A stretch of DNA of 64,000 nucleotides from Crambe crambe (Eukaryota > Porifera > Demospongiae > Poecilosclerida > Crambeidae). Below the pieces are notes generated by a model. The model had not been told where the DNA came from. It was given only the letters and a program-made list of their open reading frames with translations, and did not search any database. Numbering within the stretch: position 1 is the stretch's first letter; every line of letters begins with the position of its first letter. Location: positions 5,309,338-5,373,337 of the forward strand of contig OZ004581.1 in assembly GCA_963924555.1 (NCBI GenBank). Direction: 5' to 3'. This document shows, piece after piece, positions 1 to 64,000 of this stretch. The position numbers and the translations under genes are program-made.

Positions 1-800
1 CCACTCCCACCTTTTGATCCTGTAAGCAACCCGAGCTTTTTGGGCCAACATTGGAAAATTTGGAAGCATCGGTTTGAAATGTACTTGGCTGCTCTCAACA
101 TAACTGAAGACAAGCAGAAACATGCTCTGTTACTATATCAAGCTGAACAAGAAATGCAAGAACTCTTCCTGATATGGTGACTGTACAATAGCTTTAGCAA
201 AGCTGGATGGCTACTTTCTACCAAAAAAGAAAGTTGACTATGACAATTTAGGCAGGCTGTTCAACAGGCTAGAGAAACAACTGATCAGTATGTTACCCGT
301 CTTCGAAAGTTGGCTGCTCATTGTGAGTTCGAGAATATGGACAAAGAACTGAAGTCAGCTGTTATTCAACATTATTTGTCGAAATGATTACGACAATTTG
401 GTCTACAGGAAGATGAGATGACGCTGGATAAATTGTTGTCAAAAGCCCAAGCAATTGAGACTTGAAAGTCAGGCAAGCTGTATGGAACATTCTCTTCAAC
501 CATCATATTGATCAAAACGACAGCTCACCAGACCACCCAAGCCACATTCATCTTGGTCTGTGAAATCAGATACAAATGTGGATTAACTTGGCCACATATC
601 AAAGGTCCATGCCCAGCTCAAGCTCAAGTCTGTCATAACTGTAACTTTGCCATAATGTGTTTTATCTCTTCACAAATCTGACACGGTAATAAAAATTGCC
701 CATGCACAGTCGAGTCATTCATCATCAAAATCAAATTCCCAAGTTCATCAGATCACAGTAGAACCTCAACCATCTTCTCAAACAAGCAGCAGTGATGAGG
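1..800 (+). mobile_element. Gypsy-type gag fragment (fossil)
   Basis: Translated pieces read like the capsid part of a Ty3/Gypsy gag: a start such as PPFDPVSNPSFLGQHWKIWK, then DKQKHALLLYQAEQEM, and further down a cysteine motif resembling a Gypsy zinc knuckle. It is cut by the window's left edge and has many breaks, so it is an old fossil. No LTR is visible. It gives way to hAT transposase sequence near 800-830. Confidence 0.6.
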
Positions 801-829
801 AGTATGTAATAGTTAGAACATACCCACGA

Positions 830-1575
830 GTGATGATGGCATCTATTTCTGAAAATTATGGAGCTCTACAGGACACTAGGGATAATGCAAGAGAGGCAGC
901 AAGGGATACTGAGTCAAGAGCAAGAATACCAGGTGTTGCTGAACAGATGGAGAAGTTGGAATTAATGTTTGGGGTTGAATTGAGTCGGAAATTATTGAGT
1001 ATGGTTGATAATCTATCACGCTCATTACGATCCAAGAAAATTCAAAATGTAGGCCAACAACTTGCTAGTCAAACACTCCAGCAGATACGCTCTGATGAAT
1101 GCTTTGACTTGTTCTGGAAGTATGTTGACAAGCGGCAATCTTCTCCAGAAGTGTCTGCTCCATCACTACCAAGAAAAAGGAAAGTCCCACATAGATTTTA
1201 AGTTGGACAAGGTGCTCCTGAACATCATCCTACAGCACATGATCATTACAGACGAATATACCATTGATCTTATAGTATCTACCATCCACCAGAAAGGTTT
1301 TCAAATGCTCAGGAAATTGGAGACCCTGCTTAGCACTGCTGCTTGTGAAAGAAGTCATCACTCTGATTTTGGGAATTCAGACCTTCTAAAGACACAGTTA
1401 CGTGTCCTTCATACTAACTTCACTGGAGAAATCAACTTGAAGTCAAATGTTGCATACTCAAAGACCCACAAAAGGAGTTTTATTCTGAGATTGTTAAGCT
1501 TGTGAAACTTGTACTAGTGATGCCAGTAGCTACTAAGGCAGTATGCAAAAGAAGCTTTAGACTATACCTAGTCTG
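830..1575 (+). pseudogene. hAT-family (ZMYM1-like) transposase, C-terminal remnant
   Basis: The frame 836-1201 carries sequence typical of the C-terminal half of ZMYM1/DUF4371-type hAT transposases: ARIPGVAEQMEKLELMFGVE, RSDECFDLFWKYVDK and LPRKRKVPHRF. After a frame change near 1200 the homology continues (KDHYR-like, then YHPPERFSNAQEIGD), and about 1505-1545 reads KLVLVMPVATKAVCKRSFR, which matches the hAT dimerisation domain (family pattern LxLxLVMPATNAxSERSFS). The N-terminal BED finger and the first catalytic Asp region are absent. It is therefore a truncated, frameshifted DNA-transposon relic. The family call rests on recognised motifs only. Confidence 0.75.
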
Positions 1576-1754
1576 AATAGAGCAATTTGATTGGGTTTCA
1601 AGCCTACAGTTCTTAGATCACAAAACCACCAAATCCTAAGGCACTTACGTAGAACTCAAAACCACAATAGCCCCAGGCACTTAGAAAGCAAAACCTCTAA
1701 CTGCATTTTTAGCTTGGATACAATAGCAACAATGATAATTTGAACGGTAAAGAT

Positions 1755-2010
1755 AGTGGGTGGGGTTTCGAACTTCCAGTTGGAGAGAAGCTAGTTTCTT
1801 GTATTCTGGTGTTAGGAAGCTCCAACAGAAGCTAAAAGAAGAGTAATAAGGTACCGAAAACGCAGCTGGCATAGTAAGCTCATATTTCCAAGCGTATAAG
1901 CTGAAAGTTTCAACTTAGCTCGCATCATGAAGCTTTTTATGGCTGACTAACGATTCATTAGAAGCCTTTCTACTCCAACAGTACTTTTTCGAAGTCAGCC
2001 ACACCCAGTT
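1755..2010. repeat. Diverged internal copy of TATGTGAC-type MITE
   Basis: This stretch shares collinear blocks with 3590-3860: GTGGGTGGGGTTTCGAAC, GAAGCTAGTTTCTTG, AAGGTACCGAA and the GAAGCTT...GGCTGACTA blocks. The second copy sits inside a MITE with recognisable ends at 3351-4010, so this one is probably a decayed relative that has lost its ends. 1575-1755 holds no gene I can see. Confidence 0.6.
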
Positions 2011-2116
2011 CCTCTTCACCTCTAACCTGACTGAGAAGCAAGAAGCTCAAAGATGTCATTGAACGAGATTCTCTCAAGGTATAATGATAACTACATGCCC
2101 ACGCATATAGTCTAAA

Positions 2117-2262
2117 TGAGTTAGACACTTCGGCCAATAGAATCTACGGTTTTAGAAACCTTCAGGCCCTTGGGTAGATGCCTCGCTTCGCTCAGCCTCT
2201 ACAGCCCAAGGGCCTTCAGATTTCTAAATCCCGTAGATTCATGGCCTTGGTGTCTAATTATT
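2117..2262. repeat. Fold-back repeat with a palindromic centre
   Basis: The left arm runs from GTTAGACACTTCGGCCAAT through AATCTACGG and CCTTCAGGCCCTTGGG. The right arm returns in reverse complement: CCCAAGGGCCTTCAG, CCGTAGATT, GGCCTTGGTGTCTAA. The whole is a hairpin of about 145 bp, a small MITE-like fold-back. The DNA from 2263 to 2890 is AT-rich with no gene seen. Confidence 0.65.
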
Positions 2263-2890
2263 ATTTAGTGCTCTTCGGTGACTGAAAAAATGGTTACAAA
2301 CAATCCCAGGCTGAACTGGTGTATGGTTCTCCATGTCCACAAGGATAAACCTGATGCATTGTCTCTATCTAGCATTGGTAATGAGTTTGTATCACTTAAT
2401 AACAGCAGAGTAAACATTTTTGGACAATTTTTTCAACACCCTTGATTTCCAGCATATATCATCACAATTAAATAGCAGTAAAAAATATTGAATGACAAGT
2501 TTTCTATTTCAATTTAGCAACAGAATCGACTTCTTTGATCTCAAACTCAATACAGTGGAACACCTTGGTTATCCACACATTAACCATTTATCATTTATCC
2601 AAGAACCTCATCATTTATCTGGATTGGCATGTGTACATGTATTTTGAATAAGTAGCAACTCCACAACAACAATCAGTAGCAGCTACACTGTTAGTGAACA
2701 ATGCACAACACTATTATTTTAATACACTTCAGTTAACCAGACTAATTCACTTGCCCAGCAACCTGAAAAAAATTTGGACAAAAGGTATCCCGATAACTAT
2801 AATGTTTCACTGTAATGGTAAATTGTGATGTTAATTTATTTTCGTGGTCATGTTCAACAACAAAAATTAATCACATGAAAATTAATAGTT

Positions 2891-2946
2891 CTAGAGAGTA
2901 TATAATATGTAGGTCATCCCTACATAGAGAACACTATTATGCTCTC
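2891..2946. repeat. Decayed terminal hairpin of the R1 repeat
   Basis: CATCCCTACATAGAGA followed by ATGCTCTCTGAT resembles, with changes, the terminal sequence of the composite repeat R1 (compare 11408-11443 and 49725-49765). No internal R1 sequence accompanies it. Confidence 0.45.
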
Positions 2947-3144
2947 TGATTCATGCATGAACCTTATCCCTATTGTCTGTTTTGATGTAGCCAATGCAGA
3001 TAGCTAGACATGAAAATATCGTGCTTGTATCCAGTTAGCATGAGATTTATAGAGTCAGAGACTCTAAATTTATAGGCGACTAGATGCTGGTTCAAGTTGC
3101 TCACCTTTGATATCTTTATTATCATGTTAATCTCTATGATGTAG

Positions 3145-3195
3145 ATCCAGGCTCATTATCTCCAACAGAACGACTGACAGAAGAACCTGCTTCTG
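3145..3195 (+). CDS. Possible small internal exon of a host gene
   Basis: A 51-nt open stretch lies between an acceptor (TCTATGATGTAG at 3144) and a strong donor (GTAAGTATAA from 3196). Read in phase 1 it encodes (D)PGSLSPTERLTEEPAS(G), a Ser/Thr/Glu-rich linker. The next candidate exon (6692-6769) and the death-domain exons at 29395 and 29479 begin with two bases and/or end with one base in the same phase, so they could belong to one transcript with very large introns. That linkage is inference. The peptide is too short to identify alone, and the exon could be spurious. Confidence 0.4.
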
Positions 3196-3350
3196 GTAAG
3201 TATAATACAATTATAACTAGCTCTAGCTACAAACTACATACATAACTATGTCTATATAACCCTGTAACTACAAGAGGTATATTCCCTTTGATTTTCATTA
3301 TGACAATTGGTGAGGGATGTGAGAATTATCCTTATCCTCAAAGTTAGATA

Positions 3351-4010
3351 TGGGGAAAACCCTCCGTCCGGTGAAAATTAAAAATTTTTTGTTATGGTAA
3401 AATTTATTATCTATGGCCCTTTGGCTCTTTATTGCGCAAATTTCAAAGCTATAGCTTTTATGACGCCTGAGGAACAGCTCTTAGAAAGATCGAGGTAGCG
3501 TCCATTAGCGTTATTATTTTTTCGAGAAAAGCTGACTAAGCAACGTGAACATTATTTCCGGACATGCCCGTGGACTATTAAATTGACGGTGGGTGGGGTT
3601 TCGAACTGTAGTTAGTAAGAAGCTAGTTTCTTGCCTTTTGGCTCGAGAAAGGTCCAACCAAAGCTCCGAGAAGAGAAGCAAGGTACCGAAGGTAGTGCAG
3701 ATAGCTTAGTAAGTTCATATTTCCCAGCGCATAAGCTGGAAAGCCTGCCTAAAGTTCAATGAATTTCAGCCTGACTAGAATCTCCGTGCACGAAGCTTCA
3801 ATGGCTGACTAGCTAACTTTAGCGCTTCATTTGAAGCCTTTGTACTTGTAGTCTGAGCTCCAAACTTCATCTGTGCTTTGTTCAAGGATCATAGTTGTCA
3901 TTTATGCTTAAAAAAATTTTTTGCCAAATTTTGGCACTGCCAACTAAACGTGCTCATATCTGATAATTGATTTTTGCACCGGACGGAGGGTTTTCCCAGA
4001 GCCGGTCACA
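3351..4010. mobile_element. Short MITE of the TATGTGAC family
   Basis: Inverted ends GGGAAAACCCTCCGTCCGGTG (3353-3373) and its exact complement (3977-3997) are followed outward on the right by GTCACA and TA. Longer relatives at 13115-14149 and 20363-21386 share the outer GTCACA/TA and the position of an AAAAGGG-like block. A probable TA target duplication lies at 3349-3350 and 4011-4012; on the left, bases between TG and GGGAAAA seem missing. No transposase is encoded. Confidence 0.7.
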
Positions 4011-4189
4011 TATAATAATTGAACTCAAGAATAAGCAACAGTGAATTATTATGCATAGCAGTAAAGATCAGCCACTCAATGGACCAATTTATGCAAATGA
4101 GTAGTCTTCCTTGATACAGCTCAGATGGCAACCACTATAAGTACTGTTTGACCTGTTGACCTATTTCTCCAGACTTTGAGGTAGTTAGA

Positions 4190-4465
4190 CTTACTGCAGT
4201 TTCTGGTGCCTTACAGTTTGCTCTTTATGTACCAACTGATCTTGTTCTCTCTCCTCTTTATTGGACTCTTAGAAGAAGCTGAAAGAATAGTCAGGGGTTG
4301 GATATGCATGGTGCTACAACTCTACTCAGATAGGTCTATGTACGTATTATATTATACCTGATTCTTTATTTAAACTTTTGCATTGGTCTTGGTTATTAGA
4401 TTTAATTTAACCTCCTCAATATTGATCTTTGAAACAATCAGGACTCTCAATCTTTGTCCATGATC
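4190..4465 (+). repeat. Direct repeat, first copy (with 5248-5510)
   Basis: Shares collinear blocks with 5248-5510: ACTGCAGTTTCTGGTGCCTT, TTTGCTCTTTAT, GCAACTCTACTCAGATAGGT, CTTGGTTATTAGATTTAATT and GGACTCTCAATCTTTGTCC. Both are on the same strand about 1.05 kb apart. No coding content is evident. 4466-5247 holds no gene I can see. Confidence 0.7.
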
Positions 4466-5247
4466 ATTTATTACAGAGTCTTTGATGGGTGCATCTCTCC
4501 ATGGTCTAACTGAACCACCAGGGCATAAGTAGTTAGTACTGACAGGGTTATGTGGACTCCTTATAATGAAAATTGACGTCCGGACAGATCTTCTTGTCCC
4601 ATCAATTATAACTATTCCTACTCTTCACTCCTACTCTTCACTCCTAGTCCTCCTAATTTCCACCCATATCACCAAACTTATCCCTACTTTGTTCCCCCCA
4701 TGAGAGGCCGGATAATCAGAATGCACAACAAGGGAGTGATCGCTACCACAGCAGCTAAACTGTTCTAGGCTATTAGCTATGAAAAAATGCAACAGACCCA
4801 CTAACTGGACAACAGATAACCAAGGTTCCACTGTAATAGCAATAATTATGCATTTATCACCCCATACTAATCAATCCAAAGAGGGATAACTTATTGAAAT
4901 CCCTCAAAGAGTGTTATAATTTCCATTATCATGATCATGTACTACTGTATAGGATCACATATCAAAGCAGACTCGGTAAGCTAATTAAAAGGTAACCAGG
5001 TAGCTACAATTTTCAGGGAACATTGATAATCAAGGTTAGGCATGCCATAAGTCCCACTTCTGTGTGCTATTGTGGATTGAAGAAATTATACCAAGCATTA
5101 ATAAAGGTTACACCAAAATTAATCAGCTATCACATTTTACAGTGGGCTGGTTTCTTATAACTGTGCCTATCTTCCTCTAGCAAAGTGAGGCTAGTCTTTG
5201 GCACCTTGCTTGTTGCTCTCTTTGCCACCTTGCTTTGCCAGTGTTAC

Positions 5248-5510
5248 TGCAGTTTCTGGTGCCTTGCATTTTGCTCTTTATATACCAACTGATTTTGGTG
5301 TCTCTCTCTCCTCTTTGTTGATTCAAAGAAATTGGTTAGTATAAATCATTAAGGGTTGAATAAGCTAGATGCTGCAACTCTACTCAGATAGGTCATATAC
5401 ATATATATACCTGATTGTTTTGAAGTGGACTTGGTTATTAGATTTAATTTAACTTCCTCAATGTTGATATTTGAAACACAAATCTACAATCAGGACACTC
5501 AATCTTTGTC
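5248..5510 (+). repeat. Direct repeat, second copy (with 4190-4465)
   Basis: Collinear with 4190-4465, with small insertions and substitutions. It points to a local duplication or two insertions of one repeat. 5511-5807 shows no gene. Confidence 0.7.
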
Positions 5511-5807
5511 CTTACATAGTCTTTGGTGGCATGATAGTTGGTGCATGCTCCAGCATGGACTGACCTCAGACCCAACATCCACCAAAAACTAGGATTCTAG
5601 CATGCTTTCAGTCATGTTGACAATCAAGTCAAATGCCATGAGGAATGGCATTCATACACCTTACCAATGTCAGATTTGGGAATGTCTATTAACTACCATA
5701 CAAACCTCTAACTCTCTGCATTATTCGCTTGAGATGGTTTAGATAAAGATCAAAGAATGTTGTGGCTGTCCCCACAGAGTGACAAAATAATGAAAACAAA
5801 GATGTGG

Positions 5808-6194
5808 CCGTTGCAGAGAAACTTAAACGCTAAGCAGCCATGCCTTGATCGATTTTTTTCACGTCAATTTTCTCTAACTACAGGCTTGTGTTGACTGTTT
5901 TTTGTGCTTATTCCAGTTGTATAAATCAAGATGCAGGGCAACTAGAAGAGATTTTAGCCAGAAAAGCCAGCACTCTTGAATTTTGATCGCATTTAATGCG
6001 ATTTAGCCATCGATCGAGCGATCGATGGGCCATAGCTCTCACCTACACTAGTTTCTTTTCAAAATCTCTTCAAGTTGCCCTGCCCACTGGTTCATATAAT
6101 AATAATAAGTACACTATATGGTCAGCACATGGCTGCAGTTCTAGAAAATTGACGTGAAAAAAATTGATCAAGCGGTTGAGTTTTTCTGCAACGG
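5808..6194. mobile_element. MITE with CCGTTGCAGA inverted ends
   Basis: The ends CCGTTGCAGAGAAACTTAA (5808) and its complement ending TTTTTCTGCAACGG (6194) extend inward as TTTTTTTCACGTCAATTTTC against GAAAATTGACGTGAAAAAAA. The interior contains a second palindrome, ATCGATCGAGCGATCGAT, at about 6012-6029. It is 387 bp and non-coding. No clear target duplication was seen, so the superfamily is not assigned. 6195-6690 has no gene I can see. Confidence 0.8.
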
Positions 6195-6691
6195 TAGTGT
6201 TCTAGACTGTCTGGTTTGCCCTCAGTTGTAGAGTAGGAAGTGCTAGTCAGTATGAAACTATATTTTTCAACTGCAGCATCTCATAGCTGGTGCAACAACC
6301 CGGCTCATCAACTCATAAATTATTCATGAGCACTCCCGCCACCTTAACAATCAGGGCACTTCTTAGTGTCCTATGGCAATTATTGAGACCATGAGTCTAC
6401 TGATAATTTTGGTGGCATGATAGTTCCTACCCATTGAATAACCTCTATAGCCGTCAGTGTCAGTGATTAAGAAATCTATTATTGCATTCCTTTGAGTTAT
6501 ATCACACAGCTGTTAACCAATCAACAAGACCTGCAGCAACTAGATTCACTGTAGCTAAAATTAATGTTACACTTACTTGTAAAGGCCAGTTATTTATAGG
6601 CTACACTGAACCATACTGAACAGCATAAATATAGTATAGGTATTTCATTGAAATTTCTGTTCATCTATAACTACTCCAACTTCTGCCCCAG

Positions 6692-6769
6692 AGTTGGAAA
6701 GGCTCAAGGACAAGAAAAGGTCAAGAGGTGAAGAAAAATCAACTGGGCCCAAACAGAAGAAAAGAAAAG
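6692..6769 (+). CDS. Possible basic-linker exon of a host gene
   Basis: A 78-nt open stretch sits between a pyrimidine-rich acceptor (ACTTCTGCCCCAG to 6691) and donor GTGAGC (from 6770). In phase 1 it reads (E)LERLKDKKRSRGEEKSTG then PKQKKRK. The Lys/Arg run resembles a nuclear localisation signal (a motif-level statement only). Its entry and exit phase match the exon at 3145-3195 and the death-domain exons at 29395-29427 and 29479-29747, suggesting but not proving a shared transcript. Alternatives are an exon of an unrelated gene or a chance open stretch. Confidence 0.4.
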
Positions 6770-6875
6770 GTGAGCCATGATGATGATGGTAGCTAAATTT
6801 ACTGTACAATTTTTCTTCATGTAAGGAAACCATATTGAAGCAAAGGGATAAGTAGAAATCTCCATTCATATATAC

Positions 6876-7340
6876 TAGCCTGCACCCACAGAAAATCAGT
6901 GGGAATCTTATTTTGCATTTGAAATTGCATGCAATTGGGGCTGGTTTCTTCTATGCTGTGCTTTTCCTATGCAGTTTTCTGGCATCTTGCTTGCTAGCTT
7001 GCTACAGCCCTGTATTCTTCGCTGGCCTAGGCTTACTGTAGTCTCTGGCCGCTTGTTTCTATCTTTGCCAGCCTGGCTAGGTCGCAGTAGCTATTGAACT
7101 TTGAACCGTATTCCTCTTTTTCTTTCTTTCTCCCCCTCACCTCTTTGTAGCATTGGACTCTTAGAGTGTCAAGATTCATTGTTGAGTGAAGTCCATAGCT
7201 AGAAACTCGAGTGCTTGGGCGTATCGAGCTGCTCCATGGCTCGATCCGCCCTTCCTTCCTTGCTTTGAATTTGCATGTTGCCACGAGTGACACACATGTG
7301 CGTTACCAATTGACCTTTGAACTGTGACAGACATACGTAT
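6876..7340 (+). repeat. Interspersed repeat, about 460 bp (pair with 27296-27755)
   Basis: Starts TAGCCTGCACCCACAGAAAA and is collinear with 27296-27755 over GGGCTGGTTTCTTCTA, CGCTGGCCTAGGCTTACTG, TCAAGATTCATTGTTGAGT, CTCGAGTGCTTGGGCGTATC and TACCAATTGACCTTTGAAC. No coding content is apparent. Confidence 0.75.
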
Positions 7341-7384
7341 GTACAAGCATATTCCTGTGTTGACTTTATCACGCATTTGCACGC

Positions 7385-7590
7385 TTAAGCGTGCTAAATC
7401 ACGACAATAAACGGCGCGTGTAGACGTTATTTTATGCGAGATTATTGCCGTTTTCTGCGGAATTATACAATAAAGTGCGCTTTAGCGCATATATCCGAAT
7501 GTACAAATGCGAAGCTTGACGTATTATTGCGTATTTACACACTTTAGCAGATCATACGTGTAATTGCGCGCTGAATTCTACACAGGTTAA
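7385..7590. repeat. CpG-rich interspersed repeat (pair with 63320-63485)
   Basis: Dense in CG dinucleotides, with motifs such as AAGTGCGCTTTAGCGCATAT, TTTAGCAGATCATACGTGTA and ATTGCGCGCTGAATTCTACA. The last two recur with minor changes at about 63420-63480. A related CG-rich style occurs at 24315-24490. Non-coding. Confidence 0.65.
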
Positions 7591-7689
7591 TATATAGATT
7601 TCAGGGCCCCCCAACAGAGATTACTTATGTAGTCACACCTCCCTTGGCAACAAAAGATAGGAATGTTGTAGGGATGGCCTAAAATTTAG

Positions 7690-7795
7690 CTAGGCTGTAA
7701 AAAGTACTATGAAAATAATCCCTACATTTACATCCACCAGCCTATGGCATTTGTAAATGTTTTCATATGAGGCTGCAGTACTTTTTTACAGCCCA
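7690..7795. repeat. Fold-back repeat (R3 family)
   Basis: GGCTGTAAAAAGTACTATGA on the left is answered by GCAGTACTTTTTTACAGCC on the right, around a core containing TGTTTTCATATGAGGCTGCA. The same TTTTCATA(TG/CA)AGGCTGCAGTA block recurs at 27180-27201 and 53034-53055. Confidence 0.6.
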
Positions 7796-8039
7796 GCTAG
7801 ATTTTAGGCTATCTCTATTAATTTTAACCTTTTCGTTTAGAAGTTCTTCTTAGTGTTTTTTCTTTAATAACTGTGAAGTTTAAAGTAAGTTTCTGTATGT
7901 AAAGAATTGAGGGTGGCAGTATTGATTGTCACTTCAACTCACTGAGAGCATGCAGTTATTATTTGACATAAGGCTACAGTACAGTACTATACAAAACCAG
8001 ATCTAAACATAAGCCTTATTTTTATCTTTTTCTTTTGTA

Positions 8040-8230
8040 GGTATATGTACACAGTCACTGGTGATTGAAAAATTTGTTTAGCTATCATTAATTTTAATAT
8101 CAAACTTTACAGCAACAGCAATGTAAATGATATGTGCATGGCATGGTGAAGTGAGCTGACTGTAATACAGCTTAGACCAGTAAGGAGTGACTGGAACACC
8201 ATCAGATCAGAATGATTAACTAGCTAAATG
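8040..8230 (-). repeat. R2 interspersed repeat, inverted copy
   Basis: In reverse complement this contains GATGGTGTTCCAGTCACTCC, TCAGCTCACTTCACCATGCC and TTACATTGCTGTTGCTGTAA. The same blocks occur on + at about 26760-26990 and 28025-28510. Non-coding; function unknown. Confidence 0.65.
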
Positions 8231-8349
8231 AAGACCTAGCTTAGCTAGCTAAATATGTATCACTTCCAGTTGATCTGATTTGTGTCACTTATGCTGTCAG
8301 CTGAATAATAAAACTAATTACAAAATAATTAATGTTGTGATATCTATTG

Positions 8350-9815
8350 GAAAATATCACATCTGGCAACAAGATGGCTCACACAAGAGTACCAATCTAT
8401 GGTCAGCTGACGGTGTTGGACCCAGAAGCTGAGAACATCTGAAGAGAGTGTCTTTGTACTTTGCGGCAAATAACATTGGAGATGGCAAGAAGGTTCTGTG
8501 TTGCTGACAGAAATAGGTACCAAGAACTACAGTATCATCAGGAGCCTTGTAGCTCCAGCCTTACTGCAGGACAAGACTTTCAAGAATCTAGTGACTGTGC
8601 TGATCGATTATTTCCAGCCCAAACCCTTGATAATTGCTTCATTTCTACCAGAGGAACAAAGGGCTAACTGAATTGTTAATGTAGCTGAATTAGGACGACT
8701 TGCCATTACTTACGACTTTGGGACCTTTCTGGACCGCTCTGAGATAAATTTGTCTGAGCAAACCCAGAAGAGCTTTTTAGCTGAAGAGGGACTGACCCTG
8801 GCCAAGGCTGTAAAGAAAGCTCAAGCTAAAGAAACTGCCACTAGAGATGCCCGAAACTTGAAAGACCAAAAATTCCACAATGTCTGGAGTTTTGCAGCTG
8901 TCAACCACGAATACAATGAAAGGATCTGCCCAAGTCAAAGGGAAGCCTTGTTTTAGATGTGGCAGGAAGGGCCATGAACGCAAGGACTGCAAATTCAAAT
9001 CAGCTACTTGCCATAAATGTGGCAAGGTTGGCCACACTGCCCCTGCTTGCCAGAGCAAGAAATCAGCTGGTTGAGGTCACAATGATGTCCGCTATCTCGA
9101 ATCTGCTCTGAGTGAACCAGAGAATCTGGGAACTTTCTCTATTGGAGGAAATTCTTCTCGCCCAATCTGAATTGAACTTTGAATTTCAGGGAAACCGTTG
9201 ACCATGGAGTTAGACACTGGTGCTGCAGTGTCCCTCCTCTCTGAGGGAGTGTTTAGGAAGATGTTTCCTAAGGCCAAGTTGTGTAAGTCCAACATGGTAC
9301 TATGTACGTATACAAGAGAAGCCATGGCTGTGATTGGGACATATCCTGTGTTGGTGCAGTACAAACAGCAGTTGCCTTGGGAGCTATAGACCTGACTGTG
9401 TTCAAGGTGAGGGACCTGCTCTCCTAGGTCAAAATTGGCTCAAACACATCACACTTAATTGGGCATCTATTGGATCTCTATCTTGCAAGCTGGCCTTGCA
9501 GGATGTTCAGATGATCTTGGAACTATCAGAATTTGTGGGGATTACAAAGTTACCGTCAATCCTATGTTGGAGGTTGATCAGTATCCCCTGCCCAAGCCAG
9601 AGGACTTGTTTGCCAGCCTCGTTGGAGGACAACGGTTCACCACACTAGACTTGTCCCATGTGTACAACCAGCTTGTTCTTGAGGAGCAATCCCGACATTT
9701 GGTCACCATCAGTACTCATCAAGGACACTATCATTATTGCTGACTGCCATTTTGAATTACCTCAGCGCCCATATTCCAAAAGACGATGGATACTCTGTTG
9801 CAGGGCCTAGGTAAG
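8350..9815 (+). mobile_element. Gypsy (K02A2.6-like) gag-pol fragment, fossil
   Basis: In order there are gag-like sequence, two CCHC knuckles (CFRCGRKGHERKDC and CHKCGKVGHTAPAC, about 8955-9060), a retropepsin start (MELDTGAAVSLLSEG, about 9205), and the finger/palm part of a Gypsy reverse transcriptase (NPMLEVDQYPLPKPEDLFAS then FTTLDLSHVYNQLVLEE, about 9560-9690). This is the normal protease-RT order. No LTR is visible on either side, and the copy is truncated within RT. It is broken in several places and old. Confidence 0.8.
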
Positions 9816-9955
9816 GTGACTTGTTGATTACAGGTGCTCTCCCTGCGGAACACCTAGCCTTGTACCCAGGCGTTAAAATTATGCGGAGGCAGGAAATAGA
9901 GCCTAATACCCACTGTTTGCGCATGTGCCAAAAATTTAATGCTAAATTCCCACCT

Positions 9956-11443
9956 ATCAGAGAGAGCAGTAGCTCTCTCTATGTAGGGATGACGCAGACG
10001 GCTGCGCACGCCGCCTATAGACTAATACAAAAGTGAAATTCTAGTTCCCCCACTTAGACTTAACAAAAGCTATTATGAATGATTATCCAGCCTACTATAA
10101 AGTGCAGACCAAGTTTCAGGACTAGGGAGCTTACTGTTTCAGAAATACGGCAAGCAGGTAAATTGCTGGATTCTTCTTCTCCATTATTCTTCTTCTTAGA
10201 CAACCATATCTCGCGAACCACTCAAGCTACAGCAAGTATTTCTGGATAAATCCACTCCAAATACTACCAACTACAATCTTTTCTACTAGTCGATCCTCTA
10301 AACATTAGAAGAAAAAAAGGAGACGCTAAAGAGCGGAGTACTTGACTAATTTAATTATTGGAAGCCATCTTTTCTATAAGGGAAAAATCATTTCCTGAAA
10401 TGAAAAAAGATGTAGGGATGACCACTGCTCAAAAAAGTAAGGAAACAAGGATGGAAATGGGATCAATCTTTGTGCTGTATATCCAGCCAACACTGAATCC
10501 CTACATATACGTACATTACTACACTATAATCTGAAGCTACCCGACGTATATGTAGGGATTGTTGGCTGGATATACAGCACAAAGATTGATCCCATTTCCA
10601 TCCTTGTTTCCTTACTTTTTTGAGCAGTGGTCATCCCTACATCTTTTTTCATTTCAGGAAATGATTTTTCCCTTACTTGTTCCTGATCTTTTTTCTTCTT
10701 TTTTATGGTTTTAGCTATGTATAGAGTTCATTCTTCTATGCGTATGCAGGGACAGATGAAAGAAGAATAGTTCTCCAATAGCATACCAGCCCACGAATCA
10801 AGGTGTTGTGTCATTGTTGAGCTATACTTGGAGGTCGAAGATGCTGAAATAGAGTCTACCGGTAGATGGATTGATGAATCTAAATCCCCGAGTTGATGCA
10901 GTAGTCTATCATCGTTATCTAGAGCTAGCTAGCTAGCTAGCTAGATAGCTGAGTAATATTATAATTTCGAATAATTGGATATCAAATACATGCGCATGCG
11001 TATTATAGAAAAAGATGGCTTCCTAATTGAATTAGTCGAGTGCTGTGCTCCGTAGTGTCTCCTTTTTCATCCACTGTTTTGAGGATCAACGAGTAGAAAA
11101 GATCGTAGCTGGTAGAATTTGGAGTGGATTTATCCAGAAATCATAGCTGTAGCTTGAGTGGTTCGAGAGATATGGTTGTCTAAGAAGAAGAATAACAACA
11201 ATAGAGAAGAAGAAGAATCCAGCGATTTACCTGGTTGCCGTATTTCTGAAACGGTAAGCTCCCTGGTCCTGAAACTTGGTCTGCACATTGTAGTAGGCTC
11301 TAGTAGGCTGGATAATCATTCACAGTAGCTTTTGTTAGGTCTAAGTGGGGGAACTAGAATTTCACTTTTGTATTAGTCTATAGGCGGCGCGCGCGGCCGT
11401 CCGAGTCATCCCTACATAGAGAGTGCTACCGCACTCTCTGATA
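9956..11443. mobile_element. R1 composite repeat with long inverted arms
   Basis: The ends carry TATCAGAGAG...CTATGTAGGGATGAC on the left and its complement GTCATCCCTACATAGAGAG...CTCTCTGATA on the right. The arms (about 9956-10379 and 10985-11443) are inverted copies, e.g. CAAGTTTCAGGAC...GGGAGCTTAC against GTAAGCTCCC...GTCCTGAAACTTG, and both contain GACAACCATATCTC. A fold-back MITE (10380-10672) occupies the centre. Partial R1 copies occur at 25395-26194, 40467-40880 and 49725-51145. No transposase is seen, so it is a non-autonomous DNA element of unassigned superfamily. Confidence 0.75.
10380..10672. mobile_element. Fold-back MITE (GGGAAAAA ends), copy 1
   Basis: An almost perfect hairpin: GATGTAGGGATGACCACTGC, ACAAGGATGGAAATGGGATC and ATATCCAGCCAACA on the left return as exact complements on the right, ending TTTTTCCC. 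The loop is about 50 bp around ACTACACTATAATCTGAAG. Other copies lie at 25900-26194, 40467-40753 and 50849-51145. Confidence 0.85.
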
Positions 11444-11819
11444 ATACGCATGCACATGTATTTGATATCCAATTATTCGAAATTATAATTGCAGCGAGCA
11501 AGCTGACTCTCGGGTCGTACGTACGTATGTGCCCCGAATTAGTAGTACTGCGTGTGCATAATGCACATGCTCCAATTGTAATTGAGCTAGATTGTTTTCT
11601 ACAGCCTTTTGTCATAATGTTGAGTTCCTACCCCTAGCTACTCATGAACGCGGGTGGTAGCTAGCAGCTAAGATAAATAGATTTTGACTGATTCAGGTAG
11701 TAACTGAAAAATACATGACAGATGAGAGTACTTATATCAAGCCTATGAATGAATATGATTGGTCAGCATGACTCATGAATGTCCTTATATGGTCATGTCA
11801 GGTCAGCAGTGTACATGGC
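11444..11819. other. Intergenic, R1-like start, no gene seen
   Basis: The first 50 bases repeat internal R1 sequence (CATGTATTTGATATCCAATTA). The rest is low-complexity, AT-rich DNA with no supported gene. Confidence 0.5.
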
Positions 11820-12683
11820 TAGTGGTTTCCAACATTCCTTCTCTCCTCTTTTGCTACGAAGCAGATCTGATACAAAGTTTCACAATAATCGTCTCCATCC
11901 TCTTCAGCCCATGCCTGGTGGGATAGACCATCAGCATTTCCATGCTGAAGTCCTGGTTTGTGTATGAGTACGAAGTCAGAGGGTTGGATAGCAAGAGCCC
12001 ATCTGGTGAGACGAGGGTTTGAGTTTTTCATAGTATTCAGGTATTTCAGTGCTTGATTGGTCAGTGACAATTTGAAATGGTCGTCTCACTAAGTGCAAAT
12101 CGAAGTGTCGGAGAGCTGCTACTATCCCCAAACATTCCTTCTCTATGGTGGAGTAGTTGCTCTCCCTTGGTAACAGCTTCCGGGAGTAAAACGCAACTGG
12201 TCTCTCTTGGCCTTTGTCATCTTGCTGGCTGAGCACTGCCCTAATCCCTTTCTCAGATGCATCAGTTTGCAATGTGAATATCTTTGTCTCGTCAGGGCAT
12301 GCCAAAATAGGCTTGCGACTCATCTCCTGTTTGAGTTGGACAAAATCTCCTTGGTCCACACTATGGTGTTCGGTCGATCCTTCTTGGTGAGATCCGAGAG
12401 GTCAGCAGTCAGGTTGGTCCCAGGAATGCCTTCACATCTCGCTTTGTTCTGGGTCGCTTGAACGCCATGGCTGCAACTTTCGCTTGCTCCAGCTTGATCT
12501 TGCCTCTTCCCACACAATGTCCCAAATATAGACACTCTTCCATGGCAAAGTAAGCCCTGGCTTTCAAGCCAGTTTTGTCTAGTCTCTGGAGAACATCCTT
12601 TAAATGCACAAGGTGGTCCTCCCAGGAGGTACTAAACACGATAATATCGTCAAGGTATGCACTGGCATACTGGTGGCATGGTC
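11820..12683 (-). mobile_element. Gypsy pol fragment (RT palm to RNase H), fossil
   Basis: On the minus strand: the RT palm box region (AYLDDIIVFSTSWEDHLVHL, near 12650-12600), RT thumb/connection (YLGHCVGRGKIKLEQAKVAA), and RNase H with LQTDASEKGIRAVLSQQ and VAFYSRKLLPRESNYSTIEK, ending in a tail like RLTRWALAIQPSDF and NADGLSHQAW. It stops abruptly at 12683 where an LTR begins. It is a broken fragment with several breaks. The normal Gypsy end (integrase) is not seen downstream. Confidence 0.8.
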
Positions 12684-12948
12684 TGTTGGGCTAGACAGAT
12701 GCCTGAGCACCAGTTATGCTAGTCCAAGCGTGAGTTGCGTAACAAGGAGATGATTTAGTTTCCAAATCTTGAATATTACAACTAACAGAACTGAATGACA
12801 CAGGTGCTTAAAACATAAATCAAGTGGGTGTGGCTTAGTTAGCTTGTAATGTCCTGTTCTATAAATAAATAATTATCATATATGACAAGGTATACTGTTG
12901 ATTAGGTCTTTATTGCAGCTGTGTCCTTTGTTGGGAGGCATCCCAACA
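12684..12948 (-). repeat. 3' LTR of the older Gmr1-like Gypsy
   Basis: Bounded by TGTTGGGCTAGAC (plus strand, 12684) and GGCATCCCAACA (12948), giving TGTTGG...CCAACA ends and a length of about 265 bp. A C-run (a polypurine tract on the minus strand) lies immediately beyond at 12950-12962, next to RNase H tail sequence, as expected of a 3' LTR. No second LTR of this sequence was found in the window. Confidence 0.75.
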
Positions 12949-13114
12949 TCCCCCCCCCCCTTCCTTGAGAAGGTCCCCTCCTTGAGAGGTGTCCCATGCT
13001 CTGCTGAGGCTGTCAGGAACTGTGTTCTTTCATCCAGGAATGTACTGGATGCTGTGAGGGAACTGCTGAATAACCGTGGCCCATCTCATTAAACGTTTGT
13101 TGTCGTTAACCATA

Positions 13115-14149
13115 TGTGACTCAATTTAGGAAAAGGGGGCACTTCACGCAAGATAAATTTTTGAGATATGCGCGTTTAAACTAGCCTTAGGTAAAAAAAT
13201 TATTTTTATCCACTTCTTTTCCCTTGCCTCCACAGTATCTTCAGTCCTTTATCTAACTTCCTGCCAAATTTCAGGAAGTAGGAAGGCTTTGAAGTAGGCA
13301 AGCGCTCGAGTTGAAGTGAGCTACCTCACCCGGAACTTATTTCACATCCTACGTGCCCAAATTTCAATCTTCAATTACGGAGGATGTATGAGCATAATGC
13401 GCGGAAATAAGGGAAATTCCCCACACAACAATAAAAATTCATATTGATGATTTCTACTGAATACAAAGTAGCTACACAGATATTTAGCTAGCTACAGATA
13501 GGAAGAGGTTGTGGTAGGAGCCATCCAACTTCAGATCCAGATATGGAGGTGCTGGATGAATTCTATGTCTCCTTCAACCCCAAGACAGTAGTCAAACACA
13601 GCCCAGATCCTACCAGTGTCTAGATTCCAACTCAGGCTAACACCACTTCCACAGGAATCAACCAATACAGCAGAGATAGGATCATAAAACTTACAAGTAC
13701 TATTAAAACTACTGATGTACAAACATCTATCTACCCAAACTTTACCTGATCATTATTCAGAACTTGTTCCATATCTAGCATGCCTCAGATAACCCAAGCG
13801 CTCAAAGATAACAACGTAGTAAAGCTAAGTCTACTTCTTCTCCACACAGCTGCTACACGAGGTGAGAAAAATTGAATGATGTCATCACGTTATACGGACT
13901 TACGTAAGGATTTACGGAGCATTGGGTATTGACCGGAAGTTCAATGTTTAGACGCCGTTTATTGCAAAACGCTTATTCAATCTTTCTCTGAGGTGATGCA
14001 CTTCAAGCGCTTATAGCTCCGCGGTGGTTTAAGATTTAGCCTCAAGCGTAGTATCGGTGAAATTCTAAGGTAATGAGCTATAGCGTGGTATTAATAACTC
14101 CATTTTAAATTTTTGCGTGAAGTGCCCCCTTTTCCTATAGCCTGTCACA
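13115..14149. mobile_element. TATGTGAC-family MITE, long form, copy 1
   Basis: Ends TGTGACTCAATTTAGG plus AAAAGGGGGCACTTCACGCA and the complement TGCGTGAAGTGCCCCCTTTT plus CCTATAGCCTGTCACA, flanked by TA on both sides (13113-13114, 14150-14151). It is 1,035 bp with no transposase. It interrupts the RNase H part of the older Gypsy: RNase H-like sequence resumes on both sides. The long copy at 20363-21386 is collinear through the interior (e.g. CAGTATCTTCAGTCCTTTAT, TATAGCTCCGCGGTGGTTTA). TA duplication fits Tc1/mariner-type integration, but this is not proven. Confidence 0.85.
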
Positions 14150-14333
14150 TATTATCCAAGTATAACAGTGGCTTGTGATCACTGTAGATGGTTGTATGTG
14201 AGCCATGTATAGGTACACTGCAAAATGCTTTAGAGCACAAGCAATAGCAAAGGCCTCAAGCTCAGTTGCTGAATAGTGAGCCTGTGCAGGTGCAAGCTGC
14301 TTGGTCCTGTATCTGTGTAAGGGCGGCACCAAT

Positions 14334-14553
14334 TGTTGGGCCTGGCCAGGAGCGGATCTGGCCAGCCAACTGACTTGAAGAGCGAGAGATACTTTAGAGG
14401 GCAAATATATTATTAATTCAAAGATCAACCAGCACTGAGCTAGATTACGTCACTGTCCTTAAGTAGTCTAATTATGTGTGGGTGTGGTTAATGTTCAATA
14501 ATTAGTTGATTGCTTCCTGCTTCCCTGGTCTGGTAGGCTGTCCTGGTCCAACA
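14334..14553 (-). repeat. 3' LTR of the young Gmr1-like Gypsy
   Basis: Runs from TGTTGGGCCTGGCCAGG to CTGTCCTGGTCCAACA, 220 bp. It is almost identical to 19940-20158. Confidence 0.92.
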
Positions 14554-14559
14554 CCTCCC

Positions 14560-17400
14560 CCTCCTTTTGGAGAGTGGACTTGCTGTGGAGAAGCCAAGTC
14601 CACTGGAGCTGTAGTGGGTCCATCTTGTGCTGGATTTCTGCTTAACCCATCAGCCACAACGTTGTCCTTTCCTCTCCTATACCTGATATCCAGGTCAAAC
14701 TGTTGGAGCTCCAGCCACCACCTTGCCACTCTTGGTGTGCTGTTCCTCATCGTCTTCAGGAACGATAAAGCTCTGTGATCCGTTGTTCTGTTGCCCATCA
14801 AATAGACAGCAAAGTGTCTTACAGCTTGAGATGTATCGCTAGGGCTTCCAATTCAGTGATACCATATCTTGTTTCTCTTTCCACCAGTTTCCTTGAATAA
14901 TATGCCACTGGCCTCAATTTGCCTTCCACTCTCTGCTCCAATACGGCTCCAATACCCACCCCATTGGCATCAGTGCTGAGCTCGAATGGCAGGTCTGAAT
15001 TTGTTGCAGTCAAAACAGGCACTTCAACTAAGGCTTGCTTCAGCTGGTCAAAAGCTTTGGCAGCCACACTAGCTTGTCTGGCTGTGCCTTCTTAGTCATA
15101 TCTGACAGGCAGGCAGCTGTGGTGGAATAGTTAGGTATAAACCTACGATAATAACCTGTAGATCCAAGAAAAGACATCAACTGTTTCTTGTTGGTTGGTA
15201 CTTGGATCTCAGCAATAGCTTTCACTTTCATCTCCTGCGGATTCAGTTGCCCATTACCCACTACATAGCCCAAGAACTCCACCATGCTTCTGGTGAACCT
15301 GCACTTTCTTACTTTGGCTGTGAGGCCCTTCTCCTTCAATTTGGTCAGTGCAACCCTCAAGTGTGTTAAGTGATCTGTCCAGGTCTGGCTGTAAATGGCC
15401 ACATTGTCTATATAAGCTGATAAATTCTGGAACAGCTGGTCCATCTCTCGTTGGAAGGCCGCTGGTGCCCCCTTTAAACCAAATGGCATCTTCTTGAATT
15501 CCCATTTTCCATTAGGTGTTACAAATGCTGTCTTACACTGATGTTCTTCCTTGACAGGGAACTGATAGTATCCTTGTGTGAGATCAAGTGTAGAGATGTA
15601 TCTTGCCTTGCTTACATCGTCGAGCAACTGTTCAATTTGGGGCAGAGGATATATATCAGGCTGTGTCACTGAATTTAGGTGCCTATAATCAATACACATC
15701 CTATTGGGCTTGGGCACGGGAACAATCGGGGATGCCCAAGGACTTGTGCTTGTTGTAATGATCCCAGTAGTCAGCAAAGTCTTGACTTGTTCTTCAATCT
15801 TGGTCCTCCACTTGTCTGGGAGCCTTCTGGGATACTGGGAGATTGGTTTGGCATCTCCAGTCTCTATGGCAAAAGGTTTCACATTGGCAGTTCCTGGTGT
15901 GTCACTGAACACCGTATTAAATTCCTGCAACAGCTGCTTCAATTCTATCTTCTTCTTTTCTTCCAGCTGGTCAGGTACTGCCATCCTTTTCCACTTTTCT
16001 TCAAAGTGCTCTTGATCCTGGCTCAACACAGGAACTTCTGTCTTGGTATCTCCATCTGCATGATGGCAGGCATGACTTGCAGGTAGTGTCTCTTCATCAA
16101 ATTCCTGTGAATCTTCTTTGGCTTTCTTCCACCAGCGTCCACCAGATACGTAGTGGCACTTAACTGCTTTAGGATCTTGAAAGGTCCTTGCCACTGGCAG
16201 GTTAGTGAATCCACGTCACCAGGCACCATCAGCAGTACAAGCTCTCCTGGTTTCAGCTGATCTTCTTTCTTGTTTTTATCATAATATGCTTTGGACTTGG
16301 TAGAGTTGAGAAATGTAGTCCACTATATTCTTTGGTGCTGGCTCCAACTCCTCCATATTCTGTCTCAAAGCTGACACTGGTGTTCTGGCATCCCTTCCAA
16401 ATAACAGGTGGAATGGCGAAATGCCAAAAGCAGCATGAGAAGCGGTTCTCGATGCCGTGAGTGTTTGTGGCAGGAGGTCATCCCAGTTGGACTTGGTTGC
16501 ACCAAGTTTATCCAGTGTCTTCTTCAACACTTGGTGGCTCCTCTCGAGCATACCATTCGATTCTGGGTGAAATGGGCTACACTTGATGTGCTTCACATTC
16601 AACATCTTCAGTAGTTTCTCCGTCACACCAGCCACAAAATTACTGCCATCGTCGGACAGGATCTCAGATGGAAGGCCGAACCTGGCAAACACTTCAAGGA
16701 GAGCATTGCATGTGGTACCAGCATCAACCCTCCTCAACAGTACAGCTTCCATATAGCGAGTGGCGAAGTCCATAATAGTCAGGATATAAGCATGTCCTCG
16801 TTTGGTCCTGGGAAGTTTGCCAATGTCAATTGCTATCTTGTCCCAAGGCCGGGAGACAACAGGAAGTGGGTGGAGAGGTTCCTTCCGGGTTTTCTTAAAA
16901 TTGAACTGTAGACATACTGGACAGGCCTTACAATGCTCTGTAATCTGTTTCCCCATCCTTGGCCAGTAAAAGTGGGTCTCAATCATCTTCTTCGTCTTTT
17001 TTGTGCCCATATGGCCAGTCTGGTTGTGTCCTGCCTTTAGAACAGTCGGTCTCAGTTGAGCAGGCACCACAATAGCCATCATGTCAGACTGCTCAGTTTC
17101 CTCCACTCCTTCTCCCCGTGGTTGCCTTTTCAAATACAATATGCCATCCACCACTTGGAACATTGAGTCCTGCTGTTTAGCAGCCAACAGCATATCTTCC
17201 AGTTCAGGATCCTGCTGCTGGTACTCAATCAACATATTTCTGGTTATAATAACTTCATTTTCATCTTCTGAATGATCATCTGCCTCGTCACAATCACTTG
17301 GAGTTACCTCACAATCATTTGCAGGTTGTTCTTCGTTTCGTTCAGAGCTCACTGGTGTAAGCACCACACCAGAGCTATCTGTAGCTGTCTGATCAGCTTC
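14560..17400 (-). mobile_element. Pol region of the young Gmr1-like Gypsy (IN-RT-RH)
   Basis: From 17.4 kb downward: an H2C2-type zinc-binding region (HNQTGHMGTKKTK ... CKACPVCLQF), an integrase core (PWDKIAIDIGKLPRTKRG; SPFHPESNGMLERSHQVL), then RT (CIDYRHLNSVTQPDIYPLPQ; YISTLDLTQGYYQFPVKEE; KMPFGLKGAPAAFQREMDQL; FLGSTGYYRRFIPNY), then RNase H ([36 protein letters not shown]) and a tail with [11 protein letters not shown]. Integrase therefore lies upstream of RT. This is part of the broken element described for 14334-20158. Confidence 0.9.
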
Positions 17401-19210
17401 CAACTGTGCTTGAGCCTTCTTAGCTTGGGTTGATTATCCTTGATTCCTAATTGATTCTGATTACTTCCCTGCATATCATTAACTGAAATTGTATTTCTTG
17501 GTTCCTTGCCAGACAGGCTCAGTGGCACAGCATCCGCACTCTCCCCTAGCACTTGGCTGCTAGTTTCTCCCGCCACCGGGTCCTTTGCAAATGTAACTCT
17601 CTTCTTATCACTCACGATCACATTAGCCTTCTCAATCATTCTGCTACTCTTCAATACTTCTGCTCTCTGCTGCATTAAGCCAAACTTCTTCTTTCTCCGG
17701 GAGGCTTTGGTATCCACAGGGTGCTTGGTAGGAGCATCTGTTGTTTGCTCCAATTTGAGTACTTCACCATCCTGGGTCTCCACTTTAAGAGCCCATGTAA
17801 CCTTTGCACCCGGTATGTACCTTCCCAAAATTACAGGAAATGTCATCCTGCTTGCTGGCACAACTGCAGCATAAAGCACAACAGCTCTCCCATTTATCAC
17901 AGCTGGTACTAAGGCAGTTGGGTAAGTAGTGGTATCTCCACCTGTTGCTGTGGCAATATGCACTTCCTCATTAAGCCTACTTTCTTCTAGTACCAAGCTG
18001 TCAGATACCACAGATATTGTGGCTCCGGAATCACATAACATCTCCCGTATCTCCATGCTCCCCACCATGCCAGGCACAGTTATTGGGTCATTAGGCATTT
18101 CAGCTAAGCTGGGAACATGGGCAACATTAACCTGCTTGAATTTAGGGCAGTCTCGTTTGAAATGGCCATATTTACCACAATGGTAGCATCTTCTGCTGGA
18201 TGCAAACCTGTTTTGGCCTCCATTACCCCCACTAGATACCTGGTTGCCAGGTGGGTTGCTAGGTGGACCTCCACTGGCTCCAGTCTCTGATATTTTCTCT
18301 TCTTTGATGGGAGCATTAACACCAGAGTTGATCAAATTCCTAAAGTCAGGTATTGAACAGTCATGTGTCTCAGGTGTTGATCGGTCAGATGACTGTTTCT
18401 GTCCTCTTCTGAACCTGTTAGGATTCCATTCTCCCTTCTTCATGTCTCCTCCTTGCTTCCTTTCTTCTGTTTGCTTGGGCTTGTAAGTCCATGGCTTGTT
18501 GGGGTCGTATTTGATCTCATCCACATCTTGAAGAGCCATGTATTTAGCCACCAAGTCAGCTGCATCATAAGCTGTCTTGGGTTCCTTTTCCCAGCAGTAT
18601 GCTTGCACTTCAGCTGGATACAGTTGGAGGAATTTCTCAATGGTGATTCTATCCAGTGTTTCTTCTGGTGTTGGTGCTAAAGCAAATCTCCTCCCAAGCC
18701 TTAATAGCTTAGTTACAGTTGTCCTGGCAGAATCTCCTCCCTGCTTGGTGTACTGCCAGTATGCTTTAGAAGCATATTTGGTGGTCTCATAAACGGTTGA
18801 AAGGAGTGTGCTCGTCAAAATTTCGATGTCAGCTTTGGCTTCGGCAGGTAGTCCTGATATAGCAATGGTGGCCTTAGCATTCAGTAGTGGCAGTAAATGC
18901 TTTGCTTGGGCTACTTTAGGGATTTCCCTACTCTTCATATTATCGAGGAATAACTCCAAATAATCTGCCACATCCTGGTCCTTGGCCATAGCAGGAGGTG
19001 GTGGGATGGCCTTCAATGCTTCTCTTCTGGCCTTCTCTTCTCTATCTTTTGCCCACCTTCTTTCCTGGTCTCTGTCATGCTTTTCTGCCTCTTCAGCTCT
19101 CCTTCTCTCAGCTTGCCTGGCCATCTCAGCAGCTTCTTTGTTGCTGTTGACTAATTCTCTCAGCAAGCTGGCCAGTGTTTGCTCTCTTTCTCTCTCTTTC
19201 TGCATATATC
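17350..19210 (-). mobile_element. Gag-protease region of the young Gmr1-like Gypsy
   Basis: The N-terminal third is a highly charged coiled-coil-like segment (many E/R/K; AERRRAEEAEKHDRDQERR). The middle has a capsid part with ITIEKFLQLYPAEVQAYCWE and AYDAADLVAKYM, which resembles the SCAN fold (family pattern FLxxLPxExQxWVxxxxPxxxxEAVxLVE). A single CCHC knuckle (CYHCGKYGHFKRDC) and a retropepsin-type active-site region (MLCDSGATISVVSDS) follow. The SCAN domain of vertebrate zinc-finger proteins is known to derive from Gmr1-like Gypsy gag. The SCAN similarity here is by eye only. Confidence 0.85.
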
Positions 19211-19599
19211 TCTTCTCTTTCTCTTTCTCAATTCTTCATCTCTTTTCTCTACTATGCTTAGCATAGTCTCCGTTCTCCTTTCATCCATCTCAGTTCTTCT
19301 CTCCTCACTTTCCCCCACCAGGCTAGACATTCTGGCTGTAATTTCATCTAGATACCTGTCTTCGCTGGGTGTGTATTCAGGCGCTCTGGATCCAGCTCTC
19401 TCTCGCCTGTTTCCACAGCATCCCCTGGTGTTTTTTGTAGATGCCTTGAGCTCTTGTGGTTTCTCTTGCTCATCTTGCTTTCTTGAATCGTGTACTCCAC
19501 TTCAACTGATGATTAGTCTCTCAGAGTTCTGTTCTCTGCTATCTTCTTTTCCAGATAGGTTTGCTTGTTCCACGAGTTATCTTCCACAACGAAGAAAAT

Positions 19600-19860
19600 C
19601 ACTACCCACCAAGGTTAGTCTTCTCCACAGGCTCCACACAGGATACCACATTTGCTTGCTCCACAAAGGAGGCTAGCCACAAAGGCTTAGTGCTGCTCCG
19701 TGCGAAGGAGTCATCGAATCCAGCCAAGAAGGCTTGCAGCTGCTCCGCGAAGGAGTCTTCGAATCCAGCCACGAAGGCTTGCAGCTGCTCCACGAAGGAG
19801 TCTTCAAATCCACCCACGAAGGCTTGTTGCTCCACGAAGGAGACTTCGCCAGCAGTCACT
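19600..19860 (-). repeat. 15-residue tandem repeat in the Gypsy 5' region
   Basis: A 45-bp unit (GAAGGAGTCTTCGAATCCAG then CCACGAAGGCTTGCAGCTGC) repeats three to four times. In the sense direction of the Gypsy (minus) it reads as QAFVAGFEDSFAEQL-type repeats in an open stretch. It lies between the 5' LTR and the gag region, so it is either part of an N-terminal gag extension or untranslated leader. Confidence 0.7.
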
Positions 19861-19939
19861 AAGAGCTGCTGCTATATCTTCTGGTAGCCGGGAAGCCGCT
19901 TTCGTTGGCTTCCTCCCCTTTTAAACCGCTGCCACCAAC

Positions 19940-20158
19940 TGTTGGGCCTGGCCAGGAGCGGATCTGGCCAGCCAACTGACTTGAAGAGCGAGAGATACTT
20001 TAGAGGGCAAATATATTATTAATTCAAAGATCAACCAGCACTGAGCTAGATTACGTCACTGTCCTTAAGTAGTCTAATTATGTTGGGTGTGGTTAATGTT
20101 CAATAATTAGTTGATTGCTTCCTGCTTCCCTGGTCTGGTAGGCTGTCCTGGTCCAACA
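19940..20158 (-). repeat. 5' LTR of the young Gmr1-like Gypsy
   Basis: 219 bp, TGTTGG...CCAACA ends. Followed in the sense direction by GTTGGTGGCAGCGG, the candidate primer-binding site. Near-identity with the other LTR indicates a recent insertion. Confidence 0.92.
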
Positions 20159-20362
20159 CCAATGCCTGTGGAACAAGCGTCTGTATAGAGGTGGTAAGGC
20201 TGTGTCAGGTCAGGAGCTGACAAAATAGGAGCTTCAAGGAATGCTTGTTTAGCCTTGTTGAATGCTGCATCCAGGGAAGGGTTCCACTGATTTTTTGGGG
20301 GGCTAGTACTGCCAGTTATAGCATTAAGAGGAGGTTGTGTTATGCTAACAAAGGCAGGTATA

Positions 20363-21386
20363 TGTGATATAATTTTAGAAAAGGGACCACTTCACGCAGG
20401 ATTCAATTTTGAGATATGCGCGTTTAAAGTTAGCCTTAGGTAAAATTAAATTTTTTATTCACTTCTTTTTTATTGCTTCCACAGTATCTTCAGTCCTTTA
20501 TCTAACTTCCTGCCAAATTTCAGGAAGTGGGAAGGCTTTGAAGTAGGCAAGCGCTCGAGTTCAAGTGAGCTACCTCACCCGGAACTTATTCCCCAAATTT
20601 TAATATTCAATTACGGAGGACGTAAGAGCATAGTGCGCGGAAATAAGGGAAAATCCCCACATAATGAATTTTCATATCGATGATTTCTACTGAATACACA
20701 ACTTAGCTACACATATTTAGCTAGCTACAGATAGGAAGAGGCTGTGGTAGAAGCCATCCAACTTCACAGGTCAGATCTGGAGTTGCTGAATGAAGTTCAT
20801 CTATCTCCTTCTCCAGGCCTGTTGACAATGAAAAACACAGCCCTGATCCCACCAGTGTCTAGATTCCAGCCCAGACAAACACTGCTTCCACACGAATCAA
20901 CTAATAAAGCTTAGAACATAGAGATAGGATAATAAAACTTACCAGTATTTTAAAACTACTGTACACTATGCATTTACAAACATCTATCTACCCAAACTTT
21001 ACCTGATCATTGTTTAGAGCTTGTCCCATGTCTTGCATATCTTAGATAACCCAAACGCTCAAAGACAAGAATGCAGTAAAGCTAAGTCTACTTCTTCTCT
21101 ACCCAGCTGCTACACGAGGTAAGAAAAATTGAATGATGATATGGACTCACGTAGAGATTTACGGAGAATTGGGTATTGACCGAAAGTTCAATGTTTAGAC
21201 ACGTTTATTGTACTGAATCTTTCTCAGAAGCGATGCACTTCTAGTGCTTATAGCTCCGCGGTGGTTTAAGATCTAGCTTCAAGCGTAGTATCAATGAACT
21301 TCTAAGGCAATGGGCTATAGCGTGGTACTACTAACTCCATTTTGAAATTCTGTGTGAAGTGGTCCCTTTTCTCAAATTGGGTCACA
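20363..21386. mobile_element. TATGTGAC-family MITE, long form, copy 2
   Basis: Ends TGTGATATAATTTTAGAAAA and the complement GAGAAAA...GGGTCACA on the right, flanked by TA (20361-20362; 21387-21388). It is 1,024 bp, non-coding, and collinear with 13115-14149. It interrupts the RT thumb region of the older Gypsy: RT-like sequence (FLDLIGYYRQ) ends at its right edge and thumb-like sequence follows its left edge. Confidence 0.85.
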
Positions 21387-21388
21387 TA

Positions 21389-22880
21389 TGCTGCCTGTAA
21401 TAGCCAATAAGATCTAGGAACGATTTTACCTGTTTCCTGGTCTGGGGGATAGGGAAATCAAGAATGGCATCCACCTTGGCTGTCTGCGGCAGGATGGAGT
21501 CGGATCAATATTGTGGCCTAGGTAATCCAGCTTGGCTGAAGTAAAACACTTAGCGAGCTTAAGGGAGATCTTCTTTTCCCTGCATCTGTGTAGGACTGTA
21601 GATAGGACGGATAAGTGTTCTTGCCATATCTCAGTGGCTATTTTTATGTCATCAATGTAAGCTCTGGCTGAAATATCAGCAAAGGTAGCATCCATACACC
21701 TTTGGAAATATGCAGGAGCATTGCAGAGGCCAAAAGGAAGGCGTAAATACTCATATTTTCGACAATGAGAAGTAAAGGCAGTCTTTGGTATGGTGGAAGG
21801 CTCAAGGGCAATTTGATGGTACCCTTTGGTAAGGTCAAGTGTTGTTAGGTACTTGGCTTTACTCACTGTTGCCAACAAGTCATCAATGCGAGGTAAAGGG
21901 TAGTTATCAGGGGCAGTCACTTTGTTGAGAGCCCAGAAATCCACACATAGGCGGATATCACCATTCTTCTTTGATTGGGCTAGACCAAGGTGAGGTAGAG
22001 TGCCTGATGATGCCATGGTCAAGCAGAGACTGGATTTCCTGTTCCAGTTTTGTTTTCCATTATAGTGAGGGCCTGTAGGGCTTCCTGCTGATTGGAAAGG
22101 TGTCACCCATGTCCAACTTGTAGGGAGGCAGGTCTGCAACACCTGGAATAGTGGAAAAAACATCCATAGAGTTAGTTATTAGCAAGGTAATTTCCTGTTG
22201 TTGAGAAGGTGATAAGTTGTCAGTTCCTTTGATGTCTTGTGGAATGTTTATGTTTTTGTTATCATCTGTTGTTGGTCCCAGTGTGTTTATCTGGTGCATC
22301 TTCATCAGGTTCAGCACAAACAATGATGCTTATGTCTGTGGTGTCCGGTGAGTACTTCTTGATGGCATTCCTGTGTCTTTTGAGGACTTTGCCATGTCCC
22401 ATATCAATAAGATAAATTAAGTCATCAAGTTTCTTTTTCACTGTATATGGACCAAGCCAGGAGCTGCTAAGCCCTTCTGTTTTCTAGGCTCAAAGCACAA
22501 TACTGGCTGACCGGGTTCCAAGCTCGATGCCTTAACATTCTTTCTGGTGTCATGGTATGCTTTGGCTGTTTCCCTAGCCTTAGCTTCAACTTCCTCAGCC
22601 GTCTGTTTGGTATCTTCCATGAGTTGCTTAGGTATTCAGTAACTGGCAGGGGCAAGTCTTCTTTTACTCCTTCCAGTGATTCTTTTAGAGAGGAAATGGG
22701 TGTGGTAGGCTTCCTACCAAATAGGGTGTGTGCCCAGTTGAGGAATGCTCTGTTATTCTTATAGCATGTAAGACAAAATGTAACCATTTGTCTCATGTGG
22801 ACTCCTTGGCTCCAGCTTTCTTAATAGCTTTCTTCAATGTGCCATTTAACCGTTCAAGGTATGGATTCCCTCCATCTTGA
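21389..22880 (-). mobile_element. Integrase-RT part of the older Gmr1-like Gypsy
   Basis: Sense order on minus: integrase end (YLERLNGTLKKAIKKAG; NWAHTLFGRKPTTPISSLKE), a basic C-terminal tail, a linker (LPPYKLDMGDTFPISRKPYR), then RT (CVDFWALNKVTAPDNYPLPR; YLTTLDLTKGYHQIALEP; LRLPFGLCNAPAYFQRCMDA; RAYIDDIKIATE). Fossil, with several breaks. Confidence 0.85.
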
Positions 22881-23800
22881 AAAATGCTGGGGAATTATGA
22901 ACTGGTTTAGGGCTTTCAGGTTGATAACTGGTCTCTGCCCCCCCCATCCTTCTTGGTGACTAGAAAGAGATTTGAATAGAACCCTCTCCGAGGTGGTCTC
23001 TGTTATGGCAACCTTCTGTAGTAGCTGCATCAACTCCTCCTGGATCAACTGAACCTGGTCTTGAGAATAATGAGTGCTGGTGAGGCTCGTCCTTTGATAG
23101 ATCATCACCTCTCTTGTCACCTTCCAGGATTGAGCCACAGCATCCAAATCTTTGTCAACTGCCTTTGTTGTTGCTGAAATCTCCAATTTCAGATAGGCGT
23201 CCAGCTGTGGTGTTCTGGTGGCAGGCACTTTGGGAAGGGGATAACGGCTCCGCGTTTGAATTCTCTCTTAGTGCATTTTGCCTCCAGTAGTTTGTTTCCT
23301 CTGAAACCTCTATCAGCTTTGGTCCTTTCGGTGTTCCTTCATTGGAATCAAACCAGACTGGGGTTCTCGTCATCTTCCTCGGCCCCTGAACCGGAGCCAA
23401 CTCTCTCAGCTCAGCTCGTCTTGCAGGTATGCTTTTCATGCTCCGAGGATCCTTCTTCCTACGCTGAGATTTGTCCCTACTTCGAGAGCATGAACAAGTA
23501 TACGTATTCCCATCTTTGTCTCTGCTCCGAGAGTTGGGAAGACTATATGCCTACTCCAGGGTTTACTTGTCTTCTCCAAGACCTGTGGGAGGTAGAGTCG
23601 TAGTCTGACTCACTGCTGCTGCTACTGCAAGAGGAAGCATCGCTCTCACTCCGGAAGATAGTCCCTTTTTTGTAGGGTGTTCTAGGGTCTGACCTCTGCT
23701 GTTTCAGCGAGTCTACAAGCTGTCAAACTTGTCAGACAGCATCTTCATGAGCTGGAGCATGTCTGCCGACTGGTTCTCTGCCATAACTTTGGTCATTTGT
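22880..23800 (-). mobile_element. DIRS-like element fragment (gag to RT start), fossil
   Basis: Minus-strand pieces read MLQLMKMLSDKFDSL (gag-like start near 23760), a Ser-rich stretch, KGPKLIEVSEETNYWRQNAL, then LIQEELMQLLQKVAI and GGQRPVINLKALNQFI. The last pattern (RPVINLKxLNxFV...HFKMEGI) is characteristic of DIRS/Ngaro-type RT. The fragment ends in the RT finger region, where it joins Gypsy integrase sequence near 22880. Broken, age uncertain. Confidence 0.65.
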
Positions 23801-24009
23801 AATGGATAGCAAAGTATCACGTGTTTGAGCTAAGAAAAAGGCCAAAGAATGATTTGTGCAGTGAGTTTTTATACTTAATGGTTACCACGCCCTTGAGGGC
23901 ATTACTGTATGATGTAATAAGCCATAAATTTAGCTGTTTGAGTGGGAAAACTGGCCAAACACCGTTGATATATGAGACTGAGTCTTCTGAAATATAATTT
24001 GGCATCATT

Positions 24010-24310
24010 GCTCCACCCCTTACACAAACTGTTATGCAAGGGTTGTCCGTGGAAGTGGTCTTTGGGTTGCCAGAAGTCCTTTAACCAGGCCAAGGAAGCC
24101 TTGACATCCTCAAGGTTTTAATACACTATAATCCTAATCTCCCTCTTAAACTTGCAGGTGAACGCCTCCGCTTATGGAGTGGGAGCTGTGATCTCACATG
24201 TAATGGAGGGTGGCTCAGAACGCCTGATCGCTTGTTTCCCGAACCTTGTCAAGCAGTGAGCAAAATTATGCTCAGGTGGAGAAGGAGACCTTAGCTTTTG
24301 GTCTTTGGTG
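24010..24310 (+). mobile_element. Gypsy RT/RNase H fragment, fossil
   Basis: On plus, an RNase H start is recognisable: VNASAYGVGAVISHVMEGGS followed by SEQNYAQVEKETLAFG, preceded by RT-thumb-like sequence. It resembles the K02A2.6 type rather than the Gmr1-like copies nearby. A short broken relic. Confidence 0.7.
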
Positions 24311-24314
24311 TTTA

Positions 24315-24490
24315 CTCGTATCGAACTTTGCGCGATATAGCGCGTAATAATGCGTTAATTCGCTGTCAAAATTGACGCGTAGTAACGTCATCTCATGTAA
24401 AAAGTCGCGGATTACGCGTTATTATGGCCACGTAAATTCACGTAAGAGCGCCGTTTAGCGCACATTAATGCACAGTGCACGATAGCACAT
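24315..24490. repeat. CG-rich non-coding block
   Basis: Contains many GCG/CGC triplets (TTTGCGCGATATAGCGCGTA; ATTACGCGTTATTATGG; GCGCCGTTTAGCGCACATTA), in strong contrast to the AT-rich surroundings. Similar in style to 7385-7590 and 63320-63485. From 24490 to 25080 I see no gene. Confidence 0.5.
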
Positions 24491-25084
24491 TTTCGTGAAG
24501 TTTAGAATTTGGTAAAAGAATGGCACTCATGGTAAAGCGAAGCATAATAATTATAGCTCTGACTACTTGCCATCTGCCGAGCTTATTACCGGGCCCAGAC
24601 CCGCAGCTACATGCTCTGACTGACAGGCACATGTCAGTGTACTGCTACTAAAACATGGTGCTTCCTACAGTTTACTTCACAGGCCATCTATATAGCCATG
24701 GATGCACAGGATTTGTCAGGGAGCCCTCCTCGCTCACATACATGAGAACACCCAAGATTAGAAGTCATTAAGTCTTCCTACCTAGCTAACTGGACAACAA
24801 TGATAATAATTAACTTGAACAACTTATTATGAATAAAGATGCATAAGAACAAAAGATCATTATTATACATTAAAGAACAGCAATCTGGCTCCTTGGTCAC
24901 TCTTCACTCCTCCCACTTCTCTACAGATTAATAGCAACACAATTCAAAGGATGCTATGATAATAAGATATTTTAACCAGTTTTGGATTATGATACAGGGT
25001 TCTGCCTAGAGCATTCTCCCAACATACACATACCCTCAGGCCTCTGACAATGTCAAACAGAGAGAAAGACAAGAGTCCAACAGA

Positions 25085-25220
25085 AAGATGGACACAATAG
25101 ACTAATACACACATGCACACCCTCTGACGATGTCAGCACAAAAGGCCAACAGACAGAGGGACACATAATAGACACACCCTCTGACGATGGCCAACAGACA
25201 GAGGGACACATAATAGACTA

Positions 25221-25267
<47 letters not shown>

Positions 25268-25395
25268 GACGATGTCGGCACAAGAGTCCAACAGACAGAG
25301 GGACACATAATAGACTAATACACATACGCACACCCTCTGACGATGTCGGCACAAGAGTCCAACAGACGGAGGGACACATAATAGACTAACACCCT
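25085..25395. repeat. Minisatellite with embedded (CA)n
   Basis: About four units of roughly 70-75 bp built on CACCCTCTGACGATGTCGGC, ACAAGAGTCCAACAGACAGA and GGGACACATAATAGACTAAT. One junction has expanded into a (CA)n run at about 25220-25261. Not CRISPR: units are contiguous and lack unique spacers. Confidence 0.85.
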
Positions 25396-26194
25396 CTTCT
25401 TAGACAACCATATCTCTCGAACCACTCAAGCTACAGCTATGATTTCTGGATAAATCCACTCCAAATTCTATGAACTACGATCTTTTCTACTCGTTGATCC
25501 TTGAAAGAGTCGATGAAAAAGGAGACACTACGGAGCACAGCACTCGACTAATTCAATTAGGAAGCCATCTTTTCTATAATACGCATGCGCATGTATTTGA
25601 TATCCAATTATTCGAAATTATAATATTACTCAGCTGTCTCTAGCTAGCTAGCTCTAGATAATGGTGATAGACTACTGTATCAACTCGGGGATTTAGATCT
25701 ACCAATCCATTTACCGGTAGACTCTATTTCAGCATCTTCAACCTCCACAATAACACAACACCTTGACTCGTTGATAATGATTGGGCTGGTATGCTGGAGA
25801 ACTATTCCTCTTTCATCTGTCCCTGCATACACATAGAAGAACAAACTCTGTACATAGCTAAAGCCATAAAAGAGAGGAAAAAAGACCAGGAACAAGTAAG
25901 GGAAAAAGCATTTCGTGAAATGAAAAAAGATGTAGGGATGACCACTGCTCAAAAAAGTAAGGAAACAAGAAGGATGGAAATGGGATTAATCTTTGTTCTG
26001 TGTATCCAGCCAACAATCCCTACATATACGTACATTACTACACTATAATCTGAAGCTACCCGACGTATATGTAGGGATTGTTGGCTGGATATACAGAACA
26101 AAGATTAATCCCATTTCCATCCTTCTTGTTTCCTTACTTTTTTGAGCAGTGGTCATCCCTACATCTTTTTTCATTTCACGAAATGCTTTTTCCC
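25396..26194. mobile_element. Partial R1 repeat ending in fold-back MITE
   Basis: From CTTCTTAGACAACCATATCT onward it matches the R1 arm and interior (GGATAAATCCACTCCAAAT, CATGCGCATGTATTTGATAT, TGTCCCTGCATACACATAGA). It ends with the fold-back MITE at 25900-26194; the opposite arm is absent. Confidence 0.75.
25900..26194. mobile_element. Fold-back MITE (GGGAAAAA ends), copy 2
   Basis: Hairpin of about 295 bp with GGGAAAAAGCATTTCGTGAA and its complement at the ends; arms as in copy 1. Confidence 0.85.
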
Positions 26195-26204
26195 TTATAA
26201 TAAG

Positions 26205-26455
26205 ATCAACCTACCGACCTACTGGCTATAGTCATCAAAATCCTGCTTTGGCCATCTGTTAGAGCGGCACCTAGAGGCTGATCTTTTGTTATTAGTTTCG
26301 ACTAAAGCGCTACTTCACAAATCAGTGATTATAATTATAGCACTCGGCTAATCTTTCTACATCATTTTGAAGCGCACGTCGGTAGGGGGCGGAGCGTATG
26401 GGCAGGGCCACGTATAAATGCACATGTGGCTACAGTGCAGCCTATTCAGTTCAGT
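26205..26455 (+). repeat. Direct repeat block (pair with 27785-27995)
   Basis: Shares CCATCTGTTAGAGC, GCACCTAGAGGCTGATCTTT, CTAATCTTTC and GGGGC...GGGGCCACGT-type segments with 27785-27995. Downstream of both copies lies R2 sequence, so a larger duplicated block, later interrupted by other insertions, is likely. Confidence 0.65.
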
Positions 26456-26457
26456 AG

Positions 26458-26737
26458 CAGTGGCGGATCTAGGAATGGGCCCAAGGGCCCAGGCCCCCCC
26501 TAAAAATTAGCTAGCTACAACAAAAATGTGGCTTGCATGCATACAAGTTACTACAAATTACAAATGATGTCACTGATGTCAGCTGCTCTGCAATTACAAG
26601 TCACATTTTATGCTACTTTTATATCCGTGCACGGATGCATTTTGGCCAAAAAGTGGGCGTGGCCAGGCAAACATTTTTCCGCACACAAGTGTGCAGATAT
26701 AGGCCCCCTCTATCTATGATTCCTAAATCCGCCCCTG
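26458..26737. mobile_element. hAT-like MITE with 5-bp duplication
   Basis: Ends CAGTGGCGGATCTAGGA and the complement of CAGGGGCGGATTTAGGA, flanked by AGTAG on both sides (26453-26457, 26738-26742). CAG...CTG ends with GGCGGA are typical of hAT-derived MITEs; a 5-bp duplication fits a hAT5-type subgroup. 280 bp, non-coding. Confidence 0.75.
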
Positions 26738-26975
26738 AGTAGCTCTAGGTCATCATTTAGCTAGCTTATCTGATGATCTTCCTGACACTCCTTGCTGCAT
26801 TGCAGTACACAGATGCTCATCCTATAGTAGTATTATAGCCAGTATTTGGCTGTATAGTCAGCTCACTGTAACCACGTCATTTACATTGCTGTTGCTGTAA
26901 AGTTTTATATTAAATAATAGACAAAACTTAAATAGCTAAATAAATTCTTCCAGAGACTGTGTATAGACTATAGTA

Positions 26976-27201
26976 CTGTACTGTAGCCTCGTATGAAAAC
27001 AATCCCTATTTGCTCCAATTAAGTCCTTTCTACCTCCTTTCTACCCTCACGTGATAAGTTTTACCAGGCCTTCCTCTCTTTTATTTTCTTCTTCTTCTTT
27101 TTCTTTTCCTCCCGTTCAATACTTTACTTTTTCTTCGTGAGAGACAGAGAGGAAGGCCTGGGGATGAGGCTAGCGATTGTTTTCATATGAGGCTGCAGTA
27201 T
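26976..27201. repeat. Inverted-repeat element (R3 family)
   Basis: TACTGTAGCCTCGTATGAAA on the left and TTTTCATATGAGGCTGCAGTA on the right are inverted relatives enclosing about 180 bp with a CT-rich tract. The segment after it (27235-27280, TTTATTTAGAAGAAATTTTT then TGCGCTCACTTGTA) recurs inverted at 28605-28650 and direct at 53070-53105. Confidence 0.55.
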
Positions 27202-27295
27202 CAGTTAGATTTTAGGCTATCCCTACTTAACTTTTTATTTAGAAGAAATTTTTTTGCGCTCACTTGTAATAATAGCTAATAATAATAATAATAAC

Positions 27296-27755
27296 TAGCC
27301 TGCACCCACAGAAAATCTGTGGCAATCTTAGTTTGCATTTGAAATTGGGGCTGGTTTCTTCTAGCTAAGCTTTACTTCCTTCAGTGAGGCTTTTCCTATG
27401 CAGTTTTCGTTTTCCTTGCCATATAGGCTTGCTGCAGCCATGCATTCTCCGCTGGCCTAGGCTTACTGCAGTCTCCAGCCCCTTGCTTGTTTCTATCTTC
27501 ACCAGCCTGGCTAGGCTTGCTGCAGTCGCAGTAGCTATTGACCTTTGTACCGAATTTCTCTTTTCTTTCTTCACCCCTCACCTCTTTGTAACGTTGGACA
27601 CTTAGAGCGTCAAGATTCATTGTTGAGTCAAGTCCATAGCTAGGAACTCGAGTGCTTGGGCGTATCGAGCCTTCTTGCTTTGAATTTGCATGTTGTCACG
27701 AGTGACACGCATGCGCGTTACCAATTGACCTTTGAACCGTGACGGACATACGTAC
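27296..27755 (+). repeat. Interspersed repeat, second copy (with 6876-7340)
   Basis: Collinear with 6876-7340, starting TAGCCTGCACCCACAGAAAA. Non-coding. Confidence 0.75.
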
Positions 27756-27784
27756 AGGCGTATTAATATAAGATAATAACAACG

Positions 27785-27995
27785 ATGTACTGACCTATTG
27801 GCTGTAGTCATCAGAATTCTGTTCAGGCCATCTGTTAGAGCAGCACCTAGAGGCTGATCTTTTTTGCTATTAGTTTTCACAGTTCTATTTCACAATTCAG
27901 TGATAATATTATCGGTAGCACTCAGAACACTAGCTAATCTTTCCTTGCCATTTTAAGGGGCGGGGCCACGTGGGTGCACGCTAGCTAGAGCTGTT
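27785..27995 (+). repeat. Direct repeat block, second copy (with 26205-26455)
   Basis: Contains CCATCTGTTAGAGC, GCACCTAGAGGCTGATC and GGGGCGGGGCCACGT, matching 26205-26455 in order and strand. Confidence 0.65.
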
Positions 27996-28024
27996 CAGCT
28001 TCGATTTTAGCTGGCTATTTCTTC

Positions 28025-28510
28025 TGGTCAGATGGTGTTTCAGTCATTCCTCAGTACAGATTCTCATCCTAGTACTTAGCTCTGTGTATATAGTTAGCTC
28101 ACTTCACCATGCCAGTGCCTCCAACCTGTCAGTGTGAACTTTGATTTCAGGCTCCCATTTTCTCTAGCTAAGCTATTTCTTCAGTTAAACCGTTCAGCTA
28201 ACTATCTATTCCAGTCAGATGGTGTTCCAGCCATTCCTCAGTGTAGCTACATGCTCATCCTACAGGCTGTATGTAGTCTTCTCACTTCATCATGCCACCT
28301 CCAACATGTCAACTTTGATTTCAGTATAAGATGCTCCCATTTATCATGAATTCAAGAAATTTTGTTACTTAATGAAATGTATAAGTTAAATTTCTTGAGT
28401 ACTTTTGGACAGATTTCAGTAAAAATACTTTGCGAATCAGTATGATAGGCTCTGCCATGCACACAGATCATTACATTGCTGTTGCTGTAAAGTTTGATAT
28501 TGACAAATTT
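28025..28510 (+). repeat. R2 repeat, tandem-like copies
   Basis: GGTCAGATGGTGTTTCAG plus CATTCCTCAGT (about 28026) recurs as GTCAGATGGTGTTCCAG plus CATTCCTCAGT (about 28215). Each is followed by TCTCATCC/GCTCATCC and TCACTTCA(C/T)CATGCC. The block closes with TTACATTGCTGTTGCTGTAA. Related to 26760-26990 and, inverted, 8040-8230. Confidence 0.65.
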
Positions 28511-28669
28511 CTTTAATTGTTGATCATCAGTGCTACGTACCTACATAAAAGGAAGATAATAAATATGAATTTCTATAGCTATCTAATTACAAAGAAAAAG
28601 AATGGAAATAAGTGAGCGCCAAAAAATTTCTTCTAAATAAAAAGTAAAGTAGAAATATAGCTACATTAT

Positions 28670-28980
28670 CAGGGGTGGCTGAGGACCACAAAAAGTGGGG
28701 GGGGGGGGGGGGGGGGCTCAAAATTGCGCATCGATGACTACTCCCGATGAGCTGTAATGATATTCATAAAGGTTTTGATTCTATACATGTTGTGGCCAAA
28801 CAACAATGCAGTCACTAATGTGCAACATCATTTGTAACTTGAAACAATGCAGTCACTAATATGCCACTAATATGCAGTGACTAGACAGTAGACTTTACTG
28901 CTGCAGTTAGTCAATTATATAATGGGTCAAAAAGTGGGGGGGGCTCTAGCCCCTCTCGCTCCCACCCTCAGCCGCCACTG
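28670..28980. mobile_element. hAT-like MITE with ATTAT duplication
   Basis: Ends CAGGGGTGGCTGAGG and the complement of CAGTGGCGGCTGAGGGTGG, flanked by ATTAT at 28665-28669 and 28981-28985. A G-run follows AAAAAGTG near the left end. About 311 bp, non-coding. Confidence 0.75.
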
Positions 28981-28985
28981 ATTAT

Positions 28986-29325
28986 TACTACTCTTAGCCC
29001 TCCTAATTTCAGTAACCACACCTATGTATATCCAACTTAACTTCACTCCCCCTTCAGCAACAAGTGAGTCAAGTAACCACCCATCACCAAACTCAAGAAC
29101 CACAGCAATATTATAATTCCTATACGTACTTTACTCCTAGCTATTAGGAGTGAAGTAGGAATTGTAATATTGCTATGGTTCTTGAGTTTGGTGATGGGTG
29201 GTTACTTGACTCACTTGTTACTGAAGGGGGAGTGAAGTAGGAATTTAAGTTGGATATAGGTGTGGTTACTGAAACTAGGAGGGCTGAGAGTGATAGGAAT
29301 AGTAATAATGCAGCTATATTTTATG
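28986..29325. repeat. Long fold-back hairpin upstream of death-domain exon
   Basis: The left arm (AGCCCTCCTAATTTCAGTAA, CTTCACTCCCCCTTCAGCAA, CACCCATCACCAAACTCAAG) returns in reverse complement on the right (CTTGAGTTTGGTGATGGGTG, TACTGAAGGGGGAGTGAAG, TACTGAAACTAGGAGGGCT). The turn is near 29140. It lies in the presumed intron just before the death-domain exons; a related fold-back lies near the paralog at 52180-52430. Confidence 0.8.
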
Positions 29326-29394
29326 GCTATCCCTACTGTATTTTTAATTTAGTTTTTGCACTCACTTGTGTAAGTTGATTATTTTCTTCATTAG

Positions 29395-29427
29395 ATGAAC
29401 CTCTGATAGAAGTCACTAAATACAGAG
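29395..29427 (+). CDS. Death-domain gene 1, penultimate exon
   Basis: A 33-nt exon between acceptor TTTTCTTCATTAG and donor GTAAGGAGG. Read in phase 1 it encodes (D)EPLIEVTKYR. The same exon, same length and same splice signals, occurs on the minus strand at 52036-52068, which strongly supports it as real. It joins in phase to the exon at 29479. Upstream exons are not certain; 3145-3195 and 6692-6769 are phase-compatible candidates but lie more than 22 kb away. Confidence 0.75.
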
Positions 29428-29478
29428 GTAAGGAGGTGATGAATAATTCAGTGTGTTGATGGTACTATTTATCCATAG

Positions 29479-29747
29479 ATAAGGAGTTTTGCCCGAGGGA
29501 AGTGGCATCACACTGTCTAAAGGAACTTTCAGTTCAGAGATATATGGATCTTGCTTTGGAACTGGGCTTAGAGATGACTGATGTGGATGGATTTGAAGAA
29601 AGTCATCCCAAAAATTCTAAAAGAGTGTTACTAGAAATTGTACGCTTGTGGATGGACAGAAAAGATCCGAAGTTTCCGCCATCATGGGAATTTTTGAAAA
29701 GAGTACTTGAAGAGATGAAAATGAACACAATAGCTCATACCATATGA
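29479..29747 (+). CDS. Death-domain protein 1, terminal exon
   Basis: After acceptor TATCCATAG the frame reads (D)KEFCPREVASHCLKELSV, then MDLALELGLEMTDVDGFEES, ILEIVRLW-like helix (LLEIVRLWMDRKDPK) and SWEFLKRVLEEM, ending at a stop at 29745-29747. The pattern matches a death-fold domain of about 80 residues: a six-helix bundle with the conserved W/L core, used for homotypic interactions in apoptosis and innate immune signalling in the cytoplasm. Sponges have many such proteins. The domain sits at the very C terminus. A diverged paralog is encoded on minus at 51716-52068. The N-terminal part of the protein is not identified, so its exact role is unknown. 29748-30720 holds no gene I can see. 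Confidence 0.8.
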
Positions 29748-30724
29748 TACTGTTGTTTAAAAATTCTTCACTTTCCTTTTTTAAATACACACGTGTTTCC
29801 AGTGGGAAAGGATCGCTGTCGTGCCAGATCAGTGGCTGGGGGGAGGGGCTGGCAGTGATGATGTACATTATTAGCTATGAATCAAGAAGACATAGTTGTA
29901 CTTCTGATTGGGGTAGGTGAGGTGGCATTTTGTATAGTTCACCAAGGCAGTAATTGCCAAATAATGTTGAGCAAAAATGACTCTTATCTCCATTACAAAT
30001 ATTTGAATTGGTGCCAGATTTGGAATAGGAACAAAAGGGTTATGAAATTATAGTTTGGTTGAATTGGTTTCTATGACAATGGCACTGACCTTTGACCGAT
30101 GGGTACCAACTTGACTGCTTTTTTGATATCTTTGTGCGCTAGAGCGAGTAGATTTGTTGTTTCTTGCCCAGTAGGTTGGAGGAATGTTTGCAAGCTTCTG
30201 AGCAGTACAAGTAACGTAATGGAATATCTCTAACTAGCTACAACCAAAGGGCATCACCATATTCTAATCAGCACATCTGTAGGGCACATAAAAAGGTTCT
30301 ATAGAAAATTTTTATTGCTAACATGATTTTTATGGAAATTAAAATTAATTAGTCCGTTTTTTGAAATGCCAAGTGCATTGCTCTAGTTCTATATTAAGAC
30401 TTCAAATAAAGTATAATTATGATGTAAAATAAGTGTATAGAAAGAAAACAATTATTGATAAGAAAATATAATACTATTATGTTATTCATCAATTCTGTCA
30501 GTCTAATCGCCAGCATTGGCTAGGTCCATAGGCCTAATATGACTTTAATTGCACAGACATGCACTTTTATCACTCACCAGAGAGTGTTTGTGGTCAAATT
30601 CACTTCCTTTAGTTGTAGAAGGCATGAAGCTGTCTGCAGTTGCACCTTGCACAGTAAGTTCCTGTATACATAGAAATCCACTCTATCTCTTCCAACTTAA
30701 TTTTTTTTCATAAGCACCGGTGTC

Positions 30725-30845
30725 ACAGTTTATTTTGTCGCTGGGAGATTCTATCGTGGCGACAAAATATCCTAGGAAATTCTGTCGCGAGCGACATAAT
30801 CTCCTAGGATATTTCATCGCCGCCAGGATATATTGTCGCTGCACA
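30725..30845. repeat. GTCGC/GCGAC inverted motif cluster
   Basis: TTTTGTCGCTGGGAGATTCT, GGCGACAAAATATCCTAGGA, TTCTGTCGCGAGCGACATAA, TCTCCTAGGATATTTCATCG and TATTGTCGCTGCA follow in quick succession. GTCGC and GCGAC alternate and the two TCCTAGGA blocks face each other. It can fold as a compact hairpin; no gene. Confidence 0.6.
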
Positions 30846-31098
30846 TAAAGTACCTATCGGAGAGGTGGTATAGCTATATCTGATTATACAAACACAATCA
30901 CTCACCAACAAATTGCTCTCCTAGCAATAAAACATCTAGGTTGTTTCTGTCTTGGTGATAAATCTCTTCTATAATGGAATATTTTTTCACTAGTTTTTTC
31001 ACTAGTCATTTCTATAGATAAAGTGAGAGATAGAGCAATGCTATTTATAGGTGCATCAAAATCTCAAGCTTGTTAGCTATTCACCTTTATAGTTGGGT

Positions 31099-31122
31099 GT
31101 ATATATATATATATATATATAT
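31099..31122. repeat. (TA)n microsatellite
   Basis: An uninterrupted TA run of about 24 bp within AT-rich intergenic DNA. Confidence 0.9.
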
Positions 31123-31256
31123 CCCACCTAATACATTTACTCCCATAGAGAAAAGTGCTCTTACTGTCATAAATTCCCTCCCTTAGGGTAAAGTGTGTTA
31201 TGACTCATAACGCACTGTTCCCCAGGCTATGAATAACAACAGTTTTAGGTTTTCTG

Positions 31257-31500
31257 AAGCTGACTGTTGGAAGAAGATGATAATGAAGATAATCTATGAG
31301 ATAATGATCAGATAACATTGTCATTACCTAGCTATTACTAAAGAGTTTATTTCTGTCTCTGTATTATGTTGGTAGTTTATAGCTGACTGTTGGAAGAAGA
31401 TGATTATGAAGTTAACGATCAGTCTATAACATTGTCATTAACTATTACTAAAGAATCTATTTCTGTCTCTGGGTAGTTTATAGCTGATTGTTGGAAAATG
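31257..31500 (+). repeat. Tandem repeat, about 2.2 units
   Basis: AGCTGACTGTTGGAAGAAGA begins at about 31257 and again at about 31381, and AGCTGATTGTTGGAAAATGA at about 31482. Each unit includes ATAACATTGTCATTA and TTTATTTCTGTCTCTG-like blocks; unit lengths are about 124 and 101 bp. Confidence 0.8.
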
Positions 31501-31949
31501 AAGAAGTCATCTGGTGCTGGGTCGCAAGGAAACTTCTTTTTTTTTTTGCAATTTTCCACAAGAAGAAATTATTTCTAAGGCCCATTGGTATTTGGCGTCA
31601 TACCTTCCGCTAGCTTCGCTGTCGCTAGCAAACACAAAACGTGGGTGGAGGAACTCGTTAATAGCTGGGTGTGGTGGGCATGGGAGGAGCCTCGTAGTTC
31701 GTAGTCTTGCTTGAGAGCACGAGGCTAGAGTTGGCGTCTGAACAACGGCACATCACAGGACAGGGACAAGCCATAGATAGTATATTACCGCCCCGGCAGT
31801 CTTTACGCCAGCGGTAATTTATGCCCACTTTTATTTGCACGATTACGTCATAATTTTATTAAAAATGGCTATTCGACCGCGTGGAAAGGTGTCCGTGTTT
31901 GGCTGATGCTGTTGGTGTGATGCTTATTGCTACGATTATTTGGATAGTT

Positions 31950-32151
31950 TGTAGCTCCTTTGAAGGAAGCTTTCTATCTTTTATCACCAGTTTTAGATGC
32001 CAGGACTAAGCCTTTCCTAAGTACCACTACTAGTTTTTGTGGATGTGCTACAATTAGAAACAAAGATGATCGAACAGAAGAGGATGCTATGCAGCATTGG
32101 CTGGACAGAACAACTCTAAATTGGATATTACAACGGAGGTGTGAGTAAAGA
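31950..32151 (+). other. Open stretch of unknown nature
   Basis: An open frame runs through VAPLKEAFYLLSPVLDARTK then TEEDAMQHWLDRTTLNWILQ to a stop. I recognise no domain. It may be an exon or transposon remnant related to the Cys-rich stretch downstream at 32305-32475, or chance. Confidence 0.25.
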
Positions 32152-32304
32152 CTGTAACTACCAAGTTTCATAACCTAGGAGAAAACAGAAAATTTGTTTG
32201 CACGTGTCCACCATTAGCTAGCTCTGTTTCACACTAATTGAACTCATTTGCATCCAACTCCAGATTACCTTGATTGTCCTCTTCTCCAAATATCATGTCC
32301 ATGA

Positions 32305-32475
32305 TTTCTTCTGAGTGGTTACAAGTGCATCACAGGCTGCTCCACCAGACGCTGCAGCTGCCTCAGGAAACAGACCCAGTGTGGCGAAGAGTGCCAGTGC
32401 CAGAATTGTGACAATCTCTATCCCCCCTCTGATGACAACACCCAGCAAGAGGCTAGTGAACCCTTACAATGGTAA
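32305..32475 (+). pseudogene. CXC (tesmin/TSO1)-like cysteine-rich fragment
   Basis: One frame reads YKCITGCSTRRCSCLRKQTQ, then CGEECQCQNCDNLYP, and ends in a stop at 32473-32475. The spacing C-x3-C-x4-C-x-C-x6-C-x3-C-x-C-x2-C with a closing N matches the zinc-binding CXC-type repeat found in tesmin-like proteins and, in many invertebrate genomes, at the C terminus of transposon-related ORFs. A possible donor (GGTAAGC) overlaps the end. No start or upstream partner is recognised, so this is either a terminal exon or a relic. Confidence 0.4.
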
Positions 32476-32973
32476 GCTTTACTTCCCACCCATGATTAAC
32501 TAGTGGTTCCAGAATCATAGAATTTGGTCGGCTTGTTGCCACATGTCAACATGTTCTTTGCCAATGTCATCTGAGGGTGTAGCCAGGTGTTTTGTTGTAT
32601 ATCCTCCAACTATTCAGAATGTTGTTTGTTTGTTTGATTTTGGCTTTCTAAATTTTAGAAAATGGGCTGTCGGTGATACATTAGCAAAGCCAGTGGCATA
32701 TTTCTTGTCATATGCAGTTCCAATTAAATGTATAAATACCAACTGTATATTGGTGTTAGGGTGTTATACACCATAATTATGATAGTTTGACTTGCACATG
32801 GGGGTTAGTGAAGGTACATCTATTGCTCTGTATAGCTCTAGCTATGCTTTGTGGATTCATTTTTGTGGCTACAAATGAAGTGTCTTCACACCCTGGTACT
32901 TAGCATTTCTAACCCAATGAGCCCTTCGGGTATGTGTTGGCATATTCATAACTTTATTGATATCCACCCTACA

Positions 32974-33155
32974 GGGCCGGCAGCGCAGATGGCTGCATCA
33001 AGGGGCAACTCTGGAGAGACAGGGCATACTCCCAAGCTGGCTCACATACCTATTGTCTTGTGTGGCTGTGATAGCTATTACATATTTGCCTGTATCTCTA
33101 CTCATAATGACTCTTTTAATAATTCATTATCAACAACTGATTACCTTGTGGTCAG
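32974..33155 (+). CDS. Possible exon encoding membrane segments
   Basis: Between a plausible acceptor (CACCCTACAG) and donor (GTCAG before GTATGG), one frame reads RQRRWLHQGATLERQ then LTYLLSCVAVIAITYLPVSL and LIMTLLIIHYQQLIT. That gives one or two hydrophobic segments after a basic stretch. No family is recognised and the reading frame is open upstream only briefly. Low confidence; chance is a real alternative. Confidence 0.2.
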
Positions 33156-33539
33156 GTATGGATGTTCATACAAAAAAGGTAGAGGCGCATGTCTAGTCTA
33201 CCGCCTTGATTGATAACAGCTGAAATTGTAGCGTGTGTAGCGCGCTTTCTACCGTTGGGAACAAAATGTATTTTGCGTGAGTGTAACTTCAGTTCATGGT
33301 CTCAAAGATGGTGCAGAATTTAAGTCGTGGCCACTTACAGAAAATCCAGTTGCACCTCTACCGTCAAGGCACTTGTTTCCAAGTGATCGTGACTTCGTGT
33401 ATCTGGAAGTAACAACTTTTTCACATAGTTAGATAGGTCTATGTGTGATCTGTTTGTGTGAAGTGTTTTACTTATTACACGTATAAAGTGTAAGAGTTAT
33501 ACTGTAGCAGGAATTATAAGTTAACTAAACAGGAAAATA

Positions 33540-33700
33540 TTCCAAATGAAGAACTTCCGGTGCAAATAAAATTGTATGGGGCCCTATGACTTCCGGTTCC
33601 GCTGGCGTAACGACTGCCGGGATTGGAAACGGAACCAATTCCACGGGCAATCCGTGTTATGAAGTCAACGCGCGCGCGCTTAAATATAATAATTATTACA
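33540..33700. repeat. Shared repeat fragment (with 42480-42570 and 61995-62070)
   Basis: ACTTCCGGTTCCGCTGGCGTAA is echoed by ACTTCCGGTCTGGTGGCGTAA near 62030. GGGATTGGAAACGG and GGGCAATCCGTGTTATG recur as GGGATTGGAAACGG and GGGCACTCCGTGTTATG near 42512-42560. The block 31765-31795 also shares CCATAGATAGTATATTACCG with 42480-42500. Fragments of one interspersed repeat; no gene. Confidence 0.55.
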
Positions 33701-34199
33701 GAACATACAGTGATAATGTGCAATACATACAGTGCATGCTACTAGTGATGTGATGGACTCTTCTTCCTTTCCTTATTCATCAGTCGAAGAGGCTACTACA
33801 CAATAATTATACTAATAATTACTTTCTGGCTCAGATAGATTTGCATGCACAAGTAAGTGATCACAAAAATTGATGCAGAGTTGCTAATAATATAATATTA
33901 TACCATCAAAATTGTCAATGAACTTCAATGCCAAGATGCAGTCATCAGAGTTACCAACACAATTTTGCTGGAATCAATCCAGCACAGTTACTAGAGAGAC
34001 GCAGGAGCTGCAATGCCGGTGTCACGTAAATTTAGGGACCCCATAAATTTGGGGACCCCCGACCCCAAAATTATCGTAAAATTAGGGTCCCCCCTGTAAA
34101 ATTAGGGACCCCATGCATGCTCTGCGCGCGGGATTGGGGCGCATGCGCCGTAAGTAAAGCAAAAAGCTTGCAAAATCCTGTACTACTGTCCAGCTGAAG

Positions 34200-34362
34200 A
34201 TGGAAGATGCTCAGGGAAGGTTTACCTTTGACCAAATATATAACTACATTAGCGATGGTATATATCCAGAAGGCTTTGAAAAGGGTGACAAACTAGCCCT
34301 AAGAAAAAGGTGTAAGTTTTTCATAGTGATGGAGGCTGATCTCTACTATATTGGTGGACAAA
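34200..34362 (+). CDS. Ginger integrase, exon 1
   Basis: Starts at ATG 34200 (MEDAQGRFTFDQIYNYISDG) and continues YPEGFEKGDKLALRKRCKFF and MEADLYYIGG to a donor GTGAGG at 34363. Splicing to 34937 restores an uninterrupted frame (A|GT = Ser) and leads into KAKSRAKPRLVVEDTEKRRR. The N-terminal segment is the short domain found ahead of the zinc-binding region in Ginger transposases. Without splicing the frame stops at 34385. Confidence 0.7.
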
Positions 34363-34453
34363 GTGAGGATAAATACCAATTGTAGATACGCAATAGTTGC
34401 ATGCAATCTTCTCTAGCTATCTATGAGCCCTTAGGCTTATATTGGATCATCCC

Positions 34454-34456
<3 letters not shown>

Positions 34457-34498
<42 letters not shown>
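34457..34498 (+). repeat. (AG)21 microsatellite in Ginger intron 1
   Basis: 21 AG units between CCCTGC and AACTCTTC. The second Ginger copy has 20 units at the matching place, which by itself explains the 2-bp length difference between copies. Confidence 0.9.
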
Positions 34499-34501
<3 letters not shown>

Positions 34502-34936
34502 TCTTCAATAAAGTCGGCCCAACTTGAATTGGTGCACAACTAACATTTCCATAGCCCTATGCTATAGATTAATGGTTAGTTCGTGCAATCATTTCATTAT
34601 TTTGTATCATTACACCTTTTATGCTGTGTGTGCTTTTGTTGTGACAGGTTTTTTCATGATTTGCCATTTATGCATTACGTAATGGGGTAGTGGTTATTGG
34701 TTTTGTGCATGTCTTTTCTTGCTTTTCATATTTTTTCTTGTTTAGTTTTTTTTTGTATAGGACTGGTGAGAATTTATGTTATAGCTATAGTCAGTGAGAT
34801 TCAGTTATTCTATACAAATTAAAATTTAGTAGCTATACTTTCAAACTCCTGCTCCGGGTCCTCTACATCCTATGAGGGTTTATACCTTGCCATATGTGTA
34901 GGGCTATAGGAGATTATTATGACTGTATTTGAGTAG

Positions 34937-35106
34937 GTAAGGCAAAGTCTCGAGCTAAGCCCAGGCTTGTGGTTGAAGATACTGAAAAGCGAAGACGAAT
35001 TATTGCAACTATTCATGATGATAGCCACTTGGGTATCCACCGAACCAACGATCTAATCTTTAAAAAATATTATTGGCCTGTTTTATATAAGGATATTTCA
35101 ACCTAT
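34937..35106 (+). CDS. Ginger integrase, H2C2 exon
   Basis: Acceptor TTTGAGTAG and donor GTAAGTATT. Encodes VVEDTEKRRRIIATIHDDSH, LGIHRTNDLIFKKYYWP and VLYKDISTY: the two His of an HHCC zinc finger and the YYWP motif common to Gypsy-type integrases. The matching Cys pair (CDQC) is at the start of the next exon. Confidence 0.8.
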
Positions 35107-35178
35107 GTAAGTATTTGCATAATAGCTATTGTTACTACTAGGTAATTAATTCATTTGTATTAAAAAAAATTTCCTCAG

Positions 35179-35424
35179 GTTGGAACATGTGATCAATGTC
35201 AACGTAATAATAAAAAGCTGAAAAAAGCTTCAGGTTCTCTTCATCCGATTCCAGTTCCTTCAAAATTATGGTGTCAAGTAGGAATGGATCTTATTGGCCC
35301 CCTTCCCAAGACATCAAGGGGAAACAAGTATATTGTAACATTAACAGACTACTTTTCAAAATGGGCTGAAGCAGCACCACTCTTTAACAAGACTGCTGAA
35401 GGAATTGCAAAGTTTATGTATAGT
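35179..35424 (+). CDS. Ginger integrase, catalytic core part 1
   Basis: Acceptor TTTCCTCAG, donor GTAAGTTTAG; 82 codons. Starts VGTCDQCQRNNKKLKKASGS (closing the zinc finger), then IPVPSKLWCQVGMDLIGPLP with the first catalytic Asp in GMDLIG, then NKYIVTLTDYFSKWAEAAPL. Typical RNase H-fold integrase core. Confidence 0.85.
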
Positions 35425-35546
35425 GTAAGTTTAGAGTAAATATACCAAATTGCTCCATACTTTGATATTTGCATTAATTGAATCAAGAGTTGCTATAGTA
35501 ATAGACAGACAACAAAATGATATTATCATAGATTACAAATCTATAG

Positions 35547-35678
35547 GTTATGTGTCGGTTTGGCTGCCCTGAAGTAGTTATTACTGATCAAGGAAGGGAG
35601 TTTGTTAATGAATTGACATCGCAGCTTTATCATTTAACCAACACTGAACACCGAATAACAAGTGCTTACCACCCCCAG
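35547..35678 (+). CDS. Ginger integrase, catalytic core part 2
   Basis: Acceptor AATCTATAG, donor GTATATG; 44 codons. Encodes MCRFGCPEVVITDQGREFVN with the second catalytic Asp, then LTNTEHRITSAYHPQ. The third catalytic residue (Glu of NGLTERFN) lies in the next exon exactly 35 residues further, i.e. a D-D-35-E triad. Confidence 0.85.
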
Positions 35679-35779
35679 GTATATGCTATACTCTTTTGCT
35701 ATACTTTAGTATACAAGTATGCATGCATGGTGTGCTTGGTGTCTCCTAATAAGGTATTATTTTTGCTCTATGGCTGCAG

Positions 35780-36376
35780 ACAAATGGGCTAACAGAGCGC
35801 TTTAATCAAACTCTCAGCCGATGCCTTGCCAAGCTGTGTAATGAGGAACACAATGACTGGGATGACAAGATTGATTCTGTACTAATGGGTTATAGAGCAT
35901 CTTTTCAGTCATCTACCAAGCACTCTCCTTATTTTATGCTCTTCCAAAAGGAAATGAGACTGCCAATTGATGTAGAAATTATGCCAGTTGCTGACATGTC
36001 TGAAGAAGATCTTGAAGCTACAACTCAAGCATTGCTAAAGAAAAGGAAAAAAATGTTTAAAAAGGCTGCAAAAAACATTAAAGATGCCCAGAAAAAACAA
36101 AAGGATACATATGATAGGAAGCATTTACCTGAATTGCTTGCAGTGGGAACCAAAGTAATGGTTGAAAATACAGCACAAAAGGAGAGAAAGGGTGGGAAGC
36201 TTGATGAGACATTTAAAGGAATTTATTACATTGAAGAAAGTTTGGGGAAGGGGTTATACAAGCTCAAAAACCAGCAAGGTGACATTCTCAAGAAGACATT
36301 TAATATCAGCAGGTTGAAAGTGTACAAGACACGAAGAAGCAAGGTCGATATGAATTTCAAAAGAAGAGGATCAAAG
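35780..36376 (+). CDS. Ginger integrase, C-terminal exon
   Basis: Acceptor TATGGCTGCAG; 199 codons to donor GTATATGC. Begins TNGLTERFNQTLSRCLAKLC (catalytic Glu), then YRASFQSSTKHSPYFMLFQK, a Lys-rich helix (ALLKKRKKMFKKAAKNIKDA), and a GPY/F-like C-terminal fold (LDETFKGIYYIEESLGKGLY; NISRLKVYKTRRSK). The GPY/F core is diverged (KGIYYI instead of LGPYTI). All four internal splice joins of the transposase keep the frame, which argues that the gene is intact. Confidence 0.85.
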
Positions 36377-36444
36377 GTATATGCATGCATGCTAGATATT
36401 GTCTCCCTACATTTATAATATTGATCCCATGCATTTATTATCAG

Positions 36445-38345
36445 AGTAGTGACAAAAATCAAAAGAGACCACATCAGAGGTGCAGGTAATGAAATAAGAT
36501 GTAGAAAACTGTAGAACTGTACGTATAATTATGCAGGATACAGCCACCCTACAAACTTGAAGCTAGTGATATATTTCAATATTCTTCTGGTGATGATGAT
36601 TCTCACAGTGTGCAGTCAATGCAACCTACTAAGCAAAGATGCCGACACCACTCATTCCTTGAGGATTCCAATCTAGATGATATAAAACTTGGATCACCGT
36701 CATCATCATATATTCAACCACCTGCTGCTATAAACCACAGCCCTGTTGAAGCAGAATCTCAAGGTAACATGCATGCATGTCATATATTTGCCACCAGGTG
36801 ATTGAATCTATATTACTTTGCTACATATAACCATTACACTGTTGTATGCTAAAACTTATACCTGTAGCTATCTTTGCAGCATCGTCAATTAAATTTCAGC
36901 AACCTGAGATATATGCTAGACAACTTCAAGAAATGAATCCAGGAAGTTTACTTGCAAAGATAGTATCTATGTCTCCCATTATTTATGATATTGCAAATGG
37001 AAGAGTGAGTGCAGACTAGCCACCTAATAATTATTTTTTATATAATGTTGTCATCTCCAGGTGTCAGAATGTATCAGCTATAATGATTTCACTAAGAGTG
37101 TTTGTGGAAAGCTGAGTATATGTTGCTGACATATGTATTACAATCATAAGTGATGAATGATGACCACATGCATGCAGGAAAGATGCAATATCACAGTAAT
37201 GCAATTTGCTCTATTAGCAGTTCTCAATTTGAGAAAGTGGCTGATTTTCTTTTATCCAAGGAAGACTTATTCAAACAGGTAGCTATTGTCTAAACTAGCT
37301 AATAATACGTTTACCCCATGCAAATATATAGATTCCTGTGTAATAGCAACTCTAATTTCTCCACTTTTACTTACCAAAGCAGCTATATAGTTATCCTACA
37401 TGCAGCCTATGCACTTGCTGCATGCAGGTGCTATAATGCATAGCATGTCATGCAGGGGGCATCTAGTAGCATAAATTACACATTGGATGTGATTCTTCCT
37501 GAAGTATTACTGAGAGTCATCATGGATGTTTTTCATGTCACTAGACATGAGGTAGGCAGCTATTATGCTGCATGTATAATTATAGTTATAATAATAATTA
37601 CATTGTAGGCTAAACTCATAATGTACTCTAATCCAAGAACTGATGTCAACCTTGAGTCTGACACTGAATCAGGTTTGTTAATATAGCTAACTATATACGT
37701 ATGGTAGTAGCTATTGTAGAATATGCCTTTTAGGTGGAGATTTCATTTCTTCAGAGAGCAGGGAAATTTATGACTGGGTGAAGGCAAAAATTGAAGGTTG
37801 TTCTATAGTTAGCTATAAATGTATATGATTTATACTGCTATGCAGCAAAACGAAAGAAAGGATATTACCAAATAGAGAGGATGGAGCAAATGTACAGCAC
37901 ACACAAAAGGCCGGTATGTACAATAGTATAGCTACATAGTACAATGTCATGCATGTATTTGTAAGACCTTGAATTAGTGAAATGTATATAGCTAACAGCA
38001 TGCATGCACTGCCATGGAATTTGTAGCTATAACACATCATGAATATACACATCCCCTAGCCCTACCCTTAAGCCTTATTAGCCTCCTATAGCCCCAAAGC
38101 CCTAATTATTATAAACTATAATGTGCTGGCTGTAGATTAAATCACAACATGCTCATTGTCAATTTGTTTGGCAAAGGGTCATGATCTAAGTGTGTGGCTG
38201 TAATCTTTGCTAATAAGAACAGATTAATATGAAATAACTAATTCCTTTTTAGTTCCTTGTAACCCTAAGGCACAGTGTGAATATGCTATATCCAGTCAAA
38301 ATTTAGAACTGTCTCCGCATTGCAGCAAAAACAATGGACATGAGG
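36445..38345 (+). CDS. Ginger middle region, several small candidate exons
   Basis: Between integrase and Ulp1 protease lie short open blocks with exon-like borders. Examples: 36445-36485 (SSDKNQKRPHQR), 36537-36764 (IQPPYKLEASDIFQYSSGDD ... SPSSSYIQPPAAINHSPVE), about 36887-37003 (QQPEIYARQLQEMNPGSLLA), about 37179-37279 (SISSSQFEKVADFLLSKEDL), about 37457-37550 (INYTLDVILPEVLLRVIMDV), 37610-37672, 37734-37796, 37845-37912 and about 38253-38348. I recognise no domain. Not every join is resolved, so the exact exon chain is uncertain. The region probably forms an alpha-helical linker (inference). Confidence 0.5.
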
Positions 38346-38370
38346 AAGGTATGATAATAATTAATTATAA

Positions 38371-38692
38371 GGCCACTATTGATAGAATGATTGTTTCCTG
38401 TCCACCGCCCGCGTATTGAAAATGTCACCGCATCAAAAATTATTACTGCCTATAGCGCCTGCCATTGCTCATGCGCACAGTAGAGCGCGCACATTTGGCT
38501 TCACATGCAGCTCTTTTTGGGAAAGCCCGTGGTGAATGACTAGTCTCGTGGGCCGCGAGACTAGTGAATGATGAAGACAGGACCCTTGAGACAAACAACG
38601 AAGCAGTAATAGAATAATTATAATAACCGCCCGCCCGCAGCACTTGTGGATATTTTCTTGGACAGGAAACTAGGATTCTATAAATAGTGGCC
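38371..38692. mobile_element. PIF/Harbinger-like MITE inside Ginger copy 1
   Basis: 322 bp with ends GGCCACTATTGATAGAA and the complement of GGCCACTATTTATAGAATCC, flanked by TAA (38368-38370, 38693-38695). A 3-bp TWA duplication and GG-starting ends fit PIF/Harbinger. The centre holds a perfect palindrome GACTAGTCTCG...CGAGACTAGT. It lies in an intron just before the Ulp1 exon, so it need not affect the protein. Same-length copies: 44789-45110 and 49972-50293. Confidence 0.85.
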
Positions 38693-38729
38693 TAATAATC
38701 TTTCAAACTTGTGCATAATTTTATTGTAG

Positions 38730-39343
38730 ATGATTATATTGATTTGACAAAGAATGATCTTGTTAATAAACCTGTTCAGTATTGGAGAAAAGATTTAATG
38801 TTATTTGATGAGGACAAAACAGCCTTACTACAGGGCAAGTGGCTTACTGATGGTATAATGTCAGCTGGTATTAAGCTTCTCAGAGAACAGTTTCCAAATG
38901 TGAAAGGATTGCAGTCCACTTCACTAGCAATGCATTCTGGATTTGAAATTCAGAGAGGGGAATTTGTTCAGTGCCTGAATGTGTATGACTCTCACTGGAT
39001 AACTATAGCTGGTGATAGTTCTCCTGGGACTGTCAACATATATGATAGCCTTCCTAATTGTGCATTATATAGTAAAACAAAAAGGCAAATAGCATCCATT
39101 TTGTTTACTGACCTCTCAACCATTACTGTGAACTTCATTGATGTTCAAGTTCAAGTAGGCAGTGATGACTGTGGACTCTTTGCACTAACTTTTGCAGCTT
39201 CACTTTGTGCAGGCGAGAATCCCGCAGAGTTAACTTATAGTCAAGATAAATTTCGCTCCCACCTTGCTAACTGCATTGAAAACCAATGGCTCAACCCCTT
39301 TCCGCAAACAAACAAACAAGAGGACAAGACCCAAGATTCGTAA
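38730..39343 (+). CDS. Ginger Ulp1-type cysteine protease
   Basis: An open frame of about 200 codons; an acceptor TTTATTGTAG at 38729 suggests this is a downstream exon rather than a free-standing start (an in-frame ATG is at 38711). Motifs of the Ulp1/SENP C48 fold: WLTDGIMSAGIKLLREQFP, VYDSHWITIAG with catalytic His, VNIYDSLP with Asp, VQVGSDDCGLFALTFA with the oxyanion Gln and nucleophile Cys (about H95, D112, Q148, C154 counted from ATG 38711). All catalytic residues are present. Known Ulp1 enzymes remove SUMO or related modifiers; Ulp1 domains are known in some Ginger1 and other DNA transposons, where their role is unclear. It ends with TAA at 39341, four bases before the PHD ORF's ATG. 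Confidence 0.85.
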
Positions 39344-39347
39344 TACA

Positions 39348-39509
39348 ATGAGATTCAATGTCTACTGCACATGCAGGGAGCCTGAATATGGCAGGATGGT
39401 GGAATGTATGACTTGCAAGGAGTGGTTTCATGAGGGGTGTGTCCAGGTACCACCAGGACTCTGGAACAACAAAAAAATGGATTGGTACTGTTATATGTGT
39501 GCTAAGTAG
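39348..39509 (+). CDS. Ginger PHD-finger ORF
   Basis: From ATG 39348 (MRFNVYCTCREPEYGRMVEC) through MTCKEWFHEGCVQVPPGLW and MDWYCYMCAK to a stop at 39507-39509. It shows the Cys4-His-Cys3 pattern of a PHD finger, with the W before C-Y-M-C expected of the fold. PHD fingers read histone H3 tails; in Ginger1 elements a terminal PHD finger is known and may guide integration (inference). The open frame extends upstream over the end of the protease frame in a different phase, so it may be joined by splicing or translated by reinitiation. I cannot tell which. Confidence 0.8.
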   Translation: MRFNVYCTCREPEYGRMVECMTCKEWFHEGCVQVPPGLWNNKKMDWYCYMCAK

Positions 39510-39554
39510 ACAGTTAGAATTTGGAAACAATCATATCAAAAATAATTATTGTGT

Positions 39555-40395
39555 CCGTATTAGGGGGTCCCCAAAATTATTGAGGGATCCCCATGTTTAT
39601 GATTAACTGGCATGGGGTTCCCTAAATTACTTAAGAATGGGATCGGGGGTCTATAATTAGGGGGTCCCCATATTTACATAACTTTGGGCATGGGGTCCCC
39701 ATAAATTTGGGCATGAGATCCCCAAAAAATGAGGATGGTGATACATAATTAGGGGGTCCCTAAAATTCTTCAGGGGTCCCATATTAAAATTTGGGCATGG
39801 GGTCCACAAAATTACTTAAAATTGGAAGAGGGGTCTATAAATAGGGAGTCCCCATATTTACATAACTTTGGGCATGGGGGTTCCCATAAATTTGGGCATG
39901 AGGTCCCCAAATTACTTTAAATGGGGATGGTGATACATAATTAGGGGGTCCCTAAAATTCTTGAGGGGCCCCATATTAAAATTTGGGCATGGGGGTCCAC
40001 AAAATTACTTAAAATTGGAATAGGGGTCTATAATTAGGGGGTCCCCATATTTACATAAATTTGGGCATGGGGTCCCTAAATTACTTAAAAATGGGGATGG
40101 TGATCCATAATTAGGGGGTCCCTAAAATTCTTGAGGGGTCCCATATTAAAATTTGGGCATGGGGGTCCACAAAATTACGGAATAGGGGTCTATAATTAGG
40201 GGGTCCCCATATTTACATAAATTTGGGCATGGGGTCCCCAAATTACTTAAAAATGGGGATGGTGATCCATAATTAGGGGGTCCCTAAAATTCTTGAGGGA
40301 TCCCCATATTTATGATAAATTTGGGCATGGGGGTCCCCAAAATTACAAAAAAATGGGGATGGGGGTCCCCATTTTGTGGGGGTCCCCATTTTTAC
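39555..40395 (+). repeat. Subterminal minisatellite of Ginger copy 1
   Basis: Repeated blocks of about 90-190 bp made from AATTAGGGGGTCCC, AAAATTTGGGCATGGGG, CATATTTACATAA, ATTCTTGAGGGGTCCC and AAAATGGGGATGGTGAT. At least four higher-order units run up to the terminal inverted repeat. The left end of the element has only about 100 bp of the same kind of sequence, so the two ends are strongly asymmetric. Confidence 0.85.
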
Positions 40396-40466
40396 TTGAC
40401 ACCGGTTCTCACTTTAAGAAATAAATATATGTACAGAACTTGTTGGGGTGAAAATATCCATATAAG

Positions 40467-40880
40467 GGGAAAAGCATTTCGTGAAATGAAAAAAGATGTA
40501 GGGATGACCACTGCTCAAAAAAATAAGGAAACAAGAAGGATGGAAATGGGATCAATCTTTGTTCTGTATATCCAGCCAACAATCCCTACATAATATACGT
40601 ACACTATAATCTGAAGCTACCTGACGTATATGTAGGGATTGTTGGCTGGATATACAGAACAAAGATTGATCCCATTTCCATTCTTGTTTCCTTACTTTTT
40701 TGAGCAGTGGTCATCCCTACATCTTTTTTTCATTTCACGAAATGCTTTTTCCCTTACTTGTTCCTGGTCTTTTTTTCCTCTCTTTTATGGTTTTAGCTAT
40801 GTATAGAGTTCATTCTTTGTATGTGTATGCAGGGACAGATGAAAGAAGAATAGTTCTCCAATAGCATACTAGTCAGGTGG
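40467..40880. mobile_element. Fold-back MITE copy 3 plus R1 fragment
   Basis: The hairpin at 40467-40753 (GGGGAAAAGCATTTCGTGAA ... complement) is followed by R1 interior sequence (TTACTTGTTCCTGGTC, TGTATGCAGGGACAGATGAA, TCTCCAATAGCATAC) up to about 40872. The R1 ends are missing. From 40880 to 41300 there is AT-rich DNA with a CGCGAAAATA-type inverted motif at about 41050-41115, and no gene. Confidence 0.75.
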
Positions 40881-41309
40881 CTTAGTTGAAAAATGGGGAC
40901 AAAGTGGATAAAAGCACCAAGTTTTTTTTGGTGATCCCTTTGATATTCAGCTATAATTCTGAGGTAGGAGCCATTCCTGTACATAAGTAGAACACAAGAT
41001 TTTCACTAATGAAACATCTTGCATTTTTGCATCCTAAAATGCGGTATCCGCGAAAAATTATATTTTCGCGTTATATATTAGATGTATTGCGAAAATTAAA
41101 CACGCGAAAATAATTATTTTAATTAAAGAGTACTTTTTACAGTTGCAGCTACAAAGCTCATTGCAGTTCCAGTTTGCTTTCTTGCATGAACACCTTGCAG
41201 CCACACTTCTCTAGTTCATTGTAGGCTTATGTCCAACCACATCCTTCTGGAGTAGGTGTTTATTCAAACTCTTCTTATTTCTCTTAACTAACATGATAAA
41301 ATTCAATAG

Positions 41310-41690
41310 AATATGTTCTCATAACAAACCACCAACGTTTCAACCAGAATACTCTAGTCTTCACCAGGGTGATACAAAAAATACACACAGAATCGTTTCT
41401 TATATAGCTACGCTCGTTATCTAGATAACGCACATGCATAAGCCTATGGATATCATGTCGATAATATCCATATGCATATGCATGTGCGTTATCTAGCATA
41501 CCAGGCTGGGATCTGGACAACCAGTGATTTGGTCCTACAACAAACACCTATAGAATTAGCTCTCATAAATATTAGCTTTATGAAACAAACCACCAACATT
41601 TCAACCATGATACTCCAGGGTGATAGCTACAAAAAATGCACACAGAAACGTTTCTTATAATATAGCAACGCTTGTTATCTAGGCAATTTT
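41310..41690 (+). repeat. Direct repeat pair, period about 255 bp
   Basis: AACAAACCACCAACGTTTCA, ACACAGAATCGTTTCTTAT and ACGCTCGTTATCTAG (about 41323-41425) recur as AACAAACCACCAACATTTCA, ACACAGAAACGTTTCTTAT and ACGCTTGTTATCTAG (about 41584-41682). Between them is an inverted motif CACATGCATA...TATGCATATGCATGTG. Confidence 0.7.
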
Positions 41691-41883
41691 TTTCAATAGT
41701 ATAATCACTGAAGAAGATCCTCGTTGATCGAAAATTTCTATCGATACTTAGCCACTACAGTATTGAAGCTCAATAACATTATATAACTTATTAACTGAAA
41801 ATTTCTTTCAAAAATATAACAGCATAAAAAGGTATCTCAACATGCTTGCAGTGCTGCAACAGAGCATCCTGTGTTGGTATCCA

Positions 41884-42005
41884 CACTGTAAAACGAAAGT
41901 GTGCTGTGGACATGCACCATTGGTGTCCATATTGGGACATCTTGTCCCAGTATGGACACTTCTCACACACCAAAGTGTCCATAGCATATTTTATTTTTTA
42001 CAGTG
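41884..42005. mobile_element. Small MITE with CACTGTAAAA ends
   Basis: Begins CACTGTAAAACGAAAGTG and ends TTTTTTACAGTG. The interior is palindromic (GTGTCCATATTGGGACA facing TGTCCCAGTATGGACAC). About 122 bp. No clear target duplication. Confidence 0.7.
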
Positions 42006-42258
42006 CATTGTCTTATTTTTCTCACAGAATAATTCTCTCTGTGTCTCATTAACATACTCCAGATTGCTTGTCTTATCATAGAGAATGACAGTAAAGCATT
42101 CAAGAAGTTGAAAGTGGTTGGTTTCCACAGTTATTGGAGTATGTGGATGACTTGCCATGTAGAGGAATGATTGGGTCACCTCCGGATAAGATTTCCAGGC
42201 ATCCCATGCTGACTTCTTCCCTTTCCCAAAAAATGCAGATGTTGTACTGTATAATATG

Positions 42259-42382
42259 TAATAGTTAGAACACGGTAGTCTGGTGATTATGGCCAATAAA
42301 CAACCGAATCCGAGGGCGCAGCCCGAGGATAAGGTTGTTTATTTGGCCATAATCACCAGGACTACCGTGTTCTAACTGTTAT
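42259..42382. repeat. Near-perfect hairpin with GC-rich loop
   Basis: TAGTTAGAACACGGTAGTC and GGTGATTATGGCCAATAAAC on the left are mirrored by GTTTATTTGGCCATAATCACC and GACTACCGTGTTCTAACTG on the right. The loop GAATCCGAGGGCGCAGCCCGAGGA is itself partly palindromic (GAGGGCGCAGCCCGAG). A fold-back MITE or structured repeat; non-coding. 42385-43075 holds no gene. Confidence 0.8.
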
Positions 42383-43085
42383 ATATCCCCAGGGCGCACG
42401 ATTTCATTGGTCGGTCTGTAGCTAGAGCGTAGCTACCCCTTAGTTACGAAACAAAACGAAAACTCCTGCCATGGCTTGTCCATAGATAGTATATTACCGC
42501 CCCGGGATTGGAAACGGTAGCATGGGCTAATTGAAAATTCCGCGGGCACTCCGTGTTATGGTTTGCGACCAAGAAACTTACCTAGTTACGTGGGTAGCAA
42601 CGGGCTGCAGCGGTCCGCTAGGAGGCGTGCGGCTGCTCTTTCACAGGGAAACTGTAAGCGGCGGTTAGTATTTATAATTTGCATCCACAATTTCAATTAT
42701 TCCTACTAGTATAATGGCTAAATTCCACACTTTAGCGATATAGAAAACTAGAAGAAAATTTGTCGGGGGAATGGTAGTCTTCATAACTTAGGTTTGTGCT
42801 TATTATCTAGTTTTGTGAGTAGAGTCATCCTTCTTTTATAGAATGAGTGGCATTAGATGCATGTTACTGCATTAATGGTGAAAATATAAACCAATTACTT
42901 AGAGCACTCATGGGAGGAAGGAAGCATCGGCTATGTACAAGAAAGTAATGGTCATGTAACCTCCACTGCTGCACTCCATTCCAGATATCCTGGTCACTCC
43001 ACAGTTTATGCCAGTATTAAATGATCAATAGTGTCAATATCATTTATAGATTGCAACATGACCCTAAAAATTGTTCCGGTGTCAA

Positions 43086-43926
43086 GTAAAAATGGGGACC
43101 CCCACAAAATGGGGACCCCCATCCCCATTTTTTTGTAATTTTGGGGACCCCCATGCCCAAATTTATCATAAATATGGGGATCCCTCAAGAATTTTAGGGA
43201 CCCCCTAATTATGGATCACCATCCCCATTTTTAAGTAATTTGGGGACCCCATGCCCAAATTTATGTAAATATGGGGACCCCCTAATTATAGACCCCTATT
43301 CCGTAATTTTGTGGACCCCCATGCCCAAATTTTAATATGGGACCCCTCAAGAATTTTAGGGACCCCCTAATTATGGATCACCATCCCCATTTTTAAGTAA
43401 TTTAGGGACCCCATGCCCAAATTTATGTAAATATGGGGACCCCCTAATTATAGACCCCTATTCCAATTTTAAGTAATTTTGTGGACCCCCATGCCCAAAT
43501 TTTAATATGGGGCCCCTCAAGAATTTTAGGGACCCCCTAATTATGTATCACCATCCCCATTTAAAGTAATTTGGGGACCTCATGCCCAAATTTATGGGAA
43601 CCCCCATGCCCAAAGTTATGTAAATATGGGGACTCCCTATTTATAGACCCCTCTTCCAATTTTAAGTAATTTTGTGGACCCCATGCCCAAATTTTAATAT
43701 GGGACCCCTGAAGAATTTTAGGGACCCCCTAATTATGTATCACCATCCTCATTTTTTGGGGATCTCATGCCCAAATTTATGGGGACCCCATGCCCAAAGT
43801 TATGTAAATATGGGGACCCCCTAATTATAGACCCCCGATCCCATTCTTAAGTAATTTAGGGAACCCCATGCCAGTTAATCATAAACATGGGGATCCCTCA
43901 ATAATTTTGGGGACCCCCTAATACGG
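43086..43926 (-). repeat. Subterminal minisatellite of Ginger copy 2
   Basis: Reverse complement of the array at 39555-40395, with GGGACCCCCTAATTAT, CCATGCCCAAATTT and ATCACCATCCCC blocks. No difference in unit number from copy 1 is apparent. Confidence 0.85.
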
Positions 43927-43971
43927 ACACAATAATTATTTTTGATATGATTGTTTCCAAATTCTAACTGT

Positions 43972-44133
43972 CTACTTAGCACACATATAACAGTACCAAT
44001 CCATTTTTTTGTTGTTCCAGAGTCCTGGTGGTACCTGGACACACCCCTCATGAAACCACTCCTTGCAAGTCATACATTCCACCATCCTGCCATATTCAGG
44101 CTCCCTGCATGTGCAGTAGACATTGAATCTCAT
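43972..44133 (-). CDS. Ginger copy 2 PHD-finger ORF
   Basis: Translation identical to 39348-39509: YCTCREPEYGRMVECMTC, WFHEGC, WYCYMCAK. Starts four bases after the protease stop in sense orientation. Confidence 0.8.
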   Translation of the reverse strand: MRFNVYCTCREPEYGRMVECMTCKEWFHEGCVQVPPGLWNNKKMDWYCYMCAK

Positions 44134-44137
44134 TGTA

Positions 44138-44751
44138 TTACGAATCTTGGGTCTTGTCCTCTTGTTTGTTTGTTTGCGGAAAGGGGTTGAGCCATTGGTT
44201 TTCAATGCAGTTAGCAAGGTGGGAGCGAAATTTATCTTGACTATAAGTTAACTCTGCGGGATTCTCGCCTGCACAAAGTGAAGCTGCAAAAGTTAGTGCA
44301 AAGAGTCCACAGTCATCACTGCCTACTTGAACTTGAACATCAATGAAGTTCACAGTAATGGTTGAGAGGTCAGTAAACAAAATGGATGCTATTTGCCTTT
44401 TTGTTTTACTATATAATGCACAATTAGGAAGGCTATCATATATGTTGACAGTCCCAGGAGAACTATCACCAGCTATAGTTATCCAGTGAGAGTCATACAC
44501 ATTCAGGCACTGAACAAATTCCCCTCTCTGAATTTCAAATCCAGAATGCATTGCTAGTGAAGTGGACTGCAATCCTTTCACATTTGGAAACTGTTCTCTG
44601 AGAAGCTTAATACCAGCTGACATTATACCATCAGTAAGCCACTTGCCCTGTAGTAAGGCTGTTTTGTCCTCATCAAATAACATTAAATCTTTTCTCCAAT
44701 ACTGAACAGGTTTATTAACAAGATCATTCTTTGTCAAATCAATATAATCAT
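44138..44751 (-). CDS. Ginger copy 2 Ulp1-type protease
   Basis: The translation is identical to the copy 1 protease at 38730-39343, including the His/Asp/Gln/Cys catalytic set. The MITE at 44789-45110 lies just upstream in sense orientation, as in copy 1. Confidence 0.85.
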
Positions 44752-44788
44752 CTACAATAAAATTATGCACAAGTTTGAAAGATTATTA

Positions 44789-45110
44789 GGCCACTATTTA
44801 TAGAATCCTAGTTTCCTGTCCAAGAAAATATCCACAAGTGCTGCGGGCGGGCGGTTATTATAATTATTCTATTACTGCTTCGTTGTTTGTCTCAAGGGTC
44901 CTGTCTTCATCATTCACTAGTCTCGCGGCCCACGAGACTAGTCATTCACCACGGGCTTTCCCAAAAAGAGCTGCATGTGAAGCCAAATGTGCGCGCTCTA
45001 CTGTGCGCATGAGCAATGGCAGGCGCTATAGGCAGTAATAATTTTTGATGCGGTGACATTTTCAATACGCGGGCGGTGGACAGGAAACAATCATTCTATC
45101 AATAGTGGCC
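44789..45110. mobile_element. PIF/Harbinger-like MITE inside Ginger copy 2
   Basis: 322 bp with GGCC...GGCC ends flanked by TTA on both sides (TAA in element orientation). Same site within the Ginger as in copy 1, so it was present before the two Ginger copies separated. Confidence 0.85.
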
Positions 45111-47104
45111 TTATAATTAATTATTATCATACCTTCCTCATGTCCATTGTTTTTGCTGCAATGCGGAGACAGTTCTAAATTTTGACTGGATATAGCATAT
45201 TCACACTGTGCCTTAGGGTTACAAGGAACTAAAAAGGAATTAGTTATTTCATATTAATCTGTTCTTATTAGCAAAGATTACAGCCACACACTTAGATCAT
45301 GACCCTTTGCCAAACAAATTGACAATGAGCATGTTGTGATTTAATCTACAGCCAGCACATTATAGTTTATAATAATTAGGGCTTTGGGGCTATAGGAGGC
45401 TAATAAGGCTTAAGGGTAGGGCTAGGGGATGTGTATATTCATGATGTGTTATAGCTACAAATTCCATGGCAGTGCATGCATGCTGTTAGCTATATACATT
45501 TCACTAATTCAAGGTCTTACAAATACATGCATGACATTGTACTATGTAGCTATACTATTGTACATACCGGCCTTTTGTGTGTGCTGTACATTTGCTCCAT
45601 CCTCTCTATTTGGTAATATCCTTTCTTTCGTTTTGCTGCATAGCAGTATAAATCATATACATTTATAGCTAACTATAGAACAACCTTCAATTTTTGCCTT
45701 CACCCAGTCATAAATTTCCCTGCTCTCTGAAGAAATGAAATCTCCACCTAAAAGGCATATTCTACAATAGCTACTACCATACGTATATAGTTAGCTATAT
45801 TAACAAACCTGATTCAGTGTCAGACTCAAGGTTGACATCAGTTCTTGGATTAGAGTACATTATGAGTTTAGCCTACAATGTAATTATTATTATAACTATA
45901 ATTATACATGCAGCATAATAGCTGCCTACCTCATGTCTAGTGACATGAAAAACATCCATGATGACTCTCAGTAATACTTCAGGAAGAATCACATCCAATG
46001 TGTAATTTATGCTACTAGATGCCCCCTGCATGACATGCTATGCATTATAGCACCTGCATGCAGCAAGTGCATAGGCTGCATGTAGGATAACTATATAGCT
46101 GCTTTGGTAAGTAAAAGTGGAGAAATTAGAGTTGCTATTACACAGGAATCTATATATTTGCATGGGGTAAACGTATTATTAGCTAGTTTAGACAATAGCT
46201 ACCTGTTTGAATAAGTCTTCCTTGGATAAAAGAAAATCAGCCACTTTCTCAAATTGAGAACTGCTAATAGAGCAAATTGCATTACTGTGATATTGCATCT
46301 TTCCTGCATGCATGTGGTCATCATTCATCACTTATGATTGTAATACATATGTCAGCAACATATACTCAGCTTTCCACAAACACTCTTAGTGAAATCATTA
46401 TAGCTGATACATTCTGACACCTGGAGATGACAACATTATATAAAAAATAATTATTAGGTGGCTAGTCTGCACTCACTCTTCCATTTGCAATATCATAAAT
46501 AATGGGAGACATAGATACTATCTTTGCAAGTAAACTTCCTGGATTCATTTCTTGAAGTTGTCTAGCATATATCTCAGGTTGCTGAAATTTAATTGACGAT
46601 GCTGCAAAGATAGCTACAGGTATAAGTTTTAGCATACAACAGTGTAATGGTTATATGTAGCAAAGTAATATAGATTCAATCACCTGGTGGCAAATATATG
46701 ACATGCATGCATGTTACCTTGAGATTCTGCTTCAACAGGGCTGTGGTTTATAGCAGCAGGTGGTTGAATATATGATGATGACGGTGATCCAAGTTTTATA
46801 TCATCTAGATTGGAATCCTCAAGGAATGAGTGGTGTCGGCATCTTTGCTTAGTAGGTTGCATTGACTGCACACTGTGAGAATCATCATCACCAGAAGAAT
46901 ATTGAAATATATCACTAGCTTCAAGTTTGTAGGGTGGCTGTATCCTGCATAATTATACGTACAGTTCTACAGTTTTCTACATCTTATTTCATTACCTGCA
47001 CCTCTGATGTGGTCTCTTTTGATTTTTGTCACTACTCTGATAATAAATGCATGGGATCAATATTATAAATGTAGGGAGACAATATCTAGCATGCATGCAT
47101 ATAC

Positions 47105-48979
47105 CTTTGATCCTCTTCTTTTGAAATTCATATCGACCTTGCTTCTTCGTGTCTTGTACACTTTCAACCTGCTGATATTAAATGTCTTCTTGAGAATGTC
47201 ACCTTGCTGGTTTTTGAGCTTGTATAACCCCTTCCCCAAACTTTCTTCAATGTAATAAATTCCTTTAAATGTCTCATCAAGCTTCCCACCCTTTCTCTCC
47301 TTTTGTGCTGTATTTTCAACCATTACTTTGGTTCCCACTGCAAGCAATTCAGGTAAATGCTTCCTATCATATGTATCCTTTTGTTTTTTCTGGGCATCTT
47401 TAATGTTTTTTGCAGCCTTTTTAAACATTTTTTTCCTTTTCTTTAGCAATGCTTGAGTTGTAGCTTCAAGATCTTCTTCAGACATGTCAGCAACTGGCAT
47501 AATTTCTACATCAATTGGCAGTCTCATTTCCTTTTGGAAGAGCATAAAATAAGGAGAGTGCTTGGTAGATGACTGAAAAGATGCTCTATAACCCATTAGT
47601 ACAGAATCAATCTTGTCATCCCAGTCATTGTGTTCCTCATTACACAGCTTGGCAAGGCATCGGCTGAGAGTTTGATTAAAGCGCTCTGTTAGCCCATTTG
47701 TCTGCAGCCATAGAGCAAAAATAATACCTTATTAGGAGACACCAAGCACACCATGCATGCATACTTGTATACTAAAGTATAGCAAAAGAGTATAGCATAT
47801 ACCTGGGGGTGGTAAGCACTTGTTATTCGGTGTTCAGTGTTGGTTAAATGATAAAGCTGCGATGTCAATTCATTAACAAACTCCCTTCCTTGATCAGTAA
47901 TAACTACTTCAGGGCAGCCAAACCGACACATAACCTATAGATTTGTAATCTATGATAATATCATTTTGTTGTCTGTCTATTACTATAGCAACTCTTGATT
48001 CAATTAATGCAAATATCAAAGTATGGAGCAATTTGGTATATTTACTCTAAACTTACACTATACATAAACTTTGCAATTCCTTCAGCAGTCTTGTTAAAGA
48101 GTGGTGCTGCTTCAGCCCATTTTGAAAAGTAGTCTGTTAATGTTACAATATACTTGTTTCCCCTTGATGTCTTGGGAAGGGGGCCAATAAGATCCATTCC
48201 TACTTGACACCATAATTTTGAAGGAACTGGAATCGGATGAAGAGAACCTGAAGCTTTTTTCAGCTTTTTATTATTACGTTGACATTGATCACATGTTCCA
48301 ACCTGAGGAAATTTTTTTTAATACAAATGAATTAATTACCTAGTAGTAACAATAGCTATTATGCAAATACTTACATAGGTTGAAATATCCTTATATAAAA
48401 CAGGCCAATAATATTTTTTAAAGATTAGATCGTTGGTTCGGTGGATACCCAAGTGGCTATCATCATGAATAGTTGCAATAATTCGTCTTCGCTTTTCAGT
48501 ATCTTCAACCACAAGCCTGGGCTTAGCTCGAGACTTTGCCTTACCTACTCAAATACAGTCATAATAATCTCCTATAGCCCTACACATATGGCAAGGTATA
48601 AACCCTCATAGGATGTAGAGGACCCGGAGCAGGAGTTTGAAAGTATAGCTACTAAATTTTAATTTGTATAGAATAACTGAATCTCACTGACTATAGCTAT
48701 AACATAAATTCTCACCAGTCCTATACAAAAAAAAACTAAACAAGAAAAAATATGAAAAGCAAGAAAAGACATGCACAAAACCAATAACCACTACCCCATT
48801 ACGTAATGCATAAATGGCAAATCATGAAAAAACCTGTCACAACAAAAGCACACACAGCATAAAAGGTGTAATGATACAAAATAATGAAATGATTGCACGA
48901 ACTAACCATTAATCTATAGCATAGGGCTATGGAAATGTTAGTTGTGCACCAATTCAAGTTGGGCCGACTTTATTGAAGA

Positions 48980-49025
<46 letters not shown>

Positions 49026-49279
49026 GGGATGATCCAATATAAGCCTAAGGGCTCATAGATAGCTAGAGAAGATTGCATGCAACTATTGCGTATCTACAAT
49101 TGGTATTTATCCTCACTTTGTCCACCAATATAGTAGAGATCAGCCTCCATCACTATGAAAAACTTACACCTTTTTCTTAGGGCTAGTTTGTCACCCTTTT
49201 CAAAGCCTTCTGGATATATACCATCGCTAATGTAGTTATATATTTGGTCAAAGGTAAACCTTCCCTGAGCATCTTCCAT
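47105..49279 (-). CDS. Ginger copy 2 integrase (five exons)
   Basis: Same exon chain as copy 1: 49279-49117, 48544-48375, 48302-48057, 47934-47803 and 47701-47105. Splice signals and reading frames are unchanged. H2C2 zinc finger, D-D-35-E core and a diverged GPY/F-like end are all present. In Ginger elements this enzyme is the transposase that cuts the element out and joins it to a new 4-bp target. Confidence 0.82.
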
Positions 49280-49463
49280 CTTCAGCTGGACAGTAGTACA
49301 GGATTTTGCAAGCTTTTTGCTTTACTTACGGCGCATGCGCCCCAATCCCGCGCGCAGAGCATGCATGGGGTCCCTAATTTTACAGGGGGGACCCTAATTT
49401 TACGATAATTTTGGGGTCGGGGGTCCCCAAATTTATGGGGTCCCTAAATTTACGTGACACCGG

Positions 49464-49590
49464 CATCGAGTTCAGGAAATTGAAGATTCTCTGGAATCGA
49501 GTTCAATCTTTATCAGGCATCGAGTTCAGGAAATCGAAGATTCTTCGGAATCTGAGTTCAGGATATCGATCTTTATCAGGCAGCAAAGTC
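49464..49590 (+). repeat. Short tandem repeat beside Ginger copy 2
   Basis: GCATCGAGTTCAGGAAATTG and GAAGATTCTCTGGAATC recur as GCATCGAGTTCAGGAAATCG and GAAGATTCTTCGGAATC; GAGTTCAGGATATCG follows, with TCTTTATCAGGCA between units. Period about 60 bp. Confidence 0.7.
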
Positions 49591-49971
49591 AGATGTATTT
49601 TGTCGCATTGCGTGTTCCATAGTGTCTGGTAGATTTACCCATAGCTCAGAGCCTCCAACCATACTGATTTATCAGTATTTTTACTGAAATTTGATGAAGT
49701 ATTGTCAAAAAAAGAGGCGAATTCACTATCAGAGAGTGCGGTAGCACTCTCTATGTAGGGATGACTCGGACGGCCGCGCGCGCCGCCTATAGACTAATAC
49801 TAAAGTGAAATTCCAGTTCTCCCACTTAGACCTAACAAAAGCTACTGTGAATGATTATCCAGCCTACTAGAGCCTACTACAATGTGCAGACCAAGTTTCA
49901 GGACCAGGGAGCTTACCGTTTCAGAAATACGGCAAGCAGGTAAATCGCTATATTCTTCTTCTTCTCTATTA

Positions 49972-50293
49972 GGCCACTATTAGTAGAATGATTGTTTCCT
50001 GTCCACCGCCCGCGTATTGAAAATGTCACCGCATCAAAAATTATTACTGCCTATAGCGCCTGCCATTGCTCATGCGCACAGTAGAGCGCGCACATTTGGC
50101 TTCACATGCAGCTCTTTTTGGGAAAGCCCGTGGTGAATGACTAGTCTCGTGGGCCGCGAGACTAGTGAATGATGAAGACAGGACCCTTGAGACAAACAAC
50201 GAAGCAGTAATAGAATAATTATAATAACCGCCCGCCCGCAGCACTTGTGGATATTTTCTTGGACAGGAAACTAGGATTCTATAAATAGTGGCC
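49972..50293. mobile_element. PIF/Harbinger-like MITE, third copy
   Basis: 322 bp, same length and near-identical to the copies inside the Gingers; flanked by TTA at 49969-49971 and 50294-50296. Confidence 0.88.

Positions 50294-50346
<53 letters not shown>
50294..50346 (+). repeat. (TTA)n microsatellite
   Basis: About 17 TTA units starting at the target duplication of the MITE, probably grown from it. Confidence 0.9.
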
Positions 50347-50347
<1 letters not shown>

Positions 50348-50848
50348 TTAGACAACCATATCTCTCGAACCACTCAAGCTACAGCCATGATTTCTGGACA
50401 AATCCACTCCAAATTCTACCAACTACGATCTTTTCTACTCGTTGATCCTCGAAAGAGTCGATGAAAAAGGAGACACTACGGAGCACAGCACTCGACTAAT
50501 TCAATTAGGAAGCCATCTTTTCTATAATACGCATGCGCATGTATTTGAATATCCAATTATTCGAAATCATAATATTACTCAGCTGTCTCTAGCTAGCTAG
50601 CTAGCTAGCTCTAGCTGATGATAGACTACTGTATCGATTCGGGGATTTAGATTCACCACGGTAGACTCTATTTCAGCATCTTCGACCTCCAAGTATGGCT
50701 CAACAACACGACACCTTGACTCGATAAATGATTGGGCTGGTATGCTATTGGAGAACTTCTTTCATCTGTCCCTGCATACACATAGAAGAATGAACTCTAA
50801 TCATAACTAAAACCATAAAAGAGAGGAAAAAAGACCAGGAACAAGTAA

Positions 50849-51145
50849 GGGAAAAAGCATTTCGTGAAATGAAAAAAAGATGTAGGGATGACCACTGCTC
50901 AAAAAAGTAAGGAAACAAGAAGGATGGAAATGGGATCAATCTTTGTTCTGTATATCCAGCCAACAATCCCTACATATACGTCAGGTAACTTCAGATTATA
51001 GTGTAGTAATGTGTGTATATGTAGGGATTGTTGGCTGGATATACAGAACAAAGATTGATCCCATTTCCATCCTTCTTGTTTCCTTACTTTTTTGAGCAGT
51101 GGTCATCCCTACATCTTTTTTTCATTTCACGAAATGCTTTTTCCC
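50849..51145. mobile_element. Fold-back MITE (GGGAAAAA ends), copy 4
   Basis: Hairpin arms as in copies 1-3. The loop differs slightly (ATATACGTCAGGTAACTTCA). 51146-51715 has no gene I can see. Confidence 0.85.
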
Positions 51146-51715
51146 TTATACACATTTTATATTGGTAGCTATTACTTTAAAATGGCTGAAATTACTGTGA
51201 AAATGAGACAATTTGTAGCTACTGAAATCAAAGTTCACAGGTTGGAGGCACTGCTAACAAAAGAAGACCACTTGCTAGCTTCACGCATGTACTGTGGTCG
51301 TACAGTACATGTGTGCTTATTATTATCTGGTCATGTGACTACTCGAATCTGATTGGCCTATCAAAATTCCTGCAGAGAACACAAAACTGTCTCCAGACCT
51401 TTCTTTCCCTCCCGCCCCACCCCCCAAAGTTTGAAAGGTCTGGTCGCCCAGACTAGTCCAGAGCGTGATCAACAATGCATTGGTATAAATCCGCCAACGT
51501 AACACTTACTCTCCTTCTGGAATCATCACAACTCTCCAATATCGAGCTACAGCAGTTCTAGCTGGGTACTGCAAGATAATTCTAACATAGTTTGCATGCA
51601 GCTGCTCTTCAATATCACGTGCTAGATCGCGTGACTGCTTGTGGCGTCATAATTGCCTGCAAAAATAATCATGCAGGCGGGCAATGAATTTCTTTTTCCA
51701 GGCCTAACAGAAGTA

Positions 51716-51984
51716 TCATATGGTACAAGCTATTTTGTTCATGTCCATCCCTTCAAGTACTCTTCTCAAAAACTCCCATGATGCCGGAAACTTTGGATCT
51801 TTTCTGTCCATCCACAAGCGTACAATTTCTTGCAACACTCTTTTAGAATTTTTGGGATGACTTTCTTCAAATCCATCCACATCAGTCATCTGTAAGCCCA
51901 GGTCCAAGGCAAGGTCCAGATATCTCCGAACTGAAAGTTCCTTTAGACAGCGTGATGCTACTTCCCCCAGGCAAAATTCCTTAT
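51716..51984 (-). CDS. Death-domain protein 2, terminal exon
   Basis: On minus, after acceptor TATCCATAG, the frame reads (D)KEFCLGEVASRCLKELSV, then YLDLALDLGLQMTDVDGFEE, VLQEIVRLWMDRKDPKF and SWEFLRRVLEGM, ending in a stop at 51716-51718. It matches death-domain protein 1 (29479-29747) at most positions, same exon length and same C terminus (CTI versus HTI), with only conservative changes. It is therefore an inverted paralog with the domain intact, not a decayed copy. Likely a cytoplasmic death-fold adaptor module (family knowledge). The upstream part of the gene beyond 52068 is not recognised. Confidence 0.8.
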
Positions 51985-52035
51985 CTATGGATAAATAGTA
52001 CCATCAGCACACTGAATTATTCATCATCTCCTTAC

Positions 52036-52068
52036 CTCTGTATTTAGTGACTTCCATCAGAGGTCCAT
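52036..52068 (-). CDS. Death-domain gene 2, penultimate exon
   Basis: 33 nt, phase 1, encodes (D)GPLMEVTKYR. Acceptor TTTCTTCATTAG and donor GTAAGGAGATG match those of 29395-29427. The 51-nt intron to the terminal exon is also conserved between paralogs. Confidence 0.75.
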
Positions 52069-52179
52069 CTAATGAAGAAAATAAAATCCTTGTTAGAAAC
52101 CATTCAACTTACATAGCTACACTGCTACCTGATGCTATGCCAAATGGTACTTATATAAAGGAAATTCTATATAAATAAA

Positions 52180-52430
52180 AAAAGAAGTAGGAATGGCTGT
52201 GAACTTCAGTCAAGAAACCCCTTACCCATCACACAATATTACCAAACTACGAGCTAACTATTCCTACTTCACTCCCATGATAGGCCAAGATGGTATAAAG
52301 GGAGTAAAGTCGGAATAGTTAGCTCGTAGCTTGGTAATATTGATGATGGGTAAGGGGTTACTTGACTGAAGTTCACTCCCTTGTTGCTGAACTTTTTTGA
52401 ACTGCACACAGCGATCCCTATTTCTCCTTC
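52180..52430. repeat. Fold-back hairpin upstream of death-domain gene 2
   Basis: GAACTTCAGTCAAG, CCCCTTACCCATCA and CTACGAGCTAACTATTCC are mirrored by GGAATAGTTAGCTCGTAG, GATGGGTAAGGGG and CTTGACTGAAGTTC, with the turn near 52290. Related in wording to the hairpin at 28986-29325 near paralog 1. 52430-53020 shows no recognised gene. Confidence 0.75.
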
Positions 52431-53019
52431 TTATTTAGAATAAATGTTTTTTCCTTTACTTGTTCATCAGTAATGCAGATAGCCATAATGAAAGTATCTA
52501 GGATAAATATAGTCTCAGAGATACTTAACTATTGTTTATTTTATTATAGGCAACTGGATGTTGTGATTTTCCTATCCATCCCAGACATGTATTTTAGCTA
52601 TGCAGTTCATCAGCCAAAAGGAAGGATAAATGCTGATGTAGCTCATATCTATACAGTTAATTGTTTAAGGCCTTTTTACTGGTACTTGATCAGAGTTGCA
52701 TCACGGTTTAATTGATTCATAATCAGACCAGTGCCAGTCAGATGCGAGGTCAATCACATGCACAGAGGCCAAGAATCATATGCACAGGGCAGGGCATATT
52801 TTATAAAAATGTCTGCCACGTTGTAGGTTGAAAGCTATATAGCAGGTTGGAAAGTTACAACTTATTTTTGAACATGTCGAGTTAAAGGTAAAAGGTAGAG
52901 GATACTGGTCCACGTCCATGACCGGATTGACAGTCTCCGCATATTCTGAACCTTCCATCCTTTTAGGAACAGCTGCAATTGATGCTGCCAGGATAGCTAG
53001 CTATATAAGCAGCAGATGT

Positions 53020-53115
53020 GAATGTAGGGATTGTTTTCATACAAGGCTGCAGTACATTCCTTACTTCACTTTTTTATTTAGAAGAAATTTTTTGCGCTCA
53101 CTTGTATAATTAGAA
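53020..53115 (+). repeat. R3 fragment
   Basis: GATTGTTTTCATACAAGGCT, GCAGTACATTCC, then TTTATTTAGAAGAAATTTTT and TGCGCTCACTTGTA, collinear with 27175-27280. Confidence 0.6.
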
Positions 53116-53205
53116 TTACTTAATCTATGGTAAACTGTTTTATTATAATAGCTGGCTACACCTTTGCTCGCTCAACTTATTGCTGCATAAGCATATCCTA
53201 GTTTT

Positions 53206-53240
53206 ATCAGAGAGTGCAGTAGCACTCTCTATGTAGGGTT
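53206..53240. repeat. R1-type terminal hairpin, solitary
   Basis: TATCAGAGAGTGCAGTAGCA, then CTCTCTATGTAGGG, as at the R1 ends. The downstream sequence is not R1. Confidence 0.6.
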
Positions 53241-53813
53241 AGTACGGAATGGGTGTGGCTTCTCTCATTAGAATAATACAAACTGGACTCTCTGTATCTC
53301 TTCTATTCTTGCTACAGGCTCAACTAAACTTCTTCAATCGGCACCATCCGCCGTCTAAATCTAAAATTTTTATGATTCGTTCATCATCATCATCATCATC
53401 AGATTCATCTTCTTTGACGGCTGTAACTCCGTGATCCTTTCACATACGACAATCAAATTCATATCAACTCGTGCAGTTATAATCACATAATGTGCTTTTA
53501 CCATCGTTATTCACACAGTTTTCTTCCAAAATAATCACTCATATCGAATGACTTTGCAATACAAACGATACTGTCAGCCATTCTGAAATTAATGACATCA
53601 TTTGTCACACGCAAGCGTCTGTCACGATCACATGCACGTATGCGCATGCCAACCAGTACCTAGCTAGCTAGCTAGCATAGCAGCCTCTCTAAATAAAAAA
53701 ATAATGAGGTCATATAAAAAGTAAACAAACACGTGAAAGGAAAAAAAATTATGCTAAATGAAAAGGCCATGTAGTGTTAGTCTGTGTACTTTTTACCTAT
53801 AGCAGTTTCTGTG

Positions 53814-53968
53814 AACAAACATCAAAATTATGCTGCCTTCAATAATAATCCCTACATCACTGCCTAAACCAAGCAGAACTTTTACACTGACATGAATTGA
53901 AGCAGCTTGGTGGGAGGCAGTGATGTATATTATTATTGAAGGCAGCATAATTTTGATGTTTGTAAACT
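53814..53968. repeat. Fold-back hairpin, about 155 bp
   Basis: GAACAAACATCAAAATTATG and CTGCCTTCAATAATAAT on the left return as ATTATTATTGAAGGCAG and CATAATTTTGATGTTTGT on the right; inner arms AGTGATGTA/TACATCACT. MITE-like. Confidence 0.8.
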
Positions 53969-54093
53969 ATACTCTGCTACACGATATGATGATCTTGGTA
54001 ACAGTCCTGACCATTCTCACATTTTTTCAGTATGGTGATGATGGAAGGATATCAGAGTGCCTATAGTGATAATCATCATCATCAGGATTTGAA

Positions 54094-54258
54094 ATGTTTG
54101 TTAATAGAGGCAAGAACGGAAGCTGTGTTCGAGGAGTCCATAGCGCTTTTAATGAGGTTTGCAAGGGACTAGACACAGTGACTATAACACATTCCAAGTC
54201 CAACTATGGGATTAGAGCAGGCTGGGAGGAGGCTGTAGCTAAATCATTATAGCTCTGG
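54094..54258 (+). other. Small open frame of unknown nature
   Basis: From ATG 54094: MFVNRGKNGSCVRGVHSAFN, then EVCKGLDTVTITHSKSNYGI and WEEAVAKSL, 54 codons. I recognise no family. It lies just upstream of a truncated Gypsy and may be part of an older element or exon. Confidence 0.2.
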
Positions 54259-54319
54259 CGCCAGAAACAGACAATTTTAGATACTTCTAGATAGCGATTA
54301 CAATTCAGTGTGTAAGCAG

Positions 54320-54640
54320 ATGCTGGATACGGCAGTACCAAAGGAGGATGCAGTGGCGGGAGAACCCACCAGCCAAGTGGTGGGGGAGAGAGCTGACACT
54401 GTTCCCCTCAGCAGTTCTAGTGCAACCGCACCACGGGCCAAGAAATCCACCAGAAAGAAAAAGTTCAAGAGGTCCTGGACCCATTCGTGCTACCAGAGGA
54501 GGACGCAGTGGCGAGAGAACACACCAGCCAAGTGGTGGAGGAGAGAGCTGAAACTGTTCCTTTCAGCATTTCCAGTGAAACAGTGGCCAAGAAATCTACC
54601 AGAAAGAAAAAATCCAAGAAGAATGTGCTACCTGAGGAGG
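54320..54640 (+). repeat. Tandem linker repeat within Gypsy
   Basis: A unit of about 140-150 bp (AGGA(T/C)GCAGTGGCG, CACCAGCCAAGTGGTGG, GAGAGAGCTGA, AAGAAATC(C/T)ACCAGAAAG) occurs twice with a partial third start. The young Gypsy has one related unit in its protease-to-integrase linker. Confidence 0.75.
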
Positions 54641-57600
54641 AAGCAACATCCATAACTGTTCCAGCAGCAGACCAGTTAACACCTCTGCAGATAGCTGAGC
54701 CTGCACCTTGTGCAGATGGACCAAATATGGAGATATCCTCCGTGGAAGTTTTTCCTGTGGTTACCAGAGCACAGAGTAAGAAGAAACTGAAGGAAATCGA
54801 GGCTCACGAGTTGGCAACAGCTCAGTCCCAGGTGGTACTCACACCACCTCAGCAGGAGCCTGTAGCAGAGCAAGGAAGCGATTCGGAAGTCTCGAATGCT
54901 TGTGAAGATGCTGGGACAGATGGACCTAATTCATCTGCCGAGCCGGGTGATTGTGAAGCGGAAACCAGACAGGAGCCGCAGAGAAACACTGGGATCACCA
55001 AGCAACAACTGCTGCAAGAACAGCAGCAGGATGATGAGACAGTCAAATTCATCAGAGAATCAGCAGACGAAGACTCACCATTCATGGTGATAGGAGATAT
55101 CTTGTACTGGAAGAGGCAGATCCGCATGAAGATCAGGCACTCATTGTTGTGCCAAAGAAGCTCAAGAACCAAGTCCTGCAAGCTGGTCATGACTTCGCTG
55201 GCCATTTTGGCAGTAAGAAATTGAAGACACTCATTCAAGCTCACTTTTGGTGGCCAGGCGACGTTGTGCAGTATTGCAAAGCATGTAAAATCTGCCAAAG
55301 ATTCAACAACAAGAAGACTAGGAAGGAGCCCCTATGCCCCCTGCCTGTTATTGACACACCATGGTCGAGAATAGCCATCGATATTGTTGGCAAGTTCGAG
55401 AGGACGAAGAAGGGGAATGCATATATTTTGACCATAATGGACTTTGCAACAAGGTATATGGAAGCCATTCCTTTGCCTAGGATTGACGCAGCAATGACCT
55501 GCAGTGCCCTACTTGAAGTATTCGCTAGGTTTGGCATTCCTAAGTCAGATAATGGCAGCAACTTTACAGCATAGCTGTCAGAAGAGTTCATGAAGATGTT
55601 CAAGATTCATCACATTAAAACTTCACCGTTCCATCCTCAAACCAATGGGATGCTGGAGAGGAGTCACCACACCATGAAGAAGACTCTAGATAAACTGGGA
55701 AACTCCACAAAGAATTGGGATGAATACTTGGTGCCAACGTTGATAGCTCTCAGGACAGCACCTCATGCTGCCCTAGGCATGTCTCCGTTTCAACTATTAT
55801 TTGGTCGAGAGGCAAGAACTCCTGTCTCTGCACTCAGAGAAGAAATCGAGCACGGCACCAAAGTCCCAAAGAATGTCTTGGACTATCTGAAAGACCTGTA
55901 CGACAAGATGGATAAAGCTCAAGCATTGGTCCATGAAAGAGACGCAAAAGCCAAACAGGATTCAAAGAAGATCTATGACAGAGGCACCCAGCATGAGCCA
56001 ATAGAACCAGGAGACCAAGTCATGGTATTGGTGCCTAAAGGAATTGACAACCTCACCTGCCAGTGGGAGGGGCCTTGTAAAGTCTTGAAGAAACTCAGTG
56101 ACACTATTTACCTGGTGGACACTCCTCACAGAAGTGGCAAGAAAAAGTCGAAGTATCACAGAAACTTGATGAAGAAATACTTTCTACAAGTGATGTCTGC
56201 AACAGTGATGTTGGCAGCAGATGAGCAAGGAGAAGCAGAAGTTACCCTGGAGAAAGAAGATCCCGACTTGGAGAAAGAAGTCAACATGGCATCTCATCTT
56301 GGAAAAGATCAGGAGAGATTTACTGCAAGTTCTACAGCAGTTCAGAGAAGTTTTCCAGAACACCTGGAGAGGCCAGAGTAAAGCCATTTTCAATCAACAC
56401 AGGAGATTCAAAACCGGTTTCTCAGTATCCAAGAAGATTACCGGAAAAAATGGAAGCAAAAGATTCAGGAAGAAATAAAGACACTTGAAGCAACAGGAAT
56501 CATCACACCATCTACCAGTCCTTGGACATCACCAATTGTTCCAGTTCCCAACCCTAATGGTGACGTCAGGATGTGTGTCGATTACAGGGGAATAAATAAA
56601 GTGACCCAAGAAGACATCTACCCTTTACCCAGAGTGGATCACCTGCTGGAAGAAGTCAGCCAAGCCAAGTATATAACTACTTTAGACTTGCCTAAAGGGT
56701 ACTACCAATTTCTGGTGAGCCCGGAAGATAGAAAGAAGACAGCCTTCATAACTCCGACAGGGAAGTGGGAGTTTAATAGAATGAAGGTGCCCCGGCAACG
56801 TTTCGAAGAGAAATGGATAGTCTTTTCCAAGACCAAGAGAATCTATCTGCATATATCGATGATGTTGCTATCTATAGCAATACCTGGGAGCAACACATCA
56901 AAGACATCGCCAGACCCTTAACCTTGCTGAAACAGAAAGGCCTCACTGCAAAGATATCGAAATGCAAATTTGCTAGACAGGAAGTTGAGTTCCTGGGGCA
57001 TGTGATAGGAGGAGGAAAGCTTAAAACCCAGCAAGCTAAAGTTGCAGCAAATGCAACTATGCCTACTCCCAAGATTAAGAAAGAGCTTCAGAGCTTCCTT
57101 GGGTCTACGGGATACTATCGAAAGTTCATTCCAAGATACTCAGAGAAGACAGCATGTCTTTCAGATCTGACAAGGGAAACAGAACCGGATAAGCTAGCCT
57201 GGACTCAGAGGTACCAGACTGCTTTTGACAGCCTCAAGAAAGCATTGTGTGAAGCACCAGTTCTCACAGCACCAGACCATGGAAAGCCCTTTATTCTCAG
57301 CACTGATGCCAGTGGTGTGGGAGTGGGTGGAGTTTTGGAACAAGCTACAGATGATGGAGAAGTCAAGCCAGTGGCTTTTTTTTCAAAGAAGCTCCTGGAT
57401 CGAGAGAAGAAGTACGGCATCACCGAACTGGAAGCATTAGCCCTGTGCAAGTCAGTTAAACATTTTGCGGCCTATCTACTAGGAAACAAGACAACAGTAT
57501 GGACTGACCACAAGGCCCTACAATTTATGGAGAAAATGAAAGGAGCAAGTCCCAGGTGGCTGCTTGAACTTCAACAGTATGATCTGAAGGTGAAGTACAA

Positions 57601-57699
57601 GAAGGGATCTGAAAACTGTGTCGCAGATGCCCTGAGCAGGAACCTTCAGACAGCACTTTCTCCACTGGACCAGTCCAGTCTTCTGAAAGGGGGGGGAGG

Positions 57700-57967
57700 T
57701 GTTAGGCAGGCCACTGCCCCAGCTGACCGATGCCCAGGCCATACAAGGACCAGGAGGAAGAGTTGACAGTAACTGGATGTATACCATTGACCACAGAGAT
57801 TAATTAACCACACCCACTCATGATCAGTATAAAACAGAGTTCATTTTTGTGCGTGTCAGTTCTTGCCTTGATTGCTGTATAACTTTATAAGTTCTTTGCG
57901 TGGCGTTTGGGCTATCGGGGCAGGGACTCAGTTGGGATTGGCTGCACGCCTGGCAGACAACCTAACA
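57700..57967 (+). repeat. 3' LTR of the truncated Gmr1-like Gypsy
   Basis: TGTTAGGCAGGCC ... GACAACCTAACA, 268 bp, directly after the purine tract AAAGGGGGGGGAGG. It contains a TATAAAA box (about 57829) and a plausible transcription start region downstream. No 5' partner in the window. Confidence 0.8.
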
Positions 57968-59112
57968 CCAAGTCCACCAGCAAGAGAGTGTGTCACCCCC
58001 TATGCCTGTTTTCACTGAGGAACAAATTAGTCTTTAACAAGATATGACAATGGCTATGATCTATGTATTGGCAAGGATTATGTGACTTGGGTAAATATTC
58101 ATCACCCTTCCCAGTACCAGTAGTGGTAGTGATATGGTTACATATGCTTCAGAAGGGGGTGAGCCCAAGGCAATATCGCTTTGCACACCATCAGTATCTG
58201 ATACTCAAAGGGTCTTGTCTGGTTTTAGTGTACGTACTTCACACATCCACTACATGTACTGTGACTGGCAGATATAACCAACACTAATTCTTTGACTGAC
58301 TCACCCCACCCCATGTCTACATTGACAGACATAACCAACACCACCTCTTCACTGACAGACGCAACCAACTCCACATCTACAATGATAGTCTCGACAGACA
58401 CAACCAACCACACGTCTACAATTACAGATCCAACCAACACATCAACCTTGACGGACACAACTAACACTACATCACCTGTGATAAAAACACCCATGTCGAA
58501 AAGTGTGTCCCCTATTTCTGAGTTTCTCACACTGCCACACGCAACTCCCAAACTCCCAAAAGATCCAAGAATGGAAAGAAACCGGGTCCAGCAAGGGTGC
58601 TGACTAGCCAGCAATCACTTGTGGAGAAAGAAAAGAAGAAAAAGGAGGAAGAGGAAGCAAAGGAAAGGAAGAGAATGGAGAAATGAAAGCTGAAGGAGCA
58701 AGAGAACAAGAGAAAAGCCGAAGAGAAGGAGAAGAAGATTGAAGAGAGGAAAAGAAAAGTTGAAGAAAAGGTTAAGAAGCAGGAGTTAAAAAGGTTAGAA
58801 AAACAAAGGAAAAAGGAAGAGATGGACCTTAAACGCAGAGAAAAAGAGAAGGCGGCTCCTGGCTTTAAGAAGACTTTTGCCACCCGAAGAAAAACCAAGG
58901 ACGGATATCGCCCTCAGAATGAGGAAAGTACAAACAATGAATGTACTGTCTATTTTGGTGAATATCAAGATGATTTGTCACCTGATGGGCTTCCGTTGAA
59001 GAATTGGATCCAGTGTACAAGTGAAGAGTGTAAGAAATGGATGCATGAAGATTGTGTATGTAAGAATAGCGATGACACTTTAGTTTGTGCATGCAGCAAT
59101 GTGCTTAAGTAG
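57968..59112 (+). pseudogene. pogo-like transposase, C-terminal remnant with zinc finger
   Basis: Beginning right at the LTR edge, frames read SVSPPMPVFTEEQISL and RYDNGYDLCIGKDYVTW (a DDE_1/pogo C-terminal signature), then a Thr/Asn-rich tract (STLTDITNTTS-type repeats), SVSPISEFLTLPHATPK, GKKPGPARVLTSQQSLVEKE, a long Lys/Glu coiled coil, and a terminal finger (WIQCTSEECKKWMHEDC) to a stop at 59110-59112. This matches the C-terminal layout of pogo/Tigger-type transposases of invertebrates. Defects: frame changes upstream of 58290 and near 58555, and a stop at about 58684 in the coiled coil. In the finger the first Cys pair reads CTVY, one Cys lost. The catalytic DDE domain is absent, so this is a relic. 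Confidence 0.75.
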
Positions 59113-59208
59113 ATTGCTTAGATAAAAGTATACATAACTAGTACTATTATTTCAATTTACATGAATCTTGGATTATTTTGATTGGTATTCAGTCTAATCG
59201 CCAACGTG

Positions 59209-59760
59209 TAGGGTAGATGTGGGTATTGAGTCAGCTAAGTATTGTTACTCTTTTCTTGGAAATGGACTATCTTAGAATCCTGAAAATTGCTCCAGATATA
59301 AAATAGGTTATGTAGAACTAATGTGTGGAGAAAGTAATAAAAATATTGCATCTTGTAGATAGGAGTTATGATCTTACATAACATACTCAGGAAGGTAATA
59401 TGAGTCATAGGTATGAATTATGAGTCGCTGGCTTGATTTTTGTCTCTAAAAATTGATAATGTAGCTAAGATTTCTACAAAATAAAAATAATAACCTTAGA
59501 TTACTTTAAAATTCATTTTTTACTCCATCTTGTGGCATCATTGCTTCCCTGCGCTTTTTTTATTCAGATTGGTAATGATTGTACCCATTTTTAAACTTCT
59601 CATTTAAGATTATGCTTATGCATGAATAAGGCATTTTCTGGATGATCAAAAGACCAAAAAAATGATTAAGTTTTCATATCTAAAGTATCAACTCTTGTAG
59701 ATTCTTATCAAGTGGTGAACCCATAATAGGGACTGACTCATAATACCCACACCTACCCTA
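59209..59760. mobile_element. MITE with TAGGGTAG ends
   Basis: TAGGGTAGATGTGGGTATT...GAGTCAG at the left and its near complement (CTGACTCA...AATACCCACACCTACCCTA) at the right. 552 bp, no ORF. No clear target duplication. Just upstream, CAGTCTAATCGCCAACG (59190-59206) recurs as CAGTCTAATCGCCAGC near 30500. Confidence 0.7.
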
Positions 59761-62545
59761 TTTCCTATCTTTCACGCACGTGATCAAAATCTAAAATTTT
59801 TATGACGGCTGCCTCTTCGAGTGTTGCTAGTTCAGAGAAGGTTTCTGAAGAACGCTAGACACCACAAAGATTCCAACTGGAAAAAATAATGTACTACTTT
59901 GTCGCCGTCATCTATGAACTTTCGTTGCTTTGAGATCTTCCTTTCTATCCTTCGTGGGACGGTTTTTTCCCAGGGCCCCTCCATGTGGCAAATTTGACTG
60001 CCACTTCCTCAGGTCCTTTTTCTCTCGAAGCAGACATTTTGCCCCTACCGATTTTTCTGTGAAAGTAGTTCAAAGCATAACCAAGGCGAGGATTTTGCCT
60101 ACTTTAGTGCAGCTACCTGCGAAATGCTGTGTCCCAAAATTAACCAAATACCCACGGTAAGCTTTATAGTTAGCTACACTTTCCTGGTTTATGGGCACGT
60201 ATCTTTAGATTGGTATTACTTGTACAATCATGTGTACTATTTGCGGCAGCTTAGCAGCTTAATATTGCATACACATTAGAGAGGGGGGAAGGAGAGGTTC
60301 TTAATTCTTTGGTAGATATCTTCAGCTTTCCATTTCTGTGTTACAATCATCATCTATGAAATAACGAACTTAAAATTTGCCTTGTATTGTAGAGCATGGT
60401 TATAACTTCATCGTTGGTACAATAGTCAGCAGTGTCGTCTTCTTCGTCGATAGAGTCATGTGAGGGATTATCGTCATTTTCTGGATTGGCTGTATAAAAG
60501 CAGAAATGTACGTCACAATCATGTAAGTACTTTCCTTAGATGCATGTTGTAATAGGATACTCAGCTACGTCTCCCCCTCCATTCGACTATTGGGGGTGTG
60601 ATTGGATGGGTAAAACTCGCTGTAGCAGCCAGCCTTCTTTCTAAGGCGTCATGAAAAAGAGAGACCTCGATTTGTAGGTGTGACTTTAATCTTACCGCAT
60701 GAATTTTTTTCTCTTGCGCCACCACTTTAAGGTGAAAGTTGCTGGTTCCCATGATCTTTGGTCTCAAAAGGATATACTTTCATGACAATTTGGTCATATC
60801 TAAGAGCCTCTTTGAGTTGTTTCTGTGGAAACAGGTTCTACCTTTAAAATTTAAGGTTTCAATGAACAATGTTATCAGGGGTTCATTTAGGGGGGGACGA
60901 AGGATTTCAGTAATATTAACTAAATGACATAGTTAATACAACAAGCCTTCTATTCCAGTACTATTCTTAGTTAGATAAGCATGGCTGAGTCCCCCAAGGC
61001 TAAGAGTCATTACAAAGAATAGATCAACAAATTTCTGGGAATAGGTACCAGCTCTGAAACTGGTATAGCTTCCTCTACACACATAATTATCGATAGGTGA
61101 TATGATGTGTAGGTAATGTCCATTGAGGGTATAATTCTAAATGAAACCCTGGTTATTGCTGGATACTGTCATATTCCACTATACTTTTAGCCCCACCCCT
61201 CATAACAATGTAGTTACTGTTAACCTTCTGTATCGATATTTCAGCTTTGACTATACCTTTAGCTTGGCGTAGCCAGTAATAATGTTGTTTTTTTTTAAAA
61301 ACAATGTAGCTAGTTACTGTATTGCTAAAGCACTGGACACTGTCATTAACTACTGACATTTGACTATGCATTTAGTGTGTGGTGTAGTCCCTTTGCCCCA
61401 GAAGGTAACCAGCTGGATGTAAAATTGTAAAATGTATTGTCCTTTTTCGCATTTTCTACACTAGTGTTCTTTGTCACTCATTTATTTCACTTTAACTTTC
61501 AATCTCTCTTCCCAGGTATGCGGCAAAAGTGGCATGGGCCACATTCTCTACCAGGGTGTATCTGGCTCTTTTTGCACCCTCTTGGCATCCTCTCTCCAAA
61601 GCTACAACAGTTATCATATTCTCATTTCATTACCTATAGCTATGCTAGAAGAACTGTATGTATCTTTTAAATTATACATTTTGCCCCTACAATTTTTTAA
61701 AATAACATACTGTAATGTCTATTTTTTGTTATTCAATATGAATTCTGTTCATACTTACTTGCGAAATGCTGTGTCCCGAAATTAAAGTTGTAGCACTGTT
61801 TTCAGGTATCCAGTCCTATGTAAGACTGGTCGGACCTCTCTTCTCAGAATTCACACTTAGCTAACTAAGAGGAATGCCTTAACTACAATTTTTCGGGCTG
61901 CACAGGCAGATGCTCTGTTTAATGTGGTTGATATGGTTATGTAAACCAACGAGGTTCCTGATTCAACGCCCACGCATCATGCATAATTCAATAACGCGCT
62001 AAAAAATAGGAAATGTATTGCACCCTATGCACTTCCGGTCTGGTGGCGTAAGGACTGTATTTACTCTGTTTTGTTCTCAATTTTGATTGTATTATTTCTG
62101 TGAATGTCACAGGCAATAATTGGTAAAGTGGTCGACAATAGAATAATAGTAAATGAATGGCTGGTTGAGAATAGGTAGAGGTCGCCGACTTTACATCGTC
62201 GAGTTCTAGTTACAAACTGTGATGTAACTTCACTTCCAGTTGACCTAGGAAGTATGGAATATTGACTAACTGCCAGATTAATTTGCTAGAGAATGAACTT
62301 TGATCGGGGGGGGGGGGGGAATATAGTGGTAATGACGCTACATAGAAAAGTGTAATGTTTCCCAAAAAACACTTAGCACTTAAATCAATCAAGCTGACAT
62401 TTAATAATAAACTAGTAGGCAGTGGCCAAATTAGCATGTGGGTGGTAGACAGGAAATAATGAATTTAATCACACTGACCTTGGAGGAAAGATGCAAGCGA
62501 CAGTAATCGAAACACCAAGTAGGGATACAGGAAATGAATATACTG
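59761..62545. other. Intergenic, no supported gene
   Basis: AT-rich DNA with short open frames only. TGCGAAATGCTGTGTCCCA at about 60117 recurs at about 61760, next to CATTTTGCCCCTAC in both, so two copies of a repeat are present. A G-run of about 14 lies near 62307. The block 61995-62070 shares sequence with 33540-33700. Confidence 0.5.
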
Positions 62546-62549
62546 TGAT

Positions 62550-62745
62550 ATAATGTCCTTCTGGAAGTTGGCCTCCAAGCTGATGGCTTTTGTATCCGTG
62601 CATGTATGTATGTTTGTGATAGAATGTCCTTTGGCAGTTGGCCTCCAAGCTGACTTTGTCAATGGTGTTTATATTTGTGTTATAGATTGTATGTACGTAT
62701 GTGATAGAATTTCCTTCTGGTAGTAGGCCTCCAAGCTGACTTTGT
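62550..62745. repeat. Minisatellite, three units
   Basis: GTGATATAATGTCCTTCTGG, GTGATAGAATGTCCTTTGG and GTGATAGAATTTCCTTCTGG each lead into AGTTGGCCTCCAAGCTGA-like sequence. The period is 65-85 bp with GTATGTATGT-type spacers. 62746-63320 has no gene I can see. Confidence 0.75.
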
Positions 62746-63319
62746 TGAAGGCGATCAGATTTTAGTATACCTTCATGAAAGACTTTTACTAACCACACCC
62801 TCAATGTCACTCGTGCAGGTTTGTAGCAAATCAATAATGCAAGCACAATCTTACTAATATCATACATTATAGATCTCTACTTATGTTGGTATGGCAGAAA
62901 TGGGGAGGTATATTTTTCTGTTAGGAGTACAGCCGGGTAAAATGGAGAAACAGCTACACATCGAGACGTCTGATTCAACTTGCTTTATCTAAATTTCCAT
63001 GTGCTCTCTAAAATTATTGTAGGTGGGACTGATTGTTTTCTTATAACAGCCCACTAGTTATTCCACTCAAGGTTGTAGAGTGAATTCTGCTGTTCAAAAC
63101 TGCCTTGCCATGCATCCATGCCTCTACTATTCAGTTCAATTCAGCAGTCTTAGTATAATCTAACAGCCCTCTATTCCATATACGTAGACATTGCCAGCTC
63201 ATGATTATCTTGGACTCAGCTGCTTCAAAACTAAAGTTTTCCACCTCCATGCCTCTACTACTCTGCAACTCTAAACTCGGAGCTTCCCTTGCATTATAAA
63301 GTATACAAGCAATAATTAG

Positions 63320-63485
63320 ACCAACGCTATAGCGCACTATTGCTAACGCTTTTTAACGCCTAGATAAAGTGCGCTTTAGTGTGTATCTTCGTATAATGCA
63401 CATATGGGAAGCTTGACATATTATTGCGAGTTCACATGCTTTAGCAGATCATGCGTGTAATTGCGCGCTGAATTCTACACGGGAC
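63320..63485. repeat. CpG-rich interspersed repeat (pair with 7385-7590)
   Basis: AAAGTGCGCTTTAGTGTGTA, GGGAAGCTTGACATATTATT, TTTAGCAGATCATGCGTGTA and ATTGCGCGCTGAATTCTACA match 7470-7585 in order. The remainder to 64000 is AT-rich without a gene and ends in a T-run. Confidence 0.65.
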
Positions 63486-64000
63486 TCATAAGTCAAGATT
63501 ACAGGCAGGTAGAAGGCCTGGCGAGTATCTTGATGCTAATAAATAGATGAACAAGGAAATAAACTAGTAGAAAGTGGAATTATATTACACACTCTTCTCC
63601 AACAATTACCTGTATGACACTGTCTCTTAGACTCCAGAAAAGGTTGTTCGCCTGAAGGTCGTTTGCCTATCAGATAATATACTAATCATATTAGGTGATT
63701 ATAAGGCAGGTAGAAGTATTTTGATGGATGAAAACTATTTACAGGGAAAGTTATAAAAGCAGTACGTAGACAAATTAAAATCTTTAACTATAGGAACATA
63801 AAAATTACACACTCTCTTTCAACAATCTAATAATAACATTACTGATAAATGGATGAAAGTAATTTGGCTGCATATACTGTGGTGGCCATTTCCCAAAACA
63901 TTATTTATTTGTTCAACTGCACTCTCTAATACTACTAGGGGTGCATTAAATTCACTAACCTTACTTCATGCACACAAGCTTGGTCATCCTTTTTTTTTTT

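What the first reader, a model, noticed from the sequence alone, without database searches (positions are those of the whole stretch)
34016..49463. Head-to-head-type pair of near-identical 6.4-kb Ginger transposons, 2.7 kb apart and inverted
Both copies have full terminal inverted repeats and their own CCGG flanks in different outer sequence, so they are two insertions rather than one palindromic duplication. All compared ORFs are identical. Two near-perfect inverted 6.4-kb arms around a 2.7-kb spacer would form a very large hairpin and could drive inversion, deletion or small-RNA production. They may be active or very recently active.
Basis: partly seen in the sequence, partly recalled or inferred. 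Interest (0 to 1): 0.8.

Follow-up and report, generated by a model that had tools for sequence, protein, structure and literature searches.

The report
Two recent Ginger1 transposons, tail-to-tail
Two almost identical 6.4-kb copies of a known kind of animal jumping gene (Ginger1) sit 2.7 kb apart and point at each other, most likely two very recent insertions; the arrangement is striking but the element itself looks like an ordinary, well-preserved member of its family.

Summary
Window 34016-40405 and the reverse complement of 43076-49463 are identical except for one AG unit in a microsatellite: 0 substitutions, one 2-bp gap. Homology stops at CCGG on all four edges; beyond it only 3 bp match on the 5' side and 0 on the 3' side, so these are two insertions, not a palindromic duplication. 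The element fits Ginger1: CCGG flanks, TGTCA...TGACA ends, 52-nt imperfect TIRs, integrase zinc finger and DDE core, a modest Ulp1 match and a PHD finger. A 937-aa frame without stops can be modelled identically in both copies. Corrections: the copies are tail-to-tail, not head-to-head; and because CCGG is a palindrome at all four edges, the edges cannot show whether the spacer has flipped, nor alone prove a TSD. A 322-bp MITE in the last intron of both copies probably predates their separation. Hairpin, small-RNA and inversion effects are plausible by analogy but untested; activity is inferred from identity only. Gene conversion and assembly homogenisation are not excluded. New member of a known kind.

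The parts
34016..34019 (.). CCGG at the 5' edge of copy A
   Evidence: sequence
34020..40401 (+). Ginger1 copy A, 6382 bp
40402..40405 (.). CCGG at the 3' edge of copy A
   Evidence: sequence
34016..34067 (+). 5' terminal inverted repeat of copy A (52 nt including CCGG, 79% complementary to 40354-40405)
   Evidence: I2
40354..40405 (-). 3' terminal inverted repeat of copy A
   Evidence: I2
34457..34499 (+). (AG)n run, 43 bp; the only difference from copy B (41 bp at 48982-49022)
34200..39343 (+). hand-modelled transposase gene of copy A: 15 exons, 14 GT-AG introns, 937 aa; all 15 exons found identical in copy B
   Evidence: exons 2-5 lie under a match to Ty3 integrase; exons 6-14 rest on open frame only
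34937..35106 (+). exon with most of the H2C2 zinc-binding domain (it continues into the next exon)
   Evidence: PF17921 E 2.1e-17 on the spliced protein, residues 70-123
35179..35827 (+). stretch of exons with the DDE integrase core (D in GMDLIGP, D in VVITDQG, E in GLTERFNQ; residues assigned by eye from the Ty3 alignment)
   Evidence: rve PF00665 E 1.3e-9, residues 147-236, and rve_3 E 9.4e-4 under its cut-off; PDB matches to Ty3 and PFV integrases
38730..39343 (+). last exon, Ulp1/C48-type protease domain (modest support)
   Evidence: PF02902 E 9e-5, 22.8 bits against cut-off 20.7, on the ORF 38699-39340
39348..39509 (+). PHD finger ORF (53 aa), +1 frame relative to the Ulp1 exon; separate ORF or shared frameshift
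   Evidence: PF00628 E 1.5e-7; PDB PHD matches
39559..40392 (+). 3' subterminal array of roughly 160-190-bp repeats (sub-periods also reported) rich in GGGGTCCCC
38371..38692 (+). 322-bp MITE in the last intron (38349-38729), flanked by TAA (38368-38370, 38693-38695)
43076..43079 (.). CCGG at the 3' edge of copy B
   Evidence: sequence
43080..49459 (-). Ginger1 copy B, 6380 bp; transposase gene 49279-44138 on the - strand
   Evidence: gene coordinates follow from the alignment
49460..49463 (.). CCGG at the 5' edge of copy B
   Evidence: sequence
44789..45110 (-). the same MITE inside copy B, identical to that in copy A
40406..43075 (.). 2670-bp spacer with a foldback repeat (40463-40756) and smaller palindromes (41421-41496, 42254-42386)

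Best explanation
Two very recent, separate insertions of one autonomous-looking Ginger1 DNA transposon at two CCGG sites 2.7 kb apart, in opposite orientation with 3' ends facing. Inferred steps: the element's Gypsy-integrase-like DDE transposase binds the TIRs and subterminal repeats, excises the element and inserts it at CCGG, duplicating the 4 bp. One copy was most simply made by a local hop of the other (moving after replication, with the donor kept or restored), or both came from a third identical copy. Shown: identity, edges, domains, a frame without stops, and a MITE in the same intron of both. Not shown: transposition itself, the duplication of CCGG, which copy came first, present activity.
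For: 0 substitutions between the edges; rule of three on 6380 bases gives an upper 95% bound of about 5e-4 differences per site. So none of the 62 CpG sites of copy A differs. Four different flanks ending exactly at CCGG. Transposase exons identical in both copies and free of internal stops. H2C2 and rve, Ulp1 (modest) and PHD. Integrase match to Ty3 over query residues 72-420. CCGG target, TGTNR ends, Ulp1 and PHD are published Ginger1 features (PMC2836005: parts 1 and 2 of 5 read, passages).
Against: No empty site, second individual, read data or genome was available. Identity could be inflated by polishing or kept by gene conversion. The PHD finger is out of frame with the Ulp1 exon in both copies, so full autonomy is not certain. 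Ulp1 support is modest: it was not listed at E 0.01 or better for the whole 937-aa protein, a YopJ-acetyltransferase family matches the same region under its cut-off, and no PDB protease was found. Exons 6-14 rest on my choice of splice sites.
Confidence: 0.82

Rival explanations
1. Older insertions kept identical by gene conversion between the inverted arms.
For: Long, close, inverted arms are good conversion substrates (general knowledge); identity alone cannot separate this from youth, and conversion could also have spread the intron MITE. Arrays and exons are equally identical.
Against: Identity runs to the last base at both ends; conversion tracts often leave diverged ends or patches (general knowledge). 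The one AG-unit difference is the kind of change expected first in young copies.
Confidence: 0.1
2. Assembly artefact: one copy duplicated, or two diverged copies homogenised by the consensus or polishing step.
For: Two arms of 6.4 kb at about 100% are hard to assemble and polish (general knowledge); no reads or coverage could be examined.
Against: Four distinct flanks and edges exactly at the transposon ends: a missed-adapter hairpin or a collapsed repeat would be expected to mirror flank sequence or break elsewhere. The arms also differ by one AG unit.
Confidence: 0.07
3. One event: a palindromic or segmental duplication, or a composite 15.4-kb unit moved as a whole with the outer 5' ends.
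For: The outer 5' ends are identical and each has CCGG, so a composite move is thinkable.
Against: Inner edges also end exactly at the 3' TIR and CCGG with unrelated sequence beyond (0 bp shared), so a duplication of flanking DNA is excluded. Use of two 5' ends has no evidence, and the 3' end carries most of the GGGTCCC motifs (16 of 17).
Confidence: 0.02
4. Not exclusive of the best explanation: the present order is secondary, the spacer having been flipped by recombination between the arms or by alternative transposition with ends of both copies.
For: Inversions by recombination between opposite TE copies and by alternative transposition are described in other organisms (passages of PMC8225341). 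CCGG is a palindrome at all four edges, so a flip leaves no mark there.
Against: No direct evidence; the window cannot decide it.
Confidence: 0.1

Closest known systems
Ginger1-9_HM and other Ulp1-type Ginger1 elements of Hydra (Bao, Kapitonov and Jurka 2010, PMC2836005)
   Same: CCGG target, TGTNR start, YPYY-like N-terminus (by eye), H2C2, DDE, Ulp1, and PHD (listed in Table 1 for Ginger1-9_HM only); length within 2.6-7 kb
   Different: More introns in my model (14, against 0-4 in their Table 1); PHD in another frame than Ulp1; TIRs imperfect and merged with a long 3' subterminal array. No sequence comparison with those elements could be run.
Mu killer of maize (PMC3440606, start of the abstract seen in the search listing)
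   Same: Inverted transposase sequence for which a hairpin RNA by read-through is proposed
   Different: [quoted passage not shown] here both copies are complete, have a 2.7-kb spacer, and no RNA evidence exists
Gypsy LTR-retrotransposon integrases, including two stretches in this window (17187-16375 and 55140-55826)
   Same: H2C2 and DDE core; 31 and 32% identity to the Ginger transposase
   Different: Part of retrotransposon pol; not in a TIR element with Ulp1 and PHD

Membership tests
Ginger1 | 4-bp CCGG (or CCGT) target site duplication | tested here: inconclusive
   CCGG stands at all four edges, which is what is expected; that it is a duplication rather than an element end needs an empty site
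Ginger1 | TGTNR 5' terminus | tested here: met
   TGTCA at the 5' ends of both copies
Ginger1 | TIRs of about 40-270 bp | tested here: met
   52 nt including CCGG (48 without) at 79% complementarity; an overlapping 69-nt arm pair in another register at 75%; imperfect
Ginger1 | H2C2 zinc finger and DDE integrase core | tested here: met
   PF17921 E 2.1e-17, PF00665 E 1.3e-9; Ty3 and PFV integrase matches
Ginger1 | YPYY motif upstream of the zinc finger | tested here: inconclusive
   Exon 1 reads IYPEGF...KFFIVMEADLYY, judged by eye against the Y/F-P-Y/F-Y/F rule of PMC2836005; no alignment to Ginger1 sequences was possible
Ginger1 | GPY/F motif | tested here: inconclusive
   SH3_Tf2-1 PF24626 E 1.6e-4, 22.1 bits, under its cut-off of 30; the region aligns with the end of the Ty3 integrase match
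Ginger1 | C-terminal Ulp1 or OTU protease, sometimes PHD | tested here: met
   PF02902 above its cut-off on the ORF (22.8 against 20.7 bits), but not listed at E 0.01 or better for the whole protein, with a YopJ family match under its cut-off in the same region, and no PDB protease; PHD PF00628
Ginger1 | Groups with Ginger1 in an integrase tree | not tested
   I had no Ginger1 sequences to build one with
Ginger2/Tdd | RTATAY target; no GPY/F or YPYY (PMC2836005) | tested here: not met
   CCGG edges at all four ends; the motifs themselves were judged by eye or by a weak match

The most novel reading that the evidence does not exclude
The tail-to-tail pair acts as a natural silencing trigger for its own family: read-through from either converging transposase gene would cross the spacer and the whole opposite copy, making a near-perfect 6.4-kb hairpin or double-stranded RNA, an animal counterpart of Mu killer born from two complete active elements, with a freely flipping spacer.
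Probability: 0.07. Interest if true: 0.6.

Novelty: new member of a known kind. Interest (0 to 1): 0.3.

Why it matters
Complete, near-identical Ginger1 copies are good candidates for a currently mobile integrase-type DNA transposon in an animal, which could be used to test how Gypsy-like integrases work in a cut-and-paste element. A near-perfect inverted pair is also a defined site for testing small-RNA triggering and spacer inversion. As a biological kind, neither the element nor inverted transposon pairs is new.

Tried and rejected
Palindromic duplication: rejected, as flanks diverge at all four edges. Other Ginger copies in the window: a blastn and tblastn search of the rest of the window found only the MITE and two Gypsy integrase stretches. 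An isolated CCGGTGTCA at 30717 was read; no Ginger sequence was found after it. The scan had 10 matches at up to 1 mismatch, 5.1 expected, 1 of 100 shuffles reaching 10; four of the ten are the Ginger edges and two lie inside the Gingers. Relatives: viral contigs with the 436-aa integrase part (six peptide patterns) found nothing; viral contigs with a 5'-end pattern found 0; genome contigs with a 199-aa piece had 61 pattern stretches, 0 of 61 confirmed; genome contigs with a MITE 20-mer found 3 bacterial stretches, taken as chance and not read. These collections hold viruses, bacteria and archaea, so absence says little about animals. No whole genome is held. One pattern was mistyped and matched nothing, not even its own source. 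tRNA and Rfam scans of the window were empty. Ulp1 against PDB gave no protease. The first splice models were off by one or out of frame and were replaced by that. An intron between Ulp1 and PHD: the one GT...AG stretch I saw by eye would remove the first two cysteines of the PHD finger, so it was not adopted. Searches on local hopping and on inversions were used only through PMC8225341.

Full report
What is there. The window compared with itself shows one 6.4-kb inverted repeat, 34013-40405 against 49466-43076, with 0 mismatches and one 2-bp gap. The gap is one AG unit in a dinucleotide run, and the alignment shows no other difference between the edges; a string check of the first 430 and last 5880 bases agrees. 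Copy A is 6382 bp and copy B 6380 bp, and the spacer is 2670 bp. All four edges are CCGG. Beyond CCGG the two copies share 3 bp on the 5' side and none on the 3' side, so each has its own surroundings and they are two insertions. CCGG occurs 44 times in the other 51,222 bases, about one per 1,160 bases, so CCGG at both insertion sites is not expected by chance.

Orientation. The transposase gene of copy A runs left to right (34200-39343) and that of copy B right to left (49279-44138, from the alignment).

What the element is. Ends read TGTCA...TGACA inside CCGG, with a 52-nt inverted repeat (CCGG included) at 79%, and an overlapping 69-nt arm pair in another register at 75%. The 3' end carries an array of roughly 160-190-bp units with 9 exact GGGGTCCCC motifs; none was found in the window outside the two copies. 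A hand-made gene model of 15 exons with 14 GT-AG introns gives 937 codons without an internal stop, and all 15 exons occur identically in copy B. Exons 2-5 carry most of the integrase part: H2C2 (PF17921, E 2.1e-17), rve (PF00665, E 1.3e-9) and a weak SH3/GPY-F-like match under its cut-off, and a match to Ty3 integrase over query residues 72-420 that runs through three of the intron positions. The last exon carries an Ulp1-type protease domain. The support for it is modest: 22.8 bits against a cut-off of 20.7, not listed at E 0.01 or better for the whole protein, a YopJ-acetyltransferase family matching the same region under its cut-off, and no protease in PDB. A PHD finger follows in another frame. 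Exons 6-14 have no homology support.

Membership. Bao et al. 2010 (PMC2836005; parts 1 and 2 of 5 read, passages) describe Ginger1 by CCGG or CCGT TSDs, TGTNR ends, TIRs of 40-270 bp, YPYY, H2C2, DDE, GPY/F and a C-terminal OTU or Ulp1 domain, with a PHD listed for one family. The element here meets the ends, TIR, H2C2, DDE and (modestly) Ulp1 features; CCGG is present at all four edges but not shown to be a duplication; YPYY and GPY/F were judged by eye or by a weak match; no tree was made, as I had no Ginger1 sequences. No tested feature was failed. Ginger2 does not fit, since its target is RTATAY. The integrase is 31 and 32% identical to two Gypsy integrase stretches in the same window, in line with the published closeness of Ginger1 and Gypsy integrases.

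How recent. No substitution was seen; the rule of three on 6380 bases bounds the difference at roughly 5e-4 per site. So the 62 CpG sites of copy A are also unchanged, although the element as a whole is CpG-poor (o/e 0.27 against 0.42 in the rest; exons 0.25, 3' array 0.06), which suggests that the family has long lived in a methylating genome (inference). Among 22 other match rows of at least 200 bp outside the Gingers (some overlapping; self-palindromes dropped) none is identical; two shorter foldbacks have arms of 116 and 134 nt at 100%. A 322-bp MITE with TAA on both sides lies in the last intron of both copies, identical in each; unless conversion spread it, it entered before the copies separated. 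These facts fit a very recent duplication by transposition. They do not exclude gene conversion or consensus polishing, because no reads, other individuals or genome were available.

What it may do. Inversion between opposite transposon copies and rearrangement by alternative transposition are described elsewhere (passages of PMC8225341), and for Mu killer, an inverted duplication of transposase sequence that silences MuDR in maize, a read-through hairpin RNA is proposed (PMC3440606, start of the abstract in the listing). The same could happen here, but nothing in the window shows it. Because CCGG is a palindrome and is the same at all four edges, a flip of the spacer would leave no trace in the edges: the pairing of inner and outer flanks is undetermined.

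Literature. Searches for Ginger elements listed, among others, the founding paper, a crustacean domesticated gene and related superfamilies; I saw passages of PMC12863088 and PMC10045372. I did not search for this particular pair by organism, as the organism is not known; the composition and short introns remind me of demosponges, which is recall and untested. I therefore make no claim that this family is absent from print.

Verdict. A real, well-preserved pair of Ginger1 transposons, tail-to-tail, most likely two very recent insertions, of a known kind; interest 0.3.

Noticed in passing
49972-50293: A third copy of the MITE found in the Ginger intron, about 500 bp outside copy B, flanked by TTA; it differs at two adjacent bases within the MITE. 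Its right flank is a (TTA)n run, so that TTA is weak evidence of a TSD. TWA flanks and GGCC ends recall PIF/Harbinger-type MITEs (recalled, not tested).
   Followed up: partly
38371-38692: The MITE has CpG o/e 0.93 against 0.25 in the Ginger exons and 0.06 in the 3' array, as if it were much younger than its host element in a CpG-depleting genome.
   Followed up: partly
39341-39509: The PHD finger ORF starts 4 bases after the stop codon of the Ulp1 frame, in the +1 frame, in both copies; it could be a separate small protein or a frameshift older than the duplication.
   Followed up: partly
10377-10675, 25897-26197, 40463-40756, 50846-51148: A foldback repeat family of about 300 bp with near-perfect arms (97-100%); three of the four sit in larger related repeats, and one lies about 60 bp from the 3' edge of Ginger copy A.
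   Followed up: no
16279-19235 (-), 21426-22175 (-), 55140-57763 (+): Gypsy-type retrotransposon remains: H2C2 and rve (16279-17433), zinc knuckle with a SCAN-like match under its cut-off (17349-19235), reverse transcriptase (21426-22175), reverse transcriptase and RNase H (56780-57763), and an integrase stretch at 55140-55826. Neighbouring ORFs were not scanned.
   Followed up: no
58687-59109: ORF with a weak PHD/NSD-like match at its C-terminus (PF22908 E 0.0026, under its cut-off).
   Followed up: no
window: TAGCTA is the most over-represented 6-mer among those seen 40 times or more outside the Gingers (79 copies, 4.9 times the base-composition expectation); it may help to place the organism.
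   Followed up: no
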